Positions 1-64,000 of a stretch of DNA of 64,000 bases are shown piece after piece; position 1 is the first letter of the stretch; each line of letters opens with the position of its first letter. Made by a program: the position numbers and the translations under genes. This stretch comes from Vitis vinifera (taxonomy: Eukaryota; Streptophyta; Magnoliopsida; Vitales; Vitaceae): assembly GCF_030704535.1 (NCBI RefSeq), contig NC_081808.1, positions 20,262,501 through 20,326,500 on the forward strand, read 5' to 3'. Below the pieces are notes generated by a model that saw only the letters and a program-made list of their open reading frames with translations, was not told the DNA's origin and did no database searches.

Positions 1-1106
1 GAATGATTTAATGCATACAAATTGGCAACATTAAGGCATGTAGAAATCGAATGTGCACCTCTGCAACCATATCGTTGAGAGCCACAGCTAAGAGCTCCCA
101 AATGTAGCAACATTCTTTGCTAGAGGGATCTTCGCTTCTTCTTCCTAAAAATGTTAAAACCATACTCCCTCCTTCTTGTAGTTCAGCCGAACGACATCTG
201 AGGAACAAGGAGAAATCGCTTTGGAATTGCTCGTAGTATGCTTTAAGCAAGCATGGTGGGCTCGAACTTGCCATGTAAATGTTCCCTTTGTTACTCTCCA
301 GCCCTTGAGGAACCTGATGAACGATTGAAACTTCTAACTGACATGCTTTCTTCTTAATGAACGATTGAACCACTATTTAATTAAGAGCAAAGATTCACAT
401 GAGACAGCCAGTGGAGACTGTAAGAAGAATGGATAAAATGAAGACTTTCGCTGGGGAAGAGCCTGCCATAGAAAGAACCTGGAACTCCGGTTACGAAACA
501 TGATTCAGCTCCTGCTCCTGTTGTTTTCTCAAGATCCTTTTGGAACTTGGGCAAGGATTTGAAAATAGTGTTGAAATCATTCCCCAGAAGATCATTCAAA
601 AACACTTGAATTTCGGGCAATTGATGCCCCATTTTCTTGAGCACCTTGTCCACTGTGGCAACAATTTCCAAGACTGCAAAAAAAGTGTTGGGTCCAGAAG
701 AACAACCTAAGTCTGCAATGCATAGGCTGGCCGGAAAGTTGTTGCAGTAGAGATTTGATATGGCTTCCTGGGTAATGGGCTTTGTCAAGGATATTACTTT
801 TTTCTGCACCATGAAAGTAGAACTTGTTATTGAAAACTTTTTAGAAAAACGGCAGTATGTGATACCTGCATGATAAAAAAACAAAACATCGAAGTTCATG
901 GATGCTACAGATCAATCAGTATGTCTCGATTATCTTTAATTTAATAAAAGGAAACAGTTCGTATATACAATATATGCATGTCAGCTGATGCATGAATATT
1001 GACGAAGAGTTAAATTCAGCAAGAGGCACACCTGAAGTAGTGAGTTTTGTGTGTAACTGGTATCCCCATTTCCTCCCTTCATGCAAAGAACTTGAGCTAC
1101 TTCCAT
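1..1106 (-). CDS. SABATH carboxyl methyltransferase (gene A), 3' exon beyond the window
   Basis: SABATH enzymes transfer a methyl group from S-adenosylmethionine to the carboxyl group of small acids such as salicylate, benzoate or jasmonate in the cytosol; the substrate here cannot be read. Three exons are visible: 1106-1032 (25 codons), 803-399 (135 codons) and 313-59 (85 codons). All are phase 0, joined by GT..AG introns of 228 and 85 bp; a third intron starts at 58 and the last exon is off the left edge. Exon 1 ends in Gln25, a position used for substrate/SAM binding in the family. The SAM motif DLGCSSGPNT starts near residue 56 and SLHW gives Trp157. The 245 visible residues plus about 113 from the last exon (judged from copy B) match the usual length of about 360. 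No stop or frameshift is seen. The start was chosen because the N terminus MEVAQVL..GG.GDTSY is typical. Confidence 0.85.
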
Positions 1107-1445
1107 CTCTCCCTTCCTGCCTCTTTACTAATTGCTCTCTCTCAGTTGGCAATTGGAATGTGAATTGTGTTGAAGGAGATGCTCCCTATTTATAGAGCTT
1201 GGGGACCCTACTTCCTCGAAACCCCGCCAGTCACTATGGGTTGATAATCCGAAAGGAAAAGTTACTCTACCGACATCCACCAGAACAAACCATACGCAAA
1301 ATAACACCCCACGTGGCATGCTGTCCACCAATCACTCATGGGTCTCCTTATGGTTCATGATCTCCAGTCCTGGAGGCCTCAGGCTACCTACTAAGAGCGA
1401 TAACTGAATCTTAATGGCCAGATGAGGAGGATCCTATCGTTTTAA
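1107..1445 (-). promoter_or_regulatory. Promoter and 5' leader of SABATH gene A
   Basis: A TATA box (TATAAATA on the minus strand, 1187-1194) lies about 80 bp upstream of the start codon at 1106. Sequence from about 1255 to 1445 recurs almost unchanged at 6470-6640 and, more diverged, at 5405-5515 and 39186-39300. It therefore marks duplicated methyltransferase promoters. A CACGTGG G-box-like core lies near 1310. Confidence 0.6.
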
Positions 1446-1948
1446 ACTAATTGCTACGCGCAATTAGCGACTTTGATAAACGTAAATACTTAATCAACTA
1501 TATGGTCCAAAACTTTTGCTTGACAGCCAGCAAATGGCACCAGTCAGTGGATTTTGTTTGATATGATTGCCCAATCAATGCAGAAATGATGACATTAACT
1601 CTCTTGCTAAGACTTGATTTCCGTCCTGATAGCAATCATCATCACAAAAAAGGCATGAATGCATTATCAGCGCTATGGCGATGATGTCATTCGCTTTATA
1701 AAAACCTCTCAAGAAGTATGAAAAAGGTACGTACGTACAAAACCATTCAAAATAATTAGGTCCATCCTTATTACTTTCTGACTTGATCTTCAGAGGGGCG
1801 TGCTCGGACCATATGTCCAAACATCTTTTTGTGTATGAAAGAAGTCTATATGCCTCTAGAGAAACTAGACGGACTCAAATCTAGTTGGCACTGCATCAAC
1901 ATTGGTTATCTGTTAGATTTTGAAATTTAGATGGGACCTCCTTTAAGT

Positions 1949-1952
<4 letters not shown>
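1446..1952. other. Intergenic, partly repeated in inverted orientation
   Basis: No gene is visible. About 1430-1575 matches roughly 3765-3950 in the opposite orientation, so inverted copies of the same sequence flank SABATH pseudogene B. Confidence 0.45.

Positions 1953-2009
<57 letters not shown>
1953..2009. repeat. (AT)n microsatellite
   Basis: An uninterrupted AT dinucleotide run of about 56 bp lies between SABATH gene A and pseudogene B. Confidence 0.95.
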
Positions 2010-2012
<3 letters not shown>

Positions 2013-2434
2013 TGATCTATCTATAAATAAATTAAGAAGTAAATAAAAAAATTGATCATCTCTTCTTTTTTCTTTTTCTTTTTTTTTATCTGATTCTTTA
2101 TTTTCAATACCTACAAATGGGAATAAAATAAATACTAAAAAGTTGAGTGAGATTTTTAAAATTTTGTTGAATTAATATAGGATTCCCAATAGGATGCTAG
2201 CAAACCAACACGTCAAGCCAACACTCCAACGTTTATTTAGTAATATCTTTGACAATAAAACATAATATGACAATGAGAGAATCTAAAAAACTAGGATTGA
2301 TAACTGATCATGGAAAGCTTATTTTAGAAAGGGGTACATGCACGTTCTGAAATATAAAACTAGTAATGAAGCAGCCATGTTGAATGTTGGATCGATGAAG
2401 CAGCCCTGTTGAATGTTGGTCATCCACGCTTAGT
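2010..2434. other. 3' flank of SABATH pseudogene B
   Basis: No gene is visible. From about 2165 onward the sequence is the downstream flank and 3' untranslated region of copy B. It recurs at 61690-61955, next to SABATH fragment C. Confidence 0.6.
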
Positions 2435-3581
2435 CATGGAAACAGTGACATTTACGAACGCAATCTTCTCTCTGGACATGTGAACAACAACAATCTTTTT
2501 GTACCTGTTGAACACCTCCTCAATTATTCCATCACCGAAGTGGCTTACAAGCAATGGCTCCGTCACTGCTCTTATCAACTTGGCCACATTGTATCCACAA
2601 TCTTTATGAGCATCTGATGGCAGAATTCACCGCGATATGCATTCCAGTTCACTTCAGAAACCTCTAGCCTATTTATGGTAAAGGATCCTTCCTTTTCAAC
2701 CTCACATTTCACTTCAGTTGGGGATGGTGCATATTGAGGAATATTGAAGGAATCCATTTTCTCCTCGTCAATGAGCCCCTGGATTTAAACTTCGTTAAAT
2801 TACATATGCTATTGTTGAATGATTTAATCTATACAAATTGGCAACATTAAGGCATGTAGAAATTGAATGTGCACCTCTGCCACCATATCGTTGAGAGCTA
2901 CAGCTAAGAGCTCCCAGATGTAGCAACATTCCTTGCTAGAGGGATTGTCACTTCTTCTTCCTAAAAATGTTAAAACCATACTTCCTCCTTCTAATAGTTC
3001 CTCCGACCGACACCTGAGAAACATGGAGAAATCTCTTTGGAATTGCTCATAGTATGCTTTAAGCACTCTTGGTGGGCTCGAACTTGCCATGTAAATGTTC
3101 CCTTTATTACTCTCCAGTCCTTGAGGAACCTCATGAACAATTGAAACTAGCTTACATGCTTTCTTCTTACTCAAATAATGGACAACCAATGGAGACTGGA
3201 AGAAGAATGGACAAAATGAAGATTTTTGCTGGGGAAGAGCCTGCCGTAGAAAGAACCTGGAACTCCGATTACAAAACATGATTCAGCTCTTGCTCCCATT
3301 GTTTTCTCAAGATCTTTTCAGAACTTGTTCAAGGATTTGAAAATGGTGTTGAAATCATTCCCCGGCAGATCATTCAAAAACACCTGAATTTCGGGCAATT
3401 GACGGTCCATTTTCTTGCGCACCTTGTCCACTGTAGTGACAACTTCCAAGACCGCAAAAAAAGTGTTGGGTCTAGAAGAACAACCCAAGTCTACGATGCA
3501 TAGGCTGGCCGTAAAGTTGTTGCAGAAAAGATTTGTTATGGCTTCCCCGATCATAGGTTTTGTCAAGGATATTATTTTTTT
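2435..3581 (-). pseudogene. SABATH methyltransferase pseudogene (copy B), no first exon
   Basis: This is a close relative of gene A. The exon starting at 3581 carries the SAM-binding motif region (DLGCSSRPNT, with Arg for the usual Gly). The next exon ends at 2875, and a 96-bp intron (2874-2779) precedes the last exon starting at 2778. Defects: no counterpart of exon 1 was found upstream, although the intron acceptor at 3582-3584 remains. A TGA stops the frame near 3318. The intron after the SLHWLS motif has altered borders. A one-base loss after GEFC shifts the last exon. It shows what gene A's missing last exon should resemble. Confidence 0.85.
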
Positions 3582-3584
3582 CTG

Positions 3585-4501
3585 CATCATTAGTGTAGAA
3601 CTAGTCATTGAAACCTTTTTAGAAATACGGCAGTATTTGATAACTGCACGATAAAATAAAATTAAAAAAAACAAAAATAAAACAAAACATCGAAGTGCAT
3701 GGGTGCTAGTGATCAATTAGCAAAACGGACTGGTGATCGATCCAGAAAAGTTAAGGCAATCATTTTTGCGTGGATTGGGCAATCATACCAAAAAGAATCC
3801 GCTGACTAATGTCATTTGTTGGTCGTCGAGCAAGAGTCTCATACCATGTAGTAAACCATGCATTTACGTTTGTCAATGTCACTTATTATGTGTAGTAATT
3901 AATATTCATTGACTTTTAAGCGTAAATGTCGTCTAGGCCATTGCTCAAGCATTCGGTGTGATTATCCATCTACTCAATGCTTGGAATCTCCGATTGTGTT
4001 GGTTAATCCGTCTAGGAATCTCAACTAGCATGGTTTGCCCATTCTGTCTAACATCTAGGAATAAGGAAAGTTCTTTCCTCTTGCACCAGATAGAGTTTGT
4101 TTTGGTTAAGACAAATCATCTGCTTACCTTGAACGGACCAATGGTTTTTTATTTGGGGGAGAACATGTGAAGGGAAACCCCCCACAACATCTTTGTGGAA
4201 TTAATGATTTCATCTTCTTTGAACTCCAATTCCACGGAACCTTGCAGTCACTAATGATTATGTTGGATAAGTAAATAAAATCTCATGAAATTCAACATTT
4301 GTTTTTTAAATTAAATTTATTAAAATTAGAATGAAGATAATTTTTCATTCAATTTAAAATCTTTATCCTTTACCAATAAGTTTGTCAATAAATAATACAA
4401 TTATTGATGAGTCCAATAATAATTTTTCTATTTCTATACCTAAAATTTGGAGGGTGAAATAATAAGAGAATTAAGAAGGATGAAGCAATAAGAAACTCTA
4501 A
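3585..4501. other. Intergenic, no gene seen
   Basis: The first part retains intron-1-like sequence of the SABATH family (to about 3716). About 3765-3950 is an inverted copy of 1430-1575. The rest shows no credible coding region. Confidence 0.5.
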
Positions 4502-5284
4502 GGCTATGTTTGGTTGGCGGGATATGATAAAATAGGATTAGATATATATATCTTAAGATATCATATCCCATTGGATAGGATATGCATATCCTATGATATG
4601 ATTTCCAATGGAATATGATATTATTGGATATATATATCGACATAATATTTTAAAATAGCATATCCAATGAGATATGTTATATCATATTTATATTTAATTT
4701 GTAAAGTAAATAAAAATAATAATATAGAATATATATTATTTTCAATGTTTAAAATAAAAATTATATCACATTCAAATATTTTTTATTTAAAAAAAATGAA
4801 AATTTTGTTATGTTTAACGATATAAATTATTAAAATATTTAAACTTTACAAATAATTTTTTTAGATTATGTTATTTAATATATAAAAATAATTTTTATAT
4901 ATCATATATTAATATTATTTTATAAATATTTTTTTAGTTTCTTTTTTTTTAATCATTAATTTTATTTATAATAAAAAAAAAACTATTTTGAAAAATGAGT
5001 ATATTAAAAAACAAAAAATTGATAAAAAAAAAATGAAATTTTAATACATGGATATGTATATTTCATATCTTACCATGGTATTAATATATCTCATTTAAAA
5101 AGAGATGAAAAAATAAGGTGAAAATATATCTCACCACTTATCCTATCTTATATTTGGTTAAATATAGAATAGAATAAGTGATATTATAACTTGTCTTATC
5201 TCATCACTAGTCAAATATAAGACAAAATATAATATCTTTTCTCTTATCATATCACATATTATATTCGATCAATCAAATATGGTC
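4502..5284. mobile_element. MITE, PIF/Harbinger-like, TAA target duplication
   Basis: The ends form imperfect terminal inverted repeats (GGCTATGTTTGGTTGG at the left, complement of CAATCAAATATGGTC at the right). They are flanked by TAA on both sides (4499-4501 and 5285-5287). The interior is AT-rich, rich in GATATG/CATATC, and has no coding capacity. A second copy lacking the left terminus is in the duplicated unit at about 38425-39061. Confidence 0.75.
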
Positions 5285-5287
5285 TAA

Positions 5288-5971
5288 TAATTTTTTTTGA
5301 AGAAGAAAATTACCAAATGATTAGAAACTGCAATTCCTATTACAAAGAACTTCTTCGAATATTTATCTAGATTATAATTTTATTTTTATCTAACAATTGA
5401 TAATTCAAAAGGGAAAGTTATTCTACTGATACCACAAGGTGAATAGAACTCGTGACATCCACCAGAACAAACCATACATAATACAACACGCCATATGACA
5501 TGCTATTCACCAATGAAGTGTCTTTATGGGTACTACCATTAAAAGAGAAATAAGTAAATCTCAATGTTTTTATAATCAAACTTATCAATGAGTCATAAAA
5601 ATGGTTGATTTACTATTTACTAATTGAACCCATGGTTGAATTACCATCATAAATATATAATTTATATATTATATAAAATTAAAAATAATTATAAGAAATT
5701 TAAAATATATATAATTATTTTTTTATAATATTTTATTTTTATATTTGATATATCAAATTAAATAATAAAAATATTAATATTTTAAATTTTATTGAATAGA
5801 ACATATATAATATTTAAGTATGAAGATCTATTTAAAATGAATATATATATATATATATATAATTTTATTTTCATGTATTTTTATTTTATTATATTAATTA
5901 ATTTATATTATTTTATAATTATCATTATATAATCATTTTATATAACAAGCACGAATAAGATAAGAGAACTT
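5288..5971. repeat. Unit 1 of the segmental duplication, with a promoter relic
   Basis: This stretch is collinear with 39062-39640. About 5405-5515 is a diverged copy of the SABATH promoter (compare 1255-1330) with no gene attached. A short (AT)n run at 5839-5861 corresponds to the much longer run at 39522-39575 in unit 2. About 110 bp at 5520-5630 is present only here. Confidence 0.7.
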
Positions 5972-6290
5972 TTGTTGATTTTTGTGCAATGATTCTTGGT
6001 GAAAAATTAGAAAAAAAAACACAGATTTAACATGATTAGGCCGATTTGCCTACATCCACAGAAATAGGAAATAAGACTTTCATTGTATCTCAAATTAGAG
6101 TTACATAAAAAGGTATTTATACTAATCTTCAGATAATAAAATTTCAAAAATACCCCTGAATTGTACTACGAGAGGGCGTTGCCCCTGCACCCCTCCCTAA
6201 CCTATTATTTGCCCTCAAATAAATAGCAAATGTCATCATTCCACTCCAACATTTGCCCCATTTTTTTTCATATGTATGAACACATATTAC
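5972..6290. mobile_element. Short insertion with 5-bp duplication AACTT
   Basis: The 319-bp segment is flanked by AACTT at 5967-5971 and 6291-6295. It is absent from the duplicate, where flank joins directly to flank near 39645. It begins TTGTTGATTTTTG and contains a motif (GCCTACATCCAC) also seen in LTR-like repeats elsewhere in the window. It has no coding capacity. The best guess is a solo LTR or small non-autonomous element inserted after the segmental duplication. Confidence 0.6.
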
Positions 6291-6467
6291 AACTTCCAAC
6301 TTTTTAAAAGAACGTTAAATTGATGTTTCATATGAATCAAACCTGCTCAAATAATTACACACACGAAAAAAACAAAAATAAAATGGGTTTATTTATTTTC
6401 TTTGCGTACACGAAACTAAAAACAATTGGCAAACAATGAAAACAATACTAACAACGTGGGCAAATGT

Positions 6468-6645
6468 TATTCTACCGACATCCACAGAACAAACCATACG
6501 CAAAATAACACCCCACGTGGCATGCTGTCCACCAATCACTTATGGTTCATGATCTCCAGTCCTGGAGGCGTCAGGCTACCTACTGAGAGCGATAACTAAA
6601 TCCTATTGGCCAGATGGGGAGGATCCTATCGTTTTAAAGTATTCT
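6468..6645 (-). promoter_or_regulatory. Orphan copy of the SABATH promoter
   Basis: This is nearly identical to 1258-1445 upstream of SABATH gene A, including the CACGTGG core and the GATCCTATCGTTTTAAA end. No SABATH exon lies beside it on either side. It is inferred to be the remains of a duplicated and then lost methyltransferase copy. Confidence 0.7.
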
Positions 6646-8299
6646 AGCTTATTACAATACGCTTAAGAAAAACTAAAATTATTTGTTAGTCCTGGGTTTA
6701 TGTGTGAATCTCACATTACTTTAGAAACAAATTAATAAATCAGTTTTTGTCTTATCCATCTGGTATTTGGTATTGAGTGGCGATTGATTTTCATATGTAA
6801 TGAGAAAGTACCAGACAACAAAAGGGAAATTTGGCTTTTTACTCACTAATTAAAAAAAAAAACCTATTAAATTGATAAAATATAAAAATAGAAACTCAAT
6901 TTTTATAAATAAGTTTTATTTTCTTTGATTTAAAATAATTTTAAAAATATTCACTTTTTCATAAGTTAGATGATTATTTTCTAAAGTGACTTTTTATTTA
7001 TCACATAAAAACTGATTTGAGATCAATAAAATAAAAAATTTTAAGAATTAAAAATACAATTAAAACTAAAAATATAAAAATAAAATATTAAATTTCACTT
7101 CATTAAATCATACTAGTAGAATCATACTTGTAGAAAATATAGATTTAAAAAAGAGTTGGAAATATAATAGGAATTGATATTTTATTTTTAAAATTTTTAA
7201 GTTTTTTTGTTTTAATTGTATTTAATTTTTAAGTATTTTAGTTTTAATTGTCTTTTTAATTCTTAAAATTTCTTATTTTATTATTGATGTCAACTAAAAA
7301 AAAATTAAGAATATGAATGAATTTATATAATACAAGATTTAATTCATTATTAATTGGGGAATTAAAATCATTTTATTTATACTTGAGGGCCTGAATAATT
7401 TTTTTTAAATGATTTGTATTTCATATTTTACAATAACAAATTTATAATATATTTATTTGCAATATATTTTTATTAAATTAAAATGATAAATTAATTTTTT
7501 AATAATTTTATTTAATATAAAAAAAATATTTCAAGAAATAATTATTATCTTATAAAAAAATGTATGTATTTTAAAATATTTTTAAATGAATGAAGATAAA
7601 TCCATTTTATAAAAATTGAGGTTCCTTTTTCATATATTTTTTAAATTAGTAAATCAAAACCCATTTAAAAAAAAAAAAAAAATAGATACGAGAACTTCTA
7701 ACCTTTAAAAAGAATGTAACATTTTAGGTTTGATATGCATAAAGGAAACTCGAAACAATCGATCGGCAAACAACAAAAATAATATTAATAGGGTCTGTCA
7801 TAATACCAAATGATTTTTCTTTTGCTATCTATCAAATATTCAAGTTAAATCATATATATATAATGTTTTATCTCATTATATGTATTATAATCCGCTTATA
7901 TATACCATTACTCAACCATTTAGATCTTATCATATATATTCAATTATCCATATATATGCTTCAGAGCTATTGTCTCGGGTACCAATAACGGTCGCATGAA
8001 ACACGATGATGCATGAAAGTAGGACAAGGTGAAGGTGGGCGCATGTGTTGGCCGCTTTCTTAACAAACCTGTAAACGTTTCTTAGCCGATGTTTCCATGC
8101 ATCACGCAGCCTCAATCAAAGATGCCAATCGAGTAGTTACTTTAGTTGAAAAATGTAGGTATTTGTAAAAAGTGATGCGCGTGGAGGAAAGGCCTGACCC
8201 ACCGCATGAACTAGGTCTAGTTCTGATCCCATGAATATGAGTGTCGGTTGGCGTCTTATTTTGATTATTAATGGTCATTTAGTCTAAGGAAAATTTTTC
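6646..8299. other. AT-rich intergenic, no gene seen
   Basis: No supported coding region. About 7730-7800 repeats part of 6400-6455. About 7990-8110 matches 39805-39960 in unit 2 and contains only short unsupported frames. Confidence 0.5.
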
Positions 8300-8590
8300 A
8301 TAAGAATGGGAGGTACGAAAATAGCTTCGTTTTATTCGGTGTTTGTAAATCTAATTCAATTTTCAGATTTCAGATAATACAGAAATAATCGAAAGATATA
8401 TGCAAATAGAATAGCTAAAGGGTCATCTTATCACAAAGAGCTTCCTGTACACAGTAATCTGTTTAATCAGCAGTTCCAGTCCATATCTGGAAGTGAAGCG
8501 AGTGCAATACATTATGGCATGAAGATGCCCCACACTCCTTGAATAATGGTTTTGGCCTTATGTTCTGAGGAAAATATGGGCCACGGGCCA
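8300..8590. repeat. Duplicated block, split in unit 2
   Basis: 8305-8460 matches 59575-59730, and 8485-8590 matches 61530-61640. In unit 2 the two parts are separated by about 1.8 kb of inserted sequence. No gene is visible. Confidence 0.75.
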
Positions 8591-10311
8591 GCACGCTTTT
8601 TTTATTTTTGATAGGGAAGGGGTCCTTATGTTTTCCTGCATGGATGACCCAACACTTCTTTCGGAAATAATTTCCAGCAGTAATTGAAGTGACAGAAAGA
8701 TGGCCTAATACTTCTTCCCAATAATAAAGTCAAGGGATTACTGAAGATTTAAACACAAAACCGCGAATCTGGAAATAAAACCAAACCAACCAAATTTCTA
8801 TCACAACATCTCCATTGATTAAGGCGCTCATAAGGGTAAATGTTACCATTCTTCATATTTTTGACGAGATAGTTTGCCTAAAGTTTAGAAAATTGATGAA
8901 TATCTTTGAGGTGCACAATTGAGAGAATATTTGTCACCTTAAAGTATAAATGGAAAATCCTACTTAAAATACATAATTTGCCTCTTTAAAACAAGTAAAT
9001 GTTATGGTTCTTCACAATTTCATAAGAATTATGGAACAACATATATAAAATTTAAACCTTATGATGACAATGGACTTATGGAGCAAGACAACTCATGTTA
9101 TGCAATAAATAAATAAATAAATAATAATAAAAAAAAGGGAGAGATGAAGAAGTAATCAAATTATAAATCATCTTATATCTTATTAATGTTTTATTATGAC
9201 AATAAAATGTAAGAATAAACATACATACATACATATATCTTATTATGATAGAAGATTTTGTCTTCTTGTTTATCATTTATTAGTAAAGGTTTTTTTGAAA
9301 AGAAAAAAAAAAAGAAAATTAAGCTAACATGTAATTAGATACTTTAGGATTTTTATTTTTTTTTTGTTATAAGTCTTAAAGCAACTTGATTTTAAAACCT
9401 AAAACATTCTTAAAGTCATTTTTTTTAACTTATTAATTTTTTTTAAAGCAAGTTTGTCTTAATGAAAAAGTTCATATTTTTCTGTCTTAATAGAAAATGT
9501 CACTTCTCTTTTTTCTTTTTCCCGCTTTTAACTTTGTTATAATTCAAATCCAATTTCTCATACAAAATTAAATCAAATTCATTTTTTAAATTTTTGAATA
9601 AACCTTATTTTAAAAACTAATTAAACAACTTTAATTTTGTGTAATTTGAATGAAAAATGAATTTACTATGAATTAGAAAAATTGTAATAAAGAAGAATGT
9701 AAATATGACTAAAATAGGTTCATTTTTGTTCTATTTTTCTCTTATTTCTCAAGAAAATTTAAATATAAAATTTTCTCATGAATTATTAATCAAAAACTAA
9801 ATCAAAATAGTATAATTTGGATAAGAAATTAATCCAAAATAAATTCACAAATTTCAAAACAAATACCAAAATTCTATCACATGCAACCACTGTTTTTGTT
9901 TCATAATTCATTCAATTCTCAATAAAATTAAAGGTCATAAATTTTTATAGATTTTCTATTCAAAACTAAAAGTACAAAAAATATTAAAAACCATAAAATT
10001 TAGATTAGAAACAAAATTTACTTCAAATCTTCAAAGCTCAACTTGTGATTGTACAACAAAACCAAAATTAACAATCATTCATTTCAATGAATTTTCTTTA
10101 ATTAGAACTCCAAAAGGTATATAATTTATATTTATCTATATATCTATTTCAAATTAATTTTGAAAAAAAAATATAGAATTTGATATTTTATCCCAAATAA
10201 TTTTATTTTATTTTTTAAAATTAACTAATTAATTTAAATAATTGAACTCATATTTCAATCAAGAATCCATAAAATGTAAAGGTACACCACATCAAAACAA
10301 GTATTGGTTTA
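8591..10311. other. AT-rich intergenic, no gene seen
   Basis: The sequence is low-complexity and AT-rich, with stop codons in every frame at short spacing and small simple repeats such as AAAT near 9110. The corresponding place in unit 2 instead carries SABATH fragment C. Confidence 0.5.
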
Positions 10312-10840
10312 GAGGATGTTTGGTGCACAATTTAATGACTTAATATAACTTTAACTTAATTTAAGTCATTAAGTAACATAAATATGTTTAGTAAAATAAC
10401 TTCATATTATAATTTAAAATTGTTTTTAACATATTAAGCCAAAATAGTTAATTTATCCTTAATTTCAAATCATTTTAACTTTATTTGCCCATATTAGTGA
10501 GAGTATTTTTAAAAATTATAATTCCACATTCATAATTCATTTTTTATAATAAATATTTTATGATTATTTTATGTATCGACAATACTTTAAATATGAATAT
10601 TTATAAATAAATTTATTACTTAAAATTAATATCAATGCAATAAATATTAGTTAAAATTAATAAGGGTAAACGTATCAATTTAATGATTTAGGATAAATTT
10701 TAAATTAACTTTAACAAACAATTTTAATACTCAAAGTAAAAAATAAGTAATAAGTTTTAATCTAATAACTTAAAGATAATTTAATTTAAAAATCATTTAA
10801 GTTATTAAATAATAAGTATTAAATTTTACTCAACACCCAC
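10312..10840. mobile_element. MITE with TTA target duplication
   Basis: The left end GAGGATGTTTGGTG and the right end CAACACCCAC form short imperfect inverted termini. They are flanked by TTA at 10309-10311 and 10841-10843. The interior is AT-rich and repeats ACTTAA/TTAAGT-type motifs; no coding capacity. It is probably a PIF/Harbinger-derived MITE. Confidence 0.6.
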
Positions 10841-10843
10841 TTA

Positions 10844-11590
10844 GAAATTTTCTAACATTTTCTTACCAATCAAATATACTTTGAAATTTTCGTAATTATC
10901 TAATTACTAACTTCCTATTATACATAATTAATCTTCAAAAATTTTTATTATGACAATAAATTATGATATTTTGAAATGTTTGGAAATATGTTAAGTTAAT
11001 ATATTTTTTTTATATGATTAGTCTTTTCCTAATAATTAATTTTATAGATTTTTATGACATGTAAAATAAATAAATTTAATATTTATAACATTAAAATATT
11101 AATAAAAGCAAACAACTAATACTGAATAACATTCAAAAAGTAATAAAAAACAAATGACCACTATTTATATTAAGTTTCAATTCATGCCTATTTAAATTTC
11201 ACACAAAGAAACAAACACAATTTTTGTTTTGCTTTGAAAAACTATTACCTTATGATAACTTTTGTTTATTTATCTGGTTTTTTCAAAAAGTACATTTCAA
11301 AATTTTCCTTTAGTGATAAAAATATTATTATTATTATTATTATTATTATATACATGTTTATTTATCCTTTAATCATGAAAATTATTGTTTTTTTTATATT
11401 TTTTCCTTGTTTAATTAATTTTCAAAATTTTTAATCATGATAAAAAAATATCTTTATTTTTTTAATACACTATAATAATATAATAATATTTATAATGCCA
11501 TTTTTAATAATTTATTAAAATTAAAAACATTTTTATTATTATTTTATAGCTACCAAAACATATTATTATAATTATTTTAGTTAGAGTATG
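10844..11590. other. AT-rich intergenic, duplicated at its right end
   Basis: No gene is visible. An (ATT)n run lies at 11323-11349. From about 11275 to 11590 the sequence matches 62271-62525 in unit 2. Confidence 0.6.
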
Positions 11591-12704
11591 TGTGGACCCC
11601 GTATTTCGGCTCATGCGCTTCCACTCGATGGCAAGCTTGATTTTTATTTTGAAAAATGATTTATTTATTAAGAAAATGACTTAGAGTCGCCACTTATTTT
11701 TGTTTTATTTTTAAAGGGTAAACAAAATAAGAAAAAAAACCCTAAGTGTGACTCCTTATTTGGAAAAGGTGGTCTATGAAAAATCGGATAGGCTCAAGGG
11801 TCAGGTTACTTATTGGGAAGGTACGGTAAAGATCGTAACACCCCTCTAAGTCCCTAAAGTCGGGTCTCTACTAATAAAATAAATCAATCATGACAATTGA
11901 TGAGGGAATCAATGAATACTCAGAGTGATCATGCACATATGAGAATCTAAACATGCATATAAAAAGACCAGAAAGGGAGTGGATGCGTATCTGGGTGACG
12001 AGCCACAATGTCCTATCAAGAAATAGGGTTAATGCATAATAATGAACATGAAACATGTCACTCATGTCACCAAACAAGATGAGGAACCACCAATAGCACG
12101 TATGACACTTCATTCAAAATTCATTCTTATTTTAAAGAAAATTTTATTTGATGTTGGGCCCCTACCAAAGCCTAATTTATTTTTGCATGTAACAATTCCA
12201 ATAACTCTATTATTCGGAATTACGGAATTTAATTCTTGCTTGTTTTAAAACATATTAAAAATAGAGGAGGTGTGAAAATGGCTTGCCAAAAAGAAATATG
12301 ACAGCAAAATTTTATTGGAAATGAGATTTTGAGTGATTTTAAAAAATCCTAAAAATGAAAAATAAATAAATTATTTAATAAAAATGGAGTTTGGAAAATT
12401 AAAAAGAAAACTAGAATCCAGGAAATTATATGGAAAATGGGAGTGTAAGGAATTATTTTAAAATTCTAAAATGAGGAAATAATAATAATGAAAAAAAATG
12501 AGGAAAGATACGCAACCTAAAGTTGCATGCCCAAAATGGCCATGCAAGCCATGCAGTAGGGATGGAGCTATTCTGGAGGGGTGCTCATATTCAAATTAAA
12601 AAGGCAAAATTGAGATTCTCAAGTGTCATGTTCACTCATCATCTTCATCGTCGTCGTCAACCCCAGCCGCAGAGTTCAGTGCATTCAACCTCTCTATCAA
12701 CTTA

Positions 12705-12982
12705 GGTGGTGTTTGTTTTTTTACTTAATTCTAAATAGAACCTTAATACTTAATAGCATTAAATATTAGGTTGTTTGTTTTTGTTGTATTTTATTTCTAT
12801 TAAGTATTAAAAAGTAAAAAAAACAATTGTGTTATTTTTTCTATTAGAAAAAGCCACATATTTTGGCTTTTTCTATTTAGTAAAAAGTTTATAATAAGTC
12901 ATGAAAAAGTAAAAAAAAACAAACAACCTAAATTCTAAAACTAAATGGTTTTCAGCAAAAAGCCAAAAAAACAAACACCACC
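12705..12982. mobile_element. MITE, 278 bp, TTA target duplication
   Basis: The terminal inverted repeats (GGTGGTGTTTG at the left, CAAACACCACC at the right) are flanked by TTA at 12702-12704 and 12983-12985. This is typical of Tourist-like PIF/Harbinger MITEs. It sits inside E1. A relative is cut off at 59281-59506. Confidence 0.85.
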
Positions 12983-13039
12983 TTAGCCTTTCTTTCCTCA
13001 TATTCAGAATCCCAACTACAAAACTTGTTATGACATTCA

Positions 13040-13284
13040 AATTTACCAAGAAAAAAAAAAAGTAAATAAAAAATTTATTTATCCCGTGCCTCGTGGACGA
13101 ATTCCAAGTCCTGTCCTTATATTGGCACCCATTTCCTTGAGGTCTTCTACCTTGTGAATGTCAGAAGCGTGGAGGACGCCAAAGACGGCTGAGCAGCAGC
13201 GCCGATGATGAGGGAGGCGACGCCAAAGGCTTTAACTGGCATGAGGCGAGAGTCGCCGACCCCACCTCTCTGGTACGAGAATAC
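13040..13284 (-). pseudogene. Unidentified captured coding fragment in E1
   Basis: On the minus strand, a frame reading ...GVLHASDIHKVEDLKEM followed by GANIRTGLGIRPRGTG then a stop looks like the C terminus of a host protein I cannot name. It was contiguous with 18033-18110 before the Copia element inserted; the 5-bp duplication AATAC lies on both sides. Frameshifts are present. Confidence 0.4.
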
Positions 13285-13510
13285 AGAAAGAACTCAGAAA
13301 TATGAAGAGAAGAAGAAGATGTGCAGAGCATCTGTTTGAGAGAAAACTAGAAAGACGGAAACTGAAATTGATTTATATCCCACTACAACACTGATCAATC
13401 CTCTATTTCTTATATATAAGAATTTAAAGATCAGTTACTAACAAACACATCTAATTAGTTACAACAAACAGCCTGTTAACTACTTAAATAACAGTTTGTT
13501 AAGTTGTTAA

Positions 13511-15442
13511 CTACTTGACATCCCCCCTCAAGCACATAGGACGAGAAAGAACTGTGAGTTTGCTTCGGAGATGGAGGAAACGTTGAGTTGAAAGAGCTTT
13601 GGTCAAGATATCAGCAACTTGATCTTCAAATGGTAGAAATCGAACATCAAGAATTTTTTGCAAGACTTGCTCACGAACAAAATGATAATCAATTTCCACA
13701 TGTTTAGCCCGAGAATGAAGGACGAGATTTGTAGCTAAATAAGTAGTGCTGAGATTATCACAATAAAGAACATGAGGCTGAAACAGGGGAACAAAAAGTT
13801 CTTTAAGCAGGGACTGGATCCAAGTGAGTTCAGTTGCTGCATTAGCCAAGCCCTTATAATCGAATTCAGTACTAGAGCGTGAAACCACCTTTTGTTTAGA
13901 AGCTGACCAAGAGACCAGATTGCCTCCAAAAAATATGCAGTAGCCACTGGTGCTATGTCTATCATCAGGGCAAGATGCCCAATCCGCATCTATATAGGCA
14001 ATAAGATCAAGGGAAGAAGATGGTTGGAAAGAAAACCCATAAAACAATGAACCTTTGAGATAACGAAGGACACGCTTCACGGCTTGAAGATGAGTAGAGG
14101 TTGGAGCATGCATAAATTGGCAAAGCTTATTAACGGTATAAGCAATGTCTGGTCTAGTGATTGTGCAATACTGTAGGGCACCCACAAGACTCCGGTACAA
14201 GGTGGGATCTTCTAATCTGGTACCATCAGCTATGGAAAGAACAGGGCCAGCCGCCATTGGGGAAGTCATGGACTTTGATTCAGACAAACCAGCACGTTGA
14301 AGAAGATCACAGATATATCTAGCTTGACTTAAATGCAAAGAAGATCCAGAATTCAACACCTCTATTCCAAGAAAGAAGTTGAGAGGACCAAGATCCTTGA
14401 GAGCAAAGCAAGAGTTTAAGGAAGATATAAGTTGTTCAATGAACAAAGAACTTGAGCCAGTGACAATAATATCATCAACATAAACCAAGATAACAAGCAT
14501 GGCAGAATTGTTACAGTAAACAAACATTGATGTATCTGCTTGAGACATGGAAAAACCCCATTTAACTAAGGCAGAGCTGAGTTTGGTGAACCAAGCCCGT
14601 GGAGCTTGCTTCAGACCATACAATGCCTTGGTAAGCTTACAAACAAAGTTGGGCTTAGAGGGATCCACAAAGCCTGGGGATTGTGTCATAAAAACTTGCT
14701 CAGATAAATCACCATTAAGAAAGGCATTATGAACATCAAGTTGTCTGATGGACCAGTTTTTACTTAATGCCAAAGAGAGAACCACACAAATAGTAGTAGG
14801 TTTAACCACGGGACTGAAGATTTCAAAGTAATCAAAACAGAGAGTTTGATGAAATCCTTTCGCCACCAAACGTGCTTTATAGCGTTCAACAGTTCTATCA
14901 GGTTTGTATTTCAATTTATAAACCCAGCGACATCCAATGATATTATGATTAGACGGAGAAGGAACTAGGACCCATGTTTTATTGTTCATAAGAGCTTCAA
15001 ATTCAAGGTGCATAGCTTGCTGCCATTCAGAAACTTTAGCAGTTTCCTTGAAGGAATTCGATTCACAAGGTGAATGAAAAATAGTCTCAGTAGGGGACAT
15101 AAATATCTTGGGTTTGAAAATGCCATTTTTGGCAAATGTTGTCATGGGATGACAAGAAGGAGGAACATGAGAGAAAGACGGTTGAACTATTGGAATAGGT
15201 GCAACTTTAGAAGAGGAAATTGACACACTATCATCAGAGATTGGGACCAGCTTTGAAGATGGACTGGATGAGGAAGGCAAGAGAGAAGATATTGGAGTGG
15301 TTAGTATTACTAAAGGAATGGCACAATGAGAAGAGGAAACATGACAAGGAGGCTGAACTGTAGAAGGCTTAGCAAATGGGAAATCTAGTTCATAAAAAAT
15401 AACATGTTGTGATATATGTATTTTTCTAGTGGACATGTTCAA
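13511..15442 (-). pseudogene. Copia pol, reverse transcriptase and RNase H part
   Basis: An open stretch of about 640 codons. It starts in the linker after integrase, then enters reverse transcriptase (WVYKLKYKPDRTVERYKARL; LDVHNAFLNGDL; the YVDD catalytic box in LVYVDDIIVTG). RNase H follows (DADWASCPDDRHSTSGYC and SSTEFDYKGLANAATEL, where the usual Glu-Ala-Glu/Tyr motif reads FDYK). The frame ends near the 3' LTR. It is cut from the upstream pol part by a stop near 15572 and a frameshift. Confidence 0.9.
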
Positions 15443-15676
15443 ACAGAGATATCCTTTATGCTTAGAACTGTAGCCAATAAAGGTGCATTTAACTGATCGA
15501 TATGCAAATTTATGGCGATTAAAAGGGCGGAGAAAAGGATAACAAGTGCAACCATAGACATGAAGAAAAGATTAATTTGGTAGACAATGGTAAAAAGTCT
15601 TATATGGAGAAGAAAAATTCAGCACAGAGGAAGGAAGCCTATTAATCAAATATAAAGCAGATTGGAAGTCAAAAGG

Positions 15677-16747
15677 TCAATATTTATGTGGAATAGAAGC
15701 ATGAGCAAGCAAGGAAAGACCTACTTCAACCACATGCCTATGTTTTCTCTCCACACAACCATTTTGTTGAGAAGTGGATGGACAAGATACTCTATGCAGA
15801 ATCTCAAACTTACACAAGGTATTAGTAAAGGCTTGAAACTCTTCTCCCCAATCAGTTTGAATCATTCTAACTTTAGTATCAAATTGAGTCTCAATCATTA
15901 CTTTGAATTGCAAAAATGCAGAGATAGCTTGATTTTTAGAAGCTAGTAGATACAACCAAGAAAATCTTGTATGGTCATCCACAAAGAGCACAAAGTATCT
16001 GGCACCATTAGCACCAACAACAGGGTCAAGACCCCATAGATCAGAATGTACAAGAGCAAAAGGCCGAGAGGCTCTGGATTCAGACAAAGTAAAAGGTAAG
16101 CGATGACTCTTTTCCATTTGACAAGGTTCACAAACACCTGTCCAATGTTCTGGGGGCAAGCTACAAGGACTCAGAACTTTATTGACTATTTTACATGCAA
16201 GATGGCCTAACCTGAAATGCCATAGAACTGCCTTATTGGGAAGTTGTAATGTAGATGACATACATGGGACCTCAGTTGTCAAGCTTGTTCTTCCAGCAAG
16301 TTTATTATCATCAGGATCTTGATATCTTCTACTAGGTGTTGAAGACGACAGTTTGTATAAGCCATAGTTAAGGTTGCCTTGGAGAAGAGCCTTCTTCGAA
16401 GCTTGATCCTTCACCACAAATCCATTGGTAAAGAGTTCCACAGTAACATTATTGTTAGTACACAACCTATTCACACTTATCAGATTGGTTGTCAGTTGTG
16501 GAACATGTAAAATATTCTTTAGATTTAATGACCGAGAAACTGAAGAAATAGTGGAGTGTCCAATATTTGAGATATTTAAACGATTACCATTTCCAACGAT
16601 GACTTTGTCTGAACCAGCAAATGGAGTATGTGAATTCAAATTGTTGAGATTTGGAGTTAGGTGATGCGTAGCTCCGGTATCCATGTACCAGCTTCCATCT
16701 CCAACAGTGGACGGAGTTGCAACCATTGCAGCAAGCTGATTGTTCAT
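15677..16747 (-). pseudogene. Copia pol, protease and integrase part
   Basis: Contains an aspartic protease active site (YMDTGATHH), the GAG-pre-integrase HHCC zinc region (LWHFRLGH...CEPCQMEKSH), and an integrase core with acidic residues in HSDLWG, FVDDHTRFSW and QTDWGEEF followed by NGCVERKHRHV. QTDWGEEF departs from the commoner QSDGGGEF. The frame is lost at the HKY position and the following 230 bp contain a stop. Confidence 0.9.
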
Positions 16748-17766
16748 TGTTGGTTGATAAGTTGATCAAATCTATGATAGCAATTAATCGCAATGTGACC
16801 ATATTTACCACACACTTGGCATTGTGGTTTTCCATTGCTGCCACCAGAAACATTATTGTAGTTTCCAGATGAGTAAAAATGGTTATTAAAGCTACCTCTT
16901 CCTGGACCATGTCCAAAATTTCCACCATTGTTGTTATAGTGGCCTCTCCCACGGCTTCTACCAAAATTTTGATGATTAAATTGTTGTGGATTCTAACTGC
17001 CTCTACCTTGAGTCTTGAATTGACCAGACTTTTGATTTTTTTTTTTTTTGTGACCTTGAAGGTTCATTGTTGCAAAATTTGCTTGTAGGAGATTTGTTTC
17101 TTTTGTTGTGTGTTGTTGTTCCAATCAATTTTCATGAGTCAAGAGCATGCTGTGAATTTCTTCTAGGCTTAATGATTCATGCCCAGAGGTAACTGAAATG
17201 ACAAACAAATTGTACTCTACTCTGAGTCCTGCTAGTAAATAGAGAATTCGATCTTGCTCTGTAATGTTTTCTCCAATTGCAACCAGGTTATCTACAATGG
17301 ACTTGATTTTGAGTAGATATTCCATCATACTCAATCCTTATTTCTTTGTTGTTTGCAGTTGGAAGCGAAGCTGCATGATACGAGCCTTTGAAGCTGCTGA
17401 AAATTTTTTCTCCAGAGCAGTCCAGATTTTTGATGCAGTATCAAGTCCGATAATTTGTGCCATCACTCCTTCTGTTAAAGAAGAATAGATCCAACACATT
17501 ACTAAGCGATTCTGACGTTGCCATATATTGTATTCTGGATTTATGTTCTCTGAATCGCCAAGAAAACGTGAAGAAGCAGGGATTTTGCCATGGATCATCT
17601 CTTCAAGGCCATTTGCAATGATGATGTTCAACATCTAAGTTCGCCACAGTAAGTAATTTGATTGATCAAGTCTTACCGCGAATGCTTGATTCAATGATGG
17701 CATTGTATGATGAGTAAAACTGGAGTTAGGATGATCCGTGGAAGATGTTGATCCTTCTGATGCCAT
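16748..17766 (-). pseudogene. Copia gag
   Basis: Starts at 17766 (MASEGSTSS...). The LLWRT segment that opens Copia-type Gag is followed by an in-frame TAG at about 17638, where the family has Gln. Gag then continues (IIANGLEEMIHG) in two blocks, 17634-17338 and 17334-17125, separated by another stop. A CCHC knuckle (CQVCGKYGHIAINC) is recognisable near 16830-16790 in a shifted frame. Confidence 0.8.
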
Positions 17767-18099
17767 GAAAAAAAGATTTGCAGATGTTAGTTGATGAGAA
17801 AGAACTTAGAGATATGAAGAGAAGAAGAAGATGTGTAGAGCATCTGTTTGAGAGAAAACCAGAAAGACGGAAACTGAAATTGAGCTATATCCCACTACAA
17901 CACTGATCAGTCCTCTGTTTCTTATATACAAGAATTTAAAGATCAGTTACTGACAAACACATCTAATTAGTTACAACAAACAGCCTGTTAACTACTTAAA
18001 TAACAGTTTGTTAAGTTGTTAACTACTTGACAAATACGTCCCACCCTAATTAGGCGGCGCTTGCCAGAGCCCACCACCAATGACTACCATCGCCACTAT

Positions 18100-18477
18100 C
18101 GTGGCCATTTTCCTCCATTTCTCTTCTGCTGCAGCTGCCATTAGTTCGTCAAAGTTCTCAGTCTTCCCCAACAATATCTCGATCTTGGTTTTTTGGATAG
18201 GTCGACCTCTTGATTCATCTTTCATATCAACAGTAGATGTCATGATCTTTTTCTCGACAACCAATCCATTGTTTTTTAGAATTTCAGCAATGGTAACAAC
18301 AGTAGCAATAGCCATTCCTAGGGCAGAGAGTTCCACCTCGTTGTGCTGCTGCATGTGCCTTTTGGCGAGATTAACATAGAAAAACAAGGGCTTCTTGGTG
18401 TTAGAGACCTGAATCTGATTCTTCTTGTGAGAATCTGCAATGTTCATGTTGTTCACTCCCTTTGTGATTTCTTCCAC
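18100..18477 (-). pseudogene. Alba-domain protein copy, start codon lost, captured in E1
   Basis: Alba-family proteins bind RNA and DNA in plant cytoplasm and nucleus. The frame encodes a nearly whole short plant Alba protein: QVSNTKKPLFFYVNLAKRHM, then NEVELSALGMAIATVVTIAE, then STVDMKDESRGRPIQKTKIE and LLGKTENFDELMAAAAEE, without stops. The expected ATG at 18477-18475 reads GTG; the next in-frame ATG is 10 codons further on (18447). The C terminus runs on into unrelated sequence. It is preceded by a leader-like stretch (CTAGGGTTAGGGTTTG). There are no introns, and it lies inside E1 next to other gene fragments, so a captured cDNA-like copy is the best reading. Confidence 0.75.
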
Positions 18478-18599
18478 AGCTTAAACAAACCCACAAACCC
18501 TAACCCTAGCCCTCGTCGAAGATGAGATAATGATGAGAGTGAAAGAAAAGGCACAAAGAAACAGACACCTCTTCTACAAACAAGTGAGGCAACAGCCAA

Positions 18600-18960
18600 T
18601 TTTGAAAGGTGACCATTTAATCAACTGAGTCCTTGACCTCCAATAGCAAAACCCTACTCATCAAACCATAGTCCATTCTCACTATAATAACCACCTTCAA
18701 AACTAAAACTGATAGGGCCTGGAGTTGTTGAAAAATCGAAAGGCTCTTCATGAGAGACCTTCTCAGACCATTTCCCAAGGGTTTCTCGTGGAGCTTATAA
18801 AAAAGTTTGACATGCCTGCTCTTTGATAACATCTTCAGCCTGAGGACATGTATCCTTATAGGAGTTCATCACCAGATCCGGGTCTTCTTCCTCACAGCCC
18901 ATGCATTTGGATAAGAGCCACAAGAAGGAAGAAACCATGGAAACAGAGCATTAAAGAAAA
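18600..18960 (-). pseudogene. Class III peroxidase N-terminal fragment plus an unknown coding fragment
   Basis: About 18893-18815 on the minus strand reads EEDPDLVMNSYKDTCPQAED then VIKEQ, which resembles the mature N terminus of peroxidase-42-like secreted peroxidases, including the first disulfide Cys. A frameshift separates it from an upstream hydrophobic, signal-like stretch (MLCFHGFFLLVAL). It is followed by a different frame (GKWSEKVSHEEPFDFSTTPG, then SFSFEGGYYSENGLWFDE) that I do not recognise and that ends in stops. No heme-binding or catalytic His region is present. Both are probably exon fragments carried by E1. Confidence 0.6.
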
Positions 18961-19289
18961 CAAATAAAGATACCATCAAATGTGGCTCCACTTCATGGGT
19001 TATCAGTGAGCCTGCTAACTAGGTAGGAAAATCCATGTCAATATGAACAGGTCATGATTCTCAAGCATTTCACAGTGGAATTGAAACAGAGTGAGGTCAT
19101 CTTCTAGCAAAAACCAATGGGAAAGAGAGACAAAAAGCTAAAACAATAAATCCACATTCATCCCATAAAATCAACAGAAATCAAACAATGGGGGTATCCA
19201 CACTCAAACTAGCAAACAATACCCAGAATCAGCAGGAAGAATAATGGATAAATAATGATAATAAGAAAAAGACTGGAAAGTCATGATAA

Positions 19290-20110
19290 ACTTACTTGGA
19301 GATCCTCCATTGTCTTGGCTTCAAGCAACCCCCATCCTCTCCAAAATCAACAAAACCAGTGAGCCAGCTAAACCATCCTCCTCTGATCTTCTTCTACTGT
19401 TCCTCATTTCTTCCTCTGGAAATCAGAATCCTCATTTTCTCCTCCTTGCACCTCTCTAAAAACAGCTACACCAATTATTCTCCTACTCTCGTTTTCTTCT
19501 CCTTTCAAGAATGGCTCTCTGACAGCCTGCTCACTCTCTTTGTTTCACAGCTTTTTCTCCCTAAAACTCTCGGAAAAATATCTTTCCATCATCTCTTGTA
19601 TTCTCTCAAGCTACCTCCTCTAAGAAAGAATTTCCTCAACTCCCCCTCCCTCAAAAGAATCTCTCTCTGTAGCAGCTTATTCTCTCTAAAACTCTGTTTC
19701 CTCAGCTTGCTTCTCAAGAATGTCTGTTAAGCCAACCCTTGAGAAATATCTCTCTCTATGTTTTTCTCCCACTCAGCAAAATAACCCCCTCTTATCAGAA
19801 AAATCCCCCATCAGAAAACCCATCTGCTCTCCTCCCTCTAGCAAAACTCCTCATCCCAAAATATCTCATTCTCCCCACATCTCCAAACGCACCTCCCTCT
19901 CTCGCTGCCTGAATCCCTGCTCCCTTGCAATGGTCTGCAACTTTTCTTTGGAATCTTCTTACCACGTGTCGACCTCTCACTGCCTCTCAAAAGCACTATT
20001 GTGATTCCCTAGCAACCAGTCATGAAGCAACACGTGGTCACCCTGGATCGTAACACTTGGCAAAATTAAGCTACAGAAAAAAAAAAAAAAAAACCTCTCA
20101 TAATGGGGGT
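19290..20110 (-). promoter_or_regulatory. 5' leader/promoter-like region of E1
   Basis: Read on the minus strand it is GA-rich, as in E2 (21600-22000). It has ACGTG cores near 19965 and 20030, and ends with a short frame (MEDLQ) followed by a GTAAGT donor near 19300. Transcription is not shown by sequence alone. Confidence 0.35.
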
Positions 20111-20115
20111 CTACC

Positions 20116-20673
20116 TTATGTTTTACAATGTTTTTATTTAAAGCATTTCTCGTGAAAGTGTTTCTTTTAAATATGTTATTAAAAAAATCACTTATCAATT
20201 TTTATTTTTTTTTTCAATAAGCACTCTAAATAAATTTTCAACATTTTAGAAGTGTTTTTCAAAATGATTTCAAGTGTGTTTGACAATAATTTTAGAAAAC
20301 GTTTATAGTATTTTTAATATTTAAATGATGAAAAATTTCAAGTATTAAAAATATTAGGAATACTTTCTAAAATTACTATCAAATAGGCTCTTGATTTTTT
20401 ATAAAATCACATTTTATACTATTAGTGTTTTCTAAACGTAATATCAAATAATCTTATATTTTTATAAAACGGTTCTAACATAATGGTGATGGATAAATGC
20501 TCAAGAGGTAGGGGGGCTCTAAGTCGGTTCTTTAAGGAATTTTTTAATAATTATTTATTTATCATTGTATGAGTGATTCACATAACTACCCAAATCTTGA
20601 GTCGTTAATTACACCTAGCCTATTAGGCAATGACTAGCTTACACCTACTTTGTCTGTTGCTTTCCCATAAAGT
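20116..20673. repeat. Duplicated block between E1 and the next insertion
   Basis: Matches 62530-63095 in unit 2, including ACCCAAATCTTGAGTCG near 20590. No gene is visible. It is bounded on both sides by insertions that are absent from unit 2. Confidence 0.8.
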
Positions 20674-23585
20674 TGTAACCCCCAAACCTAATTTAGGGGT
20701 AAAATCATAATTTAAAAATTATTAATTAATTAAAGTAATTTAATTAGGATTAAAAGGTATTTTCGTATTTAAAACCCCTAAATATAAATTAGATCTTTCT
20801 TATATTCTTTATTCAGAAAACCCTTTTACACCGAGATAAGAAAAATGGGTTGAAGATTTAGAGGTTTAGAGTTTAAAAATCAATTTTTCAAATAAGATTT
20901 TTAATCCTTAAATTAATATTTTATATTCATTAATTAGTTTTAAACATTTTAGATATTATTTGGAATATCTCAATTTTGATTAAAGTTCGTTTAATTAATT
21001 TCTAGGTAAAAAAGATTAAAAATTTATGAACATAGTTTGATTTATTAATGGAGATTGATAATTTTTTTATTACTCAAATGAATAGATCTAGATAAAAATA
21101 AAATAAAATAAAAATTATATAGTTTTAGATGTGAAAATTTCATAAATTTTGTGAGTATTGAGGTTAAAAGTTTTGACTTTAGAGAGGAAAAAAAAATGAT
21201 GAAAGATGTGTAGGAAATATTTGGCATGTTGAAAAAAAAAAAAAAAGAATTGCATGGGTGTAGACCCCCCTTTTGGGGCCATTCTGGCAGCTGCTCATTT
21301 TGCCACGTGGAAGGGCCTTACCCCACCACGTGTTTTCTCTTGAGAGGCTGGTGCGGAATCAAATGATGCTTTTAGGATGCCAATGGAGGTTTGACAGGTG
21401 GCATAGGATTCTTCTAGAAGAAGGGAGCGTGCTTTCCGTTAGGAGGTGTTGCCAGCTGCATGAAGGGAGTGGTGGAGGCTGGCAGCTGCAGGGAGGGGGT
21501 CTGGGCTGCAGAGTGTAGTGGTGCTGGGGGTGGCTTTTTCCAGAGTTATTGTTGTAGGGGCAAAGCAGGTAGTGGGGAGATCGGCCTAGAAGAGGAAGGT
21601 GGCAGAGATCTTTAGAGGTAGGAGCTTTTGTTTGGTTGTTTAGAGAGGAGGGAGAGATATTTTTTATTAGGGGGGATCCCGGAGTTGAAAAAAGAGAGGA
21701 GAGGCGTATGAGAAGGTGGTGAGAGAGAGACAGCTGGGAGTAGGGGTATTCGTTGAGCGAGAGAGAAGGTATTCGTTTAGCTTGAGAGGAATCTCTTGAG
21801 CTGGAGGGAAGCTTTCAGGGAAATAGAGGGAGCTGGGGAGGAGGATAGTAGGAGTTTTCCATTGCTGTAGGAGGGTGGTCTTGGCTGCTGCGGTTGGAGA
21901 GATTTTTTTTTTGCCTAAGGGAAGAGGATAGAGGGAGAGATTAGAGAGTGGAGAAGAGGTGCTGGGGAGATCGTTTTACAAAGGTATTTTGGAGTAGTGA
22001 TTGAGGATCCTTTGAAGCTAAACAGAACATCAGCACTCTCAGGTATGAAAGCAAAAGGTTTATTGTTAGTTTTTGATTCTTATTGCTTCTCCATAGTTGC
22101 TGTTGATATTTTGAATGCTGTTTAGTTTGTTGGGATGAAATCTTGCTTTCACGGTTGCCATTGCTGATTTTGGTATACTCTGCTTCTATTATGAATGTGC
22201 CTCAATGTTGTATTTAAAACGGATTTTCTCACCTAATCAAAGGGTTCATGGATGACTCATGAAGTGAAACCTCTGAGAGTCATTTTTACTCGTTTTCTTT
22301 TGTGTTTTATACTCCATCCATTCTTTTCTCTGTTTCTGGGCCTTGATCAATGCAAAAGCTGTGGGAAAGTGGATCCGGTTTTGGACTGTGTGCTCCTTCA
22401 AAGATCTGACATGGAGAAAAGGGACTGTGACTGGGGATGAAATTCTTTTGTGAGGTTCAAGTGAGGCTATCAGGCTTCATGACTGGGAACCTGGGGAGTT
22501 TGGTTGATGGAGTAAGATGATTATATGCAGAGAAGGTTGATGACTATGGAATCTGAATCTGAAAGTGTTTGCATGAGAATATACGCCGCGGAGAAATATC
22601 ATAGAGAGATGGTGATCCTTGTGACTAGTTGCTTGAGAAGAAAGATAGCTGAGAGTCGGAACAGAAAAGAACGTTCACAGGCTGATTTTTGAAGATGTTG
22701 AGCTCCACTCAATTATCCACCAGGTGAGATCAATGGTACAGTTAATATTGCAAACCTGGTCTGGGGGTTTCCATTACCTAAGGATGGTGTCGTGATGGCT
22801 CTCATATGCATGCAGTGCATGCATTTTCCCCTCATAGCACTCTCCTTACCCACTATACCATGCGCCTCCACCTAATTGTTTCCCATTTTTCACGAGTTAA
22901 AATCTCCATACCACCCCCCTCATGTGTATCATCACTCATGCATACCCATTTCCTACATTTTCTCTCTCCTCACCACTCTGCATACCCGTTTTCTATCACA
23001 TTCCACATCCATTCTTTCTCCTGATGCATGGCCATAAGAGTCCACATTAACACCCATTACGTCTTTCTCCAGCCACCTATATCCTATTAGACACCATTCA
23101 TACCCGTTTCATATGCATGGCCATAACCACCACCTCATTCTCGGCTCAATTCCTTCTCATTCACATGCGATTGAAGACCTACTGTGCGTGGTCTCTCCTT
23201 GGTGAAATCTCCCAGGCTCTCCCTACATTTCCCTCAGATTTCGAGAGCAGAACTGAGCTCAACATAGCCACTATCCAGTTCTTAAAAGCGAGGCATATCT
23301 CCAACATTCATGGCAATCTAATCGTTGAGAGGTTGCATCTGAGCTCAACTGAATTTGGCTATCCGAGAAAGGAACATGAACCTTTTGGAGCTTTTGGCTT
23401 TGCAATTTCTTAGTTTTGCTGTTGAGAGCCTTACAGAAGTGTACTTCTCTAATGAATGCGACTTGAATATGACTATTGAGATGCTTACTCAGCTCGGCTT
23501 ATTGTGTGGGATGTTGTCTCTCTCTGCTTAGATATTTGTTATTTCTCTGATTGTGACGTTTATTATATGGGTATGCTAGTTGGTG

Positions 23586-23825
23586 ATGATATTGGATCGA
23601 GATAAAATTGGTTTGTCTGTAATAATGGCTGGCATTGCTTTTTTTTTGTTGGCATTCTATTCAATCATGCTTTGGTGGAGAACACAATGGCAAAGCTCAA
23701 AAGTTGTAGCTGTTCTTCTTCTTGTGGCAGTTGCCCTGCTCTGTGCATGCGAACTTTGTGCTGTTTGTGTTACAGCAGAATGGTCTTTGATGGAAAAGGT
23801 CTCAAAGGGAAATAAGGATCCATAA
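23586..23825 (+). pseudogene. Small membrane-protein-like fragment in E2
   Basis: About 80 codons encode two hydrophobic helices (SVIMAGIAFFLLAFYSIML and VVAVLLLVAVALLCACELCA) with WWRTQWQ between them. It resembles a small plant transmembrane protein, but I cannot name it. It is bounded by non-coding sequence within E2 and is probably a captured exon. Confidence 0.4.
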
Positions 23826-24539
23826 GTGGACTTCAACGAAAAGCTTGATGAATTTGCAGAAATTGAAAAGTGCATTGGGGCTCCCATCCTGTTGGAAATG
23901 AGGTGTTATAAATTCTGAGGTCTGGGACCTCTGGAAGTTTAATTTCCTCTGAACTGTGCCTTCGTTAGATCAAACAGTAATAACCTTTAATTCTCATGGA
24001 ATAGAGATGACAGAGAAGTGGTTGGAGATGCGGCTGATTTTGGGAATTGTCACAATAATAAGAGCAGAGATACAGAGGGACGAGAGAGGAATGGTATCTC
24101 ACCAGCTGCAAAGGATAGCTTGAGCCCTACAATGGACAGCAGAGTAGCAAATAACCCCCCTTGCTGTCACTTCACCAACTGCTGGATCTGCTTCTTTGAG
24201 GAGTCCAAGGAATAATCCAACCCTTAATACTGCGAGCAAGCACCCATTTTCTATGCCCAGACATCAACCCAATGGCGCTGACCCCAAAGCTTTCTGTCAG
24301 TCCACTCTTACCCCTTCAAATACCGATTAAGCCCACTACTCATCATAACCCCATATCCATCTAATCACCACCCTATTCTCCAATGCCTATCTCCCTCATT
24401 GTTTTCCTCACCACCCCACCTTCATTATCTCACACCCATACATAGCATCAAATCATCCAATACCCATCCTTTCCACCGTGGCCGCATGTGTTCTCTCTGT
24501 TAAAAAATATTTCCACTTCCTGTTTCGAGAAAGCCTCCA

Positions 24540-25620
24540 CAATCATTTCTTGCAAACATGGAAGATTATATAAGAGAAGCATCAAGGATGGTTTCTGTTC
24601 CGAATGAGCCATTGCTGCAGTTGACACACAAATCAGAAGATGCTCCTCCTTCTGAAGACTCAAGATTACTTAGTGATGATGACCCAAGCTAAAGCCTCCA
24701 GAAAATGTTGAAGTCTCCAGTGTTGAGGTTGCTCATCCTTCTCCTCATCTCCCGTCAAACAACTTGGATGATGGAGATTCTACTGGGAATAAATGTTGTT
24801 GCTCATGATGCATCTGCAGAAGAGGAAAGCATGCTAGCAATCTTGAAGGAGAAGAGGAAGGAATTATTGGTGCTGCGGGGACTGCTTGTTTTGGAGGTAA
24901 TTCTGTAGAGTGCTGTCAATGGCGATCTACACTGCGCTGTTAGTGGCTTTCTCATCACTATTTCTGTAACAGCTGGAGTACAAAAGACATGGAGATGTTT
25001 GATGCGCCTAAAGCTTGATTGGCCACATGTGATGGGATTTAGAGAAGGTATTTTGTGCTGACATACTGAACTTTTTGACGAAGCTGTACGTGAAGGAATA
25101 GCATTATCGATCCCATTCAGTTACAAAGACGTCGAATTCCTTGAAACCATCAAGTTTGGTGACATCCTCGTGGTTTCGTTCCATATTGTGGGTAATGCAA
25201 TGTCAGTTAGGGTGAAAGTGGCAGTGGCGGAGATAAGATCTTTTAGCTAAGGGTTCATGCAGAGGCCACGCAAGGGTAGTCCATGTAGATGTGGCAAGTG
25301 AAATTAACGGAAGAGTTGAATCTGACCCATTGGCAAGGTTTGCATGGAAGGAGTCACAAGATAAACTTTGAAAATGCCAAGATGGTTGAAGAACTCATCA
25401 GTCTGGACCGGTGCAAGGGCTTGACTTTTCCTGAGATACTAGATATGATCAATGAGCCCAAAGAACCCTCAGACCCGCCGGGTAGGCATCTCCTTGCATG
25501 AGTGCATTTGCTGTTGGTCAGTCTGCAGCATTCAAGATGTTTGAGACGATACATAGGAAGCCGGAGATAGATGTTTGTGACACCAAAGGGAAGATATTGG
25601 AGGACATTCAAGAAAAGATA
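24540..25620 (+). pseudogene. Unidentified captured coding fragments in E2
   Basis: Several coding-like stretches follow one another in different frames. Near 24555-24690: EDYIREASRMVSVPNEPLLQ and SEDAPPSEDSRLLSDDDP. Near 25110-25190: ALSIPFSYKDVEFLETIKFG. Near 25380-25490: LDRCKGLTFPEILDMINEPK. None is a whole domain, and all are broken by stops or shifts. I do not recognise the parent genes. Confidence 0.35.
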
Positions 25621-26167
25621 TAGCTCAGATACAGATACATGGAGATTCAGTTCAAGGGTGGCACGGATGGTTTATGTCAAGTTTGGGAGAAACTATATCG
25701 CGGTCATCTCCAACCTCCAGGGCAAGCATAGCGTGGAGCTTATATAGACTTTTCTGGGCATTTTCAGCAAGTTCAAAGGCGCTGTTATAAAGAATGAACG
25801 CTGCCGACGACACGACCAGATTGGACACTTTTCATAGCGACAAAATTGGAGTTCTCATGCTGAATCATCCCACTGATTGATTGAAATCTTGTTGAGACTT
25901 TTTAGCCAAAGATGGGGACAAAGACAGTCATCTTGCTTACGGTCAGAATATCAAAGTTGGAAAATTGAAGCGCCCGTTGATATAGTCACCCTTAACACGC
26001 TCGTTGATCCAAAAGATGATGAAACAGCTTCATAAAAGCATGATCAGATTCTGGCCAGCACGTAAGGACACGTATAGGAAATTGATTTCTGATGGAGGGG
26101 TCATCTCAAGCATCTTGGTAATGTATTTGCTGCACCACATGTCCTGCTGAAGAGATGCTTCAGTCAA

Positions 26168-26500
26168 ATGGTCAGAATTCCATCATCATCGCTGGGGATA
26201 TCAATATGTCTCTTTAGGCTTGAGACTCTTTTTGATGAGGATGCACAGATTGTAAAGAATGCGGGAATTACTAGCTTTGCTTCAATGAGGAATGTCTGCT
26301 CTCCTCAGCATTCGAGTAATAAAGATTTGAAGGACTCCACAGGGATATCTTTTAGAAGATGTATGCAGCCTGTAGAGAAGTGTTCAAGGGATGTTTGGGA
26401 TTTATTTCGATCAGTTGGTAGTGCAGTACATGGATGGCCAGCCCATATAGCAAGATCATGTGATTCATTTGAAGATGAGTTGTTGACAGAGCAGATGTAG
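26168..26500 (+). pseudogene. Unidentified open frame near the end of E2
   Basis: About 110 codons with ordinary amino-acid composition (LETLFDEDAQIVKNAGITSF, HIARSCDSFEDELLTEQM) and no recognised domain. It lies just upstream of the conserved 3' end of the element. It could be another captured fragment or chance. Confidence 0.25.
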
Positions 26501-27809
26501 TGGCACTCCAGATTGCATTCTTACTTGGTTTTCTCTCATCACCTTTTCATTTGTATGTCAATGCGTGGCTACCTTTGAGGAATGTGCTATCTCCCATTCC
26601 CCTCTTTGAATTTTTAAGATAATTGCCCCAAATCCTATTTTGTAAATATTCTCTTAAATTCAGCTTTTCAAATAATCCCAACTCCTCCTATTTTCTAATA
26701 AAATTTGGCTACCTTTTTCTTTCTGGCAAGCCATTTTTAAATTTTCTTTGTTTTTTAAAGTGTTTTAAAATAAGCATGGATTTAATTCCATAATTTCGAA
26801 TAATGGAATTTATGGGATTAATTCATGCAAAAATAAACGGGCTTTGGTGGGGGCCCAACATCAAATAAATTTTCGTCAAAATAAGAGTGAATTTGAATGA
26901 AAGGCTATGTGGGCTATTGATGCTTTCTTTATCTAATTTGGTGATATGAGTGACATGCTTTATGTTCATTACTATGCACTAATCCCCTTTTGTGATAGCG
27001 CGTTGCCGTTTGCTGATCAGGTACGCATCTACTTCCACTTTGGTTATTCTTTATGCATATTCTGATACTCATATGTGCATGATTGATTCAAGTATTCATT
27101 GATTTTCTTATTGATTGCCATGTCAACTTCATCTCATTAGTAGAGACCCGACTTTAGGGACTTAGAGGGGTGCTACGGTCTTTACCGTACCTTCCCGATA
27201 AGTAACCTGACCCCCGAACTCGATCCGGTTTTTCACAGACCACCTTTTCCAAAATAAGGAGTCACACTTAGGGTTTTCTTTCTTATTTTGTTTACCCTTT
27301 AAAAATAAAACAAAAATAAGTGGCGACTCCAAGTCATTTTTCTTAATTAATAAAAATCAATTTTTTGAAATAAAAAATCGAGCTCGCCATCGAGTGGGAA
27401 ACGCATTGAGCCGAAAATGCGAGGTCCACAATGGGGTATTTGTTAAGTTTTAGTTTTAGTAGGAGATTTAAATAATAGTAATAATAGTTTAATGCAAATA
27501 AATATTCTTAAAAGATTTAATTTAGATAAGTTAGAAAAACAAAAATTATTGTTTAGGAAGTTGAAAATAATATTGGATGGTAATAATATTAATATGAGAA
27601 ATTAATTAGGATCCCTAATACTAAATAAAATATTTTTTTAAGATTGTCAGATTTATATATTTAGATAAATATGTGTTTTGTATGGAAAATATTTTTGAGA
27701 ATTTTATTTGTTTATTTATGAAAAGTGAAAAATTGAGGAGATATGATATTTTGTTTTACAAGTTTAAATTAATAAAATAAAGCATTTGACTTTGGTTTCT
27801 ATGATTCTA

Positions 27810-27985
27810 GTTAACGGGATATAATTGTTAACATTTTCGACCTTAATCAACGTATTATAATAGTTGATAATATATGGGTCTAATCAACGGGTTATAATAG
27901 TTGACCTTATAGTCATAGTCAACGAGTTATAATAGTTGATCTTATGACTTTAGTCAAAGGGTTATAATTGTTGACATTTGGTTTT
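27810..27985. repeat. Short tandem repeat, four degenerate units
   Basis: Four units of about 40-45 bp, each built on GTCAACGGGTTATAATAGTTG with variations. They lie in the right arm of the LTR-type insertion. Confidence 0.65.
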
Positions 27986-27990
27986 GTTCA

Positions 27991-28664
27991 CCTTAACTAG
28001 AACAAATTTGAAACTAATCATTCATTTGTGAAGTCTCACCTAATTGAACATCATTTGTCATACGATAACCAGAGTAAAGGTTTTTTTTTAATGTATTTGA
28101 TTTGGTTTTGATGAGAAATTGTTTTGAATTGGATATAAGAAAGTTTTGTTGAAAAGTTTTGAATATATTAACATGTTTAACTCAAAAGTTTTTATGAAAA
28201 TGAATATATGATATATCTCCTATTTGTAATCATAATTAAAAATGTTTGATCCATGAAACTGTATTGATGTTTTTTATTGAGCTTTAAGCTCATGCCCCTT
28301 CGTTGATAATCTTTCAGGTATTCTCAGTTTGGGCAAGGAGTGATGGTTAGGTTATGGAATTTTTCTTTGTATGATTTTGGTTCAAACTTTATTTTGGACA
28401 TTGTTTAAGTGTTAAAATTTAATTCCCGTTTAAATTATTTGAATTTGGAGTTATTTGGACAATAACACTCTGATTGATGTGTTAGTTTTTAAAGTTGAGA
28501 ATTGAGGGTCATATAATTTATTTATTTTACTACTCTGAATAGGAAATTGATAATTGGTAAATTCAAGTTATAAGATGAATGTTGTGTTATTTTTATTTTG
28601 AACCTTTAGGTTTGAGGTGTGAAATGACCGGTATGCTTTTAAAGTGAGTTTTGGGGGGGTGACA
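27991..28664. other. Right arm of the LTR-type insertion
   Basis: AT-rich, non-coding, ends GGTGACA. Confidence 0.5.
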
Positions 28665-29096
28665 AAAGTGGCCGGTGGAATGTGATTAGTTGACTTAAAT
28701 ATGAATAGTACGAGATACCAAATAAAAAATTAAACCATTTATTGAGCCAATTAGCTCTAATGTTCTACAGTGGTAATAACATCAACTACTAGTAAACAAC
28801 CACAGATACACAGCCGTCTGTTTCCATTAGCAACTTCCAAACGGGTCTTCCATTGCCTTTGGAAGTCGATACAAGAAGCTAAATGTAAAAGAGGGTTGAA
28901 TCCCCCAAAATCCCAGGATTAAATTAATACGAATATTAGTGGTAGATAAATGTAGACAATGGAAGAGGGACAAGCCTTAGAAAATGTGGACAAGGGGGTG
29001 AAGAATCCAAAGATCCATGACAGATGCCGGTCTTTCTCCATAAATTGTCCCCAAATACCACTGTAGTCTTATGATTGAGTTTGAAAGGGAGAGTCC

Positions 29097-29688
29097 ATGG
29101 CTCAGAGGACCGTCTTGAAGGTTGATATTTGGTGCCCAAAATGCCAGAAGAAGCTCCTCCAAGCAGTCTCTGGATTAGAAGGTGAGATCAAATCCCATCC
29201 TTCCCTTTCTTAACTTTTAAAATACTTGAATAAATGCTAATCAAGAAAACTTTTATTTATTTATTTTTCCCATATTAGAAGGTTATAGAGATGCTTCAAA
29301 CCCATTTCTTTTTTTTTCTTTTCTTTTTTTGTGGGGGTGGGGGAGGGGAATTGCAGGTGTGAATACAATTGACATTGACGCAACCAAAGGTTTATTGACA
29401 GTAACCGGTGAGGCAGACCCTTATGAAATTATAGTTCGTGCTAGGAAGGCTTGCAAACACGCTGAAGTGGTGACTATTGGCCCTCCACCTGGTCCCTCAA
29501 AGAAGCCCGAAAAAGAGAAGCCCGAACAAAACAAGCCCGGAAAAGAGAAGACCGAACAGAAGAAGCCCCAAAAAGAGAAGCCCGATACCAAGGTCCACTC
29601 GTCTGACAACTGCCCTATGTGTCAGCGTTTTGCTGTCATCCATTTGGACCGGTGGGACGAGCCCAATGTTATATGCTCTATCCTGTAA
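29097..29688 (+). CDS. Heavy-metal-associated isoprenylated protein (HIPP-like), copy 1
   Basis: HIPPs are plant metallochaperone-like proteins anchored by a C-terminal prenyl group. Exon 1 (29097-29181) and exon 2 (29357-29688) are joined by a GT..AG intron and give 138 residues. The HMA fold is near residues 4-70, with the metal-binding CxxC as CPKC in KVDIWCPKCQKK and the later VNTIDIDATKGLLTVTGEAD strand region. Residues about 73-107 are a Lys/Glu/Pro repeat (KKPEKEKPEQ type). The tail has a CPMC pair and ends CSIL, a CaaX box expected to be geranylgeranylated because of the final Leu. There are no stops or shifts. The start is the only ATG in a suitable place. The gene is duplicated at 63562-64000. 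Confidence 0.9.
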
Positions 29689-29699
29689 CTCCACCCCAT

Positions 29700-31379
29700 G
29701 CCCATTCATGAGCATTTCATTTTGCAATATGGAAATTTTGTGTGAAATTTAATGATTGAAGTATAACTCCGTGTTGTACAAAATATGTTAGAATTTGGGT
29801 TACTAGTCCAGCACATCCAAATTTCTGGCTGAATCCACATTAACATTTTTTAACTGGGCTCAATGGTATCAAATTTGTTATTTGCTCCCATTGAGAAAAA
29901 AATAAATCTCCTTCGTGTCATAGATAGACCCCTCGAATAAAAGTGGTCCATCGTGCCTAGGGACATTTTAAAATTGAAGGGTTTTTTTTTTTTTTGGCCA
30001 ATGTTTGTAATAAAAACAAACTTTTCCCAAAATCGATTCCATTTATTGTGTCATTCCAATCCAGTAGGCCCATCCGGATTAATCAAACCCAACCAAACCA
30101 CAGTGTTGGGCCGTGGCAAGGGCTGAGTTGGCGGGCCCAAAATAGAAAAAGTGACTCAAGAGTCAGAGATGATGATGCCAGCACGGCTCATGACTCCTGT
30201 CAAGTACCAACGACCCATAGATAAAAGGTTTATGTACTGGCCTCTACGGATCTAATTTGAACAATATCTCCAACACTTCTTCTACTACCAAGTTCTTCCT
30301 CATTTCTTTATCTTATTTGTTTTTAGGGTTATTTGATTAAAATGGTTTCTCAAAACCCAAATTTTGAAATTTAATCTCCCACTGTTTTATTTTTTTCATA
30401 TCATTTAAACAAAAATGTCTTCATTATATTTTTGTAAAAATAACTATTTCTTTTAAAACATACACGTAAATATTTAAAATAAAATAAAAAGCATTTATGT
30501 AAAAAATGAGTTATCTTTAAAAAACAAAACATGAGATGAGTTACATTTTTTATTTAGGGATTATTTCATCATTTTTAATAAAAAAATTTCTTATTTTTAA
30601 TTCAAGCTGATATCCAAAGATACTCCCAAAATGATTTTTAACAAGCATGAAAATCTAATGGCCAGCACCATTTGAACGGACCGGTTCAGGTTTATTATTT
30701 TCAGCATTTTTTTAGTAAGAGCGTGTGGCATACTTACCTTAACTCTTAAAAGAAAATAGGTTGAAAATATTTTTAGACCTTTCTGTTTTCTCTTTAGAAA
30801 AATTGTTCCAAATTTCTTGTATTTTTAGAATACTTATATCAAATTTAAGAAGCTAAGAGTAAAAAACAAAAACAAAAAGCCAACATATACTTCTGAAAAA
30901 TACAAAAAAAAAAGTCTAATTATTAAAAACACTTGTGTTTGATGAACTTCTAGTTTTGAGAAGAAACTTCAGAAAAGATGGCAAAAATGGGAGTTGATTT
31001 GGGAAAGACATCATTTAATGCCCCACTTGGTTAAAAGGTCAAAAGGGTCTCTATAAATGGGAAACGGGGTGTTCTTGTTAAGCTGTTGGGAAACGGGGTG
31101 TTCTTGCTAAGCTGTGGTGTCCTTTCCTACCTGCCTCTATGGCCGCACTGATTCTTTTGTCCATCAATTTTCACCTATTGTTTATAATCTCGCCATGGAA
31201 GAACGGTATGGGAAACCAACCACGCTGGGTTCTACTCAGGCTCCATTTCAGCAATAATAAAAAGTAATAATTTTTACCAACGTAAAATAAACACCAAAAG
31301 AGGATAAATTGGATATTTATCATTTTTTGCAGATTATAATAGAAATTAATTATGATGGGTATAAGAGACAAACAACCAA
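29700..31379. other. Intergenic, no gene seen
   Basis: AT-rich with a few GC-richer patches (30060-30200). A 30-bp sequence (GGGAAACGGGGTGTTCTTG) occurs twice at 31058-31115. No supported coding region or RNA gene. Confidence 0.5.
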
Positions 31380-33025
31380 TGATATGATAAAATTATAAAT
31401 AGGAATTGCATATAAATAAAGAAAGAGAACAAGAAATGGAGAAATGCAAACTCAAAACTTGTAATAGTGGGGCTCAATCCCGACCTACATCCACTCTTCT
31501 TGCTTTAATCCCAAGCTCTCCTCTAATTTAAATCCCAAGCTCTCCTTTAGCTTCAATCCTAATGCATTATATTAAGGCTTACAAATCAAGCCCTCAAAGA
31601 GAACAAGAAAGGGAGAAATGCAAACTCAAGATTTGTAATGGTGGGGCTCAATCCCGACCTACATCCACTCTTCTTTAATTTCAATCACAAGCTCTCCTTT
31701 AACTTCAATCCTAATGCATTATATTAAGGCTTACAAATCAAGCCCTAAAGCTTTACACTTGATTAATCGACTCCAACAAACACCTGTAATTTTCTTCAAA
31801 AAAAATTTCACTCTTAAACTCCTCAAGTGATACCTACACTTGAATTCACCTCACGAGATTTACAAAAAAATGAATTTCTTATTACAAATTCCTAATTTAT
31901 AATTTTTTGCTAAGGATACAAAGAAAACTAGAATTGATTAGGTATACTAATAATGAAATGTTAGTTAAGTTTAATGCACTCAAAATATTTTCCTAAGGCT
32001 CAAGAGATGATTGAATAGCAATTTGAAACTCTTCTCTTATTTATAAAAAGAAGTATTGAGTCTGTATATAGAAGTTAAAAGGTCAAATTAGCCGTTTCTT
32101 ATAATCAAACATTTGTGTGGTCATCCACATACTAACCATTGAAGCATTTAATGAGGTGTAGAGAGTCAATAAAGATCAAAAAGCATATGTGAATTTCCAA
32201 GTGGTCATCTATATTGCCAAGCAGTTGTCTTAGTGGACTTCCACATGGCTTCTAGTAGCCAAAAATCACTTCTTGAGGTAAGTAGTTGTCCAGGTGGATG
32301 CCTATTTTTCTCCTATTAGTCATTTTGTCCCAAAACAAAGCACATGAATGACCGCCTGGACATCCACATGACAATTGGATGACCATTGGTCATCCACACG
32401 TGCTCTAGCACAATATTTTTTAAAGTTCATACGTGTTTTGGGGTTAGACCTTTTTTACTGAACTCATATGACTGTAGACCACTTTCTAACATAGTTTTAA
32501 TTGATATTTTAAGAATTTTTCAAGTCAAAAGAATTTCAAGCATTTTTTACCTAACTCATGAATGTATACCACTTTCTAACATAGTCTTAATTGATATTTT
32601 AAGAATTTTTCAAGTCTAAAGAATTTCGGTTAAGTCGATGATGTTTTTAAGAACCTTAAAAAAATTTCATGAAAAGTTTGAGGTCCAAGTTAGTCTCCTA
32701 GGCTTGGTAGGTCTTTTCATCCACAAAAAGATTTCATCCAAATTATACAAGTATAAAACCTTATAAACCTATGGATGAATGTTTTGGTGCTTAACAAAAA
32801 TATGCAATCCTAACATAGTACACCCATCATCTTACATCAAGTATCCTAATGATAAACTTGAGAAACCTTTTCTTCATTCTCCCTAAAGTTCTCTTTTGCT
32901 CCATTTATCTTCTTCTTGACGTTTCAAGGAGATCTCCTTGCCTATCAAACTTAAATATAACTATTGATCAAAACCTTGTTTTGTTATTATAAAAATATGA
33001 GATTAACCAAAACTTGGTCTAACAT
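31380..33025. repeat. Non-autonomous repeat with internal direct duplications
   Basis: A segment of about 180 bp (31435-31612) is directly repeated at 31600-31755. Another of about 105 bp at 32455-32520 recurs at 32563-32625. The motif CCCGACCTACATCCACTCTTC and a similar arrangement also occur in the 59745-60970 repeat, so the two are probably members of one non-coding LTR-derived family. Both end in a TTGGNCTAACA-like sequence. No coding capacity. Confidence 0.5.
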
Positions 33026-33138
33026 TTTCTATATTTTCTTGGCAATGTGGTTTGAGTCTGTATATAAGATTTTTAGTTTTTGGATTCTCTATAGCTTGTG
33101 ATTTTTAAAGGTATATGACATGTCTATGGAAATGACAG

Positions 33139-35557
33139 GTACAAGTGACAGTTGTTGATGTATCTACCCACCAAAACGAGATTGACAGTGTGGGGGATTT
33201 TATATTTGTACCCAGAAAGGATATCCTCTCTTGCTATTTTGGGTCTATGGAACAAACACCTGGCCCACTGCCAGAGGACAGAGGCAAAGCTGTTGGCATA
33301 ATGAGTAAAGCACTTGAACATTACCTTAAGAAAGCTCAGGAGGATCATGTTCTTGCTGGAGCAATTGGTATTGGAGGAAGTGGAGGCACATCTATTATAT
33401 CATCTGCTTTTAAATCTGTTCCCATTGGAATGCCTAAGATTATTGTATCAACTGTAGCTAGTGGTCAAACTGAACCTTATGTTGGCACCTCAGATTTAAT
33501 ATTATTTCCATCAGTAGTGGATGTATGTGGGATTAACAATGTAAGTAGGGTTGTTTTATCAAATGCTGGTGCTGCTTTTGCTGGAATGGTGATTGGAAGG
33601 CTCCAGGCGTCCAGAGATTCTTTAAGTAGTAATGAAAAGTTCACTGTTGGCGTAACCATGTTTGGAGTTACAACTCCATGTGTAAATGCTGTCAAAGAAA
33701 GATTGGTTAAAGAAGGATATGAGACTCTGGTTTTCCATGCCACTGGAACAGGTGGAAGGGCTATGGAGGATCTTGTCAGAGGGGGATTTATACAGGTACA
33801 CTTGCCAAGTTAGCACTACTGTGCATTGAAAAAGTTTCTAGCATGATCATAATACACATTTTGTTAAATGTAATTGACCTTTCAATCTTTGGCAGTTGAC
33901 CAGAAAACATGACTTTGAAGAAGTATCAGGCCGTTGCATTACACTTTTAATGCTTCTTCCTATACATGTTTCTAAACTGGACTATTAATTGAAAGATTAT
34001 TGGACCAAATTTACTTTGATGCGTCTAATTTCAAGCTTAAAGTTGTTGAAGTAAAACTGAAGCCAATAAAAGGAGATGGTGTTTTTTGATTGTTGAAATT
34101 TTAGAGCTCAAGGGGTTGGCTTAACCCTTGATCAGGCTTGCTTGAACTGGAACCAAGAACGTGTCTTAGTACCATTGAATGGAGCTTTGTTTGAGATAAG
34201 GAGGTAGATGAAATGTCAATGATCTGAACATGAAATGCTTGTTATTTTCCCTTTTTGTGTGTGTACTTTATCAAATTAATGTAAGCACTCAGAGTTCATC
34301 ATTAATTATCTGGTTTATATTTTTACATTCTCGCTTCTTATCTATAAAATACTCCTCAAGATTTGGCTTTAGATCATCGATTTAACTGCCTCTAAGTTGG
34401 TACTAACCGGTGTCAATTAAATCCATTTTTGTGTCCTTTTATTCAGGGTGTTTTGGACATCACAACAACATCTTCAAATTGATAAATAGTAGTTTTTTCA
34501 TTCATACTTTCATTCGTTCATGTACAAAGTATATATAGAGGGTAATCACCATTCTAAGAATGGGAAAGAATGATACAAGGAAAGAATGATATAAGGAAAT
34601 AACAACTAATATCCTAATATCTCAACTTTCCTAATATCTCAACATTCCTAATATCTCAATATTCATAATATCTCAACTTTCCTAATATCTAAACATTCCT
34701 AATATCTCAACATTAAATGATATAAGGAAAGAATGATATAAGGAAAACATTCTTAATATCTCAACACAACAGAGGTTGCAGATTATGTAGTTGGAGGTGT
34801 CATGGCTTGTGACAGTCCCGCTTTGACGCCATGATAGAGAAGAAGATCCCTTTAGTTATGAGTGTGGGAGCATTGGATATGGTGAATTTTGGAGCCAAGA
34901 CTACCATACCTTCTCATTTACTGAAAAGAAATACCCATGTACATAATGAGCAGGTATTGGGGTCTCTTCATGGTTTTTCTCATCTTTAACTCTATTCCAG
35001 CTAGGTTAATTCATTAAACATATGCACCCTAATTTTAGCATGATATAATCCCTGTGTATATTTTGTTCTTGCCATGCCTCTGGTCTCAGGACTTTAAATT
35101 TGATAGTGTCATAGTTAGTCTTTTATGGAGATGATAAGTTTACTTTCATTAATCATGCCATGGTACTGACCGAAGAGATGCCCCTTGCATGGATTTCTCA
35201 TTGCTTATTGTTTGCAGGTATCTCTTGTTCGAACTACGGTAGATGAAAACAAGAAATTTGCTGGCTTTATAGCAAACAAACTGAACAAAGCATCATAAAA
35301 GGTTTGTGTTTGCCTTCCACAGAAAGGTATCTCTGCTTTGGATGCACCAGGGAAGCCCTTTTATGATCCTGAGGCTACTGTTACTCTAATAAATGAACTA
35401 CGTACAGAAGCTTATTCAGACAAATGAAGATCGACAGGTACCATTATTACATATCAGATGGTTTCTATTTCAATTGAGGATAGTGTTGTTCGTGTGCAAG
35501 CTATTGCAGATGCTGCACATAGTATTAATCCTGAGGTTATTGTGCTCTGCCATGGAG
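33139..35557 (+). pseudogene. Tm-1-like protein gene (UPF0261 domain), broken
   Basis: Relatives include tomato Tm-1, which inhibits a tobamovirus replication protein; most plant homologs have an N-terminal UPF0261 domain and a C-terminal TIM-barrel-like domain. Exon 33139-33795 (219 codons, phase 0, AG/GT borders) is intact: AGAIGIGGSGGTSIISSAFK, STVASGQTEPYVGTSDLILF, TMFGVTTPCVNAVKERLVKE. The next exon (34447-34953) is split by a 297-bp insertion and carries a 2-base frameshift near 34826. The following one (35218-35440) has a TAA near 35297 and another shift. A last piece (35464-35557, VQAIADAAHSINPEVIVLCH) belongs to the C-terminal domain. The exons between, most of the second domain, and exon 1 are missing. 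It is clearly non-functional as a whole. Confidence 0.85.
34468..34766. mobile_element. Small LTR-like insertion in a Tm-1-like exon
   Basis: The insert is bordered by CACAACA on both sides (34461-34467 and 34765-34771). It splits the codons of the ITTEVADY region. It contains repeated CCTAATATCTCAACATT motifs and starts TGTTGAGATATT when read on the minus strand. Its size and form suggest a solo LTR or fragment. Confidence 0.6.
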
Positions 35558-35599
35558 GTAATCTGAAAGACCTGTTCTTTGTTAGAAAGTCTAGTTATC

Positions 35600-36761
35600 C
35601 AGTTTTTCTGAATATAGTAGTGATTTGCTGTATGAAATGTTTAAAATATAATATGGATCTTTTCTGATGGATCAGGTGAACAATGGTATGAATAATCCTA
35701 TAGTTTGAATCATAGAAAGGTGATATTGCACCATTTACTGAGGTTTGGGTCCCATGGATAATCCTAAGGGTTTGGCCATGGAAGGTTCCTCAATTATCAG
35801 AAGAAAAAAAAAAGAAAAAAAAAACACACACACACACATCAGCTGCAGACCACATTCACTTCAAAAGCTCATTTTCTTTTATGCAGGAGTGTAATTCCAT
35901 CCACCAGCAAGAAAACATGACCCATAGCAGGTTCTATTCCTGTGGTTTTGCAATGGGTAGACTTGTAATGGGCTTGACCCTCGGAAATTTAGTATAAGTA
36001 GATGCACATAGACTCAATTGACCAATAAGAAATCCCTGAGTGTTGTGGAGTTTGTGCTGCTACTTCTAATTGATGGTCTGGGTTTTGACCAGTTAGCTAT
36101 TACTATCCAATAAACTTGAAGTTCTAAATTGAAAAAGGTTTTTGACATGCATATTTATGGTGATATCATGAGTGTTTTTCATTTTTTTTCAATCTTTAAA
36201 TCAATTTCAGTACCTATTTCAAGTGTATTTATCCCAGAATTATTCTAGTCCCGTTAAAGTGTATTTGTCTTAGGCAGGTTCAGTCGGTCAATTTTGGGGT
36301 CTGGTTTATTTCTTATGGTTTTTCAGACTGTTCTAACAATATTGGTTGTTTCAGATGAGGGTTTACTGGTTATCTATTATGCTTAAGGTTAATCCCCTAG
36401 ATGACCTGACAGCTGACCCATTGAGAGCTCTGTGCTAGGAATACATGCATAAGTTATTTGTATAGTGCTAGATATTGGAACAAGTGCCCTAGGGAAATCT
36501 CCTTGGTAATCAGTATTGGAGGCTGGAGGCATGCCCCAGGGGAGCAAGTGCCCCCCCTGAAATTTTTGCCCGAAGGGAGATTTGATCCATCTCTCGAGGA
36601 TGACATATGAATTCCATAAGTTATAACTAGGCTACACAACAATTTGTTTCTTTTCTGAACCTCCTGGAATCAATACCTAGATTTTGCACCTCCTTACCTC
36701 AGCTAATATCCTAGCTCTATTAATTCTTTTTCAGAAATGTTGGGTACTGGCTCTTGGATAT
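35600..36761. other. Intergenic, no gene seen
   Basis: No supported coding sequence. A poly-A/(CA)n patch lies at 35803-35838. Confidence 0.45.
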
Positions 36762-37446
36762 TGTTGATACCTTGTCAACTGAGGATGGATTCCTCCCTTA
36801 AACGTGACAAAGAAAGCTCTCACTCCGGTATCGGAATCTGGGTCTTATGCTTCCCTGCACAAAGATGTCCGGATGGGTGTCCAAACATATCCTCCGAAGC
36901 TCAAGTTAGACGTTAGAAAGAATGAAAACCTTTAGAGAGAGAGAGAGAGAGTGGATGAGAGAACTCACAGTGTCCTTCCTGTTATATTTCAGTAAGGTTT
37001 TTATAATATTCAAATGTGGAGTCAGGCTCCGTAGTACTGAGCTGGCCCTTGTAGTGATGATTGTGCAGTAGTGATAGGGCAATCACCACATTTGCAGGCA
37101 ACTGGGGGCTATGTCAGACGGCGCGTCTTGACACAACTTGTCGTCCCTTCAACCTTAATGATGACCTGAGACTGATCATACTAAAGCAGACGTGAGGATG
37201 GGAAGAGTCCCATCAATCAATCTGGTGTTAGCTAGCCATGGTCTCGTATATCAGAGAAGATTTGAGGCTATCAAAGAGATGTGGGTCGCTCAGAAGCGCA
37301 AATGGTCTGGACAGGAAGTTTCCAGATGCCTCGAATGTTGTCCGAGCAGTGATGAAAGAAGTGACATGTGGCTTAGCTAGGACGATGCCACATAGATAGA
37401 CGCATGGAAGTATTCGTGGGTGTACACATGGGATAAGGCCCCCACA
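36762..37446. mobile_element. Solo LTR with GATAT target duplication
   Basis: The 685-bp segment starts TGTTGATACC and ends GGCCCCCACA (TG..CA). It is flanked by GATAT at 36757-36761 and 37447-37451. It contains an (AG)n run near 36931-36950 and no gag or pol, as expected after LTR-LTR recombination. Confidence 0.8.
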
Positions 37447-37451
37447 GATAT

Positions 37452-38424
37452 ATCAAACCTTCCAATGCTACGTTTCTAGCCAAAACCCTGATCTTCAATC
37501 TCCAGGGATGCACAGGCTATCCAATTAAAAATAAAAATTTGGGATAGAGAATCAAACTATTCTTATCCAGCAACATTCAGAAAGATTTTGAAGATTGCTC
37601 CTAATTACCTATATTATATCTAACCATATTAGTTTGAAACTTTCATAACCGTAAATTATAATACTTCATAAGTCATTTGTTCGGTGTAACTTGCAAGTCT
37701 TATTTTTGGTCCCGAAGAGGCAGGATTCGTATTAAAGAGGACCAAGGGAGTTCATGGATTCTATGGCGCATCAAGAATGGAGAGGTTACCGGTTGACCAA
37801 GCTATAACAAGCACAGTCCAACAATACAAATCAATTTGCATCAAGTGAAAGTGCTTTTTAATTGCCTCATCAACCCAGATTCAATATCTTTCTTATCCCT
37901 GAATACTTTCTATCCCATATACGCAGGTGAGAACAGAGGAATGGATCAGATTTGTCCAACTAGTAGCTAGTCTAGTGTGATAACTTTCGAAATGGAACGT
38001 CTGATGTTGGTAAGGAATAAGTTTCATGGAGCAAATAAATATCGGCAAAAAATGTGGCCATTTTCTTACGGAAAATAATGCAAATTTATTCATGAAATGG
38101 TTCTTTTAAGAAAATTGGCCTGGGCCTGGAATTCTAATCCTCTTCATGTTATGTGGTTTCTTTGCAGTATAGCTTAACACGTCATGACCATAGTCAGACC
38201 AGGGACTCTTGGCATCATGAACATACTTCTACCTGGTTTTTTTTTCTTTAAAACAAACACAACTTGAAAATTGGTTTAAGAGGAAAACTTTTCCTCATCG
38301 CAACTCCCTGCTTATCATAGAAAGATAACAAATCACATAACTCGACTCTAATGAATCATGCGCATATCTCTCGTAAGCCCTTCATGAGTTTCAAGCATAT
38401 GCTTCGAAGCCTGTCTGTTTATAA
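37452..38424. other. Intergenic, no gene seen
   Basis: No supported coding region. The left edge of the duplicated unit 2 falls at about 38425. Confidence 0.45.
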
Positions 38425-39518
38425 GATATGTATACTTAGGATATCATATCCCATTAGATAGGATATGATTTCCAATGGAATATGGTATCCTTTGATATAC
38501 ATATTGACATGATATTTTAAAATAGCATATCCAATAATACATTGTTTAAAATAAAAATTATATCACATTCAAATATTTTCTATTTAAAAAATGAAAATTT
38601 TGTTATGTTTAATAATATTCATTATTAAAATATTTAAAATTTACAAATAATTTTTTTATATTATGTTATTTAATATATAAAAATAATTATATATCATATA
38701 TTAATATTATTTTATAAATATTTTTTTAGTTTCTTTTTTTAATCATTAATTTAATTTATAATAAAAAACTATTTTGTAAAATGAGTATATTAAAAAAAAA
38801 TTGATAAAAAAAATGAAATTTTAATACATGGATATGTATATTTCATATCTTACCATGGTATTAACACATCTCATTTTAAAAGAGATGAAAAAAGGTGAAA
38901 ATATATCCTATCACTTATTCTGTCTTATATTTGGTTGAACATAAGATAGAATAAGTGATATGATAACTTATCTTATCCCATCACTAGTCAAATATAAGAT
39001 AAAATATAATATTTTTTCTCTTATCATATCATATATTATATTCGATCAATCAAATATGGTCTAATAATTTTTTTTGAAGAAGAAAATTACCAAATCATTA
39101 GAGACTGCAATTCCTATTACAAAGAACTTCTTCGAATATTTATCTAGATTATAATTTTATTTGTATCTAACAATTGATAATTCAAAAAGGAAAGTTATTA
39201 TACTGATACCACAAGGTAGATAGAACTTGTGACATCCACCGGAACAAACTATACATAATACAACAAGCCATATGACATGCTATTCACCAATTACAAGTGT
39301 CTCATTTGAATTACGTTGATATCATAAATATATAATTTATATATTATATAAAATTAAAAATAATTATAAGAAATTTAAAATATAATAATTAATTTTTTTA
39401 TGATATTTTATTTTTATATTCAATATATCAAATTAAATAATAAAAATATTAATATTAATGTTTTAAATTTTATTGAATATAACATATATAATATTTAAGT
39501 ACTAAGATCTATTTAAAA

Positions 39519-39577
<59 letters not shown>

Positions 39578-39850
39578 TTATATAATCATTTTATATACTA
39601 AGCACGTACTAGAGAGAATAAGATAAGAGAACTTCCAACTTTTTCCTTTTAAAAGAACGTTAAATTGATGTTTCATATGAATCAAATCTGCTCAAATAAC
39701 TACACACACGAAAAAAAAAATCAAAAATAAAATGGGTTTATTTATTTCCTTTGCGTACACGAAACTAAAAACAATTGGCAAACAATGAAAACAATACTAA
39801 TAACGTGGGCATGAAACATGATGGTGAAAGTAGGACAAGGTGATGCTAGG
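38425..39850. repeat. Unit 2 of the segmental duplication, left part
   Basis: Collinear with 4545-6455 and part of 7990-8080 of unit 1. It holds a MITE copy lacking its left terminus (38425-39061), a SABATH promoter relic (39186-39300), and the AACTTCCAAC site uninterrupted by the 319-bp insertion seen in unit 1. No gene. Confidence 0.8.
39522..39575. repeat. (AT)n microsatellite
   Basis: About 54 bp of pure AT repeat; the duplicate in unit 1 (5839-5861) has only about 22 bp. It lies 0.8 kb from the viral locus. Confidence 0.95.
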
Positions 39851-40388
39851 TACATGCATGAGTTGGCCGCTTATAACAAATTGGGATTAGATATTATCCA
39901 CAAAATACTGGAGGTATCAATGGAGCATGAAATGACGTTTCTTCCATGTATCACACAACCTTATTTGTTTTTTTCCGACCTTCTCACATTCGGAGTGTTT
40001 ACTGAATCGAAAAAATTATTGATTCGCAATTCATTAATTCAATAAAATGATATCACAAATATATTTTATTAAAATTAAAAATAATTTTAAAAAATTAATA
40101 TATATAATAATTTTTTTTAATAATATTCTTTTTTTCATGTTGGATATATCAATTAAGTGATGAACATAAATATAAGCATATTAATATATCAAATTTTAGT
40201 AAATAGAATAGGTACACTATTTAAATATAAAAAAATTATAATATTTAATTTTATTTATATATCTACATATTTTATTATTTTAAAATTTTAAAATTATTAA
40301 ATATTCATATTTGTTTCAATGTTTCATATTATAAAAATATGGAAACAACATTAATACAATATGTAACAATATATTAATCATAGGGATT
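39851..40388. other. AT-rich host flank left of the viral locus
   Basis: No gene is visible. Similarity to unit 1 fades after about 39960. Confidence 0.4.
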
Positions 40389-40402
40389 GTATAGTATAAT
40401 AA

Positions 40403-42490
40403 TTAAATCTGTCTAATTAATTTCTTCTTTAATAATGAATCAATTTCTTGTTTACAATATTCTAAAAGCTTTTCATTCATTTGAATCGGCCTAGCTTTGG
40501 TGGGAATTTTGGACTCATCAACATTTTGAATGTAAGGTAAACTTATTTCATGTTTCTTTCTTGACCAAAAAGCATTAGGAAGATCAGAACAAATTTCATT
40601 TTGAAAAAGATCTTGAATCTCTTTTATTTTCTTTTTAACTTTATCTTCTAAAAGTTGTTCATCTACTTTTTTATATTGAATTTCTTTTGATAGATAATTT
40701 ATATGAGCTTTCTTTCTTTGAATTAAATTTATATTCTTATTTATTGAATCACTTTGAACTTGATGTATTTCTTTTTTAGTTAATGGATATATAAAAGGAA
40801 AAAATATGGCATTTCCTAATATTGTAGTTTTGACACCTTCATCATTTACTTGAAACGGATAGAGTAAGGTAATAAAAGGAGTTCCTAATATTAAAGGTTC
40901 ACTCATATTTTGTACTAATATAAATTGAGTTCTAAAACAATAATTATCTTGACATATATGAACATTTTGAAGTTTATATTCTATTTCTAATTTTCCTTTA
41001 TTAGCAGCAAAAAGTTCTTGTCATGTTTTTTCATAATATTTAGTAGGAATTATTCCTTCTTGAATACAATTCATATCAGCTCCTGAGTCTATTAATGCTA
41101 CTATTTCTATTTCAAAATCTTCAACTATAAGTTTTACATTTGTATACCATCTTTGAAAATCTATTTTTGATATTGTATTTATAAATGATTCTATAGGAGT
41201 TATTTTATTAGGTATTATTATTCCTGGTTCTTGGTTTTCAGTAGTTTCAACTAAATCTTGCTTATATTGTATTACATTTCTAATTTGTTCATTCTCTTGT
41301 TTTATTTGATCATTTTCTTGTTTTATTATTTCATTTTCTAATTTTATTTGTTCATTATCTAATTTTAATTGATTTATTTGACTTTTTATTTCTTTTATTT
41401 CTTCTTCCAAGTCTTTAATGGTTATTGGCCTTTGAGTCTTTTTGAATCTATTATAAATTTCATCCATTGAATATTGATTAGGTTTGATGTCTTGAGTTTT
41501 ATTTGGATTTTCAGTGAGAATTAAATTTTTTAGATTTTGTAAATAATTTCTTTGTATTTCTTCATCTTGAATTTTGTCTACAACATCAAAAAATATTTGC
41601 TTATCTACTTTTGAAGATATTACATTTATCTTTTTGATTTTATTTTCTTCTTTTGATGTTTCATTAATTTCTTTTGGATTTTCTATTTTTGTTGTTGTTG
41701 ATGTTTCTGTTGATGTTTTTGTTTCCTTCACCTCTCCCGGGGCAGAAGAAAACAAAATTTGATTAAATTTTGTTTCACTTGACTTTTGTTTTGAATTTTC
41801 ATTTAGCTTTTGATTAATTTTACTTGACTCTTCTTGGATTTTGATTTGTTGATCTAATAATTTTTTATTATGTGGAGAATTTCCTATTGCTTTTCTTGAA
41901 GTTAATGTTGCAATTCTTTTAAGGGGTTTCCTATATTTGAAAAAAGGAATAGTCATCTTAACTTGTTGCATATATTTTTCATATTGTTTTCTTAATGCAT
42001 TTCTAACTTGAGGAGGAAGTTGTTGAAAATAATTTCTTTTTGCAGTATTTTCAGGAGAAAAATAATTTGCTTTAATTAATTCTACTTCAGGAACAAAAGG
42101 ATTTCTTTTAATGTATCTTTTCCTAATGATATTTATGTTTAAAGGAGGTTTATCATGAGATAAATTTTTTGACTCAGACTCTTCTTTAAAAAGAGAAATT
42201 TCAAGAACAAAGTTTGAACTATTTTTTAGTTGATTTTCTATTTGATTTTATTCTTCATTAAATTTTGAATTATTAAATTTTATATGATGACTCTATGATG
42301 ATGCAGCTAATGATGCAGCAGATAATGATGCAGATGATGATGCAGTTGATGCATTTGAAAATCTCATTATCTTATATGAAGAACTTTCTAAATTATATGC
42401 AGAATTATTTAATGCAGATGCAGAATTACCATGGGACCTAAGAGATGTGGAAGAACTATTTCTACTTAATTCCCTAATAATATTACTCAT
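40403..42490 (-). pseudogene. Deleted component-A copy M1: N terminus to 5' part of RT
   Basis: Same reading frame as component A from its ATG (42490) through the coiled-coil region, the retropepsin (DSGAD) and the start of RT. It is cut where the RT sequence meets a leader sequence (AATTAGAC shared by both), about 12 bp before host DNA. In-frame stops occur near 42292, 42251 and 41019. Several sites that are stops in component A are open here, and the reverse, so the damage is partly independent. Confidence 0.85.
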
Positions 42491-42780
42491 TGTCACAGAC
42501 AATAATCACAATTTTGTTCTTAATCAATTCAGATAATTTCCTGAACAGGGACCACCACAAGCGGATCAACACGGGACTTATGCTCCTTCTGCCCTTAAAC
42601 ACCGCTATCAAAGGCTGACCAATCCGTTCACAGGAAATTCAACCCGAACTAAGTCAGGACTAAATCTGCGATTAGTTACTGTTCCAACTCGTAACACCAC
42701 TCGGTTCTCAAGCAGAAAATGGCTCTGATACCATTTGCACCCAGGACATACAACAGTTCGTGCACACAATAATTAAATAA
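42491..42780 (-). other. Viral leader and primer site of M1
   Basis: Leader nearly identical to 44250-44540 and 49785-50075. The tRNA-Met primer site is at 42733-42722. The promoter part of the leader is missing because RT sequence of M2 is fused directly to it at 42781. Confidence 0.8.
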
Positions 42781-43790
42781 TTAAATCTGTCTAATTAATT
42801 TCGTCTTTAATAATGAATCAATTTCTTGTTTACAATATTCTAAAAGCTTTTCATTAATTTGAATCGCCCTAGCTTTGGTGGGAATTTTGGACTCATCAAA
42901 ATTTTGAATATAAGGCAAACTTATCTCATGTTTCTTTCTTGACCAAAAAGCATTAGGAAGATCAGAACAAATTTCATTTTGAAAAAGATCTTGAATCTCT
43001 TTTATTTTCTTTTTAACTTTATCTTCTAAAAGTTGTTCATCTACTTTTTTATATTGAATTTCTTTTGATAGATAATTTATATGAGCTTTTTTTCTTTGAA
43101 TTAAATTTATATTCTTATTTATTGAATCACTTTGAACTTGATGTATTTCTTTTTTAGTTAATGGATATATAAAGGGAAAAAATATGGTATTTCCTAATAT
43201 TGTAGTTTTGACACCTTCATCATTTACTTGAAAAGGATAGAGTAAGGTAATAAAAGGAGTTCCTAATATTAAAGGTTCACTCATATTTTATACTAATATA
43301 AATTGAGTTCTAAAATAATAATTATCTTGACATATATGACCATTTTGAAGTTTATATTCTATTTCTAATTTTCCTTTATTAGCAGCAAAAAGTTCTTGTC
43401 CTGTTTTTTCATAATATTTAGTAGGAATTATTCCTTCTTGAATACAATTCATATCAGCTCCTGAGTCTATTAATGCTACTATTTCTATTTCAAAATCTTC
43501 AACTATAAGTTTTACATTTGTATACCATCTTTGAAAATCTATTTTTGATATTGTATTTATAAATGATTCTATAGGAGTTATTTTATTAGGTATTATTATT
43601 CCTGGTTCTTGGTTTTCAATAGTTTCAGCTAAATCTTGTTTATATTGTATTACATTTCTAATTTGTTCATTCTCTTGTTTTATTTGATCATTTTCTTGTT
43701 TTATTATTTCATTTTCTAATTTTATTTGTTCATTATCTAATTTTAATTGATTTATTTGACTTTTTATTTCTTTCGTGCACGTAATTATTA
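42781..43790 (-). pseudogene. Deleted component-A copy M2: coiled coil to 5' part of RT
   Basis: Begins inside the coiled-coil region at about 43790 and runs through the retropepsin to the same RT::leader junction as M1 (42781). The polyprotein 5' half and the primer site are absent; the R-type leader (43797-44000) is joined straight to the coiled-coil sequence. The protease region is open here, without the stops of component A. Confidence 0.85.
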
Positions 43791-43795
43791 AATAA

Positions 43796-44265
43796 TTAAA
43801 TCTGTCTAATTATCTCCAAGCATAAAAACAGAAATATTTAATGTCTAATACTGTGTAATTTATTGCAGAAATTTAAGCATAATAACACAAATATTTGAAT
43901 CTGAAAATATTGTTTATTGAAAATATACCTTGATTACAGAGAGTTGATGACTACAGGTTGTTGACAGCAGAGGGATGACTCTAACTCAAAGAAGAAAATT
44001 ATAAGAGAAAAATTTTTGAACTCTCAGAATTTTTGCACTCTCTAATATTTTTTCTTTGAGTTAGAGTCATCCCTCTGCTGTCAACAACCTGTAGTCATCA
44101 ACTCTCTGTAATCAAGGTATATTTTCAATAAACAATATTTTCAGATTCAAATATTTGTGTTATTATGCTTAAATTTCTGCAATAAATTACACAGTATTAG
44201 ACATTAAATATTTCTGTTTTTATGCTTGGAGATAATTAGACATATTTAATCATTTAATTATTGTG
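43796..44265. repeat. Head-to-head inverted repeat of the viral leader
   Basis: The R/leader sequence occurs on the minus strand at about 43796-44002 and on the plus strand at 44053-44262. A spacer of about 50 bp separates them. The arms are nearly identical. A transcript crossing it would fold into a long hairpin. The joint has AT-rich micro-similarity (AATATTTTTT). Confidence 0.85.
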
Positions 44266-44296
44266 TGCACGAACTGTTCTATGTCCTGGGTGCAAA

Positions 44297-44308
44297 TGGT
44301 ATCAGAGC
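44297..44308 (+). promoter_or_regulatory. tRNA-Met primer binding site, component A
   Basis: TGGTATCAGAGC, complementary to the 3' end of plant initiator tRNA-Met and used to start minus-strand DNA. It lies 244 nt before the polyprotein ATG. Confidence 0.9.
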
Positions 44309-44540
44309 CATTTTCTGCTTGAGAACCGAGTGGTGTTACGAGTTGGAACAGTAACTAATCACAGATTTAGTCCTAACTTAGTTCGGGTTGAATTTCCTGT
44401 GAACGGATTGGTCAGCCTGTGATAAGCGGTGTTTAAGGGCAGAAGGAGCGTAAGTCCCGTGTTGATCCGCTTGTGGTGGTCCCTGTTCAGGAAATTATCT
44501 GAATTGATTAAGGATAAAATTGTGATTATTTTCTGTGACA

Positions 44541-47500
44541 ATGAGTAATATTATTAGGGAATTAAGTAGAAATAGTTCTTCCAGATCTCTTAGGTCTCAT
44601 GATAGTTCTGCACCTGCATTAAATAATTCTGCATATAATTTAGAAAGTTCTCCATATAAGATAATGAGATTTTCAAATGCATCAACTGCATCATCATCTG
44701 CATCATTACCTGCTGCATCATTAGCTGCATCATCATGGAGTCATCATATAAAATTTAATAATTCAAAATTTAATGAAGAATAAAATCAAATAGAAAATCA
44801 ACTAAAAAATAGTTCAAACTTTGTTCCTGAAATTTCTCTTTTTGAAGAAGAGTCTGAGTCAAAAATTTTCTCTCTTGATAAACCTCCTTTAAATATAAAT
44901 ATCATTAGAAAAAAATACATTAAAAGAAATCCTTTTGTTCCTGAAATAGAATTAATTAAAGCAAATTATTTTTCTCCTGAAAATACTGCAAAAAGAAATT
45001 ATTTTCAACAACTTCCTCCTCAAGTTAGAAATACATTAAGAAAACAATATGAAAAATATATGCAACAAGTTAAGATGACTATTCCTTTTTTCCTTTGGTT
45101 TTTCAAATATAGGAAACCCCTTAAAAGAATTGCAACATTAACTTCAAGAAAAGCAATAGAAAATTCTCCACATAATAAAAAATTATTAGATCAACAAATC
45201 AAAATCCAAGAAGAGTCAAGTAAAATTAATCAAAAGCTAAATGAAAATTCAAAACAAAAGTCAAGTGAAACAAAATTTAATCAAATTTTGTTTTCTTCTG
45301 CCCCGGGAGAGGTGAAGGAAACAAAAACATCAACAGAAACATCAACAACAACAAAAACAGAAAATCCAAAAGAAATTAATGAAACATCAAAAGAAGAAAA
45401 TAAAATCAAAAAGATAAATGTAATATCTTCAAGAGTAGATAAGCAAATATTTTTTGATGTTGTAGACAAAATTCAAGATGAAGAAATACAAAGAAATTAT
45501 TTACAAAATCTAAAAAATTTAATTCTCATTGAAAATCCAAATAAAACTCAAGACATCAAACCTAATCAATATTCAATGGATGAAATTTATAATAGATTCA
45601 AAAAGACTCAAAGGCCAATAACCATTAAAGACTTGGAAGAAGAAATAAAAGAAATAAAAAGTCAAATAAATCAATTAAAATTATATAATGAACAAATAAA
45701 ATTAGAAAATGAAATAATAAAACAAGAAAATGATCAAATAAAACAAGAGAATGAACAAATTAGAAATGTAATACAATATAAACAAGATTTAGCTGAAACT
45801 ATTGAAAACCAAGAACCAGGAATAATAATACCTAATAAAATAACTCCTATAGAATCATTTATAAATACAATATCAAAAATAGATTTTCAAAGATGGTATA
45901 CAAATGTAAAACTTATAGTTGAAGATTTTGAAATAGAAATAGTAGCATTAATAGACTCAGGAGCTGATATGAATTGTATTCAAGAAGGAATAATTCCTAC
46001 TAAATAATATGAAAAAACAGGACAAGAACTTTTTGCTGCTAATAAAGGAAAATTAGAAATATAATATAAACTTCAAAATGTTCATATATGTCAAGATAAT
46101 TATTGTTTTAGAACTCAATTTATATTAGTACAAAATATGAGTGAACCTTTAATATTAGGAACTCCTTTTATTACCTTACTCTATCCTTTTCAAGTAAATG
46201 ATGAAGGTGTCAAAACTACAATATTAGGAAATACCATATTTTTTCCCTTTATATATCCATTAACTAAAAAAGAAATACATCAAGTTCAAAGTGATTCAAT
46301 AAATAAGAATATAAATTTAATTCAAAGAAAACAAGCTCATATAAATTATCTATCAAAAGAAATTCAATATAAAAAAGTAGATGAACAACTTTTAGAAGAT
46401 AAAGTTAAAAAGAAAATAAAAGAGATTCAAGATCTTTTTCAAAATGAAATTTGTTCTGATCTTCCTAATGCTTTTTGGTCAAGAAAGAAACATGAGATAA
46501 ATTTGCCTTATATTCAAAATTTTGATGAGTCCAAAATTCCCACCAAAGCTAGGCCGATTCAAATGAATGAAAAGCTTTTAGAATATTGTAAACAAGAAAT
46601 TGATTCATTATTAAAGAAGAAATTAATTAGACCCTCAAAATCTCCTTGGAGTTGTGCCGCTTTTTATGTTCAAAATGCTGCTGAAATAGAAAGAGGAGCA
46701 CCTAGATTAGTCATTAACTATAAACCTTTAAATAAAGTATTACAATGGATAAGATACCCTATTCCTAATAAGCAAGATTTATTCAAAAGACTTCATAGTT
46801 CTGTCATTTATTCAAAATTTGATATGAAAGCAGGATTCTGGCAGGTTCAAATAAGAGAAGAAGATAGATACAAAACTGCTTTTACTGTCCCTTTTGGTCA
46901 TTATGAATGGAATGTCATGCCCTTTGGTCTCAAAAATGCCCCTTCTGAATTTCAAAATATTATGAATGATATTTTTAATCCTCATTTTTAGTTCATCATT
47001 GTATATATTGATGATGTTTTAGTATTTTCTGATTCATTATAGAAACATTTTATTCATTTGAAAAAGTTTTTTAATGTCATTAAAGCAAATGGAATGGCTT
47101 GTTTTGCTCCAAAAATGAAATTGTTTCAAACAAAAATCAGATTTTTAGGTCATGAAATTTTTCAAGGAAAAACAAAACCGATTCAAAGGTCAATAGAATT
47201 TGCTGACAAATTTCCTGATGAAATTAAAGATAAAAAACAATTGCAAAGATTTTTAGGTTGTTTAAATTATGTTTCTGATTACTTCAAAGATTTAAGAATC
47301 ATTTGTGAACCATTATACAAAAGACTTAGAAAAAATGCACCTGCATGGACTGAGCATCATACTAGTCTAGTCAAAGAAATTAAACAAAGAGTCAAACGTT
47401 TACCATGCATCAGCATCCCTCATCCAAATGCATTACTCATTGTAGAATCAGATGAATCTAATTTAGGTTATGGAGGCATATTAAAACAAGAATATAACAA

Positions 47501-47840
47501 TCAAGTGCATATAGTTAGATATCATTTAGGGATCTGGTTGGGCGCTCAAATAAATTATTCAACTGTCAAAAAAGAAGTTTTATCAATAGTTTTATGTATT
47601 TCAAAATTTCAAAGTGATTTAATAAATAAAAAATTTCTTTTGAAAATTGATTGCAAAGCTGCAAAAGATATTTTACAAAAAGATGTTAAAAATTTAGTTT
47701 CAAAACAAATTTTTGCAAGATGGCAAGCTTTACTTTCAAATTTTGATTTTGAAATCGAATTTATTAAAGGAGAGTTGAATTTCCTTCCTAACTTCCTTAC
47801 TAGGGAGTTTCTGCAGGGTAAGGATCCTTCTCCATCCTAA
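44541..47840 (+). pseudogene. Component A polyprotein: protease, RT, RNase H (five in-frame stops)
   Basis: Pararetroviral replication polyprotein. One frame from ATG 44541 to TAA 47838-47840. In order: Ser/Ala-rich N terminus shared with component B, an IPFFLWFF block also shared with B, a long coiled coil (about 45630-45780), retropepsin (LIDSGAD near 45950), RT (46550-47030; YIDDVLVFS box), and RNase H with its connection (47060-47800). Stops: TAA 44781, TAA 46005, TAA 46062, TAG 46989 and TAG 47040. There is no movement or coat protein in this component, which is unusual for the family. The 44781 stop is shared with M1, so it predates the copies or was there at amplification. It is not translatable as it stands. 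Confidence 0.9.
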
Positions 47841-49135
47841 TGGGCACTCCCGTTAGGCCTCAGCTTCCTTCATCATCTAAGAAAACCAAAGCTTCATATG
47901 CTATGATTTCAAACTTTTCAAATGTTCGTCTTACTTTTCCTTTACAAACATCAAATTCCTTTCAAGTTTTGAGTCCAGATTTTCCTCCTCTTCAACCTTC
48001 AAAAAGTTTTATTCAAGCTTCTAAATCATCCCCTAAAAATATTTTTTTCCAAAGACAATCCAGCCCTAACACTATTTCAACCTTACCTTCTCCTTCTCAG
48101 TCTCCTTCTCAATCTCCTTCTCCTTCATTTTCTTATAGTCAATATGTCAAAAAACCCAAAACATTAGAAATTGCTTTCATTGAGCCAGAGTTCAATTTTG
48201 AAGAGATTCCTAAAATTCTTCCTTACATCTTTCCTCAAGGAGTCAACTTCAATTCGAATGATCCTTTGAAAACTCGTCAATTCTATGAGTTCATCTTGGT
48301 GGACATTGATTCAGTTGAAATTACTCATAACACTGACAAAAACAATCCTCAGAGGATTGCTTTTTCCAAATGTCAAATTCTCAGAGTCATGACCATTGCA
48401 GATTGGAATAAAAAACCCTTCACTTGTAAAGCTTTTAGTCAACCTTTACATCCCATGAGCTACAATTACATAGACTACATGGATGCTTGGTACAATATGT
48501 TTTACTTACAAAGCTACCAGCATTCCTGGTTCATCCAATTTTCAAGAAATTGCAATACCAAATTTCCTGCTTGGTTTCAAAAATGGTGGACTTTCTTTGG
48601 TCTACTAGATTCAATATTTCCTCCTGATATTCAAGAGAAATTCAACTTCTACAAGAGGAAGACTTCATCACAGAATATCACTCAGCCCAGACTCCTGACG
48701 TTCTGTTCGAGATTAAGAATTCCATGGATTCTCACATGGAACATCATCAAGAAGCAAGAGCAACCTCTTCCTTTTCCATTATCTCTTTCTAGAGAATTCA
48801 GCATCAAATGGTGGGACAAATTCAATCATGATTTTGTATGTCAACAGAAGGTTTTGCAATTAATTTCAACAAGACCCGGATCGTCATATTCAAAGGATTC
48901 ATCAAGATCTTCTCAATGACCGACTCAAGAAGAATTCCTAACTTTGAAAAGCAAATGTCAAGCTTCATTAGCAGCCACCACTGATTTAGAGCAATATCGT
49001 CAAGGACTCATTCAAACGCTCAAACAGTTTGGAGATCAAGAAAATGAAGAAACTGAAGATGCAGTTTTATCAGATGACTCATACGTAGACCCTGAGTTTA
49101 TCCTTTATGGAGGACCTATGGGTCAATCCAAATAA
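47840..49135 (+). pseudogene. Component A ORF2, one in-frame stop
   Basis: The start overlaps the polyprotein stop by one base (TAATG), suggesting coupled reinitiation. 431 codons to 49135, interrupted by TGA at 48917. Ser/Pro-rich N terminus (SPSQSPSQSPSPSFSYS), then a Trp/Phe-rich globular part (WFIQFSRN...AWFQKWWTFFGLLDS) and an acidic C-terminal tail. I recognise no catalytic motif. A downstream ORF of unknown function is known in florendoviruses; the role here is unknown. Confidence 0.75.
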
Positions 49136-49197
49136 AAGATTTCAAGAAATTTTTGTACATCTGTATCTTTGTAAATTTGCTTCCCTGTGTTTATCCA

Positions 49198-49800
49198 GTG
49201 TAAAAAAAAAAAAAAAAAAAAAATGAATAGTGATGAATAGTGGGTCTTGTCACCCACTTTATCCTTGAAGGTAACGTGGAGCTTGGGGAAAGAAAGAAAA
49301 AGGTAAAGATCTTTTACCTTCTGCAGAGATAATTCACTAAGGCTCCAGCTGTCTTTCACATGATGAATTTCAATAATTTTCAAGATTGAATATCAGCTCA
49401 CGTCCGAATCCTCACCTATAAAAGGAGTTTTAACCTTCTTCATCAGGCAGAGCTTGGAAGAGTTCCTACAGCCGAGAGAGAGCTTGGGAAGGTTTCAAGA
49501 GTTTTGAGAGATAGTTTCAAGAGTAGAAAAAATATTAGAGAGTGCAAAAATTCTGAGAGTTCAAAAATTTTTCTCTTGTAATTTTTTTCTTTGAGTTAGA
49601 GTCATCCCTCTGCTGTCAACAACCTGTAGTCATCAACTCTCTGTAATCAAGGTATATTTTCAATAAACAATATTTTCAGATTCAAATATTTGTGTTATTA
49701 TGCTTAAATTTCTGCAATAAATTACACAGTATTAGACATTAAATATTTTTGTTTTTATGCTTGGAGATAATTAGACAGATTTAATTATTTAATTATTGCG
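49198..49800 (+). promoter_or_regulatory. Viral promoter and R/leader between components A and B
   Basis: An A-run of about 22 bp (49201-49222) is followed by promoter sequence with a TATA box (TATAAAA, 49417-49423). A transcribed leader follows, with AATAAA-type signals (CAATAAAC near 49660 and CAATAAATT near 49720) as expected of a caulimovirid terminal redundancy. It ends at the primer site of component B. Confidence 0.75.
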
Positions 49801-49831
49801 TGCATGAACTGTTGTATGTCCTGGGTGCAAA

Positions 49832-49843
49832 TGGTATCAGAGC
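49832..49843 (+). promoter_or_regulatory. tRNA-Met primer binding site, component B
   Basis: TGGTATCAGAGC, in a leader nearly identical to that of component A. Confidence 0.9.
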
Positions 49844-50075
49844 CATTTTCTGCTTGAGAACCGAGTGGTGTTACGAGTTAGAACAGTAATTAATCACAGA
49901 TTTAGTCCTGACTTAGTTCGGGTTGAATTTCCTTTGAACGGATTGGTCAGCCTGTGATAAGCGGTGTTTAAGGGCAGAAGGAGCGTAAGTCCCGTGTTGA
50001 TCCACTTGTGGTGGTCCTTATTCAGGAAATTATCTGAATTGATTAAGGATAAAATTGTGATTATTTTCTGTGACA

Positions 50076-53000
50076 ATGAGTAATATTATTAGGAGATTAA
50101 GTAGAGGTAGTTCTTCCAAATCACTTAGGTCTAATGATAGTTCTGCATCATCATCTGCATCATTAACTGCATCATCACTTACTCAAAATATAGTTAATAG
50201 TCAAGAAATAAATATTGCTCAAATAGAAAGTCAACTTCATAATTGGTCAATTCCTCACATGAAAATTAATACAATATATCAACAAGGAAATTTTGAATTT
50301 AATCAAAATTATTCAATAAAAACTGAAGAAAAAACTATATCTCTTAATCAAAATTTAGAAAGTCTTCAATTACTAAGTCAAAATAATATTAATCATCATA
50401 GGAAGAAATTTAATTATATTCACATAGGATTAGTTCAAGTTGCTATAAAACCTTTATTTAGGCTAGGATTAGATATTCCTGTGTTTGCATGCCTTAGAGA
50501 CGCTAGATCTATAAAATTTACTGATTCAATACTTAGCATGATAGATTCAAACCTTGCTAATGGTCTTATTTATTTTAATTGCTTTCCAAACTTTTCTATG
50601 AACATAAATGATCCTAGTATACTTTCTAGTCTAACTTTAAATATTAAAACTAAAAACATGAATTTTGTAGAAGAAGCTCAAACTATAGCAATAATTTATA
50701 GGATATACTATAAAGTCATGACTACTCAATTAAATCCTAGAGCCATATGTCAATCTGTTAAAGATGAAACATTATTATTACAATATAATCCTAATAATAC
50801 TCAAGCTTTTGTTCCTAAAAAATTAAAATGGAATGAAAGTACTCAAGGAAGTCAATGGAAATTAAAAGATTTAACCCATCCAAAACCTACTAAACCTTTA
50901 ACAACTCCTTCAAAAATTATTCAACATACTGATGGTACTATTCAAATAGAATTTTCTCCAGCTTCTAGAAATTCTTTTAATCAAGATTTCATGTCTTCAA
51001 GACCTTCTACTTCAAATGCTAGCTTAAACAGTGTCAATTTTGTTCCAAAAATTCCTATTCCTGTTTATCAACAAAATGAATCTCCTCCTGTGTCTCCTAC
51101 TCATTCGGATATGTTTCCCAATCAAGTCAACATAATTCATAAGAAAAATTACAAAAAGACTCATTTTACTCCTAATGTAGAATGGATAAAATCAGATTAT
51201 TTTTCTCCTCAAAATGATACAAAAAGAGCTTATTTTCAAACATTTCCTTCTCAAACTAGAAATGCATTAAGAAAACAATATGAAAAATATATGAATCAAA
51301 AGAAAATTACTATTCCCTTTTTCTATTGGTTTTTCAAACTTAAAAAACAAAGAAAACAAATTATAACTTTAAGAGATAAAGAAGGACACCAATTAGCTTT
51401 AAAACACTCAGAAAATATTCAAAAAAGAATTTTAACAATAAGCTCAGAATTAGGTTCACAACTACCCTTAAATAATCATCAATTCAATTTTGACAATAAT
51501 TCAATTTCTGCATCACCCTTTAAAATTCCAAGAACTAAAGATGAACAAAGTCCCATAATTTACAAAGACATTAGACAAATTCAGCAACAATTAAATTATA
51601 CAAATCATTCTCTTCAACATGTGAATCAACAGACAACAAAAATTTCTCAATTTTTGTTTTCTTCTGTCCCGGGAGAGAGGATAGGAGAAACAACAACATC
51701 AAAATTACAATTTTCTTCAAAAGTTTCTTCAACTTTATCATCATCATCATCATCTTCTAAGTGTGTAGACCAACCTTTTATTATTCTTATAAATGCTGCA
51801 AAATCAAATATTCAATTAGCAACACCAACAGAAATAATGTTAAAAGAAATACAAATCAGATTAGATAAACTCAATATTAATGGTATCAATCAAACCAAGA
51901 ATCAAATTCTAACCATAACAAAAGGAAAATCAGAAATCAATAAAATAGAAGAACAATTCAAAATGTCTCCTGATTCAATAGTAAAACCTCCTGCAACAGT
52001 CAATGCAATTTCTAATAATTTTGTAAGTAGAAAAAATTATTATTCAAAACCCTCTTTTCCTGATGTCCAATTAGAAGAAAGAAATTATCAATTAGCTGCT
52101 AGTTATGATGGTAGTAGTTTTTATGAATGGAATATAGATGGAATGAGTGAACATCAAATAATAAATTTGCTTCATGAAATGATGATGGCTGCTAATGCAT
52201 ATAGAATCAAGACTAGTAATTCTGACTTTCATGCTGCCGATGCCTTGGTCATAGGATTCACTGGTTTGCTTAAAGGATGGTGGGATCATTATTTGAGTCA
52301 AAATGATAAAGAATATATATTAAATGCAAAAAAGACAATACTAAAAGAAGAAGGAACATCAGTCCAAAGTTATGAAGAAGATGCTGTCAATACTCTAATA
52401 TTTGCAATAACAAAACATTTTATAGGAGATCCAGTCTATTTTCAAGAAAGAACTTCTGAAATCCTTAACAATCTTAGATGTCCAACACTTCAAGATTTTA
52501 AGTGGTATAAAGATATGTTTTTAGTCAAAGTTATGTCAAGACCTGATTGTGGAAATCATTATTGGAAAGAAAAATTTATAGCAAGATTACCCACCTTATT
52601 TGCAGAAAAAGTTAGACAAAGAATAAGAAATATTCATAATGGTAGGATTCCTTATGAGTCATTAACATATGGAGAATTAATTACTTTTGTTAATAATGAA
52701 GGTTTAGCCCTTTGTACTGATCTCAAATTAAAAAGTCAAATGAAAAAAGAAAAACAAGATAATAGAAAAGAATTAGGAAAATTTTGTTCATATTATGGTT
52801 ATGATACATTAGTTGCCCCTTCAAAAAGAAAAAATAAACAAAATAAAATAAAAAGTAAAAAACCCTCAACAGAATCAAAATTTCAAAAGAAGTTTGTAAA
52901 ATCTACTCCTAATAAATCAAAACCTCCAAACAAATCAAATTTAAAAAAGAAAACACCTACTTGTTATAAATGTGGAAAAGTAGGTCATTATTCAAGAGAT

Positions 53001-54692
53001 TGTCAATTAGAAAATAAAATCAATTCATTAGAAATAAGTGATAAACTCAAAAATTTAATGATAGGATTAATGATTGATAAAGAAAATGATGAATCAAGTG
53101 AAAATTATGAATCAAAAGAAGATAATCAGATCCTCATAACTCAAGAAATATCAAGTGAAGAGTCAAGTCTAGAAGAAGAATCAGATAATCAAAAAGATTG
53201 TGATGGTATTTGTGCATGCTCATATAAGTCAATAAATGTGATTTCAAAATATTCAAAAACTCATTTTAACATCATTATTATAAATTATGTTCCCCTCATA
53301 AACTCAATATATTTTCAAATTTGGTATGATAAAGACAAAACCATTAGATATTTGTTTTATTCTTCAATAGAGATACTAACATTTGAACTTTGTTTACAGA
53401 TGGAGCAAGAAAGAATTACATTTGGGAAATTTACTCTTCCAGTATTTCCTAAATGTAATCTGTCATTTCGGATTCATAAAGATATTGAAGGTTTAGACAA
53501 ATCACAAAAATGCATTTTAGACAACCTCTGGAATGCAAAAAGTGATATTCAAAAGTTGGAAGCTTTAAATGCCTTATCTTTCCATTTTAAACAGTTAAAT
53601 GATAAATTAGAAAGTTTTTCTAACCCTTCAAGTTCTGATATACATTGCACCCCAATGGATATAGATCTTGAAAATTTCATTTGCAGGAAAAAAGCAAAAG
53701 GATCCAAAGATGCATTTTCAAAAGATTTTCAAAATGAATTTCAAAAAGAGCTTTCAAAACCAAATGAAGATTCAAAACTTTCTAAGGAAAGTCAAGAATG
53801 TCAAATTTCCAGATTTTCATTTTTCAAGTTAAAAAATTTGGACCTTCTTGAAAGCATTAGACAGATGATATGTGAAAAGGCTAAAGCTACAGGAGAAGCA
53901 AAGCAAGAGCATATCATGCAATTTCTTGCTGACTGTAGCACTTTTGGAATTACTATTCAAGGGATGAGCTTCACTTGGATTTCTTGTTATGACAACACTT
54001 ATAATAATTGTTCAAAGACCGATCCCTTGTGTAGAGAAATTCCATTAGAAAGGCATGACTGTAAGTGTGCTCTTACTTACAGTATATGCAAAGTCAACAT
54101 TGACCTAGACAGTTATAAACCAATAGTCATTAAATTCAACAATGAGTCAATAGAGCTAACTCCAACCCTCCTCATGGACTATGGAGTTCTTTATCAATTG
54201 ATTTTCTCTCATCTTGATCAAACTGATAAATTTGGAAGAAAATTAGCTGTCTGTGTTTTAAATGCCTTCATTAATGATTTCAAATCTGTTGAACTCATCA
54301 TAGAAAGTAAATCTCCTGAATGGTCGAATGATGGAGGAGTCTACCCTGCTCAACATCTCATTTTGTTCAAAGCAAATCAGAGAAAATATCAGTTGTTTGG
54401 TACAGAGGACCCTTGGCCCTGTACTAAATCCAGTCTCAAAAAACAAATCAGACATTGGAGATCAAGAATGATTGCCAGAGACCTTGATTCTGAGATTTAT
54501 AGTTCTTCTAACTATAATCTCATTGCTGAAGACAATATTCAAAAAATCATCTCTGCAAATAACTTTCCTAAAATTCCTCTTTTGTTTCAAACTCAATTTA
54601 CTTATCTTGTTGATAAGTACAAAAAAGAATATGTCCTTGAAGAAGAAGCCAGAAAAACTTTTGAAAAATATCTCTTAGAAATGCTCAGTTAA
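50076..54692 (+). CDS. Component B polyprotein: movement protein, coat protein, C-terminal domain (intact)
   Basis: One uninterrupted frame of 1538 codons. The start at 50076 matches the conserved MSNIIR start of component A. Approximate layout: 1-30 Ser-rich terminus shared with A; 110-235 30K-family movement protein (IGLVQVAIKPL..., CLRDAR, LIYFNCFPNF); 360-440 IPFFYWFF block shared with A; 675-910 capsid core (YEWNIDGMSEHQI, FTGLLKGWWDHYL); CCHC zinc knuckle at 963-976; acidic stretch to about 1050; 1109-1538 a Cys-containing domain (DCKCALTYSICKVN) of unknown role. Protease, RT and RNase H are absent, so this component would depend on A. An open frame this long in an endogenous virus is notable; expression is not shown. 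Confidence 0.9.
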   Translation: MSNIIRRLSRGSSSKSLRSNDSSASSSASLTASSLTQNIVNSQEINIAQIESQLHNWSIPHMKINTIYQQGNFEFNQNYSIKTEEKTISLNQNLESLQLLSQNNINHHRKKFNYIHIGLVQVAIKPLFRLGLDIPVFACLRDARSIKFTDSILSMIDSNLANGLIYFNCFPNFSMNINDPSILSSLTLNIKTKNMNFVEEAQTIAIIYRIYYKVMTTQLNPRAICQSVKDETLLLQYNPNNTQAFVPKKLKWNESTQGSQWKLKDLTHPKPTKPLTTPSKIIQHTDGTIQIEFSPASRNSFNQDFMSSRPSTSNASLNSVNFVPKIPIPVYQQNESPPVSPTHSDMFPNQVNIIHKKNYKKTHFTPNVEWIKSDYFSPQNDTKRAYFQTFPSQTRNALRKQYEKYMNQKKITIPFFYWFFKLKKQRKQIITLRDKEGHQLALKHSENIQKRILTISSELGSQLPLNNHQFNFDNNSISASPFKIPRTKDEQSPIIYKDIRQIQQQLNYTNHSLQHVNQQTTKISQFLFSSVPGERIGETTTSKLQFSSKVSSTLSSSSSSSKCVDQPFIILINAAKSNIQLATPTEIMLKEIQIRLDKLNINGINQTKNQILTITKGKSEINKIEEQFKMSPDSIVKPPATVNAISNNFVSRKNYYSKPSFPDVQLEERNYQLAASYDGSSFYEWNIDGMSEHQIINLLHEMMMAANAYRIKTSNSDFHAADALVIGFTGLLKGWWDHYLSQNDKEYILNAKKTILKEEGTSVQSYEEDAVNTLIFAITKHFIGDPVYFQERTSEILNNLRCPTLQDFKWYKDMFLVKVMSRPDCGNHYWKEKFIARLPTLFAEKVRQRIRNIHNGRIPYESLTYGELITFVNNEGLALCTDLKLKSQMKKEKQDNRKELGKFCSYYGYDTLVAPSKRKNKQNKIKSKKPSTESKFQKKFVKSTPNKSKPPNKSNLKKKTPTCYKCGKVGHYSRDCQLENKINSLEISDKLKNLMIGLMIDKENDESSENYESKEDNQILITQEISSEESSLEEESDNQKDCDGICACSYKSINVISKYSKTHFNIIIINYVPLINSIYFQIWYDKDKTIRYLFYSSIEILTFELCLQMEQERITFGKFTLPVFPKCNLSFRIHKDIEGLDKSQKCILDNLWNAKSDIQKLEALNALSFHFKQLNDKLESFSNPSSSDIHCTPMDIDLENFICRKKAKGSKDAFSKDFQNEFQKELSKPNEDSKLSKESQECQISRFSFFKLKNLDLLESIRQMICEKAKATGEAKQEHIMQFLADCSTFGITIQGMSFTWISCYDNTYNNCSKTDPLCREIPLERHDCKCALTYSICKVNIDLDSYKPIVIKFNNESIELTPTLLMDYGVLYQLIFSHLDQTDKFGRKLAVCVLNAFINDFKSVELIIESKSPEWSNDGGVYPAQHLILFKANQRKYQLFGTEDPWPCTKSSLKKQIRHWRSRMIARDLDSEIYSSSNYNLIAEDNIQKIISANNFPKIPLLFQTQFTYLVDKYKKEYVLEEEARKTFEKYLLEMLS

Positions 54693-54739
54693 GAGATATC
54701 AAGAATCTTTTGTACATCTGTATATGCTCCCTTGTAATT

Positions 54740-55400
54740 ATCCAGTAAAAAAAAAAAAAAAAAAAAAAAGTATATAAAGTCTGCAGGTGTGAAGTGAAAA
54801 AAAAAAAAAAAAAAAAAGTGAATAGTGTTTTGTGAATAGTAAAATTCGCCTTTTACTATGACTCAAAAGTAAAAAGCAAGAAGGTGACTCATTAGCCATG
54901 TGATAAAAATGAAGAGGAAGAAAAGAACCTTACCTCCTGCAATCTCCATACACGTGGAAGACATCAAAGAGACAAAGCCTTTTTTAAGCCCATAGCCTCT
55001 ACTATAAATAAGACTCCAAGGCTTCTTCCAGAGGCAGAGTTCCAATAGCCGAGAGAGAGCTTGGGAAGGTTTCAAGAGTTCTGAGAAATAGTTTCAAGAG
55101 TAGAAAAAATAGAGAGTGCAAAAATTCTGAGAGTTCAAAAAATTTTCTTTTGTAATTTTCTTAGAGTTAGAGTCATACCTCTGCTGTCAACAACTTGTAG
55201 TCATCAACTCTGTATAATCAAGGTATATTTTCAATAAACAATATTTTCAGATTCAAATATTTGTGTTATTATGCTTAAATTTCTGCAATAAATTAGACAG
55301 TATTAGACATTACATATTTCTGTTTTTATGCTTGGAGATAATTAGACAGATTTAATTATTTAATTATTGCGTGCATGAACTGTTGTATGTCCTGGGTGCA
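54740..55400 (+). promoter_or_regulatory. Viral promoter and leader downstream of component B, ending at the primer site
   Basis: Two A-runs (54746-54769 and 54799-54818), a TGACTCAT motif near 54885, a TATA box (TATAAATA, 55013-55020) and the R/leader. Viral sequence stops at GGGTGCA (55400). In the other copies this lies two bases before the primer site, i.e. at the place of the minus-strand discontinuity. Confidence 0.75.
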
Positions 55401-55497
55401 TTGAATATAATTTACTTTCAAATCTTAAATATTTATATTAAAATTTTCTTTTACTTATTATTTATTATTTATATATTATTAAATAGAAGAATACAAG
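55401..55497. other. Host sequence between virus and E3
   Basis: AT-rich, no features. Confidence 0.4.
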
Positions 55498-56269
55498 TGT
55501 AGACCCCTTAAAAGACCAAGGGTTTTTCCAGTTGGTTTGAGGGACCACCGGGAGATTTTTTTTGAAGTGAGGAGGGGGACCCATTTTCTGCCAGGAAGGA
55601 GCTGCATTGGACACGTGGACACGGCAGAGGCAGGGGCGACCATGCTGGTTGTTGAGGAGCCCATGCTTGCTGATATGGGTGAACAGCAGGGCAAGTAGTG
55701 ACTTGCCAAGGAAGGAAAGAAAAAAGAGTAAGAAAAAAAGAAAAATGGCAGAGGGGTGCGGAAGAGAGGAGGATTTTTTTCAAAAAAAGAAACAGGTGGG
55801 GAAGAAGGTTTTCTGGTGCTAAGAAGGGAGGACATCTAGTGCAATTTACAGGTATATTCATATTTGACCATACTTACTGTTATTCTGAGCATCACTCCCA
55901 TGTCTTTGTTGATTTACTTGACGTTTTTTTACTTATGCTGTTGGTTCCTTCTCCTTTGCATCAATCTGGCTTGAATAATGGATGAGGGTCTCTACCATAT
56001 TCATTGTGGCATCCAGATATATGTATGGTATTGTTTTTTTGTTGTTGGTTTTGTGTGGTGGAATCCATTTTCTTCTCACCAGCATGAGTGCTGAGAACCA
56101 TGCAAACCGGGACTGCATCTTCCCCCCCCCCCCCACTCTCTCTCTCTCTCTCAATGGTTCTTCTCATTCTTCTTTCCCTTGCTTCACTCCTCTCATTTCT
56201 CACCTTGATTCACGCTTGAATCCTCGGCGTTTACGGCAAGAGTGTCACCCCGGCAACCCTCTCCATCTT

Positions 56270-56437
56270 CGTCACCGTCACCCACTTCCGCTCGCCTGAC
56301 TATGCTCTTCCCGGCGACAATGGCGGCTGGTGCAACTCTTTCCTTGTCCCCACTTCAACCTTGTCGCGCCCGTGTTTCTTAAGACCGCCGGGTACCAGAC
56401 CGGAATTGCCTCCGTTGCCTTCCGTCGGGTACCCTGC
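56270..56437 (+). pseudogene. Expansin fragment captured in E3
   Basis: Two pieces in different frames resemble the expansin double-psi barrel domain: [13 protein letters not shown] near 56295-56335, and [20 protein letters not shown] then VAFRRVPC at 56354-56437. A frameshift lies between them. There is no signal peptide and no C-terminal domain. Confidence 0.7.
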
Positions 56438-56479
56438 TAAAGGAGTGGCTGCTTGTAGAGTGGGTTCAACTATCCCGTT

Positions 56480-56730
56480 GTCCACTGATCACGAACCTGA
56501 CAGATCTGATGAACGTCAAAGGATTGAAGACGCTGGAGGTTTCGTTATTTGGGCAGGAATCTGGCGGGTTGGTGGTGTTCTTTCTGTTTCTTGTGCATTT
56601 GGGGATGAACTTCTTAAGGCATCATGTTGTTGCTGATCCAGAGATTCAAGAAGAAGAAAATGATGGTTTTCATAATTATTGCAAGTGATGGACTCTGGGA
56701 TGTCTTCCCAAATAAAGAGGTCGTGATGGA
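56480..56730 (+). pseudogene. PP2C protein phosphatase fragment captured in E3
   Basis: [20 protein letters not shown], then [19 protein letters not shown], then in shifted frames [10 protein letters not shown] and IIIASDGLWDVF. This is the central part of a PP2C catalytic domain including the SDG metal-site motif. At least two frameshifts; both ends missing. Confidence 0.8.
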
Positions 56731-57099
56731 GATTAAGGTTTTAGGCTTGCCCATGATGACAATAGATATGGGCTTGAGTTGGAGCCCAAGCCCAGGTCTG
56801 TGATGGAGTTTAGAGTTTTGGGCTTGCCCATTGGTGGTAGATATTGGGCTTGAGAAGCAGCCCAACCCAAGCATGTTGGTGGAGGGCCTCATGCTCTCCA
56901 TGCCAACCACCCTCATGGCCCATGTCTGCATTGAATTAGCCCATTGGGCTGCTCCCATCCTAAATAAATCTTTAAGCCTCTAATTTTCGTAATTCATTAA
57001 TTTATTTATTTAGTCTTATTTTTCATCTTATTTTGCTTTCACCTTTTTTTTTTTTAACACAACTTAAAGTCAATTAAAAAACGAATTATTAGGGTTGAA

Positions 57100-58760
57100 T
57101 ATCATTTTTAAAACTAAAAATAATTCATATGTTATCTTCTCTTCCTTAGTGGTGTTTAATCATCCTATATGAAATTTTTTTATATAATTAGACGATGTCG
57201 GTTTCAATGAATTTTCTACATTTCAAATTTTAAGTCCCATCTTCAAAAACTTATGTCTTTTAGAACCATTCTTCAAAAATCCGACTTCCTAAATTAATTT
57301 TCAATTTCAAATATTCGACTATTTACTTTCATCCGTTTAGATATTATTCTTATTATTATTACTATTATTATTCCGTATTTATCTATTTAATTCTTCTAAA
57401 AATTCCAATCATTAAAATTCAAATTCTTCAAAAAATGTGACTTCTTAAATTAATTTTCAATCTCAAAATTTTCACTATTCAAATCCACTCATTTAAATAT
57501 TATGTTTGTTAATTATTATTATTATTTCGTATATATTTATCCTCTTCTAAGAATTGCATTCATTAAAGTCCAATTCCTTCAAAAATCCCATATCCTAATT
57601 TAATTTTCATTCCTAAAAGTTCCATTATTCGTCCGAATGTTACTTTCGTCAATTAGAATTATCATCCCATGTTTATTTATTCATTTAAAGTCTAATCCTT
57701 CAACAATCCAACGTCCTAATTTAATGTTCAGTCCTAAAAATTCCACTATTCGTCTAAACGTTATTTTTATCAATTAGAATTATTATCTCGTAGCCATCTA
57801 ATTATTTAAAGTATAATCCTTCAAAAATTCCACGTCTTAATTTAATTTTTCAATCCTAAAAATTCTACAATTCGTTTAAATCTTATTTTCATCAATTAGA
57901 ATTATAATCTCATACTTATCTATTTATTTAAAGTCTAATCCTTCAAAAATCCAACATCCCAATTTAATTTTCAGTCTCAAAAATCCCACTACATTTTTTT
58001 ATTCATTTAAATATCATTTTTGTTAATCGCTATTTCTGCGTTCACTTATTTCTTTTTTCTAAAAATTCCAATAATTAAAGTTCAATCATTCAAAAATCCG
58101 ACTTTCAAACTTAATTTTCAAAATCTCACTATTCACTTTTCGTTCAAACATCATTTTTGCCAAAATCCGATTTTCTAATTTAAATTTTAATCTCACAAAA
58201 TCTCACTATTCACTTTCATCCGTCCAAATATCGTTTTTGATTAATTAGTAACATTATTCCATACTTACCTATTTATTTCTCTTAAAAATCTCAATCATTA
58301 AAGTTTAATTCTTCAAATTTTCGATTTCTAAATTTAGCTATCTGAAACTCCAATTGTCCTATCTCCGAACTTAATTTTCAGTTCCCAATATTCCAATCAT
58401 CGTATTTATCCAGTTACTCATTTATTATTATCATTATTATTTTTACCATTTTATTCATTCATTTCTAAGAAGTCCGCCTTCAAATGATTTTCAAGATTTC
58501 CAATTTTTATAAATCAACTTTCATAATTTCTACTTCTTAAATAACTTACAATTTTGTTTTCTTTCAAAATTTAACTCCCAAAGTCCCAATTTTCGTAACT
58601 TAAATTTTTTCCTAAAAACCCCGAACTTTCAAATAATTCTTCAAAATCCCAATGTCCTTTTCAAATTTAATTTCTAAATTCTCATTCTTACATTTAATTC
58701 CTAAGAATTCAATTTTCAAATGATCTCTAAGACTCCAATTTTCAAATGAATTCAAAAAAT
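57100..58760. repeat. Degenerate tandem repeat, unit about 120-155 bp
   Basis: The phrase CTAAATTAATTTTCAAT and variants recur near 57290, 57447, 57595, 57716, 57838, 57960, 58108 and 58180. Each is followed by a CACTATTC-like phrase, an ATTATTATT run and TTCTTCAAAAAT-like sequence. Units are strongly diverged. Non-coding. Confidence 0.65.
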
Positions 58761-59280
58761 CCATTTTTCCTTCGAACAATTTTGATTTCTGTTCTGTGAT
58801 GCATGTGATGTGTTTCGTGTTCTGTATTGTGCACTGACCCCATTTTTATGATAGCGCATTGTTCGTTCGTGGCCTAGGTACGCATCCACTCTCTTTCTGG
58901 TCATTCTCTATGCATGTTTTGATTCCCATATGTACATGATCGATTTGAGTATCCATTGATTTTCCTATTGATTGTCATGTCAACTTCATTTTATTAGTAG
59001 AGACCCGACTTTAGGGACTTAGAGGGGTGCTACGATTTTTACCGCACCTTCCCAATAAGTAACTTGACCCCTGAGTCCGATCCGGTTTTTCACAGACCAC
59101 CTTTTCCAAAATAAGGAGTCGCACTTAGGGTTTTCTTTCTTATTTTGTTACCCTTTAAAAATAAAACAAAAATAAGTGGCGACTCCAAGTCACTTTCTTA
59201 ATCAATAAAAATCATTTTTCAAACAAAAATCGAGTCCGCCATCGAGTGAAAAACGCATGAGCCGAAATGCAGGGTCCACA

Positions 59281-59506
59281 ATATAATATTTGGTTTTTTA
59301 CTAAATGGTAAAAATAACTTTTTAAAACAATAAAAACATAATCAATATGACTTCTATTCTATTAATACTTAATATCTAACATAAATAAAATAATAAAAAA
59401 CAAATAATTTAATATTTAATACTATTAAGTTGTATTTAAAATTAACTTAAATTAAGTTATATTTAGATTTAAGTGAAAAAAAATATACAAACAAACAAAC
59501 ACCACC
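59281..59506. mobile_element. Truncated MITE related to 12705-12982
   Basis: The right terminus CAAACACCACC at 59496-59506 and the adjacent ~180 bp match the MITE inside E1 in inverted orientation. The other end is missing where E3 begins. Confidence 0.6.
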
Positions 59507-59569
59507 TTGCCCAAGAAAAATTAGTTTTCTTCAAGTAAGGTTGGCAATCATCCTTTTCTATAGTGTTTT

Positions 59570-61640
59570 CATACCAATGTGAGGTACAAAAATAGCTTGT
59601 TTTTATTTCTATGTTTGCATATATAACTTAATTTTTAAATTTCGGATAATAGAAAAATAATTGAAAGAAATATGCAAATAGAATAGCTAAGAAGTCATCG
59701 TATCATAAAGAGCTTCCTATACACAGTGAGAAAATAAAGGCTGATCTTAAATGAGAAAAACACTCAAGAGACGGGGAAGGGAGGGGGGGTGTGAATTGGG
59801 TTTTTAAAAAATCTTTTTGAACACAATAAACTCAAGCACAATAGAAGCAAATATAAAGAGATAGAATTGGATAAATCAAACTCAGCTTTTTATAGTGGTT
59901 CGACACTTTCTTGCCTACGTCCACTCTCATCAAGCTCATAATCGAGTGAGGGTTCCACTAACTTGAAGCTTCAACCAAGCTTCTAATCTCCTTTACACTT
60001 GGATTCCGACTCCAATGGGTTCTTATACAATTTCTTCAAGATTCAACTCACTTGAAGGCTTTAACACTCAATTTTACAAGAATGAATCCCTCAACCTAAC
60101 TCAATAATAGCTCAAATACAAATTGAAGCTAGGATGAATCACAAATGTGCACTAAAGGATATGCAAGTGAAGATTTAATGCACCAAGAAAGAAATGAGAG
60201 CTTTTAAGGCAAGAACAAGTGGGTAGACAAATAAATGCAGGTGTTCTCTTAGTCATAAATGAAGTAGAGCTCTCTATTTATAGGTTTCTAACCTTGGGAG
60301 TCAAGAAAATCAAAAAGCAGCCTCAACCGATCGAGATAGGGGTCAACCGATTCACTAGCCGTTGGAGCATTTAATGCTTTAACAAGTTACCATTGCTTCA
60401 ACCAGACCTCGACCGGGAATAATGATACCTCGATTAGGAAAGGAAGACTATTGAAAGAGAGAGAGTGTGTTTTTACACTCCTCGACCGGATCTCGATCGG
60501 ACATAGGGAACCGATCGACCGATACCCTATCCGGTTGAGCCAATTGGTCAATGTTTCGACCGGTTCACCATTTTGGGCTCGAAAACCTATCTTTTTCAGT
60601 TTTTTTTTTCTCTTCTAACACTTAAGCAAGGTCTTTAGATAAATTAATATGTCAATTTTGAAACGTTTTGTCTAAGGTACATTTGATAAAACTTGGGTTT
60701 TAATGAAACTATAACTTTAAAAAATAAACCGAGTTTTTCAAAGAAGTATGAAATGATATGTAAAATCTAACTGTACTCATGCATTCATATTACATTTGTT
60801 TCTTATAATTAAAGGTCTTCCAAACATCTTGATCTTGCATCCATTAGGTCATTTGATGAATTTCTAAATTAATACATAAGATTCTTTACAATTCAAATCA
60901 ATTAGTAACTTAACCATGATTTGTTATCATTAAAACATAATTAAGAGAACCCTTGGGCTAACACACAGCAATATGTTTAAGCAGCGCTTGCAATTGTTGG
61001 GTATGCAAATAGTTATAGAGTTGAAAGAGAGAAACACAAATAAATAAATAAATAAATATAAAATTATGGAGAATTAAAACTTTATTGCATTCTACCACGC
61101 TATTATTCAAATATTACATGATATCTTATTTATGGATACCCACACTTAACAAAATAAAAAATCTTAATATTAAATAGAAAAACTTCTAGGATTTGATAAC
61201 TCAAAAATAGAGACTAAAATAACAATTCAAAATAAAATGCTTTTCTTTTTAGAAACTAAATCTAATTGCAATATTTAGAAAGTTTTTAAATCAAATTTAA
61301 CTTTCTAACGCCCGTAAAAATTGGATTTTTTTAGGGTATTTTGGAATTTCAACATATCCATATTTTGGAACAACTCTATAGTGATTGGCTTCTTAAAATA
61401 AAATTTCATTATTTAAAAATGAAATTTTGATAAATTATTTTGTTCATATTGCATGATTTTTATTACTCTGCTTGATATCCATTAACATGAGGCTCTGATT
61501 TCTAACATAATCTGAGCCACATAAACTAATGTCTGGAAGAGAAGCGAGTGCAGTATATTTTGGCATGAAGATGCCCCACAATCTTTGGATAATGGTTTTG
61601 AAAATGAATGAGGGCCTTATATTATGAGAAAAATAACAAT
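59570..61640. repeat. Unit 2 block (matches 8305-8590) split by an insertion
   Basis: 59575-59730 and 61530-61640 are the two halves of the unit-1 block 8305-8590. Between them lies about 1.8 kb of sequence absent from unit 1. About 61010-61500 of the insert is AT-rich with no gene seen. Confidence 0.75.
59745..60970. mobile_element. Non-coding LTR-derived repeat
   Basis: Contains GGGGGGTGTGAATTGGG near the left, TAGTGGTTCGACACTTTCTT, CCTACGTCCACTC and repeated CGACCGG motifs, and ends near CTTGGGCTAACAC. It resembles 31380-33025 in layout. No coding capacity; exact ends not defined. Confidence 0.45.
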
Positions 61641-61954
61641 GAACACAATTTTTTAATTATTTATTTATAAAATATATTGTTGAATACAGGATTCCCATCA
61701 GGATGCTGACAAACCAATTAATTAACGCGTAAAGACAACGACACTCCAACGTCTATTTAATAATATCTTAGACAATAAAACATCATATGACAATCTAAAC
61801 AACTAGGATTGATAAATGATCATGGGAAAGCTTATTTTAGTAAGGCGTACATGCACCTTCTGAAATATAAAACTAGTAATGATCAAGCAGCCATGTTGAT
61901 CGTTGGATCGATGAAGGAGCTGGCCCCGTTGAATGTTGGTCATCCATGCCTAGT

Positions 61955-62270
61955 CATGGAAACAGTGACATTTACGAACTCAGTCGTCTCTCTGGACATG
62001 CGATCAGCAACAATCTGTTGGTACCTGCTGAACACTTCCTCTATTATTCCATCATCTAAGTGGCTTACAAGCAATGGCTCCACTGCTCTGATCAGCTTGG
62101 CCACATTGTACCCACTTTATGAGCATCTGATGGGCAAAACTCACCGTGAGTTCACTTGAGAAACCTCCAGCCTATTTATGGTAAAGGATCCTTCCTTTCC
62201 AACTTCACATTTTACTTCAGTTGGGGATGGTGTATAATGAGGAAGATTGAAGGAATCCATTTTCTCCACG
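61955..62270 (-). pseudogene. SABATH methyltransferase last-exon fragment (copy C)
   Basis: Corresponds to the last exon of copy B (KMDSFN..., [21 protein letters not shown]). A deletion of about 15 bp after VSQVN creates a stop. The exon's own 5' end is cut at 62270, where sequence equivalent to 11275 begins abruptly. The 3' flank (61690-61955) matches 2165-2435. Confidence 0.8.
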
Positions 62271-63100
62271 TTTTTTCAAAAAGCACTTTTCAAAATTTTC
62301 TTTTATTATTATTATATACATGTTTATTTATTCTTTAATCATGAAAATTATTGTTTTATTATATTTTTTCCTTGTTTAATTAATTTTAAAAATTTTTAAT
62401 CATGATAAAAAATATCGTTATTTTTTTCTAATACACTATAATAATATAATAATATTTATAATGCCCTTTTTAATCATTTATTAAAATTAAAAACTTTTTT
62501 ATTATTATGTTACAAGCTATCAAAATACATTATTAAAATCATTGTTTTATAATGTTTCTATTTAAAGCATTTTTCGTGAAAATATTTTTTTTAAATATGT
62601 TATTTAAAAAATCATTTATCACGTAATTTTTTGAATAAGTAATTTAAATAAATTTTTAATTTTGTGGAAATACTTTTCAAAATAATTTGGAGAGTGTTTG
62701 ACAATTATTTTAAGAAATATTTTTGATATTTTTAATATTTGAATGATGAAAAATTTTAAATATTAAAAAATTAAAAGTAGTTTTTAAAAACACTATCAAA
62801 CAACTCTTGAGTTTTTTTATCAAAAACACTTTTTATATTATAAGTGTTTTCTAAACGTAATAATATCAAATGGAATCTTATATTTTTATAGAACGGTTCT
62901 GACATACTGGTGATGGATAAATGCTCAAGAGGCTGGGGGCCTCTGAGTCGGTTCTTTATGGAATTTTTTAATAATTATTTATTTGTCATTGTATGAGTGA
63001 TTTACAAAACTACCCAAATCTTGAGTCGTTAATTACACCTCGCCTCTTAGGTAATGACTAGCTTACATCTACTTCGTCTGTTGCTTTCCATAAAGTGGCC
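62271..63100. repeat. Unit 2 block retaining empty sites of E1 and the LTR insertion
   Basis: Matches 11275-11590 followed directly by 20116-20673, then by 28665 onward. No gene. Confidence 0.85.
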
Positions 63101-63561
63101 TGTGGAATGTGATTAGTTGACTTAAATATGAATCGTACCAGATACCAAATCAAAAATTAAACCATTTATTGAGCCAATTAGCTCTAATGTTCTCTACAGT
63201 GGTAATAACATCAACCACTAGTAAACAACCATTACAATACAACCACACCTAATACACAAAGCCATCTGTTTCCATTAGCAACTTCCAAACGGGTCTTCAA
63301 CCATTGCTGTAGCTTCCATTGCCTTTGGAAGTCGAAACAAGAAGCTAAATGTAAAAGAGGGTTGAATCCAACAAAATCTCAGGATTAAATTAATACGAAT
63401 ATTAGTGGTAGATAAATGTAGACAATGGAAGAGGGACAAGCCTTAGAAAATGTGGACAAGGGGTGAAGAATCCTAAGATCCATGACAGAAGCCGATCTTT
63501 CTCCATAAATTGTCGCCAAATGCCACTGTAGTCTTATGATTGAGTTTGAAAGGGAGAGTCC
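63101..63561. other. Upstream region of HIPP copy 2
   Basis: Collinear with 28670-29096. No further gene seen. Confidence 0.6.
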
Positions 63562-64000
63562 ATGGCTCAGAGGACCGTCTTGAAGGTTGATATTTGGTGC
63601 CCAAAATGCCAGAAGAAGCTCCTCCAAGCAGTCTCCGGATTAGAAGGTGAGATCAAATCCCATCCTTCCCTTTCTTAACTTTTAAAATACTTGAATAAAT
63701 GCTAATCAAGAAAACTTTTATTTATTTATTTTTTCCCATATGAGAAGGTTATAGAGATGCCTCAAATCCATTTCTTTTTTTGTGGGGGTGGGGGAGGGGA
63801 ATTGCAGGTGTGAATACAATTGACATTGACGCAACCAAAGGTTTATTGACAGTAACCGGTGAGGCAGACCCTTATGAAGTTATAGTTCGTGCTAGGAAGG
63901 CTTGCAAACACGCTGAAGTGGTGACTATTGGGCCTCCACCTGCTCCCGAAAAGAAGCCCGAAAAAGAGAAGCCCGAAAAAGAGAAGCCCGATAAAAAGGT
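63562..64000 (+). CDS. HIPP-like protein, copy 2, cut by the right edge
   Basis: Duplicate of the gene at 29097-29688. Exon 1 is 63562-63646 and exon 2 starts at 63808 and runs off the window. The HMA CPKC site is present. The Lys/Glu/Pro repeat differs: Ala-Pro-Glu precedes KKPEKEKP, and the unit count is smaller, so the copies have diverged mainly in this low-complexity part. The CaaX end is beyond the window. No defects in the visible part. Confidence 0.85.

What the first reader, a model, noticed from the sequence alone, without database searches (positions are those of the whole stretch)
44053..55400. Two complementary pararetroviral components side by side: evidence for a bipartite endogenous caulimovirid
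Component A has protease, RT, RNase H and ORF2 but no movement or coat protein. Component B has movement and coat protein but no protease, RT or RNase H. Both share a nearly identical ~290-nt leader, primer site and protein start, as genome segments of one virus would. All other known caulimovirids carry these functions on one molecule. As I recall, a bipartite organisation has been proposed for some members of genus Florendovirus, so the idea is known, but this locus shows both segments physically joined in tandem.
Basis: partly seen in the sequence, partly recalled or inferred. Interest (0 to 1): 0.92.

Follow-up and report, generated by a model that had tools for sequence, protein, structure and literature searches.

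The report
Grapevine bipartite endogenous florendovirus, compound locus
Two remnants of a plant pararetrovirus sit side by side here, each carrying the half of the viral genes that the other lacks; this looks like a genuine two-part virus fossil, but such two-part viruses, and joined copies like this one, were already described in grapevine in 2014.

Summary
Observation confirmed. Component A (44048-49583) carries AP, RT, RNase H and ORF2, with no MP or CP match. Component B (49583-55154) carries MP, CP and CCHC in one open frame, with no AP, RT or RNase H match. They share a 565-nt leader/PBS/protein start (96.5%). The host, probably a grapevine (Vitis; inferred), holds more copies. In the 12 of 24 leader places read, 15 full leader-to-leader units are 6 A and 9 B; none is mixed. 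At 6 of 12 places A and B are joined in tandem through a leader, one of them by a weak match. The shared DUF7588 block splits A from B on one fully supported branch, whereas leaders of A and B intermingle and can be identical. This favours long-separated components with a co-evolving leader over recent deletion derivatives. Bipartite florendoviruses and compound A+B insertions in Vitis vinifera are in print (Geering 2014), and B fits the published description of VvinDV component B. The kind is already known; the leader/coding contrast is a modest addition. B's C-terminus shows no detectable ORF2 similarity. Genome-wide marker searches did not complete, so a rare one-molecule parent is not excluded.

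The parts
40391..44055 (-). inverted arm made of component A pieces only, rearranged (A positions 5478-5536/1-226, 1601-2585, 186-2585), joined head to head to component A
   Evidence: self BLAST, 97.3-98.9% identity
44048..44540 (+). component A leader (R region, primer site, structured leader)
44297..44308 (+). tRNA-Met primer-binding motif of A
   Evidence: motif recalled
44541..47840 (+). component A ORF1 region, broken into open pieces: DUF7588 (about 44949-45119), AP (about 45906-46004), RT (about 46695-46982), RNase H (about 47346-47744); no MP or CP match
47822..48919 (+). component A ORF2 open piece, in another frame than the RNase H piece; its end is broken
49137..49583 (+). component A 3' intergenic region with A-run and TATA box at 49417
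49583..50075 (+). leader at the A-B joint; primer site 49832-49843
50076..54692 (+). component B single open frame: MP (about 50304-50720), DUF7588 (51180-51362), DUF7746 (52104-52370), coat domain (52443-52751), CCHC (52959-53006), C-terminal region without Pfam match (53061-54692)
54693..55153 (+). component B 3' intergenic region with A-runs and its own TATA box at 55003
55154..55400 (+). terminal leader copy ending 2 nt before where the primer site would start; AT-rich DNA without likeness to A or B follows

Best explanation
This is a compound integration of a bipartite endogenous florendovirus (Caulimoviridae) in a grapevine genome, most likely Vitis vinifera D virus (VvinDV) or a close relative. 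Shown: A carries protease, RT/RNase H and ORF2; B carries movement and coat proteins and an unknown C-terminal region; they share the leader; other copies in the same genome keep the two sets apart. Inferred: each had its own promoter; each RNA starts with nearly the same leader, is primed by tRNA-Met, is copied by A's RT and packaged by B's coat; DNA of both was captured at one chromosomal break together with an inverted A fragment, joined head to tail through the common leader. The leader stays alike between components while the coding parts do not, most simply because reverse transcription switches between the two RNAs there or because the same proteins must recognise both (inferred).
For: Complementary domains. 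565-nt shared start at 96.5%. In the 12 of 24 leader places read, 34 units start at a post-primer leader: closed units with markers are 7 A (6 with all four A markers, 1 with ORF2 only) and 9 B (all five B markers), 0 mixed; open units 4 A, 1 B; 13 units without markers; no A and B markers neighbour each other on one strand within 2.5 kb without a leader between. Tandem A/B joins through a leader at 6 of 12 places, one by a 20-aa match only. DUF7588 tree, 22 rows (11 A, 9 B, 2 unlabelled; 3 shorter matches dropped): one clean split, 100/100, 0 of 500 label shuffles as low. Leader tree, 25 of 34 leaders: A and B interspersed, 5 changes, 57 and 55 of 500 shuffles as low; leader after the primer site, 24 rows: A-B mean identity 97.3%, between A-A 96.7% and B-B 97.9%, some A and B rows identical. 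Promoters unalike (131 of 200 shuffles score as well) while the leader start is alike (0 of 200). Two ends, here and at C13, stop at the same base before the primer site with different sequence beyond. B's C-terminus has one hit, V. vinifera A5BJS2, 95% over 57% (only proteins of about 299-950 aa were candidates); ORF2 hits V. rotundifolia at 85-89%. Published: VvinBV and VvinDV bipartite, compound insertions; in VvinDV_compB only MP and zinc finger detected.
Against: No labelled VvinDV sequence was available, so the species name rests on inferred host and architecture. Published B components have a C-terminal extension homologous to ORF2; here none was detected (BLASTP E 0.13; profile comparison probability 0.3%, thin profiles). 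Published conspecific A and B share MP; this A has no MP match. The leader trees are weakly resolved (3 of 20 and 1 of 12 inner branches starred; bootstrap unsettled) and hold near-identical duplicates. C5 units may be duplicates of one another, so unit counts are not all independent. Places were chosen by leader likeness; 12 of 24 were not read; none of the 12 read shows B alone. A third closing leader (C2) stops 13 nt further upstream, so the shared end is 2 of 3 ends looked at.
Confidence: 0.85

Rival explanations
1. A and B are two defective deletion derivatives of one conventional monopartite florendovirus that served as helper; only the defective forms were captured here.
For: Leader and DUF7588 are shared by common descent. 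Geering et al. say a helper virus cannot be discounted. 12 of 23 other leader places were not read, and the genome-wide MP/RT/CP searches did not complete.
Against: 0 mixed among 16 closed marker-bearing units; DUF7588 differs at about 35-45% of residues between A and B, but against the window's own copy is 91-100% alike among B rows and 79-100% among A rows, so the split is old; promoters unalike.
Confidence: 0.1
2. The pair is an artefact of assembly or later host rearrangement that placed two unrelated florendoviruses side by side.
For: The locus is rearranged, with an inverted A arm; C5 has near-identical repeated units.
Against: A and B are joined through a leader at 6 of 12 places (one by a weak match) on several contigs, in both orders; leader shared at 96.5%; the window's 3-kb flanks find nothing alike in the other fetched stretches apart from one 50-base match at 80%.
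Confidence: 0.03
3. A bipartite florendovirus distinct from the described VvinBV and VvinDV: a third Vitis lineage whose B component has an unrelated C-terminal region in place of ORF2.
For: No detectable likeness of B's C-terminus to ORF2; a single hit in the protein collection (length-limited).
Against: V. vinifera holds a 95% copy, and in VvinDV_compB only MP and zinc finger were detected, which B fits.
Confidence: 0.15

Closest known systems
Vitis vinifera D virus (VvinDV), bipartite florendovirus, components A and B (Geering et al. 2014, PMC4241990; abstract and passages seen)
   Same: host genus (inferred here); A/B split; intergenic region over 90% alike between components; B with only MP and zinc finger detected (PMC9719215, passages seen); compound A+B insertions reported in Vitis
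Vitis vinifera B virus (VvinBV)
   Same: bipartite, Vitis
   Different: its B component has AP and a truncated RNase H (PMC9719215, passages seen), which B here lacks. A V. vinifera RT protein is only 59% identical to A's RNase H piece; which virus it belongs to is not known
Oryza sativa B virus (OsatBV)
   Same: A and B components; mixed loci (6 of 54 in the paper)
   Different: monocot host; bipartite state of separate origin according to the paper

Membership tests
Caulimoviridae, endogenous | RT and RNase H, MP and caulimovirus coat domain, tRNA-Met primer site, no integrase | tested here: met
   no integrase match among the open pieces scanned
Florendovirus (tentative genus; no such name in the NCBI taxonomy copy) | ORF2 protein specific to florendoviruses after ORF1 | tested here: met
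   A has an open frame after RNase H in another frame; of 16 relatives, the 5 named are from plants (3 Vitis rotundifolia, Mucuna, Arachis), 11 are unnamed. Not compared with a labelled florendovirus ORF2
Florendovirus | RT phylogeny within the florendovirus clade | tested here: inconclusive
   59-66% identity to the 9 listed proteins with a plant name (720 hits, 120 listed); the tree of 24 rows has no labelled florendovirus and no outgroup
Bipartite florendovirus | complementary components, intergenic region over 90% identical | tested here: met
   the promoter part of the intergenic region is unalike
Bipartite florendovirus | B polyprotein with C-terminal extension homologous to ORF2 | tested here: not met
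   a weak test with thin profiles; AlphaFold models too poor to use
VvinDV | nucleotide identity of the RT region above the species threshold | not testable with these tools
   published sequences not held

The most novel reading that the evidence does not exclude
Two components separated long enough for their shared protein block to drift to about 62% identity have nevertheless kept one common transcribed leader, exchanged back and forth between them by template switching in reverse transcription: concerted evolution in a bipartite reverse-transcribing virus, readable from its fossils.
Probability: 0.5. Interest if true: 0.5.

Novelty: already known. Interest (0 to 1): 0.35.

Why it matters
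Geering et al. call a bipartite organisation unique among viral retroelements, and the case rests on fossils. This locus and its sister loci give a check of the published claim on copies read here, and the contrast between leader and coding histories turns 'bipartite or two deletion derivatives' into a test that can be repeated on Oryza, Sorghum and beet.

Tried and rejected
Two scans of viral contigs, with an RNase H piece and a coat piece, gave no relatives. None of the names shown in the three protein searches is a labelled florendovirus. B's C-terminus against ORF2 by BLASTP and profile: nothing. AlphaFold models of both were too poor to use (mean pLDDT 32 and 37), so no fold search was made. 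The A-B crossover in the leader was looked for: sites up to column 160 look A-like and column 223 B-like at the joint, but only column 223 separates all A copies from B, so this is left open. 'Bipartite plus tandem join is new' was rejected. PMC3299709 (passages) deals with a Vitis element that Geering et al. equate with VvinBV; not used.

Full report
What is there. Component A runs from the leader at 44048 to the next leader at 49583, B from there to 55154, and a terminal leader copy ends at 55400. Domain scans of pieces give A: DUF7588, AP, RT, RNase H; B: MP, DUF7588, DUF7746, caulimovirus coat domain, CCHC. A's AP match is below the family cut-off in the forward copy (15 against 20.7 bits), but the DSG motif is visible and two copies in the inverted arm pass it. 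A then has an ORF2 in a different frame. B is one open frame of 1543 codons stop to stop; A's ORF1 is split by stops and frame changes into several open pieces.

What is shared. A and B are 96.5% alike over 565 nt, from the start of the shared leader to about 70 nt into the first protein. Ungapped likeness falls away over the next 100 nt, with short alike blocks after a gap. The promoters upstream are unalike (131 of 200 simple shuffles score as high), each with its own TATA box (49417, 55003), while the stretch just below the TATA box and the A-run region are alike (0 of 200 shuffles each). The leaders after the primer site fold into a long stem in both components (z-scores -3.4). B's leader, scanned from an assumed RNA start, has five upstream ATGs whose frames close after 5-17 codons, all before that stem, as in the ribosome-shunt leaders of caulimovirids (recalled). 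The one Pfam domain that both carry is DUF7588; its surroundings are 41% identical over 177 aa.

An inverted arm, 40391-44055, is built from A pieces and joined head to head. The outer right end stops two bases before the primer site, and a second closing leader (C13) stops at the same base; what follows differs, and at C13 it looks by eye like inverted viral sequence. A third (C2) stops 13 bases further upstream. Ends at the primer site fit capture of linear reverse-transcription products (inferred from two of three ends). The left 500 bases are 82% AT and the right 90 bases 91% AT, with a 52-base TA run about 820 bases outside the left end, in keeping with the published link to TA repeats.

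The host genome. The tool placed the window at C4:20262501-20326500 of a 495.6-Mb assembly and found 43 leader matches (a lower bound, 40 of 290 candidates scored). That it is Vitis is inferred from its size, from the 95% match of B's C-terminus to V. vinifera A5BJS2, the single hit among 6426 candidates of limited length, and from ORF2 hits in V. rotundifolia. The matches fall into 24 places by my grouping, the window among them. I fetched 20 stretches covering 11 other places; 12 could not be read.

Counting units that start at a post-primer leader in the 12 places read (which repeats with one query piece put in frame): 34 units; closed with markers 7 A and 9 B; open with markers 4 A and 1 B; 13 without markers; mixed 0. 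Fifteen of the closed units carry the full marker set (6 A, 9 B). No A marker lies next to a B marker on one strand within 2.5 kb without a leader between. A/B tandem joins through a leader occur at 6 of 12 places: the window, C10 2.54 Mb, C13 13.77 Mb, C5 25.09-25.10 Mb with alternating A and B units, C5 2.54 Mb, and C7 10.10 Mb, the last by a 20-aa match only. Both components occur at 7 of 12 places, leaving C7 aside; 4 show A only; none shows B only (read off). Units at C5 are near-identical and may be duplicates of one another. The genome-wide marker searches that would complete this test did not complete (and repeats).

Two histories. DUF7588 DNA (22 rows: 11 A, 9 B, 2 unlabelled; 3 matches under 65 residues dropped) splits A from B on one branch with 100/100 support, in all 200 bootstrap trees, with 0 of 500 label shuffles as low. 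Leaders do not (25 of 34 kept, short or separated ones dropped: 11 A, 9 B, 5 unlabelled): the tree needs 5 label changes, strongly supported branches alone force 2, and 57 and 55 of 500 shuffles are as low. With only the part from the primer site on, which belongs to the unit it precedes, 24 rows (one B row without an exact motif dropped) need 5 changes, 3 of them forced, with 231 and 242 of 500 shuffles as low; identical sequences occur in A and B; A-B identity (mean 97.3%, 88 pairs) lies between A-A (96.7%, 55) and B-B (97.9%, 28). Resolution is low in both leader trees and the bootstrap of the second had not settled. Selection on packaging or translation signals and template switching would both give this pattern; identical leaders in A and B fit exchange better. 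This is inference.

Known or new. Geering et al. 2014 (PMC4241990; abstract and passages seen) describe bipartite florendoviruses in V. vinifera (VvinBV, VvinDV), O. sativa and S. bicolor, with intergenic regions over 90% alike, and compound A+B insertions in Vitis and Oryza. The 2023 review (PMC10377300, passages) repeats the bipartite claim and adds sugar beet. CAULIFINDER (PMC9719215, passages) states that in VvinDV_compB only MP and a zinc finger were detected, which B fits, whereas VvinBV's B has AP. So the finding is real and already known in kind, probably down to the virus species. One point does not fit: the ORF2-like C-terminus reported for B components was not detected here; either it has diverged beyond detection or this B carries something else.

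Noticed in passing
window 11-911 and 2827-3716, minus strand: Pieces of SAM-dependent carboxyl methyltransferase genes (Methyltransf_7) in four open frames.
   Followed up: no
window 13511-16765, minus strand: Copia-type retroelement with RVT_2, integrase and gag_pre-integrase domains.
   Followed up: no
window 57252-58432: AT-rich repeat array with periods of about 121 and 156 bases outside the right end of the locus.
   Followed up: no
window 33136-33813: Open frame matching UPF0261, probably a host gene piece.
   Followed up: no
window 53061-54692: B's 543-aa C-terminal region has no Pfam match and one hit in the length-limited protein search, from Vitis vinifera; its nature is open.
   Followed up: partly
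G000 C5:25056000-25102500 (L022-L027): About 46 kb with several near-identical A and B units in both orientations, partly alternating.
   Followed up: partly
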